The position numbers and the translations under genes are program-made. From Deltaproteobacteria bacterium (GTDB lineage Bacteria > Desulfobacterota_C > Deferrisomatia > Deferrisomatales > JACRMM01): DNA of 32,418 nucleotides. Below the pieces are notes generated by a model that worked only from the letters and a program-made list of their open reading frames with translations, was not told the DNA's origin and ran no database searches. The stretch covers positions 1 to 32,418 of the forward strand of contig JACRCS010000907.1 in the NCBI GenBank assembly GCA_016218905.1. The letters are read 5' to 3'. This document shows positions 1 to 32,418 of this stretch, piece by piece. Each line of letters starts with the position of its first letter. The first letter of the stretch is position 1.

Positions 1-384
1 GAGGAGGAGGTCCTCATCCCGGAGCTCTCGGCGCGCGTGTCGGAGTGCGACGCCGTCATCGTCCTCACGGTGGCCGACCACGTCGTCCTCCGGCGGCTCC
101 TGCGGCAGGCGCGAAGCGTCTCGGCCGCCGCGGCCGAGGGCCTGATCGGGGAGATCGGACGGAAGATCTCCGAGCACGTGCGCTTCGAGGAGCAGACGCT
201 CTACCCCGCCCTGGAAGCGGCTCTGGGCCGGGAACGGCTCAACGAGCTCGCCCAGGAGCTCGCCTTCGGCTCGGAAGGAAGGGCCGTGAGAGGCGCCCAG
301 CACGAGATCCTTCACGGGGAGGCAGGGGCGGAGATCGAACCCGAAACGGGCGGCGGAGGCAGGCGACGCCGTGCCGGGACCTAG
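1..384 (+). CDS. Hemerythrin HHE-domain protein, 3' part only
   Basis: The reading frame is open from base 1, so the gene starts outside the window. The visible part begins with EEEVLIPEL, which looks like the end of the first HHE iron-binding helix. It is followed by a His in VADHVVL and a second helix with EHVRFEEQTLYPALE. This His/Glu spacing is that of the hemerythrin-like four-helix fold, which binds a di-iron centre used for oxygen or NO sensing or storage. The tail is Gly/Arg-rich and low in complexity. The gene ends 60 bp before the UbiD-like gene and no functional link to it is evident. A GTG at 37 could be read as a start, but it would remove the first HHE element, so I prefer a truncated gene. 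Confidence 0.72.
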   Translation, partial: EEEVLIPELSARVSECDAVIVLTVADHVVLRRLLRQARSVSAAAAEGLIGEIGRKISEHVRFEEQTLYPALEAALGRERLNELAQELAFGSEGRAVRGAQHEILHGEAGAEIEPETGGGGRRRRAGT

Positions 385-444
385 ATCGAGGGCGACCATC
401 GGCAGGTAACGAAAGCCGAACCAACCGAAGGAAGGAGAACATTC

Positions 445-1929
445 ATGGCGTATCACAGTCTGAAGGAGTGGATCGCGGCGTTGGAGGAAGACGGCGACCT
501 GAAGCGCGTCAAGGCGGAGGTCGACTGGAACCAGGAGATCTCCGGCGTCATCCGGCGCGTCTACGACATGAAGGAGAAGGCTCCGGCCCTGCTCTTCGAA
601 AACCTCAAGGACTACAAGAACACCTGGGGGACCAAGCTCTTCACCGCCTCCCTCGTGACCCACGGCCGGATCGCGAAGATGCTCGGCCTGTCTCGGAATA
701 CCCCGATCTCCGAGATCGTGCAGACGGTGCGGCAGCGGATCAAGAACCCTGTCAAGCCGAGACTCGTCCAGGACGGCTCCTGCAAGGAGTTCATCCACAA
801 GGGCGAGGACGTCAACATCCTCCAGTTCCCCGTGCCCTTCTGGAACGAGTTCGACCACGGCCGCTACATGACGACCTTCGGCGGCGTGATCACGAAGCAT
901 CCGGCGACGTCCGGTGCTCACGCGGGGTGGCAGAACATGGGTCTCTACCGCGGGGAAGTGCACGGTCCGGACAAACTCGGCGTTCTCCTGTCGCCGGTCA
1001 AGCACCTCGGGCAGCACTACCTGGAGTACATGAAGCTGAAGAAGCCCATGGAGGTCGCCTTCGTCTACGGCTGGGACCCGGTCCTGCCCTTTACGGCTGC
1101 GACCCCGTACCCGGCCGGAGTTTCCGAGTTCGACATGATGGGCGCTCTGCGCGGGGAACCCGTGGAGGTGGTCAAGTGCGAGACGGTCGACCTCGTCGTG
1201 CCGGCCCACGCCGAGATCGTCCTCGAAGGGGTGATCGACATCGACCCGGATTCCTACATCGACGAGGGACCTTTCGGGGAGTTCCCGGGCTACTACACGG
1301 GGGGCACGCAGAAGCGGCCGTGGGCGAAGATCACCTGCGTCACCCACCGCAAGGACCCCATCTTCCAGGGGACTCTGGAGGGGCGCACGCCTCACGAGGA
1401 CGGCCAGATCAGCTCCATCAGTGTCTCGGTGCTCGCCTGGGACGCGCTCGAACGGATGGGGATCCCCGGCATCACCGACGTCTACTGCCCGCCGTCGGTC
1501 GGGTTCGGGACGAGCGTGCGCGTCCAGATCGAGAAGAAGTACGCGGGCCACGCCCGTCAGATCGCCGCGTGCCTGTGGAGCGCGACGCCGACCTGCTTCA
1601 AGAACGTCACGGTCGTCGAAGAGGACATCGACATCCACGACAACGACGCCATGGAGTGGGCCTTCGCCTACCGGGTGGACCCGAAGGAGGACATCGTCGT
1701 CTTCCCGTACGCGCCCGGCTCGGCGCTGGACCCGAGCAGCGACCCCCAGTGGCACGAGGCGAAGGGGTACATCGCCGGCCGGTGGAACCGGCTCCTGATC
1801 GACGCGACCCGGACGTGGCGCTTCGGTCGCCGGGAGGCGTGGCGCGGGGAGCTCTTCCCGCTCATGGCCGCGCCGAGCGACGCCGTCAAGCAGCGCGTCG
1901 AGGAGCGGTGGAAGGAGTTCGGAATTTGA
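445..1929 (+). CDS. UbiD-family prenylated-FMN decarboxylase
   Basis: This 494-aa protein has the normal length for the UbiD family, whose members (de)carboxylate aromatic or unsaturated acids using prenylated FMN. The conserved Arg is in NMGLYRG (R169), and the acidic pair is in DEGPFGEFPGYY (E274 and E279). These match the Glu/Arg/Glu arrangement known from Fdc1 and UbiD. A further conserved Glu is in VVPAHAEIVLEG (E257). The ATG at 445 has AAGGAG about 8 bases upstream. No UbiX prenyltransferase is present in the window, so the cofactor must be made elsewhere. Its position ahead of acyl-CoA-metabolism genes suggests catabolic decarboxylation, as in phthaloyl-CoA or hydroxybenzoate routes, rather than ubiquinone synthesis. 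The substrate cannot be read from the sequence. Confidence 0.9.
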   Translation: MAYHSLKEWIAALEEDGDLKRVKAEVDWNQEISGVIRRVYDMKEKAPALLFENLKDYKNTWGTKLFTASLVTHGRIAKMLGLSRNTPISEIVQTVRQRIKNPVKPRLVQDGSCKEFIHKGEDVNILQFPVPFWNEFDHGRYMTTFGGVITKHPATSGAHAGWQNMGLYRGEVHGPDKLGVLLSPVKHLGQHYLEYMKLKKPMEVAFVYGWDPVLPFTAATPYPAGVSEFDMMGALRGEPVEVVKCETVDLVVPAHAEIVLEGVIDIDPDSYIDEGPFGEFPGYYTGGTQKRPWAKITCVTHRKDPIFQGTLEGRTPHEDGQISSISVSVLAWDALERMGIPGITDVYCPPSVGFGTSVRVQIEKKYAGHARQIAACLWSATPTCFKNVTVVEEDIDIHDNDAMEWAFAYRVDPKEDIVVFPYAPGSALDPSSDPQWHEAKGYIAGRWNRLLIDATRTWRFGRREAWRGELFPLMAAPSDAVKQRVEERWKEFGI

Positions 1930-1934
1930 GCCTC

Positions 1935-1969
1935 GGGGCGGCTCCCCCGATCGCCTGGGGAGCCGCCCC
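1935..1969 (+). terminator. Strong hairpin after the UbiD-like gene
   Basis: A perfect 13-bp inverted repeat (GGGGCGGCTCCCC at 1935-1947, GGGGAGCCGCCCC at 1957-1969) with a 9-nt loop starts 5 bases after the UbiD-like stop codon. Only a short pyrimidine stretch (TCTCGTC) follows. It may be an intrinsic terminator, an attenuator or an RNA-stabilising 3' structure. It separates the decarboxylase from the rest of cluster 1. Confidence 0.6.
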
Positions 1970-2005
1970 TCTCGTCCGACGGACTATGCGGGAGGAGCGG
2001 TTGCC

Positions 2006-3790
2006 GTGAGCGCAGAGATTCCCAGACCGGGCGGCGGAGACTTCCTGACGAGCGTTAGCCGTTGGGAGGACGTGTTCGTGCCCGAAGAGTTCGCCACGGA
2101 GCACCGGATGATCGGCGACTCGCTCGAGAAGTTCATCGCGCGGGAGGTCGAGCCCCTCGGCGACGCCGGGGAGAAGCCCGACTACCAGCTCACGAGGCGG
2201 ATCCTGGAGAAGGCGGGAGAGGCGGGGATCCTCGGCGCCTGCCTTCCGGAGCAGTACGGCGGGCTCGGGCTGAACGGCGTGCGCTTCGCCCTCATCAAGG
2301 AGAAGCTCAACAACGGCTCCTCCTCCATCGTGACCGCGATCGGCGGCCAAATCGGCATCGGCATGCTGCCGATCGTCTTCTTCGGCACCGACGAGCAGCG
2401 GCGGAAGTACCTGCCCGGCTTGACGGCGGGCACGCTCACGACCGCCTTCGCGCTGACGGAGCCGTGGGCCGGGACCGACGCGTCGGCGATCCGGATGAGC
2501 GCCAGGCTCTCGGACGACGGCACCTACTACACGCTGAACGGCACGAAGGTCTTCATCACGAACGCGGGTTTCGCGGACATCTTCGTCGTCTTCGCGAAGA
2601 TCGACCGCAAGGAGTTTAGCGCCTTCATCGTCGAGCGCGGGAGCGAGGGCGTGACGATCGGCCCCGAGGAGCAGAAGATGGGTCTCAAGGGCTCCTCCAC
2701 GTGCTCCCTCACTTTCGACGACGTGCGGGTGCCGGCCGGAAACCTCCTCGGCCGCCCCGGGCACGGCCACCTCTTCGCCTTCAACGTCCTGAACTTCGGG
2801 AGGCTCTCCGTCGGCGCCGGCTGCCTCGGCAACGCCAAGGAGGCGCTCGAGTGCTCGGTCAAGTACGCCAATCAGCGCGTCCAGTTCGGCCGGCCCATCT
2901 CCGGATTCCCGCTCATCGCCAAGAAGATCGCCGAGATGAACGTCCGGGCGTACGTCCTGGAGAGCATGGTCTACCGGACGGCCGCCCTCATGGACCTCGG
3001 CCTCGGCGAGCTCGACTTCAGCGATCCGGACCTGGGAGAGAAGTCCCGGCGGGCGGTCGGCGAATACATGGTCGAGTGCGCCGTCAACAAGGTCTTCGGG
3101 TCGGAGACGCTCGGCTTCGTGGCCGACGAGGGGCTCCAGATCCACGGCGGTTACGGCTACATGAAGGAGTTCCGGATCGAGGGCATCTACCGGGACGCGA
3201 GGATCAAGCGGATCTTCGAGGGGACGAACGAGATCAACCGCCTGTTCATCGCCAACACGCTGGCGCGGAAGGTCCTCAAGGGGCGCGCCGAGGCGCTGCG
3301 GCAGGCGATCGAGGCGGCCCGGGGGGGCTTCGAGCCCGAACTTTCCGAGGTGCCCCCGGAGGGTACCTCCGAAGGGGACGCCTGCCGGGTCCGCCTGGCG
3401 AAGCGGCTCTTCCTGCTCTCCTTCGGGGCCGCCCTGGAGAAGTACGGAGCCCGCCTGGAGGAGGAGCAGGAGGTCTGCAGCGACCTCGGCGACATGGTGA
3501 TCGACGTCTTCGCCATGGAGAGCGCGTCCCTGCGGGCGCGTAAGATCCTGGAGCTGAAGGGCGGCCGCGGGGCCGAGGCCTCGAGGAGCATGACGACCAT
3601 CTTCCTGCAAGAGGCCTTGGGGAGGATCGGCTCCCTCGCAAGGGGGCTCGCCCGAGTGGTAGGCGACCGCGACGGTTTCGCCGAGAGGCTCTCCTCGCTG
3701 GACCCGTGGAGGCTCTGCGCGGCCGACACCGTCGCCTTGAAACGTCAACTCGCGGCCAGGGTCATCGAAGCGGAGAGGTACGTCTGCTAA
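2006..3790 (+). CDS. Acyl-CoA dehydrogenase, VLCAD/ACAD9-like long form
   Basis: This 594-aa FAD flavoprotein should oxidise an acyl-CoA to the 2,3-enoyl-CoA. The acyl-CoA dehydrogenase core covers about residues 30-420, with FALTEPWAGTDAS at 148-160 and the helical C-terminal core including IHGGYGYM at 379-386. The canonical catalytic base is present in IFEGTNEI (E405). Residues 425-594 form an extra helical domain, as in VLCAD and ACAD9, which mediates membrane association or dimer interactions in those enzymes. The GTG start at 2006 follows GGGAGGAG at good spacing. It is the first gene of the tight group that runs through to the ligase at 8643. Chain length and substrate cannot be assigned. 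Confidence 0.9.
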   Translation: MSAEIPRPGGGDFLTSVSRWEDVFVPEEFATEHRMIGDSLEKFIAREVEPLGDAGEKPDYQLTRRILEKAGEAGILGACLPEQYGGLGLNGVRFALIKEKLNNGSSSIVTAIGGQIGIGMLPIVFFGTDEQRRKYLPGLTAGTLTTAFALTEPWAGTDASAIRMSARLSDDGTYYTLNGTKVFITNAGFADIFVVFAKIDRKEFSAFIVERGSEGVTIGPEEQKMGLKGSSTCSLTFDDVRVPAGNLLGRPGHGHLFAFNVLNFGRLSVGAGCLGNAKEALECSVKYANQRVQFGRPISGFPLIAKKIAEMNVRAYVLESMVYRTAALMDLGLGELDFSDPDLGEKSRRAVGEYMVECAVNKVFGSETLGFVADEGLQIHGGYGYMKEFRIEGIYRDARIKRIFEGTNEINRLFIANTLARKVLKGRAEALRQAIEAARGGFEPELSEVPPEGTSEGDACRVRLAKRLFLLSFGAALEKYGARLEEEQEVCSDLGDMVIDVFAMESASLRARKILELKGGRGAEASRSMTTIFLQEALGRIGSLARGLARVVGDRDGFAERLSSLDPWRLCAADTVALKRQLAARVIEAERYVC

Positions 3791-3813
3791 CCGTAATGAA
3801 AGGAGCGAAGGGC

Positions 3814-4575
3814 ATGGGGCGCTTGGAAGGCAGGGTGGCGGTCGTGACGGGTGCGGGGAGGGGAATCGGCGCGGGCACCGCGAAACGGCTGGCGCGGGAA
3901 GGGGCGAAGGTCGCGGTGCTGGACCTGTCCGAAGAGCTCTGTTCGGAGACGGTCGGAGCCATCACCGCGGCCGGGGGCGAGGCGCTCGCGGTCGGCTGCG
4001 ACGTGGTGGACGCGGCCCAGGTCGAGGCCGCCGTGGCCAAGGTCGTCTCCCGGTTCGGTCGCCTCGACATCCTGGTCAACAACGCGGGCTTCGCCCGGGA
4101 CAACCTCTTCCACCGGATGTCCGAGGACGAGTGGGACAGCGTCATCGGCGTGCACCTGAAGGGGAGCTTCCTCTTCGCGAAGGCCGTGCAGAAGCACATG
4201 GTCGGCCAGCGGTACGGGAAGATCATCAACACCAGCAGCCTCGGCGCTTGGGGAAAACGCGGGCAGGCGAACTACTCGACCGCCAAGATGGGCCTCCAGG
4301 GCTTCACGAAGACGCTCGCCATCGAGCTCGGGCCGTTCAACATCAACGTGAACTGCGTCGCGCCGGGGTTCATCGACACGGAGATGACGCGGAACACGGC
4401 CGCGCGGCTGGGTCTCGACTTCGAGGAGGTGAAGAAGAAGGCGAGCGAGTCGATCCCCCTGCGGCGGGTCGGAGTGCCGGAGGACGTGGCGAACCTCATC
4501 GCCTTTCTCGTCAGCGAGGAGGCGAGCTACGTTACCGGCGAGGTGATCTGCGTGGGCGGCGGCGCCAAGCCATGA
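3814..4575 (+). CDS. SDR-family oxidoreductase (FabG-like)
   Basis: This is a 253-aa classical short-chain dehydrogenase. It has TGAGRGIG at 12-19 for NAD(P) binding, NNAG at 89-92, Ser141/142, and the catalytic pair Tyr154 and Lys158 in YSTAK. It probably oxidises a 3-hydroxyacyl-CoA or reduces a 3-ketoacyl thioester. The frame is open further upstream and includes an ATG at 3796, but I chose ATG 3814. AAAGGAG lies 8 bases before it, and the protein then begins right at the Rossmann strand as is usual in the family. Its TGA overlaps the next start codon (ATGA), implying translational coupling to the hydratase gene. Confidence 0.88.
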   Translation: MGRLEGRVAVVTGAGRGIGAGTAKRLAREGAKVAVLDLSEELCSETVGAITAAGGEALAVGCDVVDAAQVEAAVAKVVSRFGRLDILVNNAGFARDNLFHRMSEDEWDSVIGVHLKGSFLFAKAVQKHMVGQRYGKIINTSSLGAWGKRGQANYSTAKMGLQGFTKTLAIELGPFNINVNCVAPGFIDTEMTRNTAARLGLDFEEVKKKASESIPLRRVGVPEDVANLIAFLVSEEASYVTGEVICVGGGAKP

Positions 4576-4997
4576 TCGACCGAAGCGCCGTCGGCGCCGA
4601 GTGCGGCCCCTACGAGTTCGAGGTGGAGAAGGGCGCCATCCGCGCCTTCGCCGGCGCCATCGGCGACGGGAATCCTCTCTACCACGACGAAGCCTACGCC
4701 CGCCGCCAGGGGTACGCGGGCCTGGTTGCCCCGCCGACCTTCCCCCAGACCTTCAAGATGCCCTTGCCCGGCCTGGAGAAGGTGGACAAGCGGAGGACCC
4801 TCCACGGCGCGCAGGAGTTCCTCTACGAGCGCCCCCTGGTGGCGGGGGACGTCCTGCGCTGCACGAGCAAGTTGGTGGACGTCTTCGAACGGGCGGGGAA
4901 GCAGGGCGTCATGACCTTCTGCGTCGTCGAGATCCGGGGCGAGGAGCCGGGGGGTAAGCTCGTCTTTCGCTGCCTGACGACGATCATCCACCGCTGA
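4572..4997 (+). CDS. MaoC-fold hydratase subunit, N-terminal (FAS1-dehydratase) type
   Basis: This 141-aa single hot-dog-fold protein has a hydratase motif: GDGNPLYHDE gives Asp32, Asn34 and His38 with the D-x-N-x3-H spacing of R-specific enoyl-CoA hydratases. This is followed by YAGLVAPPTF, typical of the MaoC_dehydrat_N family. It overlaps the SDR stop by 4 bases and is 12 bases ahead of a second MaoC gene. The two probably form a heteromeric hydratase, as in ChsH1/ChsH2 of steroid side-chain degradation. Its role would be hydration of the enoyl-CoA made by the acyl-CoA dehydrogenase at 2006-3790. Unlike many N-type subunits it keeps a plausible Asp/His pair, so both partners may be catalytic. 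Confidence 0.85.
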   Translation: MIDRSAVGAECGPYEFEVEKGAIRAFAGAIGDGNPLYHDEAYARRQGYAGLVAPPTFPQTFKMPLPGLEKVDKRRTLHGAQEFLYERPLVAGDVLRCTSKLVDVFERAGKQGVMTFCVVEIRGEEPGGKLVFRCLTTIIHR

Positions 4998-5009
4998 AGG
5001 GAGGGGCTC

Positions 5010-5480
5010 GTGGGCATCGACTGGGGAGAGTGGGTCGTCGGGCAGGAGAGGGAGTTCGTAAAGCCCCCCGTCGACAAGGTGCAGCTCGTGAAGTACGCCG
5101 GGGCTGCTGCGGACTTCAACCTGATCCACACGGACGACGAGACCGCGCGGCGGGCCGGCTTCCCCGGCGTGATCGTCCAGGGGATGCTCGTGATGGGCTC
5201 CCTCGGCCAGTACCTGGGGGAGCTCGTCCAGGGACGCGGCTTCGTCAGCCGGCTCCAGGCGCGCTTCCTGGGGGTCGTGCTCCCGGGGGTCCCCATCGCC
5301 TGCCGCCTGAAGGTCACCGGAACGGACCGGGAGAAGGGGACGGTGGACTTCGACCTCGCCGCCGAGACGGAGCCCGGCCGACCGTCCCTGGCCGGAGGCG
5401 CGACGATCACCCTCTTCCCGGGGACGCCGGGGGACCCACGGAGGGGGTTTTCAGCATCTCATAAAGGAGAGCGTTCATGA
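5010..5480 (+). CDS. MaoC-fold hydratase subunit, C-terminal type
   Basis: This 156-aa MaoC-like hot-dog protein carries the hydratase motif ADFNLIHTDDETARRAGF, giving Asp35, Asn37 and His40. That is the catalytic Asp/His pair of R-hydratases. The loop FPGVIVQGML follows, as in MaoC dehydratases. The start is GTG at 5010, after GAAGGGAGGGG. The last ~15 residues are a polar tail (RRGFSASHKGERS) produced by the overlap with the next gene, whose ATG lies in this gene's stop (ATGA). Pairing with the gene at 4572-4997 suggests a two-subunit enoyl-CoA hydratase that feeds the thiolase-like protein immediately downstream. Confidence 0.87.
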   Translation: MGIDWGEWVVGQEREFVKPPVDKVQLVKYAGAAADFNLIHTDDETARRAGFPGVIVQGMLVMGSLGQYLGELVQGRGFVSRLQARFLGVVLPGVPIACRLKVTGTDREKGTVDFDLAAETEPGRPSLAGGATITLFPGTPGDPRRGFSASHKGERS

Positions 5481-6610
5481 GATCCGAGCGGATCGCCGCG
5501 ATCGTCGGGGTGGCGGAGTCGGACCTGGGAGAGCTGCCGGGCAGAAACGTCCTGCAGTTGCAGGCCCAGGCCGCCAAGCGCGCCCTGGACGACGCCGGGC
5601 TGACGAAGAACGACGTCGAGGCGCTCTTCAGCGCCGGGAACTGGGCCCGCTTCCCCTGCCTCATGCTCGCGGAGTACTTGGGCCTGCAGCCCAAGTACAC
5701 GGACGGGACCGACGTCGGGGGCTCCTCCTTCGAATCCCACGTGGCCCACGCGGTGGCGGGGATCCGGTGCGGACTCTTCGACGTCGCCCTCATCACGTAC
5801 GGCAGCACGAACCGGACGAACCCGGCGCCCTCGTTCTCGAGCCTGACGACCAAGTACGAGGACCCCTTCGGGCTTCCGTCCCCCGCCGGCCACTACGCGC
5901 TCGCCGCCATGCGGCACATGCACCAGTACGGGACCACTTCGGAACAGCTGGCCGAGATCGCCGTGGCGACCCGCAAGTGGGCGAACCTAAACGAGAAGGC
6001 CTTCAAGAAGGGGCCTCTCACCGTCGAGGACGTCCTCACCTCGCCGATGATCGCCGAGCCGCTCCACCTCCTCGACTGCTGCCTCATCACCGACGGCGGG
6101 GGCGCGGTCGTCGTCGCTTCCGAACGGGCCGCGAGAAACGCGAGAAAGACCCCTGTGTGGGTCTTGGGTCACGGGGAGGCGATCACGCACCACTCCGTCG
6201 CGTACATGCCGGACCTGACGGTCACGGCGGCCCGGGAGAGCGGGCGCCGCGCCATGGAGATGGCGGGCATCGGCCACGCGGAGGTGGACGTCACCGAGGT
6301 CTACGACTCCTTCACGATCACGGTTCTCCTGACGCTCGAGGCGCTCGGCTTCTGCGGCCCCGGAGAGGCCGGGGCCTTCGTCAGCGGACAGCGGACCGCC
6401 CCGGGCGGTCCCTTCCCGCTGAATACGAACGGTGGGGGGCTCTCCTACTGCCACCCCGGGATGTACGGGATCTTTCTGCTCATCGAGGCGGCGCGGCAGC
6501 TCCGGGCCGAATGCGGCCCGCGGCAGGTAGAGGACGCGAGGATCGCGTTGGTGAACGGAACGGGCGGAACGCTCTCCACCACCGCAACGGTCGTGCTAGC
6601 GAGGGACTGA
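5477..6610 (+). CDS. Thiolase-superfamily protein lacking the nucleophilic Cys (Ltp2-like, likely retro-aldolase)
   Basis: This 377-aa member of the SCPx/lipid-transfer thiolase branch has no Cys where the acylated nucleophile should be. The region reads TDVGGSSFESHV (79-90), with Gly/Ser instead of a CxxG motif. The usual His of H-D-x-F is Tyr276 in EVYDSF, while His326 in YCHPG is kept. The C-terminal Cys loop is replaced by NGTGGTLSTT. These losses fit the aldolase group typified by Ltp2, a thiolase-fold protein that works with a DUF35 partner to cleave a beta-hydroxyacyl-CoA without thiolysis. The gene is 1 nt before a DUF35 gene and directly after the MaoC pair, the same gene company as in steroid side-chain loci. 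A structural or inactive role is the alternative. Confidence 0.82.
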   Translation: MRSERIAAIVGVAESDLGELPGRNVLQLQAQAAKRALDDAGLTKNDVEALFSAGNWARFPCLMLAEYLGLQPKYTDGTDVGGSSFESHVAHAVAGIRCGLFDVALITYGSTNRTNPAPSFSSLTTKYEDPFGLPSPAGHYALAAMRHMHQYGTTSEQLAEIAVATRKWANLNEKAFKKGPLTVEDVLTSPMIAEPLHLLDCCLITDGGGAVVVASERAARNARKTPVWVLGHGEAITHHSVAYMPDLTVTAARESGRRAMEMAGIGHAEVDVTEVYDSFTITVLLTLEALGFCGPGEAGAFVSGQRTAPGGPFPLNTNGGGLSYCHPGMYGIFLLIEAARQLRAECGPRQVEDARIALVNGTGGTLSTTATVVLARD

Positions 6611-6611
6611 G

Positions 6612-7013
6612 ATGAAGGGCATCGATCCCAGGCCACTGATCGACGACGACTCGAGATCCTTCTGGGAGGGCGCCAGAGAGCAGCGGCTGATGATCCAGCG
6701 CTGCGGCGACTGCGGGAAGGCCGTCTTCTACCCCCGGTGCATCTGCCCGCACTGCTTCTCGGAGAAGCTCTCCTGGATCCAGGCGAGCGGCCGGGGGCGC
6801 ATCCACAGCTACACGGTCGTCCACCGGGCCCTGCCGCCCTTCAAGGATCAGACCCCGTACGTCGTCGCCCTCATCGACCTGGAGGAGGGCGTTCGGATGA
6901 TCAGCAGGGTGGTCAGCGATCGCCGGCAGGTAGCGATCGACAAGCCGGTCTCGGTCGTGTACGTGAAGGTGGACGACGAGGTGACGCTGCCGTGCTTCGA
7001 GGTGTCGGCGTAG
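6612..7013 (+). CDS. DUF35 OB-fold protein with zinc ribbon, partner of the thiolase-like protein
   Basis: This 133-aa protein has an N-terminal helix, then a rubredoxin-like zinc ribbon with Cys31, Cys34, Cys45 and Cys48 (CGDC and CPHC), and then an OB-fold domain rich in beta strands (residues ~55-133). DUF35 proteins bind acyl-CoA and form obligate complexes with thiolase-fold partners such as Ltp2-ChsH2 and BbsAB. The gene begins one base after the thiolase-like stop, so the two are very probably co-translated as a complex. The motif GRIHSYTVVHR is characteristic of the family. The last strands end normally, and the protein appears complete. Confidence 0.9.
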   Translation: MKGIDPRPLIDDDSRSFWEGAREQRLMIQRCGDCGKAVFYPRCICPHCFSEKLSWIQASGRGRIHSYTVVHRALPPFKDQTPYVVALIDLEEGVRMISRVVSDRRQVAIDKPVSVVYVKVDDEVTLPCFEVSA

Positions 7014-7059
7014 CGACGAACGCAGGCCCGGTCTCTCCGGCGGAAGAGGTGAGCACGTC

Positions 7060-8643
7060 ATGCTGACGTCGTGCTACGGGATGACCATCGCGGAACTCCT
7101 CGAAAAGGCGGGCCGGTCTTCCTCCACCCGCGAAGCGCTCTGCGAGCAGGGTCGCACGCTCTCCTACGGGGAACTGGAGGCGGAGTGCGAGCTCCTCGCC
7201 TCCGGGCTGGCTCAGCTGGGCGTCACGCACGGCGACCGCGTCGCGGTCTGTCTCCCCACCTGGCACGAGTTCGTCGTCCTCGTCTTCGCGATCGCCCGGC
7301 TCGGGGCGATCCTCGTCCCGTTCAACACGCGCTACCGGGAGAGCGAGGCGGAGCACATCCTCCGGGACTGCGGGGCGAAGGTCGCGTTCTTCGCAAAGGA
7401 GTACGACCGGGTCGACCACCTGGCTCAGCTCCGGTCCATCCGGGAGAGAGTCCCGACCCTCCGCCACATCGTCCCGGTCCGGTCTACCCACGAAGGGCTG
7501 ATCGGGTACGACGAGCTGAGGGAGCTGGGATCGAAGCCGAAGGGCCCCCGGGCCGAGGTCGATCCGGAGGAAGACGTGTACGCCATCATCTACACGTCGG
7601 GCACCACGGGCAAACCCAAGGGGGCGATGCTCACCCACGCGAACATCGTCTACAACGCGGTGACGGCCCTACGGTCGATCCGGGCGACTCCGGACGACGT
7701 CTTCCTCCAGGCGACGCCCTTGTTCCATATCATGGGTCTCGGGGCCATCGTCCGGCTCGTCGCGGCTCAGGCGAGGATGGTCATGCTCGAGAGCTACCGC
7801 CCCGAGCCCGTCCTGCAGCTCATCGAGCGGGAGAAGATCACCGTCCATCCCGGCGTTCCGACGCTCTTCGCTCTCGAGCTGAACCACCCCTCGTTCGGTT
7901 CCTATGACCTCTCCTCTCTGCGGCTGGCGATCATGGCCGGGGCTCCCTGCCCGGTGGAGATCATCCGGCGCGTCCGAGCGTCCATGGGCTGCGCCGTGCT
8001 GGTGAGCTACGGAATGACGGAGACCTCTCCCCTGATGACCTTCACCCGGTTTGAGGACGACGACGTCACGCAGGCGGAGACGGTGGGGAGAGCGCTCCCG
8101 GGCGTCGAGCTGAAGGTGGTGGACGCCCGTAGGGCCGACGTCGGGCGCGGCGAGGTGGGCGAGATCGCCTGCCGGAGCCCGAGCCTGATGAAGGGCTACT
8201 ACAACCAGCCGGAGCTGACGCGAGAGCTCCTCGACGCCCAGGGGTGGTTCTACACGGGGGACCTGGGGACCCTGGACGCCGAGGGGTCTCTGCGCATCGT
8301 CGGACGCAAGAAGGACATGATCATCCGCGGGGGGTACAACATCTACCCGGCGGAGGTCGAGGAGGCGCTCTGCTCTCACCTTTCCGTCGTGGAAGCGGCG
8401 GTCGTGGGGCTTCCCGACAGCGTGCTCGGCGAGGTCTCGTGCGCCGCCGTGGTGCTCCGCCCGGGCTCACGCAACGGCGTGGCTGCCGAGCTCAAGGACT
8501 TCCTCGCCCGGAGGGTCGCCGACTACAAGGTGCCGGACCACGTCTGCATCGTGGAAGAGCTTCCGAAGACGGCGGTCGGGAAGACGCAGAAGTTCCTCCT
8601 GCGGGAGCTCCTGCTCGAGGCGAAGAGAGTCCCCCTGCGGTGA
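7060..8643 (+). CDS. Acyl-CoA synthetase (AMP-forming, class I adenylate-forming)
   Basis: This 527-aa enzyme should activate a carboxylic acid with ATP and CoA. The phosphate-binding loop is YTSGTTGKPKG (178-188). The adenine/ATP motif is FYTGDLG, the hinge and A8 motif is KDMIIRGGYNIYPAEVEE, and the catalytic Lys region is PKTAVGKTQK near the C-terminus. All core motifs are intact. ATG 7060 is preceded by GAGGTGAG. An in-frame ATG at 7081 is a possible alternative start. It lies 46 bp downstream of the DUF35 gene and appears to be the last gene of cluster 1. It likely primes the acid that this cluster degrades, but the acid is not identifiable from sequence. Confidence 0.92.
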   Translation: MLTSCYGMTIAELLEKAGRSSSTREALCEQGRTLSYGELEAECELLASGLAQLGVTHGDRVAVCLPTWHEFVVLVFAIARLGAILVPFNTRYRESEAEHILRDCGAKVAFFAKEYDRVDHLAQLRSIRERVPTLRHIVPVRSTHEGLIGYDELRELGSKPKGPRAEVDPEEDVYAIIYTSGTTGKPKGAMLTHANIVYNAVTALRSIRATPDDVFLQATPLFHIMGLGAIVRLVAAQARMVMLESYRPEPVLQLIEREKITVHPGVPTLFALELNHPSFGSYDLSSLRLAIMAGAPCPVEIIRRVRASMGCAVLVSYGMTETSPLMTFTRFEDDDVTQAETVGRALPGVELKVVDARRADVGRGEVGEIACRSPSLMKGYYNQPELTRELLDAQGWFYTGDLGTLDAEGSLRIVGRKKDMIIRGGYNIYPAEVEEALCSHLSVVEAAVVGLPDSVLGEVSCAAVVLRPGSRNGVAAELKDFLARRVADYKVPDHVCIVEELPKTAVGKTQKFLLRELLLEAKRVPLR

Positions 8644-8819
8644 GCCGCGAGGGTTCCGGACGAGCACCGGGTGGTAGCCTCGGCACGGCTAGTGTCCCGT
8701 TTGGGTAGTCCTTGCCCGTAATTGAGCCCCAGCAATGGCCGAGCGGCGCTGATTCGCCGCCGTTCGTCCTAGGCATCGTGACGCGCGAACTAACCGCACG
8801 GGGCACTAGGAGAGGACAC
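8644..8819 (+). other. Intergenic gap before the AOR gene
   Basis: These 176 bases hold no convincing gene. A short inverted repeat (GCGGCG at 8743-8748, CGCCGC at 8755-8760) is the only structure I see. The AOR ribosome-binding site (AGGAGAGGA) is at the end. The reading frame of the AOR gene is open upstream to about 8712, but the translation there does not resemble the family. Confidence 0.4.
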
Positions 8820-10793
8820 ATGCTCCTCAACGGCTACGGGAAGATTCTGGACGTCAATCTGACGACCGGGGACTTGGTCAGGACGGAGCTCGGCGAGCTC
8901 TTTGCGAGACGATTCCTGGGCGGAATGGGATTCGGCGCCAAGCTTCTCTACGATGAAGTCGGCGTGGACGTCGATCCTCTAGGTCCCGAGAACGTGATCA
9001 TCATCGCGAACGGACCTCTGACGGGAACTCGCACGCCCTGTGCGGGCAGAACGGAGATCACGACCAAGTCTCCCCTGACCGGACACCTCGGCACCGGGAA
9101 CACGGGCGGCCTCTGGGGCGCGAGGCTGAAGCATGCCGGTTTGGATCTGGTCCTGATCAGAGGCGAGGCGGAAAGACCCGTGTACCTGTGGATCTCGGAC
9201 GATCGGGCTGAACTGAGGGACGCGGGTCACCTGTGGGGGCTCGCCACGACTCCCACGACCCGTCTCCTCTCGGAGGAACTCGGCGGACAGGCCGACGTTT
9301 CGGTGCTGGCGATCGGACCGGCGGGGGAGCACAAGGTCCGATTCGCGTGCCCCGTCAACGACCATCACCATTGCGCCGCGAGAGGCGGCGCCGGAGCCGT
9401 CATGGGAGCCAAGAGGCTCAAGGCCATAGCGGTCCGTGGGACCGGGCGGGTGAGGATCGCCAGGCCCGAGGAGTTCAGGGAGGCTTCCAGACAGGCCCGG
9501 GAGCGCCTGATGATTGCCGACCGCTCGACGAGTCTGACGAGCGGAGTGGTCAGGGACATCCGGGAAGTGCTCCTCGAGCGAGAATCCCTGCCGGGCAAGA
9601 ACTTTCAGGTCGGAACCCTGCCACGGTGGGTCGAGACGAGGGGCGCCGCCGCTGCAGAGAAGTACGTCGTCAAGCACGAGGGTACGTGCTATGGCTGCCC
9701 GACCTCCTGCTTCAAGTTGGTCGAGGTGCGCGAAGGCAAGTACAGCGGCGTGAGGGTGAGCAGAGGCACCGCCCCCGGTGTCGTATTCGAGTGGGGAGCC
9801 AAGCTGGCCATCGACAACTTGCCGGCGATCTGGAAATGCAAGGAGATGTGTCAAGAGCTCGGGATGGATTACGCGTCTGCGGCTGGAACGATCGCGTTCG
9901 CCGTCGAGCTGTTCCAGAGGGGGGTGCTGACGGCCCGCGACACGGACGGGCTGGATCTGACTTGGGGAGGCGAAGACGCCATCATCACGTTGCTGAACAG
10001 GATATCCGCCAGAAAGGGATTGGGCGATCTTCTGGCCGAGGGAAGCGAAGCCGCGGCCAGGGCGATCGGGCGGGGAGCCGGACGATACGCCATGACCATC
10101 AAGGGAATGGAGATGATGTCGGATCGGGATCCAAGAAGCGGCTCGCGGGGATGGGTCTTCGGTGAGCTCACCAACCCGCGGGGCGGCGATAACGTCAAGG
10201 GCACCCATTTTCGGGCCGATCGACATAACCGCGGCTGGTCGACCGATCAGATCGACATGTTTGAAGAGGTAAAGGAAAGAATCTATAGCGTGCCCGTTCA
10301 GGAACTGGAGGCGACGTGGGAAGGCAAGCCGTTGATGTGCAGATGGTTTGAGGACCTGACCTCCGTCTGCAACGCGTTGGGTGTCTGCTTCTTCCCGGCC
10401 AGCTTCAATCTTGCGTTGGGGCCGACCCATTTCGCCAGGATGTTTTCTGCGTGCACCGGGTGGGATACAAGCCCGAGCGACATCATGACCAGCGGCGCGC
10501 GAATCTTCACGGTGCTGAAGGCGTACGGAGCCAGGCAGGGCCTTGGGAGAGAGAACGACCTCTGGCCGGAGAGATTCTTCTGCGAGCCGCAAGGCGGGAG
10601 CAGCAGGAACGCGCCCCTATCGAAAAGCGCGATCGGCAAGCTACTCGACGAATACTACGAATTGAGAGGGTGGGACGTGAGAACGGGCCTTCCCACCGAA
10701 GGAACACTGACTGAACTCGGCCTGGAGGACGTGGCCGAGGACCTGTCGAGATGGGGGAAACTGCCTGTGGGGCGGAGCCGTGCGCCTTCCTGA
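8820..10793 (+). CDS. Aldehyde:ferredoxin oxidoreductase family tungstoenzyme
   Basis: This 657-aa AOR-family enzyme uses a tungsten bis-pterin cofactor with a [4Fe-4S] cluster. The cluster ligands are visible as CYGCPTSC (Cys290, Cys293, Cys297) and a distal Cys523 in ALGVCFFP, the spacing known from Pyrococcus AOR. Pterin-binding motifs include GPLTGTRTP near 65-73, the GHLGTGNTGG loop, and DTDGLDL at 375-381. Start ATG 8820 was chosen over an upstream GTG/TTG extension because AGGAG precedes it and the protein then starts as family members do. The gene stands alone with no ferredoxin-like or NADH-coupling partner beside it. It probably oxidises an aldehyde or reduces an acid. A BamB-type aryl-CoA reductase role is possible but not supported by context. 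Codon choice (more AGG/AGA) differs from cluster 1. Confidence 0.9.
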   Translation: MLLNGYGKILDVNLTTGDLVRTELGELFARRFLGGMGFGAKLLYDEVGVDVDPLGPENVIIIANGPLTGTRTPCAGRTEITTKSPLTGHLGTGNTGGLWGARLKHAGLDLVLIRGEAERPVYLWISDDRAELRDAGHLWGLATTPTTRLLSEELGGQADVSVLAIGPAGEHKVRFACPVNDHHHCAARGGAGAVMGAKRLKAIAVRGTGRVRIARPEEFREASRQARERLMIADRSTSLTSGVVRDIREVLLERESLPGKNFQVGTLPRWVETRGAAAAEKYVVKHEGTCYGCPTSCFKLVEVREGKYSGVRVSRGTAPGVVFEWGAKLAIDNLPAIWKCKEMCQELGMDYASAAGTIAFAVELFQRGVLTARDTDGLDLTWGGEDAIITLLNRISARKGLGDLLAEGSEAAARAIGRGAGRYAMTIKGMEMMSDRDPRSGSRGWVFGELTNPRGGDNVKGTHFRADRHNRGWSTDQIDMFEEVKERIYSVPVQELEATWEGKPLMCRWFEDLTSVCNALGVCFFPASFNLALGPTHFARMFSACTGWDTSPSDIMTSGARIFTVLKAYGARQGLGRENDLWPERFFCEPQGGSSRNAPLSKSAIGKLLDEYYELRGWDVRTGLPTEGTLTELGLEDVAEDLSRWGKLPVGRSRAPS

Positions 10794-11068
10794 GCTTCCG
10801 CGACTGCCGCTTCGATTCCAGGACTGCGGGTCAGGACCCGCTCGTCCTGGAGGGGCTCGCCTTCTCCGGCTCACCGCGCCGCACCCGGGACGCGCCGGGA
10901 CCCGTAGGGGCGAGTGACGGCACCGCGCTGAAACGCCGTACTGAAGTCTGGGTCGAACAGGTCTGGCGCCTCGGTGAAACATCGGAATGCGCGACGGGGG
11001 CATCAGTAATGGCAGCTCGTTCCCAATGACACATGTTAAAACATTGTATATTTTCGAGGCGCTAGTCA

Positions 11069-11097
11069 TTGACATTGCACCAACCCGATGGTTGAAT
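11069..11097 (+). promoter_or_regulatory. Sigma-70-like promoter of the ABC operon with internal dyad
   Basis: TTGACA (11069-11074) is separated by 17 bp from TTGAAT (11092-11097), a good -35/-10 pair in an AT-rich patch. The spacer contains the inverted repeat CAACC-CGAT-GGTTG (11081-11094), placed where a repressor would block polymerase. The TetR protein encoded after the operon is a candidate binder. A similar block occurs at 27068-27096. Confidence 0.55.
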
Positions 11098-11120
11098 AAA
11101 CGATGTGAATCGGGCTGCCG

Positions 11121-11158
11121 GCGCAGCCAGGGGCGCGCCGCCCACGCCCTGGCTGCGC
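11121..11158 (+). other. Leader hairpin 1 of the ABC operon
   Basis: A perfect 12-bp inverted repeat (GCGCAGCCAGGG at 11121-11132, CCCTGGCTGCGC at 11147-11158) with a 14-nt loop. It lies about 17 bases after the predicted transcription start, so it would sit at the 5' end of the ABC operon mRNA. Stabilising or attenuating roles are possible. Confidence 0.55.
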
Positions 11159-11208
11159 AGAGGAGGGAGCCGGGTTGATGGAGATGCAGGATCTCGAACG
11201 CCATGGGC

Positions 11209-11241
11209 CAGGCCCCCTCGGACGGTGCCCGACGGGGCCTG
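11209..11241 (+). other. Leader hairpin 2 of the ABC operon
   Basis: CAGGCCCC (11209-11216) pairs with GGGGCCTG (11234-11241). A C-C mismatch then separates it from an inner TCGG/CCGA stem (11218-11221 with 11229-11232) closing a 7-nt loop. It ends 50 bases before the ATPase start codon and has no U tract. With hairpin 1 it makes a structured leader of about 190 nt. Confidence 0.5.
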
Positions 11242-11291
11242 CCCCAAGCCGTCCGGTCGGGCTGGTGACCCCCTTTGGGGAGAGGAACCGA

Positions 11292-13352
<2,061 letters not shown>

Positions 13353-13364
13353 ACGGGAGGCGCC

Positions 13365-14318
13365 ATGATTCGTTACCTGGTCTCGAAACTGCTGCAGCTC
13401 GTGATCACGCTGGTGGGGGTCGCGACGCTCATCTTCCTCCTGCTGCGGGTCCTGCCCGGCGACGTCGTGGAAGCGAAGTTCCGGGCCGAAGGCGGGGCCG
13501 TCTCGGAGGACGTCCTCGATCGGGAACGGGCGCGTCTCGGGTTGGACCGCCCCCTCCCCGTCCAGTTTGCCGACTGGATGAGCGGGTTGGCCCGGCTCGA
13601 GCTGGGTCGCTCCATGTGGACGGATCGTCCCGTGGCCGAGGAGATCGGAGGTCGCTTGAGCGTCACCCTGCAGGTGGCGGTGATGGCCACGCTCATCGGA
13701 CTCGTCCTGGCGGTGCCCCTGGGCGTGTCCGCTGCGCTCACCCACGGCAGGTGGCTGGACCAGCTCATCCGGGTGCTCACCGTGACGGGCCTGTCCGTCC
13801 CGCCCTTCTGGCTCGGTATGGTGCTCTTGCTCTGCCTGCTCCTCGCCTTCGGGTGGCTTCCTTCCATCGAGAGCGTCTCCCTCTGGAAGGATCCCGCGGG
13901 CAATCTGGGTCAGCTCATCTGGCCGGCCCTGGTCGTCGGGACTCGTCTATCGGCCATGGTCGCCCGCATGCTGCGGTCCTCCCTGCTCGAGGTGCTCCAC
14001 GAGGATTACATCCGGACCGCGAGATCGAAGGGCGTGCGGGAGCGGGTCGTGGTCGTCCGGCACGCCCTCGGCAACGCCCTCCTGCCCGCCGTCACCGTGG
14101 TCGGGCTGGAGTTCGCGTTTCTTCTCGGCGGTCTCGTCGTCACGGAGCAGGTCTTCAACCTGAACGGGATCGGCCGGCTCCTCATCCAGGCCGTCAGTCA
14201 CAACGACTACACCCTCATTCAGGGGCTGGTGATGCTCTTTTCGCTCTTCTTCATCGCGGTGAACTTCGTGACGGACCTGCTCTACGCGGCGCTCGACCCC
14301 AGGGTGCGACTGCGCTGA
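13365..14318 (+). CDS. ABC transporter permease, DppB type
   Basis: This 317-aa inner-membrane protein begins with a hydrophobic segment (about residues 9-29), followed by a large external loop and five further predicted segments. The cytoplasmic EAA-type coupling loop is at about 205-240, with HEDYIRTARSKG followed by RHALGNALLP, diagnostic of the DppB/OppB family. The start ATG has GGGAGG upstream. It lies 12 bp after the fused ATPase gene and before the DppC-type gene, the usual operon order for this transporter class although the binding protein here comes last. It forms half of the channel. Confidence 0.93.
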   Translation: MIRYLVSKLLQLVITLVGVATLIFLLLRVLPGDVVEAKFRAEGGAVSEDVLDRERARLGLDRPLPVQFADWMSGLARLELGRSMWTDRPVAEEIGGRLSVTLQVAVMATLIGLVLAVPLGVSAALTHGRWLDQLIRVLTVTGLSVPPFWLGMVLLLCLLLAFGWLPSIESVSLWKDPAGNLGQLIWPALVVGTRLSAMVARMLRSSLLEVLHEDYIRTARSKGVRERVVVVRHALGNALLPAVTVVGLEFAFLLGGLVVTEQVFNLNGIGRLLIQAVSHNDYTLIQGLVMLFSLFFIAVNFVTDLLYAALDPRVRLR

Positions 14319-14332
14319 AGCGAGAAGCTGAC

Positions 14333-15241
14333 GTGACTGAGACACGGACCGAGACCTTTCCCGGCGGGCGCGAACTAGGGCGCCCGGAGTGGATCGAGGG
14401 AGCCTGGCGGTTCGCCCGCCAGCAACCCCTCGGCGTCCTGAGCTTGGCGCTCATCTTTCTGGTTTTGTGTGCGGGAATCTTCGCCCCCTGGGTGGCGCCC
14501 TTCGACCCGCTGGCGACCGACTTCACCAAGCTCTTTCAGGCGCCGGACCGCGCCCATTGGGCCGGGACCGACGAGTTCGGGCGCGACATCTTTTCGCGTC
14601 TCATCCACGGCGCCCGCACCGCGCTCGTCCTCGGCATCTGCTCGTCGCTGCTGGGCACGGTTTCCGGCGGCCTGCTGGGCCTCACCTCCGCCTACTTCGG
14701 CGGGCGGATCGACGTCCTCCTCCAGCGGCTGGTCGAGATCGTGCTCTCCCTGCCGGTGATCGTCCTCGCGCTGATCGTGGCCGCGGTCCTGGGCCGCCAC
14801 GAGGTCCTCGGTATCGACGTCAACCTCCTCCTCGCCCTGGCGATTCCGTACGCGCCGAGGACGGCGCGGGTCATCCGTGCCGCGGCGCTGACCGTGCGGT
14901 CGGCACCCTACGTGGACGCCGCGCGAGCCGCCGGCTACTCCCACTCCCGGATCATTCTCGTCCACATGGCGCCGAACCTGCTCGCACCGTGGCTCGTTCT
15001 CGTCTCCGCCTTTACGGCTCAGACGATCCTGCTGGAGGCTTCGCTCTCTTACCTCGGCGTGGGCGTGACGGATCCGACGCCGGCTTGGGGGCTGATGCTC
15101 TCCGGCATCGCGGTGCAGACTTTCTCCCAGGCGCCGTGGACCGTGTTCTTCCCGGGCTTGTCGATCAGCTTGACGGTGTTCGCGTTCAGCCTGTTGGGCG
15201 ATGCGCTGCGCGACGCGCTCGACCCCAAGTTCCGGAGATGA
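14333..15241 (+). CDS. ABC transporter permease, DppC type
   Basis: This 302-aa inner-membrane permease has an N-terminal cytoplasmic stretch and a first hydrophobic helix at about 33-54. It then has the DppC-typical AGTDEFGRDIFSRLIHGAR (77-95), and a coupling loop near 186-220 containing PYVDAARAAGYSHSRI. I chose GTG 14333, since the frame runs open far upstream through the neighbouring gene and only the sequence after this GTG looks like the family. It starts 14 bases after the DppB-type stop. The ribosome-binding site (GAGAAG) is weak, so coupling to upstream translation is likely. Confidence 0.9.
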   Translation: MTETRTETFPGGRELGRPEWIEGAWRFARQQPLGVLSLALIFLVLCAGIFAPWVAPFDPLATDFTKLFQAPDRAHWAGTDEFGRDIFSRLIHGARTALVLGICSSLLGTVSGGLLGLTSAYFGGRIDVLLQRLVEIVLSLPVIVLALIVAAVLGRHEVLGIDVNLLLALAIPYAPRTARVIRAAALTVRSAPYVDAARAAGYSHSRIILVHMAPNLLAPWLVLVSAFTAQTILLEASLSYLGVGVTDPTPAWGLMLSGIAVQTFSQAPWTVFFPGLSISLTVFAFSLLGDALRDALDPKFRR

Positions 15242-15329
15242 AGCTTCCTACAGAAAGCTGCGCGTGGGGAGGACGCGCGGGACGAGAAGAGCAACCGGCC
15301 AGAGCTCTGGCACGAAGAGGAGGAACTCG

Positions 15330-16916
15330 ATGAACGCGAGAACATGGTTCCCGGCGGTGGTCCTTACGCTTTGGGCGGCATTCTTCGGCGGGGCGGAGCC
15401 CGCGTTCTCCGAGCCGCAGCGGGGCGGGACGCTGGTGTACGCGGTCTCGATGGGAGAGCCCACGACCTACGACTGCCACGCGGCCGCGTCCCTGACCGTC
15501 ATGTTCCGGGTCGCGCCCCACTACTCGACGCTGCTGCAAATCGATCCAGCCGCCTATCCGAAGATCGTGGGCGACGTGGCGGAATCCTGGGAAGTCTCGC
15601 GCGACGGCCTCGTCTACCGTTTCAAGCTGCGCCCAGGGATCAAGTTTCACGACGGTTCACCGCTCACCTCGGCCGACGTTCGGGCGAGCTATGAGCGGAT
15701 GCGGAACCCGCCGCCGGGCGTCGTCTCGGTCCGAAAGGAGCTCCTCAGCGACATCGCTTCCATCGAAACGCCGGACCCACGCACGGTCGTCTTCCATCTG
15801 TCGAATACCAACGCCGCAATGCTGGCGATCTTCGCCCAGCCCTACGGCTGCATCTATTCGGAGAAGCTGCTGCAACAGGATCCGTCGTATCCGGCGAAGA
15901 AGGTGATGGGATCGGGGCCGTTTAGATTCGTGCGCCACACCCCCGGAGCGGAGTGGGTGGGCGAGCGTTTCGCGGAATACTTTCGTCCGGGTTTGCCGTA
16001 CCTGGACGGGTTCAAGGCCCTCTCCCTCACGCCGCCCGCGACCGTGAACGCGCTGGCCGCCGGTCAGGTGATGACGGACTTCCGGGGCGTGAGTCGGGCC
16101 GAGGCGGAGCGCATCGTCGCCGCGCGGGGCAACAAGGTCCAGATCTTCGAGGCGAACCCGGCCATCTCCACTCTCTTCTACGCGGCGGTCAACACGCAGA
16201 GGCCCGGCCTCAACGATCCCCGCGTGCGCCGCGCGCTGGCGCTGGCGATGGATCATTGGGAGGGTTCCAAGGCCCTCGAGCGCTCTTCCACCCTGAGCGG
16301 GGTCGGAGGTCTCGCTCGGCCCGGCTCCCAGTTTGCGGCGAGCGAGGCCGAGCTGACGCGGCTGCCCGGCTTTGGGCGGAACATCGAGGCCGCGAGGGCC
16401 GAAGCCCGGCGACTCCTGGCCGAGTCCGGGCACAAGGATCTGAAACTTACGTTCCTCAACCGGAAGTCGTGGCCGTTCCTGGGAGTGTTTCTCATGGACC
16501 AGCTGCGGCAGATCGGCGTCACCGTGGTTCACGAGGCGCCGGAGGATCCCCAGTACTTCGGGCGCCGAAAGGCCGGCGACTACGACCTGACCCTCGACGT
16601 CCTTCCCGACTATCTGGACGACCCAACCGTGAAATGGTCCATCTTCGTCTCGGCGGATAAGAACCCTGCGAACCTGGTCAAGGCTTCCGACAAGAAGCTC
16701 GATGAGCTCTATGATCTTCAGTCCCGAACCTTGGACCCGAAGAAACGCCTCGCCCTGATTCGAGAGCTGGAAGCGTACATCCTGAATCAGGGCTACTGCA
16801 TCCCCTTCTTCTGGGGCCGGCGCACCACCGTCGTTTCCTCGGAGATGCAGGGTTACGTGGCGGCGCCGACGAACTATGTCGGGCAGGATCTCGCCGACTT
16901 CTGGATCAAGCGGTGA
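15330..16916 (+). CDS. ABC transporter periplasmic substrate-binding protein (SBP_bac_5, DppA/OppA type)
   Basis: This 528-aa exported protein has a signal peptide at residues 1-27 (hydrophobic VVLTLWAAFFGGA, likely cleaved after AFS). The mature part starts EPQRGGTLVYAV, the standard beginning of family 5 solute-binding proteins. Later family features include YRFKLRPGIKFHDGSPLTSADV and VRRALALAMDH. No lipobox Cys is seen, so it should be soluble in the periplasm. ATG 15330 follows AGAGGAGG. It comes last in the operon, 88 bp after the DppC-type permease. Family members bind peptides, opines, glutathione, nickel complexes or organic acids, and the ligand here is unknown. Confidence 0.92.
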   Translation: MNARTWFPAVVLTLWAAFFGGAEPAFSEPQRGGTLVYAVSMGEPTTYDCHAAASLTVMFRVAPHYSTLLQIDPAAYPKIVGDVAESWEVSRDGLVYRFKLRPGIKFHDGSPLTSADVRASYERMRNPPPGVVSVRKELLSDIASIETPDPRTVVFHLSNTNAAMLAIFAQPYGCIYSEKLLQQDPSYPAKKVMGSGPFRFVRHTPGAEWVGERFAEYFRPGLPYLDGFKALSLTPPATVNALAAGQVMTDFRGVSRAEAERIVAARGNKVQIFEANPAISTLFYAAVNTQRPGLNDPRVRRALALAMDHWEGSKALERSSTLSGVGGLARPGSQFAASEAELTRLPGFGRNIEAARAEARRLLAESGHKDLKLTFLNRKSWPFLGVFLMDQLRQIGVTVVHEAPEDPQYFGRRKAGDYDLTLDVLPDYLDDPTVKWSIFVSADKNPANLVKASDKKLDELYDLQSRTLDPKKRLALIRELEAYILNQGYCIPFFWGRRTTVVSSEMQGYVAAPTNYVGQDLADFWIKR

Positions 16917-16961
16917 TCGCCGTCGGCCGAGCCGGCCCGAACGTGCAGTAACGGGCTCTCG

Positions 16962-16980
16962 GCGAGGGATCTCCCCTCGC
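16962..16980 (+). terminator. Candidate terminator hairpin after the ABC operon
   Basis: GCGAGGG (16962-16968) pairs with CCCTCGC (16974-16980) across a 5-nt loop, 45 bases after the binding-protein stop. There is no T tract, so it may be a mRNA 3' structure or a weak terminator. Confidence 0.4.
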
Positions 16981-17181
16981 GGCGCGTGCCGGGTGCCAAT
17001 GCACCGAAGGGCCGAGTCGTGATATTCTTCGCGTGAGGCCCACGAGAGCTCGCTCGAGCGCTTGAGCTCGGGCGACCACAGGGGGCGCGAAGGGCGGGCT
17101 CGGCCGCCGGTCCAGCAGTTTAGGCACCCGGCTGTACAGCCTCCGCGGGCTGAACTCAGTTGCCAAATGGACGAGGGAGCA

Positions 17182-17871
17182 ATGCCTAATCGCAAGACTC
17201 AACCGATGGTAGACGCGATCTCTCGCCGGGGACCTCGAAAGGGGGACAGGTTCGATAACAAGTTGTCCCTGATCCTCCATACCGGAGCGAAGACCTTCAA
17301 CGAGCACGGCTACGAGAGCACGTCGTTGGACGACATCGCCCAAAAAGTGCAGATGCACAAGACGACGCTCTATCATTACGTGAGCAACAAAGAAGAGATT
17401 CTGCACAAGATCCTGATGATCACCCTCGATCAGCTCGCAGATGCCCTGAAACAACTCGAAAGCGGAGCGGAACCTCCGATCGAGAGGCTGCGGCGGTTCT
17501 TTATGGCCCTCATCGAGGTGCAGACCACCGACTTCGGAAGATGCCTCTGCCTGATCGGTCCCCAGCCCCTCAGCAGGAAGACCGCCCACGAAATCAAGAA
17601 CGAGATGCGGCGGCTCGACAAAGCGGTCACCGACCTGATTCGGGAGGGCATCGCAGGCGGTTCGATCGTGCGGTGCGACCCGCGCCTCGCCTCCGCCATG
17701 CTCTTCGGCGCCTTCAACTGGGTCGCCCGCTGGTACCAGCCGAACAAACAGCTGCTGCCCGCCGGGGTCGGGGACGCGTTCCTGAGACTCTTCATCGATG
17801 GGCTCGCGCCGAGGCCGGTCTGCGCCGACCGTTACGTCGCCGCCGAGAAGACCGCACAAGGCGTGTACTAG
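17182..17871 (+). CDS. TetR-family transcriptional regulator
   Basis: This 229-aa protein has an N-terminal TetR DNA-binding domain. The helix-turn-helix is at about residues 48-67 (SLDDIAQKVQMHKTTLYHYV), preceded by GAKTFNEHGYEST. The C-terminal half (about 80-229) is all-helical and variable, as expected for a ligand-binding and dimerisation domain. ATG 17182 has GAGGGAG at the right distance. Another ATG at 17167 lacks one. It is co-oriented with and 265 bp downstream of the ABC transporter genes and converges on the sigma-54 activator gene. It probably represses a neighbouring operon, and the dyad in the ABC promoter is a candidate target. The ligand may be an acyl-CoA or an imported substrate. 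Confidence 0.9.
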   Translation: MPNRKTQPMVDAISRRGPRKGDRFDNKLSLILHTGAKTFNEHGYESTSLDDIAQKVQMHKTTLYHYVSNKEEILHKILMITLDQLADALKQLESGAEPPIERLRRFFMALIEVQTTDFGRCLCLIGPQPLSRKTAHEIKNEMRRLDKAVTDLIREGIAGGSIVRCDPRLASAMLFGAFNWVARWYQPNKQLLPAGVGDAFLRLFIDGLAPRPVCADRYVAAEKTAQGVY

Positions 17872-17893
17872 TCGGCGCAGAGAGCTGCCCGCG

Positions 17894-17922
17894 GGCCGAG
17901 CCGATTACCGGCGAGCTCGGCC
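17894..17922. terminator. Hairpin between convergent genes
   Basis: A perfect 8-bp inverted repeat (GGCCGAGC at 17894-17901, GCTCGGCC at 17915-17922) with a 13-nt loop spans the 33-bp gap between the TetR gene and the converging sigma-54 activator gene, including the end of the latter. It could act in both directions, but neither side has a T tract. Confidence 0.4.
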
Positions 17923-19560
17923 TCGCGAGCCCTGGCTACCCTCACTCTCGTACTCCTTCAGTTTTCGGAACAGGGTGCACGCACCCAGGCCGAGCGCGGC
18001 CGCGGCGCGCGACTTGTTTCCCCCTGAGGCCTCGATCGCCGAGAGGATGTAGTCCCGCTCGATCTCCTTGAGCTGTCGGATGGGCCCGAAGACGGCGGGC
18101 TTCGGCAGGGCTCCCCGGAGGTACTCGGGAAGGTCCTCGAGGTCGATGCGGTTCCCGTTGCACAGGGCGACCGCGTACTCGACCGCGTTCCGAAGCTCCC
18201 GAACGTTGCCCCGCCACTCGCACCGCAGGAGCTGGTCCGCCGCCCGCGGGGTGAAGCTCGTCACCTCTCGCCCCATCTGCCGGCTGATCTCGCTGAGGAA
18301 CAACCTCGCGAGCGCGAGGATGTCTTCCGGCCGCTCTCTCAGCGGAGGGATGCGGAGCTCGATCACGCGGAGCCGGTAGTAGAGGTCCTCGCGAAAGCGC
18401 CCCCCCTCCACCTCCGCCGCGAGCTCCCGATTGGTCGCGGTGATCACGCGGATATCCACCGGACGGGAGCGATTCTCGCCGACCCGTCGCACGGCCTTCT
18501 CCTGGAGCGCTCGCAACAGCTTCACCTGCATTCCGAGGGAGAGCTCACCGATCTCGTCCAAGAAGAGCGTGCCTCCGCTGGCCGCCTCAAAGAGCCCCGG
18601 GCGTTCCTTGTCGGCCCCCGTAAACGCTCCCTTTGCGTGGCCGAAGAGCTCGCTCTCGAGCAGGCTCTCGGTGATCGCCCCGCAGTTGACGGCGACGAAG
18701 GGACGGCCGGCCCGGGAGGACTCGTCATGGATGAGCTGGGCTACCCGCTCCTTTCCGACGCCGCTTTCTCCGGTGACGATCACCGCAGATTCGACTCTCG
18801 CGATGCGGCGCGCGAGAGCGAGGACGCGCGCCATCGCTTCGCTTCGCCCCACCAGGCCCAACGGGTCGTCGGCAAGCCCCGTCAGGCGCGCGATCTCCTC
18901 CTGATGGGCGCGCAGGCGTTTCTCGGTGTGGTGGAGCGCCTCGGTCAGGCTCTCGAGCGTGGCGTCGAGGGACTCCTTGCGGTAGAAGGGCAGGTGAGGC
19001 TCGATCTCGGGCCCCCAGTCGTCTTTCGCCCGCGCCAGCAGGTGGCACTCCGCATCGCCTTTTCCGCGGCAGCGGTCCTCCAGACAGTAGACCTCCCGGC
19101 CCTCGCAGAACGAGAGGTAGCCGCTCGCAAAGCCCGCCAGGGTCCAGCAGACCGGCTCCTCCGCCGGGCCGAGGTGGAGGAGGTGCTGCTCAGCTTCGTA
19201 GGAGTCCCGCCAGACCTTCTGGACGACGGGAGGGCCGTGGCTCTCCCGCCGCACCGGCATGTCGAGCGCCACCATCCCCTGCAGCATGTGAAGGCGTCCT
19301 CCGGCGAGGCGCCACTCGAGCTCCGAGTCCCAGGGAAACGCCGTGTGCAGGTTCTCTGCGGTCCTCCACCCGTGTGCGTAGCCGAACCGGGTGAGGATGC
19401 CCCGCGCCGCGGTGCTGCCCAGCGTTTCGATCAGCTCCTTCCGGAGCAACCCGAGGGCTACGGCGTCGAGGAGGATCGCCCTTTCCCCCCCGAACCGAAT
19501 GACGCCGCCTTTGGGTTCAAAGGAAAGAAGCTCCCTCAGGTCCAGGTCAGTTGCCTTCAC
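17905..19560 (-). CDS. Sigma-54-dependent activator with XylR-N and V4R sensor domains (XylR/DmpR type)
   Basis: This 551-aa bacterial enhancer-binding protein has the domain order of XylR, DmpR and PoxR. An N-terminal effector domain (about 10-130) leads into a V4R segment with a Cys cluster (Cys152, 159, 164, 172), probably a metal site. A linker coiled region (about 195-225) follows, then the AAA+ domain and a C-terminal Fis-type helix-turn-helix (NKSRAAAALGLGACTLF). The AAA+ domain has Walker A GESGVGKE (264-271), the sigma-54 contact loop GAFTGA (311-316) and LFLDE (332-336). The start is GTG with GGAGAGGG upstream. Family members are activated by direct binding of aromatic effectors. 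It is divergent from the TRAP/mutase operon, and an inverted-repeat site lies 29 bp upstream of its start. It is therefore the likely activator of both sigma-54 promoters and may regulate itself. Confidence 0.93.
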   Translation of the reverse strand: MKATDLDLRELLSFEPKGGVIRFGGERAILLDAVALGLLRKELIETLGSTAARGILTRFGYAHGWRTAENLHTAFPWDSELEWRLAGGRLHMLQGMVALDMPVRRESHGPPVVQKVWRDSYEAEQHLLHLGPAEEPVCWTLAGFASGYLSFCEGREVYCLEDRCRGKGDAECHLLARAKDDWGPEIEPHLPFYRKESLDATLESLTEALHHTEKRLRAHQEEIARLTGLADDPLGLVGRSEAMARVLALARRIARVESAVIVTGESGVGKERVAQLIHDESSRAGRPFVAVNCGAITESLLESELFGHAKGAFTGADKERPGLFEAASGGTLFLDEIGELSLGMQVKLLRALQEKAVRRVGENRSRPVDIRVITATNRELAAEVEGGRFREDLYYRLRVIELRIPPLRERPEDILALARLFLSEISRQMGREVTSFTPRAADQLLRCEWRGNVRELRNAVEYAVALCNGNRIDLEDLPEYLRGALPKPAVFGPIRQLKEIERDYILSAIEASGGNKSRAAAALGLGACTLFRKLKEYESEGSQGSRGRARR

Positions 19561-19588
19561 GTTTGCCCTCTCCGCACCCGTCGGATTA

Positions 19589-19620
19589 TGTCGAATTGAA
19601 CCAGCTATATCAAAACGACA
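19589..19620 (+). promoter_or_regulatory. Enhancer site (UAS) copy 1 for the sigma-54 activator
   Basis: A 32-bp inverted repeat: TGTCGAATTGA (19589-19599), a 10-bp spacer, then TCAAAACGACA (19610-19620). The arms are 9/11 symmetric and contain the TTGA...TCAA pattern seen in XylR/DmpR sites. A second copy at 26513-26544 matches in 28 of 32 positions. Its centre is about 81 bp before the -24 GG, a normal enhancer distance. It lies between the divergent activator and TRAP genes. Confidence 0.8.
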
Positions 19621-19651
19621 CTAACTTTCCAAACGCAATCTCAAGGAGAGG

Positions 19652-19657
19652 TTGATT
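19652..19657 (+). promoter_or_regulatory. TTGATT box (possible IHF site), copy 1
   Basis: TTGATT lies exactly 33 bases before the -24/-12 element, as it does in the second promoter. TTGATW is the conserved core of an IHF site on this strand. The rest of the IHF consensus is not matched well, so this is tentative. DNA bending between enhancer and promoter is usual for sigma-54 promoters. Confidence 0.4.
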
Positions 19658-19684
19658 TCACGCCCAGGCGCCCGTCCCGGCCGC

Positions 19685-19700
19685 TGGCCCGGCGATTGCA
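19685..19700 (+). promoter_or_regulatory. Sigma-54 promoter of the TRAP/mutase operon
   Basis: TGGCCCGGCGATTGCA matches the consensus TGGCACG-N4-TTGCA at all but one specified position, with GG (19686-19687) and GC (19698-19699) at the required spacing. Transcription should begin near 19711, about 170 bases before the TRAP binding-protein start. The identical 16 bases recur at 26609-26624. Confidence 0.85.
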
Positions 19701-19881
19701 AGCCGTAGGACGATCCAGACGAGCAGCGGGATCAAACGAAGTGTGTCCTTTGGCGGCACGCGAAGGGGAGAGTTGTCATTCCAGCCCCAAGCTCTGGGCA
19801 TATTCCAACGGCGTACTCGCGGGGCCGTTTCCGGTGGATGACGAACCCGGTCAACACGCGCCAACAGACGGAGGACGTACC

Positions 19882-20922
19882 ATGGGCAAGAAATCCATAA
19901 GCCTGCAAATGATTCTTCTCTTCTCTCTCTGTTTCCAGCAAGCGCTGTTTGCCGCCGAAAAGCCGATAGGTTTGGAATTCAGTTCAGTATTTCAGTCAAC
20001 GGCGCCAGTGTTCAAGACACTTGCCGAGATGGGTGACGTCATAGGGGAACGGTCCGCCGGCCGGGTCAAGATAACCATCTATCCAGAAGGTACGCTTACC
20101 TCCGTGCCGCAGACTTATGATGCCGTCGTCAAGGGGATCGCTGACATCGGCCACGGAGCGTTCGTATTCAATCGAGGCAGATTCCCTTTGATGGAGGTGC
20201 TAGACCTGCCTCTCGGCTTGAAGAGTTCAACGGAGGCGACTAAATTAGGAAACGCTTTCCTTAAGAAATTTCAACCCAAGGAGCTCAACGATGTCAAGGT
20301 GCTGCTTATCATGGGGCAGCCCCCGGCAATGCTCCAAACATCGAAGCCGGTCAGGTCTTTTACAGATCTCAGGGGCCTGAAGACACGAGTTGGGGGCGGC
20401 ACGGTCGCAGACATTGTCTCCGCCCTCGGTGCGGTACCGGTGGCGATGTCCATGGGCGATTCCTACGATGCGATGCGGAAGGGCATCATCCAGGCAGTGA
20501 TGTCGGCGTACGAGCCATTGGAAAACAGGAACCTGGCGGACGTAGTCAAATACTCCGTCGAAAACTACTCAACTGCGAACGGCGTTACCGGCTTCGTGGT
20601 CATGAATAAAGCCAAGTGGAATTCGCTCCCACCGGACATCCAGACTATCATCCAGAAAACCGCAGACGAATACACCGAGAAGGTGTCCCGAGCGTGGGAC
20701 GACCAGGAGCAGCACGCCAAACAGTACGCCATGAAGAAGGGGGTCGAGATCGTCAGACTGCCTGCAGCCGAGCAAGCCAAAGCCCTAAGCGCGATCGGAC
20801 CCCTCTATGATAAGTACGTCAAAGACAAGACAGCGATGGGTCTTCCTGCGAAAGAAGCCCTGGCCTTCTGCCAGGAGTACGTCAAGAACCTCCACGCGCA
20901 GGCGAGCGGAGCTAGGCAATGA
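19882..20922 (+). CDS. TRAP transporter solute-binding protein (DctP family)
   Basis: This 346-aa periplasmic protein has a signal peptide at residues 1-24 (cleavage near ALFA-AEK). The DctP fold follows, with the conserved carboxylate-binding Arg in LRGLKTRVGG (R169), and GSYDAMRKG-like and PLEN segments after it. The Arg normally pairs with a carboxylate of the ligand, so the cargo is probably an organic acid. ATG 19882 was chosen because GGAGG lies 7 bases upstream and a signal peptide begins there. The frame is open further upstream without protein-like content. Its stop overlaps the start of the small permease (ATGA). The gene is under the sigma-54 promoter at 19685. Confidence 0.93.
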   Translation: MGKKSISLQMILLFSLCFQQALFAAEKPIGLEFSSVFQSTAPVFKTLAEMGDVIGERSAGRVKITIYPEGTLTSVPQTYDAVVKGIADIGHGAFVFNRGRFPLMEVLDLPLGLKSSTEATKLGNAFLKKFQPKELNDVKVLLIMGQPPAMLQTSKPVRSFTDLRGLKTRVGGGTVADIVSALGAVPVAMSMGDSYDAMRKGIIQAVMSAYEPLENRNLADVVKYSVENYSTANGVTGFVVMNKAKWNSLPPDIQTIIQKTADEYTEKVSRAWDDQEQHAKQYAMKKGVEIVRLPAAEQAKALSAIGPLYDKYVKDKTAMGLPAKEALAFCQEYVKNLHAQASGARQ

Positions 20923-21413
20923 AGTCCTTGTTATGCCCGGTGACGACTCGGTTGAGCAAAGGGCTGCAAACGATATCAGGCATAATCTTGCTTTGCGTAA
21001 TAGTCTTGACCATAGGCGACATTGTGGGAAGGTCCTTTGGGACGCCGATTGTCGGCACTTTCGAACTGGTATCCGCTGCCGGCGGTCTCGTAATCGCCTT
21101 TGCCCTTCCGATGTCTTCAAAAGAGAAGAAGCACGTCATTATCGACCTGCTTCTTGAACGAGTCTCACATAGCTGCAAGACAGTCCTTCACGCCGTGTCC
21201 AGAGTTATAGCCATCGCGCTGCTTCTTGCGCTCAGTTGGGCCTTCGTCCAGATGGGCAAAGACATCCGAGTGAGCGGGGAAGTATCGTCCATTCTGCAGT
21301 TCCCTTTGCACCCCCTGGTCTGGGCCATGGGGGGGGCCTTTCTAGGCGAGTGCCTGGTCGTGTTGGACGAACTCTTAAGTCTCGTGAGGTCCCGGGAGAC
21401 ACGTCATGGGTGA
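20919..21413 (+). CDS. TRAP transporter small permease (DctQ family)
   Basis: This 164-aa inner-membrane protein has four predicted hydrophobic helices (about residues 17-36, 48-66, 91-111 and 130-152), the DctQ topology. The DctQ-like GxxLPMSSKEKKHVIID loop follows helix 2. It overlaps the binding-protein stop by 4 bases and the large permease start by 8 bases, so the three TRAP genes are translationally coupled. It forms the membrane complex with the DctM-type subunit. Confidence 0.92.
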   Translation: MKSLLCPVTTRLSKGLQTISGIILLCVIVLTIGDIVGRSFGTPIVGTFELVSAAGGLVIAFALPMSSKEKKHVIIDLLLERVSHSCKTVLHAVSRVIAIALLLALSWAFVQMGKDIRVSGEVSSILQFPLHPLVWAMGGAFLGECLVVLDELLSLVRSRETRHG

Positions 21414-22707
21414 GATGGCAATCGGCGTCCTCGGTCTTGGCGTACTGGTTCTCCTTTCGGTATGCGGGCTCGAACTGGGCTTCGCAATGGTAGCAACCGG
21501 GTTCCTCGGCTTTGCCTACCTCCGCTCGCCCGAAGCCGCCTTCAATCTTATGGCGAAAGAGTTTTACGATGCGTTCGCTTCTTACACGTTTACAGTCCTT
21601 CCCCTCTTTATTCTGATGGGACAGCTCGCTTTCAACTCCGGCATTGCAGATCAGTTGTACAAGAGTGCAAGGAAGTTCCTCGGCCACATTCCAGGCGGTC
21701 TGGCCATCGCAACAGTCGTAGGAGCGGCTTTGTTTAAGGCAATGTGCGGTTCTGCTATTGCGACGTCCGCGACGTTCGCGAGTGTCGCTGTTCCGGAAAT
21801 GGACAAGCTTGGTTACAATAGAAAGCTCTCGACCGGTGTGGCCGCAAGTGTAGGAGCTCTTGGCAATCTAATTCCGCCGGCAGCGATTCTAATAGTTCTG
21901 GGTATGCTGACGCAACAGTCGATCGGCAAGTTGTTCTTGGCCGGAATCGTGCCTGGGGCAATCGTCGCAACGCTCTTCATCGCCGTGATCTTCGGTTGGT
22001 GCAAGCTCAACCCGGTGCTTGGGCCCGTAGCTCCGCGCTGTGGATGGCGCGAGCGCATGTCCGGCCTTCCCGAAATCGTCGCGCCACTCGTCATCTTCGT
22101 GATTGCCGTGGGAGGTCTGATCTTCGGGCTCTTCACTCCGACGGAGGCCGGAAGCGCCGGTACTGCGGCTGTGATCTGCCTCGTCCTGGGTAAGAGAAAA
22201 CTGGATCTGAGCGGCTTGTGGAAGTCAGTGAAAGAATCTTTGGGAATAGCCTGTATGGTCAGTCTGCTCATTGCCGGCTCGTTCATACTCGGACGATTCA
22301 TCGCGGTCACGAAGATTCCGATGTTGATGTCTGACTGGGTAGTCAGCCTTCCGCTCCCGCCGGAAGTAACGATGTGCGTGATCATCGGCATTTATCTGTT
22401 GGGCGGCTCGGTGCTCGACGACGTCGCTTTTATGGTTTTGGCGACACCCATCTTCTACCCGTCTGTGATAAAGCTCGGGTTTGATCCCATCTGGTTTTGC
22501 ATCGTTCTCGCCGTCACGATCGGGATCGGAGTGCTCGTGCCGCCCGTTGCAGTGGCTGTGTTCATCGTCAAGGGCATCACGGGGGAGTCTATGGGCCTTG
22601 TATATAGAGGGGCCGCTCCCTTTCTCTTGAGTCTCGTGGCGTGCCTTGTGCTGTTATTTATCTTCCCGAGCTTGGTAACCTACCTTCCTAACGTATTGAT
22701 GCAGTAA
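21406..22707 (+). CDS. TRAP transporter large permease (DctM family)
   Basis: This 433-aa polytopic membrane protein has about a dozen hydrophobic helices. DctM-type motifs are visible: LPLFILMGQLAFNSGIADQLY near 65-85, GLAIATVVGAALFKAMCGSAIATSAT near 97-125, and IPPAAILIVLG near 151-161. It catalyses Na+-coupled uptake of the ligand delivered by the DctP-type protein. The first hairpin region of the gene is AT-richer than cluster 1; the line beginning at 21541 is only 40 percent G+C. The mutase gene follows 37 bases downstream with its own GGAGG, suggesting one operon. Confidence 0.94.
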   Translation: MGEMAIGVLGLGVLVLLSVCGLELGFAMVATGFLGFAYLRSPEAAFNLMAKEFYDAFASYTFTVLPLFILMGQLAFNSGIADQLYKSARKFLGHIPGGLAIATVVGAALFKAMCGSAIATSATFASVAVPEMDKLGYNRKLSTGVAASVGALGNLIPPAAILIVLGMLTQQSIGKLFLAGIVPGAIVATLFIAVIFGWCKLNPVLGPVAPRCGWRERMSGLPEIVAPLVIFVIAVGGLIFGLFTPTEAGSAGTAAVICLVLGKRKLDLSGLWKSVKESLGIACMVSLLIAGSFILGRFIAVTKIPMLMSDWVVSLPLPPEVTMCVIIGIYLLGGSVLDDVAFMVLATPIFYPSVIKLGFDPIWFCIVLAVTIGIGVLVPPVAVAVFIVKGITGESMGLVYRGAAPFLLSLVACLVLLFIFPSLVTYLPNVLMQ

Positions 22708-22744
22708 GGAGGGGCAGCACCGTTCGATTGACGGAGGACCTTCG

Positions 22745-24208
22745 GTGAGAATTCGGAACCGGAAGATCGATGAGGACCTCTTCCTGACTCAGAGGAAAGA
22801 GGTCTTGGCCATGTGGCCAACCGGGTGCGACGTAGACTTGGAAGAGGCAGTTGGGTATCAACGGAGCTTGCCGAAGCACAAGCAGCTGGTGCACCAACTG
22901 AAGGAGGCTAAAGGCTCGGGAAGAGCATTGTTCAACAACCTATCCGGCGTGACTACTCTAAGCCAACAAACCGAATTACTGCTGTATCTGCAAGATGTTG
23001 GAGAGAGCGACCTTCTCCACTCGCACTACGACAGCCTTACGAGAACATGCCGCTTCAAACAGGCCGAAGCCACGATCCAGGAATGTGAGAAAACGGGCAA
23101 GAACCTGCTCAACGGCTTCCCAATCGTAAACTACGGCGTTGTGGGTAACAGGCAGTTGATCGAAGCGATCGACCGGCCGGCGACGGCCTCGGGGCCCGCG
23201 GTGGACTCGCGGCTGGCAGCCGAGATCGGATGCGCTTCCGGCTATACGAAGCTCGTCGCCAACGCCTTCGTCGTCTTTGAAACCTACACGAAGACTGCGT
23301 GTCTCGAAGAGATCATGGCTCATGACCAGTACCGTTGCAGACTGGTCGCGTACTATCAGGAGAGGGGCGCGCCGATCGCCGTCACCGTACCTGCCGGCGC
23401 GGGCGGCGACAATGCACCTGGTGTCGCGCCTCCGAGTCTCGGGACGGCGGGGCGCGTGCTCGGCGCGCTGTTAACCGCGGCCCAAGGGCCTCGGTACCAT
23501 ATTCTATTCACGATTTCCCACGGCAACCTCGTTCAGGACGTCGCCTCGAGCGTCACGAATCAAAAACTTGCGCGCGAATACCTAGACCGTTTCGGTTTTG
23601 ACTCCGTCGAACTGTTCATGGAGAACGGCAATTTGGGGGGGCAGTATCCCCTGGACTTCGACCAGGCCTTTTCCGAGGTACTATATGCCCCGATCGTATC
23701 AGCCTTGAGCGGCGCGCAACTGTGTCAGGTTAAGACCTTTGACGAAACCAGTGGAATCCCGACGAAGGAGAATCAGGCCCGGAGTCTCAGGGCAGCACGA
23801 ATGATGTATAGAATCCTTAAGACTCCCTCGCTCGACTTCGTGAATAGCAAGGAAGTCAAGGCCGAAGCGGAGATGGAGGAGAGAGAGGCGCGAGCGATCA
23901 TCGAGAAAGTACTGGAATTGGGCGACGGCGATCCAGCGATCGGCGCCGTGAAGGCATATGAATACGGGGTCCTGGATAACCCCGTCGCAAACAATCCGCG
24001 CGTACGCGCGGAAGTCATGGGGGTCAAAGACGTTCACGGGGCAGTGCGCTACCTGAACTGCGGGAATCTTCCTTTCACCGGAGAGATCAAAGAGTTTCAT
24101 CGCGAGAAGGTTGCCGAGAGGGAGAAGGTTCTCCAGAGGAAGGCGGACTATGACCTCGTGGTTTCGGATATACGCGCACTGGCCACTGGGGAGTGGCTGC
24201 ACTCGTAG
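22745..24208 (+). CDS. Glutamate mutase E-subunit paralogue A, altered active site
   Basis: This 487-aa protein aligns almost end to end with the E (epsilon) subunit of adenosylcobalamin-dependent glutamate (methylaspartate) mutase, starting with QRKEVLAMWPTG. Compared with remembered C. cochlearium GlmE residues, it keeps Arg100, Tyr181 and the adenosine-contact pair as Lys330/Glu334. Two of the three glutamate-binding arginines are lost (Leu66 and Ser149), and the substrate-contact Glu171 and Tyr177 are both Val. A true glutamate mutase role is therefore unlikely. It could act on another acid, or pair with paralogue B in one complex. Shared SGIPTKE and HGN-L-VQD motifs tie it to B. The start is GTG after GGAGG. 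It follows the TRAP genes. Confidence 0.85.
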   Translation: MRIRNRKIDEDLFLTQRKEVLAMWPTGCDVDLEEAVGYQRSLPKHKQLVHQLKEAKGSGRALFNNLSGVTTLSQQTELLLYLQDVGESDLLHSHYDSLTRTCRFKQAEATIQECEKTGKNLLNGFPIVNYGVVGNRQLIEAIDRPATASGPAVDSRLAAEIGCASGYTKLVANAFVVFETYTKTACLEEIMAHDQYRCRLVAYYQERGAPIAVTVPAGAGGDNAPGVAPPSLGTAGRVLGALLTAAQGPRYHILFTISHGNLVQDVASSVTNQKLAREYLDRFGFDSVELFMENGNLGGQYPLDFDQAFSEVLYAPIVSALSGAQLCQVKTFDETSGIPTKENQARSLRAARMMYRILKTPSLDFVNSKEVKAEAEMEEREARAIIEKVLELGDGDPAIGAVKAYEYGVLDNPVANNPRVRAEVMGVKDVHGAVRYLNCGNLPFTGEIKEFHREKVAEREKVLQRKADYDLVVSDIRALATGEWLHS

Positions 24209-24352
24209 AGGTGGCGGCGTTTCACTCCTCTAGCTGTCGGATTGCTTCTGGGCCTCCCTTACTGTGCGCGTAAGAGTGAGACCCACGAACGGCAGCGCTA
24301 ACAGCCCGGGCCTTGCTCGAAACTCCGAACGTAGCTGAAGGAAGGTCGGTAG

Positions 24353-24790
24353 ATGAGCGCAGTGGCTGGTTTTGACGGCACGGTGATCACGGGCGTGATC
24401 GGCGACGACGTCCACGTCGTCGGTGTACGAATCCTGGAGTACGCGTTGGGGCAGGCGGGCTTCAGGGTAGTGCCGCTTGGAACGCAAGTCTCTCAAAAGG
24501 AGTTCGTGGAAGCCGCCATTGAGAGCAACGCCGACGCCGTTCTGATCTCCTCGTTGAGCGGCCATGCCGAGAGGCTCATCCCCGGGCTCCGGGAAAGGTG
24601 CGTCGAGGCGGGCCGGAGCGACCTACTGCTCTATCTCGGAGGCTACCTGGTCGTAGGCGAGATGCCCTGGGAAGGAGTCGAGAGTAAGTTCAGGAGCATG
24701 GGCATCGACAGGGTTTATCCGCCGAGAACGTCGCCTGCACGCGCTCTGGAGGATCTGAAGGCGGATATTTCGGCTCGGAGGCGGCAATGA
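24353..24790 (+). CDS. Cobalamin-binding S subunit of a glutamate-mutase-like enzyme
   Basis: This 145-aa Rossmann-type B12-binding protein is the usual length for GlmS/MutS. The base-off cobalamin motif D-x-H-x2-G is present as DVHVVG (Asp19, His21, Gly24), with His21 as the lower cobalt ligand. Further signature pieces are SSLSGH, LGGYLVVGE and GIDRVYPPRTSP, which parallel glutamate mutase S subunits closely. It should deliver adenosylcobalamin to the E-like partners. A 144-bp gap separates it from paralogue A, while its TGA overlaps the ATG of paralogue B, so it is translationally coupled to B. No MutL-like chaperone gene is nearby. Confidence 0.93.
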   Translation: MSAVAGFDGTVITGVIGDDVHVVGVRILEYALGQAGFRVVPLGTQVSQKEFVEAAIESNADAVLISSLSGHAERLIPGLRERCVEAGRSDLLLYLGGYLVVGEMPWEGVESKFRSMGIDRVYPPRTSPARALEDLKADISARRRQ

Positions 24791-26226
24791 CGATCAGGAA
24801 CCGGAAGCTGACCGAGGCGGAATTCTTCAAGGAACGGGAAGAGGTGCTCGCGCAGTGGCCGACCGGCAGGAGCGTCGATCTGGAAGAGGCAATCGCTTTC
24901 CACAAGAGTCTGCCTCCCCATAAGAATTGGGTCCACAAAATGAGGCAAGCAAAGGAAAGTGGCCAGATCTACGCGATCACGGGTATGGGCAAGGCGACGA
25001 TCGAGGAACAGATCGAGCTTCTCACCTACGTAGAAAGGGAGGGTCTTGCGGATATTCTGGGGACGTCGCCGGACAGCCATTCGAGACAGAACGATTACGC
25101 CGAAGCAGAGCGAGGTCTCGCCGAGAGCGTGAAGAGAGGCAAGTCCGTCCTCAATGGGCTGCCTCTCGTCAACCACGGAGTGAGTGGATTCAGGAGGGTC
25201 ATAGCCGCGGTAGACTCCCCGATATCTATGAGGTACGACGCCGGGGATCCGCGGCTGATCGACGAGATAGGCTTCGCCGGCGGCCATACCGCTGGTGCAG
25301 CGGACGCACTGATGGCTTTTTGGCACCAGAACGCGACGGTGTCCATCGAGACTTCTATCGCCACGCATCGCTATACCCATAGGCTGCTGGGCTACTACGA
25401 AGAGCGCGGAGTGCCTATCTGTGCATCATGCCAAGGGCTGTACGGTGCTGGGATTTCTCCAAGCCTACAGATCGCGGCAATGATAGTTCAGGTCCTGATG
25501 ATGGCCGAACAGGGCGTAAAGAATATCAGTCTGAAACTTGCAACCCACGGGAACTTAGCTCAGGATGTTTCTAGCGCGCGAGTCTTGGAGAGGTTGACCA
25601 GAGAATACTTGACGCGCCATGGATATCCCGGCGTCGAGCTTTTCCTCGTAGTTACTTTTTCATTGGTACAATACCCTGTAGAGGCCGGGGCGGCCTTCGG
25701 GGTTGTTTTCATGAATACGCTCATGGCGAAGCTGTGCGGGGCACAAGCAAACGACATCCGGACCGTGGCCGAGGCGAAGGGGATCCCGACAAAGGAGGAT
25801 ACTGCCTATACCTTCAGAACCGCGAAGGCCATGGAGCGTTTTCTCGAGACCCAGAAGATCGCAGTGGATGGGAACGCGCTCGAGTTGGAGGCCGGGATGG
25901 TCGATTTGGAAGTGAGATGCATAGTGGACAAGATACTTGAATTTGGTCGGGGTGACGTCGTAGTAGGCACAATCGCCGCCGTCAAGTCAGGCGTACTGGA
26001 TAATCCCTTTTCCACAAACTTGGGCAGCCCGCGCAAGGTAATGTCGATCAAAGACAAGGAAGGCGCAATGCGGTATTTGGAGTTCGGCAACCTGCCCTTC
26101 ACTGAGGATATAGTAGGATTCCACAGGGACAGATTGGCTGACCGCGAAAAAGCAATAGGCAGGAAACTGGATTACGAAGTGCTAATCAGCGACCTGTTCG
26201 CCGTAAGCAATGGCGTCTTGGTGTAG
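24787..26226 (+). CDS. Glutamate mutase E-subunit paralogue B, altered active site
   Basis: This 479-aa second E-like TIM-barrel protein starts with FFKEREEVLAQWPTG and ends with ISDLFAVSNG, like genuine E subunits. Measured against C. cochlearium GlmE from memory, it retains Arg100 and Arg149 but has Gly at 66. Glu171 is Ala, Tyr177 is Ala and Tyr181 is Gln. The Lys of the adenosine site is Arg325, while the Glu is kept (Glu329). It has therefore lost a different subset of substrate residues from paralogue A. Its start overlaps the S-subunit stop by 4 bases, making it the likelier direct partner. GIPTKE and THGNLAQD segments match A. The TAG at 26224-26226 closes the operon. Confidence 0.86.
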   Translation: MTIRNRKLTEAEFFKEREEVLAQWPTGRSVDLEEAIAFHKSLPPHKNWVHKMRQAKESGQIYAITGMGKATIEEQIELLTYVEREGLADILGTSPDSHSRQNDYAEAERGLAESVKRGKSVLNGLPLVNHGVSGFRRVIAAVDSPISMRYDAGDPRLIDEIGFAGGHTAGAADALMAFWHQNATVSIETSIATHRYTHRLLGYYEERGVPICASCQGLYGAGISPSLQIAAMIVQVLMMAEQGVKNISLKLATHGNLAQDVSSARVLERLTREYLTRHGYPGVELFLVVTFSLVQYPVEAGAAFGVVFMNTLMAKLCGAQANDIRTVAEAKGIPTKEDTAYTFRTAKAMERFLETQKIAVDGNALELEAGMVDLEVRCIVDKILEFGRGDVVVGTIAAVKSGVLDNPFSTNLGSPRKVMSIKDKEGAMRYLEFGNLPFTEDIVGFHRDRLADREKAIGRKLDYEVLISDLFAVSNGVLV

Positions 26227-26512
26227 TCATGACCTGGGAATGGAAGCAGGACCCCGGCCGTAATAGGTTAGGGCAACTTCCGCCTCGGCGCGAAAACACT
26301 TTGTTCTCCCCCCCAGACTGAGAACCGGAAACCACATTCCTGATCGTCCCCTCGAAGCAGCCGATTCCCCCCTCCGCGCTCAGGAGCGTCCCAGGGAAGG
26401 CCGGCCACGCCGTCGGGTGCCGCCCAGCACGACGCTCCACAAGAGGCTCGAGAGCCAGGCACTCCCCGTCGACCGTGCGCGTCTGACCTCAGCCGTCTCG
26501 ACCCGCCAATTG

Positions 26513-26544
26513 TGTCGAATTGAATCCCCTATGTCAAAACGACA
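26513..26544 (+). promoter_or_regulatory. Enhancer site (UAS) copy 2 for the sigma-54 activator
   Basis: TGTCGAATTGA (26513-26523) and TCAAAACGACA (26534-26544) with a 10-bp spacer. Both arms are identical to those of the copy at 19589-19620. Exactly 64 bases separate it from the -24/-12 element, as in the first promoter. It should bind the same activator. Confidence 0.8.
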
Positions 26545-26575
26545 GTGAGCCTGCCGACGGCACCCTAAAACTCCC

Positions 26576-26581
26576 TTGATT
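26576..26581 (+). promoter_or_regulatory. TTGATT box (possible IHF site), copy 2
   Basis: TTGATT lies 33 bases before the sigma-54 element, the same offset as at 19652-19657, although most of the sequence between UAS and promoter has diverged. Conservation of position suggests a bound bending protein such as IHF. The full IHF consensus is not met. Confidence 0.4.
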
Positions 26582-26608
26582 CCGCGCGCAAACGGTACCT
26601 TGAAGCTG

Positions 26609-26624
26609 TGGCCCGGCGATTGCA
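26609..26624 (+). promoter_or_regulatory. Sigma-54 promoter of cluster 2
   Basis: TGGCCCGGCGATTGCA is identical over 16 bases to the element at 19685-19700. GG is at 26610-26611 and GC at 26622-26623. The next gene in this orientation is the enoyl-CoA hydratase at 27154. Confidence 0.82.
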
Positions 26625-27067
26625 CTCCCCCCTCTTGCGAAGGCAGTCGGAACTCCCCAAGCGGCGCACCGGAGTTCGGAAATTCCTCATCAGTCCCGGG
26701 CTTCGCCGGAGCTGGAACGAGCGGAAGGAGTTCGATATCTGACCGCGGACGCGCACCAACCGGTGAGTAGCGTTCCCGGCACGGAGAACCCTACTTCCGC
26801 CGCAGTCGTGCTCATCAGGTCAGCAGCTTCGCGGCGGGCCCGGAGGAGGGCGGTGGACCGTCGCACTGCCCGCTCGCTTCCGCTCGAGCCGGCAATTCGC
26901 CGAGCACTCACGAAATCAAACATTGGCTCTTGGCTTGGAGCAGGAGAACAGAAGAGTACCTGAGGGCTAGGGACATGTGCTGATTTGCACGTACGCACCG
27001 GCGGTCCTCGCCTACTCTTTCCCCGACTCGAGCTTGCAAACGGCTTTCAAAAACCGGAAGATGGGTA

Positions 27068-27096
27068 TTGACAATCAATCCAACGGATGGTGGAAT
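27068..27096 (+). promoter_or_regulatory. Sigma-70-like promoter ahead of cluster 2
   Basis: TTGACA (27068-27073), a 17-bp spacer and TGGAAT (27091-27096). Over a 34-base alignment it matches the ABC operon promoter at 25 positions, including CCAAC and GATGG in the spacer. It would give a short leader of about 50 nt to the hydratase gene. Confidence 0.5.
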
Positions 27097-27153
27097 AAGC
27101 ACCAGCATCGATGCCGCGCAGAGGGTCGGCATCGCAACGCCGAGGAGACGCGT

Positions 27154-27936
27154 ATGCAGAAAGAGACCCTGAGCTACGAGGTGAGAGACCGCGTCGGTGT
27201 CGTGACCATGACGCGCCCCAAGCAGCTCAACGCCATGAGCTCGCGGTTCTTCGCTGAGATGAACCAGGTGCTCGACGAGGCCGAGGCCGCCGACGTGGGC
27301 GCTCTGGTGCTCACCGGGCAGGGCAAGGCGTTCTGCGCGGGGGCCGACGTGGCGGAGGTCCAGACGATGAACACCATCGCCGCCATGACGACCTTCACCA
27401 ATCGCACCCACGAGCTCTTCGTCCGCATGGAGAGCTTCGACAAGCCGATCCTCGGAGCGATCAACGGAATCGCTTTGGGAGGGGGCTTCGAGCTCGCCCT
27501 CGCGTGCGACATGAGGATCGCCTCCAGTGAAGCGAAGCTCGGCCTGCCGGAAGCGAAGATCGGCCTCGTGCCCGGAGCAGGCGGCTGCACTCGGCTCCCG
27601 AAGATGGTCGGGATCGGCAAGGCGCTGGAGATCCTGATCCTGGGCGAGCCGATCACCGCCCGGGAGGCTCACGCCCTGGGCGTCGTCAACTGGGTGGTGG
27701 AGCCGGACCAGCTCGAAAGCGAGGCGCTGCGGATCGCCGGCGTGATGGCGCGGGAGCGCCCGCCGCTATCGATTGCAGCGATCAAGCGCGTCACGCGGTC
27801 GGCCGCCAACAGCGACACGCGCTCGGGCCTCGCGGTCGAGATGTTTGCGGCCCTGGCGCTGTCGTTCACGGCGGACAAGCAGGAGGGGATGAAGGCGCTC
27901 GCCGAGAGGCGGCCGCCGGCCTTCAAGGGTGCCTGA
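27154..27936 (+). CDS. Enoyl-CoA hydratase/isomerase (crotonase family)
   Basis: This 260-aa crotonase-fold protein has the oxyanion-hole segments AFCAGAD (59-65) and GIALGGGFELA (105-115). Both catalytic glutamates of true enoyl-CoA hydratases are at the expected places: Glu113 in GFELA and Glu133 in GLPEAK. It should hydrate a 2-enoyl-CoA to the 3-hydroxyacyl-CoA. I chose ATG 27154 because GAGGAG precedes it. The frame is open from 26977, but that extension overlaps the sigma-70-like promoter and is not protein-like. It is the first gene of cluster 2, 36 bp before the SDR gene, in a position comparable to BbsH in bbs-type pathways. Confidence 0.92.
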   Translation: MQKETLSYEVRDRVGVVTMTRPKQLNAMSSRFFAEMNQVLDEAEAADVGALVLTGQGKAFCAGADVAEVQTMNTIAAMTTFTNRTHELFVRMESFDKPILGAINGIALGGGFELALACDMRIASSEAKLGLPEAKIGLVPGAGGCTRLPKMVGIGKALEILILGEPITAREAHALGVVNWVVEPDQLESEALRIAGVMARERPPLSIAAIKRVTRSAANSDTRSGLAVEMFAALALSFTADKQEGMKALAERRPPAFKGA

Positions 27937-27972
27937 TCCATTGAGCACCTCTTTCTGAGAGAGGAGAAGACC

Positions 27973-28752
27973 ATGGACCTGAAGCAAGTTGTCGCGTTGG
28001 TTACCGGTGGGGCGTCTGGGTGCGGCGAAGGCACGGTGCGCTACTTCCTCGGCAAAGGAGCCAAGGGCGCCGTGATCCTCGACCTGAACGAGGAGAGGGC
28101 GAACCGGATCGTGGCCGAGCTGGGCGCCGACAAGGTGCTCTTCGTGAAGACCGACGTCTCGGACACCGAGGCGGTCGAGGCGGCGGTGAAGGCCGGCGTG
28201 GCGAAGTTCGGCGGCATCAACGTGATCGTGAACGCGGCCGCCATCGGGGCTCCCGGGAAGATCCTCGGCCGGGACGGCCCGATGGACATGAAGAAGTTCG
28301 TGCGCGCGATCCAGATCAACCTCTTCGGTCCCGTGAACGTAATCCGCGCGGGCATCGCCGAGATGGTAAAGAACGCGCCCAACGCCGACGGCGAGCGGGG
28401 CGTCATCGTCAACGTCTCGTCCGGGGCGGCCTACGAAGGGCAGATCGGCCAGGCCGCTTACAGCGCCGCCAAGGCCGGGCTCGTCGGGCTCAACATGCCG
28501 CTCGCCCGCGAGTTCGCCGCCCACGGCGTGCGCGTGATGTCGGTCTCGCTCGGCATGTTCGACACTCCGCTCTACGAGCAGGTCCCCCCCGCGGTGAAGG
28601 ACGACCTCATCCGGCAATCTCTCTTCCCCAAGCGCATGGGGCGCACGGACGAGTTCGCGATGTGCGTCGAGGAGATCGTGCGCAACCCGCTGCACAACGC
28701 GAGAGACTACCGTTTTGACGCCGGACTGATCTTGAGCCCTCACTCGAAGTGA
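27973..28752 (+). CDS. HSD10-like 3-hydroxyacyl-CoA dehydrogenase (SDR)
   Basis: This 259-aa SDR resembles type II 3-hydroxyacyl-CoA / 2-methyl-3-hydroxybutyryl-CoA dehydrogenase (HSD10). Shared features are the TGGASGCGEG cofactor loop (11-20), the GPMDMKKFVRAIQINLFG segment (102-119), EGQIGQAAYSAAKAG (155-169) and FDTPLYEQVPP. The catalytic residues are Ser149/150, Tyr163 and Lys167. It would oxidise the 3-hydroxyacyl-CoA with NAD to the 3-ketoacyl-CoA. The glycine-rich loop has GCG where HSD10 has GLG. SDRs also fill this step (BbsC/BbsD) in benzylsuccinate oxidation, where two are needed; only one is present here. Confidence 0.9.
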   Translation: MDLKQVVALVTGGASGCGEGTVRYFLGKGAKGAVILDLNEERANRIVAELGADKVLFVKTDVSDTEAVEAAVKAGVAKFGGINVIVNAAAIGAPGKILGRDGPMDMKKFVRAIQINLFGPVNVIRAGIAEMVKNAPNADGERGVIVNVSSGAAYEGQIGQAAYSAAKAGLVGLNMPLAREFAAHGVRVMSVSLGMFDTPLYEQVPPAVKDDLIRQSLFPKRMGRTDEFAMCVEEIVRNPLHNARDYRFDAGLILSPHSK

Positions 28753-28779
28753 CCGGGCCCTTCGCAGGGAGAATCAGGA

Positions 28780-29928
28780 ATGAAGCCGTACAGATCACCC
28801 TGGATGAACGAAGAGCTCGAGATCTTTCGTGAGACCGCGCGCCGCTTCTACGCCAACGAGGTCGCTCCCCACTCCGAGCGCTGGCGCAAAGAGAAGAAGG
28901 TCGACCGGGAGGTGTGGCTGAAGGCGGGGGAGCTGGGGCTCGTCTGCGCCAGCATCCCCGAGGAGTTCGGCGGAAGCGGCGGAACGTTCGCGCACGAAGC
29001 CGTCATGATCGAAGAGCAGGTCAAGATCGTGGACACGAGCTTCGGCTTCGTGCCGGGCAGCCTCAACGCTCCGCACTTCCTGCACGTGTCCGCGAGCCGC
29101 GAGCAGAACGCGAAGTGGCTGCCCGAGATCGCCCGGGGCGAGAGACTGCTCGCCGTGGCGATCACCGAGCCCAACGCGGGCACGGACGTGAAGGCGATCC
29201 GGGCCACGGCCAAGCGCGAAGGGGACGAGTACGTCCTCAACGGGAGCAAGACCTTCATCACCCACGGGCACCTGGCGGACTGGTGCCTGGTCGTGGCCCG
29301 GACCGGGGGGGCTGGCGCCAAGGGGCTGACCATGTTCATGGTCGACACCAAGACGCCCGGGTACAAGGTCGGCCGCATCCTCGACAAGATCGGTCAGACC
29401 GGGGTCGACACCTGCGAGATCTTCCTGGACGACGTGCGGGTCCCGGCCGAGAACATCGTCGGCGGTCGAGGAGAGGGAAAGGCCTTCGCTCAGCTGATGA
29501 ACTGTTTCGTCAACGAGCGACTCTCCATTGGGCTCACGGCCGTTGCCTCCATGGAGAAGGCCGTCGAGCTCACCATCCAGTACGCAAAGGAGAGGAAGCT
29601 CTTCAACGAGCCTCTCCTGAAGTTTCAGAATACCCGGTTCAAGCTGGCCGAGTGCCAGACCGAGGCCTACGCCGCCCGAATCTTCATCGACAACTTGATC
29701 TGCCGCTTGGTCCAGGGCGAGCAACTCGACAACGCCACCGCCGCCATGGCTAAGTGGTGGTGCTCCCAGAAGCAGTGCGAGGTCATCGACGAGTGTCTGC
29801 AGCTCTTCGGAGGCTACGGTTACATGACCGAGTACCCGATCGCGAAGCTCTATCTGGATGCTCGGGTTCAGAAGATCTACGGCGGAACCAATGAGATCAT
29901 GAAAGAGCTGATCGCTCGTGACATGTAG
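28780..29928 (+). CDS. Acyl-CoA dehydrogenase with LCAD/IVD-type catalytic site
   Basis: This is a 382-aa FAD-dependent acyl-CoA dehydrogenase of normal length, with the flavin motif AITEPNAGTDV (127-137) and C-terminal GGYGYM. The canonical base position near the C-terminus is Gly368 in IYGGTNEIMKELIAR, an ending very close to that of LCAD. In LCAD and isovaleryl-CoA dehydrogenase the base comes instead from an ERL segment in another helix. Here NERLSIG supplies Glu246, so activity is expected. The shifted base is typical for bulky or branched substrates. It sits 27 bp after the SDR and 25 bp before the DUF35 gene, and corresponds to the BbsG step if the pathway is bbs-like. Confidence 0.91.
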   Translation: MKPYRSPWMNEELEIFRETARRFYANEVAPHSERWRKEKKVDREVWLKAGELGLVCASIPEEFGGSGGTFAHEAVMIEEQVKIVDTSFGFVPGSLNAPHFLHVSASREQNAKWLPEIARGERLLAVAITEPNAGTDVKAIRATAKREGDEYVLNGSKTFITHGHLADWCLVVARTGGAGAKGLTMFMVDTKTPGYKVGRILDKIGQTGVDTCEIFLDDVRVPAENIVGGRGEGKAFAQLMNCFVNERLSIGLTAVASMEKAVELTIQYAKERKLFNEPLLKFQNTRFKLAECQTEAYAARIFIDNLICRLVQGEQLDNATAAMAKWWCSQKQCEVIDECLQLFGGYGYMTEYPIAKLYLDARVQKIYGGTNEIMKELIARDM

Positions 29929-29953
29929 CGCGCAATTGGATCGGAGACAAAGC

Positions 29954-30340
29954 ATGAGCCAGACTCAGAACTTCCAAGATGGGCTTTTCGAGATCGAAGG
30001 TGACTCGATCCGGCTCATCGGTTCGAAATGCAAGTCATGCGGTCGCGTCGTCTACCCCGCGGCGAAGTCGTGCCTCGACTGCTGCCACGAGGAGGTCGAG
30101 CCCCTGAAGCTGAGCAGTACGGGGAAGCTCTACACCTACACCACCGTTCACATGCCGATCCCGCATTTCCCGCCGCCTTTCAACCTCGGCTCCCTCGAGC
30201 TGCCCGAGGGTCTGAGTGTCTTCGCGTCGATCGCCGAGGGCACCGAGCTGAAGGTGGGGTTGCCCGTGCGTCTCGTGCCCGCGGTGCTCTGGCGGGAGGG
30301 CGAGACGGACGTGGTGGGCTACCGCATCGCGGCAACCTGA
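29954..30340 (+). CDS. DUF35 OB-fold zinc-ribbon protein, thiolase partner (BbsA-like)
   Basis: This 128-aa protein has a zinc ribbon with Cys26, Cys29, Cys40 and Cys43 (CKSC and CLDC) followed by an OB-fold domain with GKLYTYTTVHM. Start ATG 29954 removes an upstream in-frame extension that overlaps the acyl-CoA dehydrogenase. It is 20 bp before the Cys-containing thiolase gene, with which it should form a complex like BbsAB. Compared with the DUF35 protein at 6612-7013, it has a Pro-rich HFPPPF insertion in the OB domain and a longer C-terminus, so the two are separate subtypes. Confidence 0.9.
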   Translation: MSQTQNFQDGLFEIEGDSIRLIGSKCKSCGRVVYPAAKSCLDCCHEEVEPLKLSSTGKLYTYTTVHMPIPHFPPPFNLGSLELPEGLSVFASIAEGTELKVGLPVRLVPAVLWREGETDVVGYRIAAT

Positions 30341-30360
30341 GACGCGGGGAAGGGAAAGCT

Positions 30361-31506
30361 ATGAGAGAAGTCGCCATCATCGGCTTTGGACAGACGGTAT
30401 TCGGGAAATTCCCGGAGCGTTCGATCTCCGACCTGGGGGCGGAGGCGGTGCGCGCCGCGCTCAAGGACGCGGGAGTTCCCCCCAAGGAGATCCAGGCAGC
30501 CTACGCCTCGCGGCTCTTCGTCGACCTCATCACCGGCCAGACGATCCTGCGCGACGTCGGCATCACGGACATCGAGGTCACGAACGTGGAGAACGCCTGC
30601 GCCGGGGGCGGCACGGCCGTTCGCGGCCTGTGGAAGGACATCGCCGCGGGCTACTGCGACATCGGCATTGCCGTGGGCGTCGAGTCGATGACCACGAGCC
30701 CCATCGCCGGCAAGCTCATTCCGCCGGCGAAGGACGATGTGGACGGGATGCTCGGCATGACGCAGCCCGCCGTCTTCGCCATGCACGCCCGGCGCCTCAT
30801 GGAGACGCGCGGGGCGACGAGGGAAGACTTCGCGCAGGTGGCGGTCAAATCGCACCATGCGGCCTCGCTGAACCCGTACGCGCAGCACGGGAAGGAAGTG
30901 ACCGTGGAGCAGGTGCTCGGTTCGCGCATGGTCTGCGATCCGATCACCGTCTTCCAGTGCTGCCCGAACACCGACGGCGCCGCCGCGGTCATCATGTGCT
31001 CCATGGACGTGGCGCGCCGCTACACGACCCAGCCGGTGAGGGTGCGCGCCTCGGTGCTCCTCTCGGCGGACTACAACTTCAAGAAGACCGAGATGGCGAC
31101 CTTCGAGGTACAGCGGAAGGCGGCGGCCAAGGCGTACGAAATGGCCGGCCTCGGCCCCCAGGACTTGAACGTGGTCGAGGTGCACGACGCCTTCGCCCCC
31201 GAGGAGCTCATGCACTACGAGGACCTGGGACTCTGCAAGCCCGGCGAGATGATCTCGCTCCTCCGGTCGGGCGCCACGTCGCTCGGCGGCCGGGTCCCGG
31301 TCAACCCGAGCGGCGGACTGCAGTCGCTCGGCCACCCCCTCAGCGCCTCGGGCGTACGAAACGTGGGGGAGATCGTCCAGCACCTTCGGGGCCGTGCCGG
31401 CAAGCGGCAGGTCGCGGGCGCGAAGGTCGGGCTCGCGCAAATGCTCGGGGGCAACGCCATCGGTCTCGAGACCGGGGCGTGCTCGATCCACATCATGTCC
31501 GTCTAG
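30361..31506 (+). CDS. SCPx-type thiolase with intact nucleophilic Cys (BbsB-like)
   Basis: This 381-aa thiolase of the DUF35-associated branch has the nucleophile Cys80 in VENACAGGG. The first active-site His is His275 in VHDAFAPEE, and the second is His325 in LGHPLSASG. The C-terminal loop reads LAQMLGGNAIG rather than the usual Cys-Gly-Gly-Gly, so the second catalytic Cys of standard thiolases is missing. Thiolytic cleavage of a 3-ketoacyl-CoA is therefore likely but with a modified deprotonation step. ATG 30361 follows GGGGAAGGGAAAG. Contrast the thiolase-like protein at 5477-6610, which has lost Cys80 and His275 equivalents. Confidence 0.9.
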   Translation: MREVAIIGFGQTVFGKFPERSISDLGAEAVRAALKDAGVPPKEIQAAYASRLFVDLITGQTILRDVGITDIEVTNVENACAGGGTAVRGLWKDIAAGYCDIGIAVGVESMTTSPIAGKLIPPAKDDVDGMLGMTQPAVFAMHARRLMETRGATREDFAQVAVKSHHAASLNPYAQHGKEVTVEQVLGSRMVCDPITVFQCCPNTDGAAAVIMCSMDVARRYTTQPVRVRASVLLSADYNFKKTEMATFEVQRKAAAKAYEMAGLGPQDLNVVEVHDAFAPEELMHYEDLGLCKPGEMISLLRSGATSLGGRVPVNPSGGLQSLGHPLSASGVRNVGEIVQHLRGRAGKRQVAGAKVGLAQMLGGNAIGLETGACSIHIMSV

Positions 31507-31528
31507 GAGAAGCGAACGAGGGGCGGGT

Positions 31529-31635
31529 TCGCGTCGACGAAAGACGCGACGGTAGCCGGGGTTGTCGCCCCGGCGAGGGGCCCCGCCCGCGACCACAGAA
31601 GGGCCCGCCCGGGAATGTCTTTCCCGGGTGGGCTC
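31529..31635 (+). terminator. Three consecutive hairpins between thiolase and ligase genes
   Basis: Hairpin 1 pairs TCGCGTC (31529-31535) with GACGCGA (31543-31549). Hairpin 2 pairs GCCGGGG (31555-31561) with CCCCGGC (31568-31574). Hairpin 3 pairs GGGCCCGCCCGGGAA (31601-31615) with TTCCCGGGTGGGCTC (31621-31635), 15 bp with two G-U pairs and a 5-nt loop. The last is followed by CTTCGCC. Termination, attenuation or mRNA processing before the ligase gene is likely. Confidence 0.55.
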
Positions 31636-31654
31636 TTCGCCAGCGAGGTTGCAG

Positions 31655-32418
31655 ATGAGAGTGATCGGAGACCTCTCCAAGTTCAACGCGAGGCGCTTTC
31701 CGAACAAGCCCGCGCTGATCCTGGGGGAAGAGAAGCTGACGTACCTGGAGCTCGACCGGCTCTCCAACGCCGTCGCCAACTGGCTCGTCTCCCAGGGGGT
31801 CTCGGCCGGGGACCGGGTGGCCATCCTGGCCCTCAGCAGCCCGGAGTTCGCCGTGATCACGCAGGCGATCGCCAAGGCCGGCGCCGTCTTCGTTCCGGTC
31901 AACGCGCGCTTCTCGCCCGCCGAGATCGCGGTCCTCCTGAGCGGGAGCGACGCACGGGTGCTCTTCCTCGAGCCCGAGTTCCTGGCCGACGTGGAAGAGG
32001 CGTTCGCGTCCTCGACGGCGCGCCCGCAGCGGGTCGTCATCCGTTCGAAGGACGCTCCCGAGGGAATCCACCGCCTGGAGCGGATCCTCGCGGAGCAGCC
32101 GCAGACGCCGCCCGACGTCAAGGTCGACCCATCCTCGCCCACGATGATCATGTACACGGGCGGGACGACGGGCGCGCCGAAGGGCGTTGTCTACTCCCAC
32201 TACATGTTCCTCCGGTGCATCGAGGGCGCGGTGGTGGAGGGGGACCTGGGCCCCACCGACGTGATGCACCTCACCATGCCCCTCTTCCACAACGGGGGCT
32301 ACGCCGCGATGCTCGGCCCCGCTCTGATGGTGGGCGCGACCGTCGTCTGCTACCGCGGGAGCTTCGAGCCCGAGCGCATCCTCGCCGACATCGAGCGCTA
32401 CCGGATCACCCTGACGCA
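31655..32418 (+). CDS. Acyl-CoA synthetase (AMP-forming), 5' part only
   Basis: The first 254 residues of an AMP-forming acyl-CoA ligase are visible; the gene runs off the window end. The phosphate-binding loop is MYTGGTTGAPKG, with Gly where the more usual residue is Ser. The preceding Rossmann-like region includes GDRVAILALSSPEF and AKAGAVFVPVNARFSPAE. MPLFHNGGY matches the fatty-acid/aromatic CoA ligase active-site region. ATG 31655 has GAGG about 8 bases upstream. It follows the thiolase gene after 148 bp of hairpin-rich DNA in the same orientation. It may supply the CoA thioester for cluster 2. Confidence 0.88.
   Translation, partial: MRVIGDLSKFNARRFPNKPALILGEEKLTYLELDRLSNAVANWLVSQGVSAGDRVAILALSSPEFAVITQAIAKAGAVFVPVNARFSPAEIAVLLSGSDARVLFLEPEFLADVEEAFASSTARPQRVVIRSKDAPEGIHRLERILAEQPQTPPDVKVDPSSPTMIMYTGGTTGAPKGVVYSHYMFLRCIEGAVVEGDLGPTDVMHLTMPLFHNGGYAAMLGPALMVGATVVCYRGSFEPERILADIERYRITLT

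What the first reader, a model, noticed from the sequence alone, without database searches (positions are those of the whole stretch)
22745..26226. Candidate new adenosylcobalamin mutase with two different E-type subunits and one S subunit
Seen: two full-length glutamate-mutase E-like proteins (487 and 479 aa) flank one B12-binding S subunit with an intact DVHVVG motif. By alignment from memory to C. cochlearium GlmE, the glutamate carboxylate claw (Arg66, Arg100, Arg149) is Leu/Arg/Ser in paralogue A and Gly/Arg/Arg in paralogue B. Glu171 is Val in A and Ala in B; Tyr177 is Val and Ala; Tyr181 is kept in A and Gln in B. The adenosine-contact Lys/Glu pair is Lys/Glu in A and Arg/Glu in B. Both share an HGN-L-QD segment where GlmE has CGNMIQD. 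Inference: the enzyme rearranges an acid other than glutamate, and A and B may form a heteromeric large subunit or serve two substrates. Known glutamate mutases have a single E type.
Basis: partly seen in the sequence, partly recalled or inferred. Interest (0 to 1): 0.85.

Follow-up and report, generated by a model that had tools for sequence, protein, structure and literature searches.

The report
Two non-glutamate B12 mutases, one operon
An uncultured bacterium carries two vitamin-B12 enzymes that databases call glutamate mutase but that lack the glutamate-gripping residues; they appear to rearrange other acids for a degradation pathway switched on by a phenol-type sensor, although the real substrates are unknown.

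Summary
A (22745-24208) and B (24787-26226) are intact glutamate-mutase E-type barrels around one intact B12-binding S (24353-24790). The carboxylate claw R66/R100/R149 is L/R/S in A and G/R/R in B; E171 is V/A. Predicted folds overlay C. cochlearium GlmE at 1.3-1.4 A.

"Not glutamate" is well supported: both sit in a radiation apart from true glutamate mutase. Methylaspartate ammonia-lyase lies in 44 of 46 canonical loci and 0 of 39 others. "Heteromeric large subunit" is not supported: A-type and B-type each occur without the other elsewhere, and the window's S belongs to B's lineage. Of four two-E operons seen, two give each E its own S. More likely these are two separate mutases sharing S.

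New here: a MopR/CapR-type sigma-54 activator lies divergently upstream. A near-identical enhancer-like element, a 64-bp spacer and an identical -24/-12-like 16-mer precede both the TRAP-A-S-B operon and a beta-oxidation operon. A keeps R100, which in GlmE holds the acrylate half, and is mostly non-polar where the glycyl half binds. That suggests a non-ionic, perhaps aryl, migrating group; this last step is conjecture.

The parts
17905..19560 (-). Sigma-54 activator of the MopR/CapR/PoxR (XylR_N + V4R) phenol-sensor type, divergent from the mutase operon
   Evidence: PF06505, PF02830, PF00158; best NCBIfam MobR, below its cut-off; CapR 6iy8 E 1.7e-95; His and Trp aligned with MopR H106 and W134, and Cys/Glu/Cys/Cys with C155/E178/C181/C189 (counted; roles recalled)
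19589..19620 (+). Putative enhancer, inverted-repeat element, copy 1
   Evidence: 28 of 32 bases shared with copy 2
19685..19700 (+). -24/-12 (sigma-54-like) promoter, copy 1
   Evidence: one mismatch to the consensus; 64 bp after the enhancer
19882..20922 (+). TRAP transporter solute-binding protein DctP (Met at residue 63 of the longest ORF, 19696-20922)
   Evidence: PF03480; translation
20919..21413 (+). TRAP small permease DctQ
   Evidence: PF04290
21406..22707 (+). TRAP large permease DctM
   Evidence: PF06808; TIGR00786
22745..24208 (+). E-type mutase subunit A (R100 and Y181 kept; R66, R149, E171, Y177 lost)
24353..24790 (+). B12-binding S subunit (DVHVVG), B-lineage
24787..26226 (+). 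E-type mutase subunit B (R100 and R149 kept; R66, E171, Y177, Y181 lost; K326 is R)
26513..26544 (+). Putative enhancer element, copy 2
26609..26624 (+). -24/-12 (sigma-54-like) promoter, copy 2, identical 16-mer, same 64-bp spacing
27154..27936 (+). Enoyl-CoA hydratase
   Evidence: PF00378; start chosen by ribosome-binding site
27973..28752 (+). Short-chain dehydrogenase
   Evidence: PF00106
28780..29928 (+). Acyl-CoA dehydrogenase, 55% identical to the one beside A-type in L001
29918..30340 (+). OB-fold/zinc-ribbon (ChsH2-type) thiolase partner
   Evidence: PF01796, PF12172
30361..31506 (+). Thiolase (domain starts about residue 112 of ORF 30028-31506)
   Evidence: PF22691, PF00108; residue 112 from NCBIfam matches
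31562..32418 (+). AMP-forming acid-CoA ligase, cut by the window end
   Evidence: PF00501; open ORF

Best explanation
A and B are two different catalytic subunits of AdoCbl-dependent carbon-skeleton mutases that use glutamate-mutase chemistry on free organic acids other than glutamate. Each forms its own 1:1 complex with the single S subunit; S is natively B's partner and A shares it. A TRAP transporter imports the acid. The mutases turn a branched (2-substituted propionate) skeleton into a linear one, or the reverse, by the radical shift that glutamate mutase uses, with R100 holding the acrylate half. The product is then handled by the co-regulated ligase, acyl-CoA dehydrogenase, hydratase, dehydrogenase and thiolase. 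A phenol-type (MopR/CapR-like) sigma-54 activator switches on both operons through the same enhancer and promoter pair. Shown: sequences, residues, predicted folds, phylogeny, linkage, shared DNA elements. Inferred: catalysis, separate holoenzymes, shared S, operon structure, regulator binding, direction of reaction. Unknown: the substrate.
For: Claw and E171 lost, but R100 kept in 305 of 306 aligned E rows, N123, G68 and D96 in 306, E330 in 304. PMC9545868 (passages): R66, R149 and E171 hold the glycyl half, R100 and Y177 the acrylate half. winA and winB fall in separate supported clades of a 55-row group away from the 13-row GlmE clade. MAL in 44 of 46 canonical and 0 of 39 other loci; CaiB 0 and 18; MmgE/PrpD 0 and 15; DctM 0 and 9 (the MAL, CaiB and MmgE/PrpD references checked by Pfam, DctM). 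A-type with S, no B-type: L001, L002; B-type, no A-type: G005, G006, G016, L137. S nearest to a B-linked S, 75%, against 47-50% for A-linked S. B-S contig matches 18, A-B 0. Two-E operons with one S per E: L208, L040. Enhancer-like element plus 64 bp plus identical 16-mer at both operons. Regulator type. No terminator-like or sigma-70-like match between A and S. L001 pairs A-type with an acyl-CoA dehydrogenase 55% identical to the window's.
Against: No activity or substrate data. A also lost Y177, the second acrylate-half contact. B passes the NCBIfam equivalog cut-off for methylaspartate mutase E (402.2 against 390.1 bits). Only two A-type genome loci were found; G005, G006 and G016 share a class; all are assemblies of unstated completeness. 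L133 shows another 2-E:1-S operon whose S is the window S's next-nearest by identity, 62%. Two X-B contig matches, and by eye two more equal-length pairs of E proteins (P0100/P0102, P0077/P0212), suggest that E proteins pair more than once, which a heteromer would also explain. The 0 A-S matches say little, because A-linked S proteins at 47-50% lie at or below the end of the capped S list. No GlmL reactivase was found in the window. The sigma-54 pattern alone is no more frequent than chance (8 found, 9.3 expected), and the enhancer pattern was built from its own two copies, so its shuffle control is weak.
Confidence: 0.6

Rival explanations
1. A and B form one heteromeric mutase (A-B with S), each barrel contributing different function, as in the two-chain methylmalonyl-CoA mutases.
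For: One S between two E genes, tight gene packing. L133 has S-E-GlmL-E with two different E types. Contig matches P0051/P0093 and P0086/P0099 (about 0.1 expected by shifted lengths). R66 lost in both and R149 only in A.
Against: A-type and B-type each occur without the other in other genomes. No A-B contig match. L208 and L040 give each E its own S, and E-S fusions exist, L222, L223, L227. Neither protein shows decay: end branches 0.22 and 0.26 against a median of 0.3, and 8 and 9 departures at columns conserved in their own types.
Confidence: 0.14
2. A uses a different S encoded elsewhere; the window's S serves B only, and A's position is a recent insertion.
For: S is of B's lineage; a 144-bp gap separates A from S while S and B overlap. 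G433 carries six E genes and at least four S genes.
Against: No -24/-12-like, sigma-70-like or terminator-like match lies between A and S, so A seems to share S's transcript. The host genome is not held, so a second S could not be looked for.
Confidence: 0.14
3. One of the two barrels is non-catalytic (structural or regulatory).
For: B lost the Y177 and Y181 counterparts; most of its nearest relatives have D177 and H181, it has A and Q.
Against: N123, R100, E330 and fold kept in both; Q at 181 occurs in 4 of 306 rows.
Confidence: 0.08
4. Both are ordinary glutamate mutases with an unusual binding site, misjudged by alignment.
For: B exceeds the equivalog cut-off; fold the same.
Against: No gap near the claw in either alignment to GlmE. 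The true-mutase motif is conserved across canonical loci, nearly all with MAL. No MAL found in the window.
Confidence: 0.04

Closest known systems
Glutamate (methylaspartate) mutase GlmE/GlmS of Clostridium cochlearium, PDB 1CB7/1CCW/6H9E
   Different: Upper claw R66/R149 and E171 lost in A; R66 and E171 lost in B; two E per S; no ammonia-lyase found; TRAP and beta-oxidation context
Lysine 5,6-aminomutase and ornithine 4,5-aminomutase
   Different: 8-14% identity; those use PLP and amino acids (recalled)
Acyl-CoA mutases (methylmalonyl-CoA, 2-hydroxyisobutyryl-CoA, isobutyryl-CoA)
   Different: 10-16% identity; those act on CoA esters
MopR/CapR/PoxR/MobR phenol-responsive sigma-54 activators
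   Same: Sensor, V4R, AAA+ and HTH layout; His, Trp and four putative zinc ligands conserved against MopR (roles recalled)
   Different: Below the MobR cut-off (357 of 999 bits); effector unknown
Benzylsuccinate-type beta-oxidation with OB-fold-assisted thiolase (BbsAB)
   Same: ChsH2-type OB protein plus thiolase in both beta-oxidation clusters of the window; BbsB is among the NCBIfam hits
   Different: BbsB scores far below cut-off, 287 and 151 of 750 bits; benzylsuccinate synthase not searched for

Membership tests
Glutamate mutase (methylaspartate mutase) | E-type barrel fold and PF06368 match | tested here: met
Glutamate mutase (methylaspartate mutase) | B12-binding S subunit with DxHxxG | tested here: met
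Glutamate mutase (methylaspartate mutase) | Arginine claw R66, R100, R149 | tested here: not met
   A L/R/S, B G/R/R
Glutamate mutase (methylaspartate mutase) | E171 contacting the amino group | tested here: not met
   V in A, A in B; role from PMC9545868 passages
Glutamate mutase (methylaspartate mutase) | K326/E330 at the adenosine site (role recalled) | tested here: inconclusive
   K/E in A, R/E in B; R326 in 169 of 306 rows
Glutamate mutase (methylaspartate mutase) | NCBIfam TIGR01503 equivalog cut-off | tested here: inconclusive
   A 352.9 (fails) and B 402.2 (passes) against 390.1
Glutamate mutase (methylaspartate mutase) | Neighbouring methylaspartate ammonia-lyase | tested here: not met
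   None found in the window; 44 of 46 canonical loci have it
Glutamate mutase (methylaspartate mutase) | Glutamate/3-methylaspartate activity | not testable with these tools
   Needs assay
AdoCbl-dependent carbon-skeleton mutase (class I, wider kind) | Barrel plus cobalamin-binding domain or subunit with the conserved histidine | tested here: met
Heteromeric two-E mutase | Both E types always together | tested here: not met
   few genomes, draft assemblies
Heteromeric two-E mutase | Physical A-B complex | not testable with these tools
   No multimer prediction or assay available
MopR/DmpR-type sigma-54 regulator | XylR_N + V4R sensor, Sigma54_activat, Fis HTH | tested here: met
MopR/DmpR-type sigma-54 regulator | Response to phenols | not testable with these tools
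   Only residue conservation seen

The most novel reading that the evidence does not exclude
A is an AdoCbl-dependent aryl-acid mutase: it interconverts a 2-arylpropionate (or 2-methyl-3-arylpropionate) with its linear 3-arylpropionate (or 4-arylbutyrate) as free acids. R100 holds the propionate carboxylate, and a largely non-polar pocket (L66, V171, V177; S149 here, mostly L or A in relatives) holds the aryl or benzyl group where glutamate mutase grips the glycyl half. It would convert branched aromatic acids into ordinary beta-oxidation substrates under control of a phenol sensor, with B doing a second rearrangement in the same route.
Probability: 0.12. Interest if true: 0.92.

Novelty: new variant of a known kind. 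Interest (0 to 1): 0.68.

Why it matters
The characterised members of this barrel family known to me act on glutamate (recalled; the titles and abstract starts listed name no other substrate for it, and one search listed no paper). Here a large group of proteins that databases call methylaspartate mutase lacks the glutamate-binding residues and sits with transporters, CoA-transferases and beta-oxidation genes, mostly in uncultured bacteria. That points to a set of undescribed B12-dependent rearrangements of free acids, with residue signatures that sort them. The window adds a regulatory handle (phenol-type sensor, shared enhancer-like element) that makes the substrate class testable, and a clear question about two catalytic subunits sharing one cobalamin carrier.

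Tried and rejected
Own-genome search: no genome is held for the window, so a second S, a GlmL or other E genes in the host could not be looked for. Cobalamin riboswitch or any Rfam family in the window: none at the gathering score. GlmL in the window: no match worth reporting. A-type on plasmids: only distant E proteins, 28-36% identity, in 12 records. E proteins in sampled genomes at 1e-20 with the A-type alignment: 12 of 395 in G014's phylum, 3 of 347 in G001's order, 4 of 200 in G002's family. Among the loci fetched, the A-type motif is in G001 and G002 only. L220 and L221, fetched later, begin with the same LGIDRN letters but are 34-36% identical to A, and I do not count them as A-type. 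G433, with six PF06368 copies, has no A-type (best 42% to A). Fold comparisons: below the AdoCbl mutases only ThiC, IspG and DHPS-type barrels were listed; a family not listed is not excluded. Papers: no text on two-E mutases or non-glutamate E proteins appeared; I saw listings only, apart from passages of PMC9545868. Ligands of TRAP structures near DctP (4n6d, 4pgn, 4nap) could not be checked and one search listed no such paper; I recall aromatic ligands for some and did not use it as evidence. One search used a mis-spaced version of the enhancer pattern and says nothing.

Rows dropped: 13 of the 119 relatives were left out of the lists (four fragments and nine GGSDRNRG-type rows); by eye none of their contig lengths equals an A-type one. 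One of 119 S relatives has no contig length. Only the best 120 rows of each search and the longest contig of each cluster could be compared. In one search, loci of 6 kb or less were dropped; many of those kept are short, so neighbour counts are lower bounds, and related loci are not independent. The 20 loci came later and are not in those counts; none of them matched MAL either. The 306 rows were largely recruited with A and B as queries and over-represent their kin. L003 holds two E genes of one type about 9.5 kb apart and is not counted among the four two-E operons.
Full report
Observation. A and B match PF06368 and S matches the B12-binding domain. The phmmer alignments to GlmE have no gap near these sites up to residue 208. 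AlphaFold models (pLDDT 94.6 and 94.4) superpose on GlmE over 481 and 478 residues at 1.3 and 1.4 A.

What the residues say. In glutamate mutase the glycyl half is held by R66, R149 and E171 and the acrylate half by R100 and Y177 (PMC9545868, passages read). R100 is R in 305 of 306 aligned E proteins, G68, D96 and N123 are invariant, and E330 is E in 304. A keeps R100 and replaces every glycyl-half residue, mostly with non-polar side chains (L66, V171; S149, where most relatives have L or A); it also loses Y177. B keeps R100 and R149. Loss of E171 speaks against an amino-acid substrate for both. That the migrating group in A is non-ionic is inference.

Where they belong. In a tree of 85 representatives winA and winB fall in separate supported clades (smallest starred sets 98, 99 and 95 for winA; 99 and 99 for winB) within a 55-row group (98), apart from the 13-row GlmE group (99) (quick method, SH-aLRT only). 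Of the loci longer than 6 kb, those whose E carries the canonical motif have methylaspartate ammonia-lyase in 44 of 46 and GlmL in 45 of 46, and none has CaiB CoA-transferase, MmgE/PrpD or DctM. The 39 others (window included) have ammonia-lyase in 0, GlmL in 19, CaiB in 18, MmgE/PrpD in 15 and DctM in 9 (reference proteins checked by Pfam). These are counts of related, partly short loci, not independent trials. Genomes in the class of G011 (L013, a Dehalococcoidia MAG) carry up to six E genes of further residue types, many with all three claw arginines.

Are A and B one enzyme? A-type lies with S and GlmL, and without B-type, in L001 (Phyllobacteriaceae MAG) and L002 (Lachnospiraceae MAG); a whole-genome search found one PF06368 in each. 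B-type is the only PF06368 in G005, G006 and G016, which share a class; it adjoins an S in L005 and L006, while no S was seen in L068. It also adjoins an S at L137 in G433, which has no A-type. The window's S is 75% identical to that S in L137, 62% to the S of L133, 57-58% to those in L005 and L006, but 50% and 47% to those beside A-type in L001 and L002, no nearer than canonical S proteins. The 0 A-S matches carry little weight because A-linked S proteins fall near or below the end of the capped S list. So S-B looks like the old unit and A an addition. Operons with two E genes do recur: window (A-S-B), L133 (S-E-GlmL-E), L208 (S-E-S-E) and L040 (E-S-E-S, the first E cut by the contig end, both of one type). 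In two of the four each E has its own S, which fits two mutases in one route. L133, two contig matches of B-clade with another E type (P0051/P0093, P0086/P0099) and two equal-length E pairs seen by eye (P0100/P0102, P0077/P0212) keep a heteromer alive and are the main evidence against my reading.

Regulation and pathway. A sigma-54 activator of the MopR/CapR/PoxR type lies divergently at 17905-19560. The His and Trp that align with MopR H106 and W134, and the Cys/Glu/Cys/Cys that align with C155/E178/C181/C189, are present (counted; their roles in phenol and zinc binding are recalled). TGTCGAATTGAA-N9-TCAAAACGACA, with the same -24/-12-like 16-mer exactly 64 bp downstream, occurs at 19589-19700 before the TRAP-A-S-B genes and at 26513-26624 before the hydratase genes. 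The two 32-base elements share 28 bases. The pattern was built from them, so its empty shuffles prove little beyond the length of the match, and the promoter pattern by itself is not above chance; the case rests on the pair recurring at one spacing in two intergenic regions beside this regulator. Between A and S no promoter-like or terminator-like match was found. The second set has hydratase, short-chain dehydrogenase, acyl-CoA dehydrogenase, OB-fold protein, thiolase and CoA ligase: a full beta-oxidation set. Its acyl-CoA dehydrogenase is 55% identical to the one beside A-type in L001, against 38% or less for the other matches in the loci of over 6 kb held. The simplest route is import, rearrangement to a linear acid, CoA activation, beta-oxidation. 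The order of steps and the direction are inferred.

Verdict. Membership in glutamate mutase proper fails on three tested features (claw, E171, ammonia-lyase neighbour); working like a glutamate mutase is well supported by fold, S subunit and the kept residues, without any assay. B nevertheless passes NCBI's methylaspartate mutase cut-off, so the database name misleads if the residue argument holds. This is a new variant of a known kind, with an unknown substrate and a testable lead to aromatic acids.

Noticed in passing
window 19589-19700 and 26513-26624: Two gene sets share an inverted-repeat enhancer-like element, a 64-bp spacer and an identical -24/-12-like 16-mer beside a phenol-type sigma-54 activator.
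   Followed up: yes
L208, 7107-10918: A genome in the class of a Dehalococcoidia MAG has S-E-S-E, two new E residue types each with its own S, then MmgE/PrpD and GlmL.
   Followed up: partly
L133, 7784-14003: A genome in the class of a Syntrophorhabdus MAG has S-E-GlmL-E-MmgE/PrpD followed by an acyl-CoA dehydrogenase and a tricarboxylate-type (TctA) transporter; the genome (G433) has six E genes.
   Followed up: partly
L069-L071, about 9900-11940: Two Gordonibacter records and a gut MAG carry an E type (QGGDRNNSNEHT) with S, GlmL and MmgE/PrpD: a possible cultivated host for a non-glutamate E protein.
   Followed up: no
L222, L223, L227: E and S domains in one long ORF (649-695 aa), a natural 1:1 fusion.
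   Followed up: no
window 445-10793: UbiD decarboxylase, acyl-CoA dehydrogenase, SDR, two MaoC-type proteins, thiolase plus OB protein, CoA ligase and aldehyde ferredoxin oxidoreductase: a second beta-oxidation-like cluster upstream, without the shared enhancer-like element.
   Followed up: partly
window 26640-27150: About 500 bp between the second promoter-like site and the hydratase start with no gene recognised; a TTGACA box lies near 27069.
   Followed up: no
window, both strands: Long overlapping and antisense ORFs are common; GC is 64%, so most are probably a composition effect.
   Followed up: no
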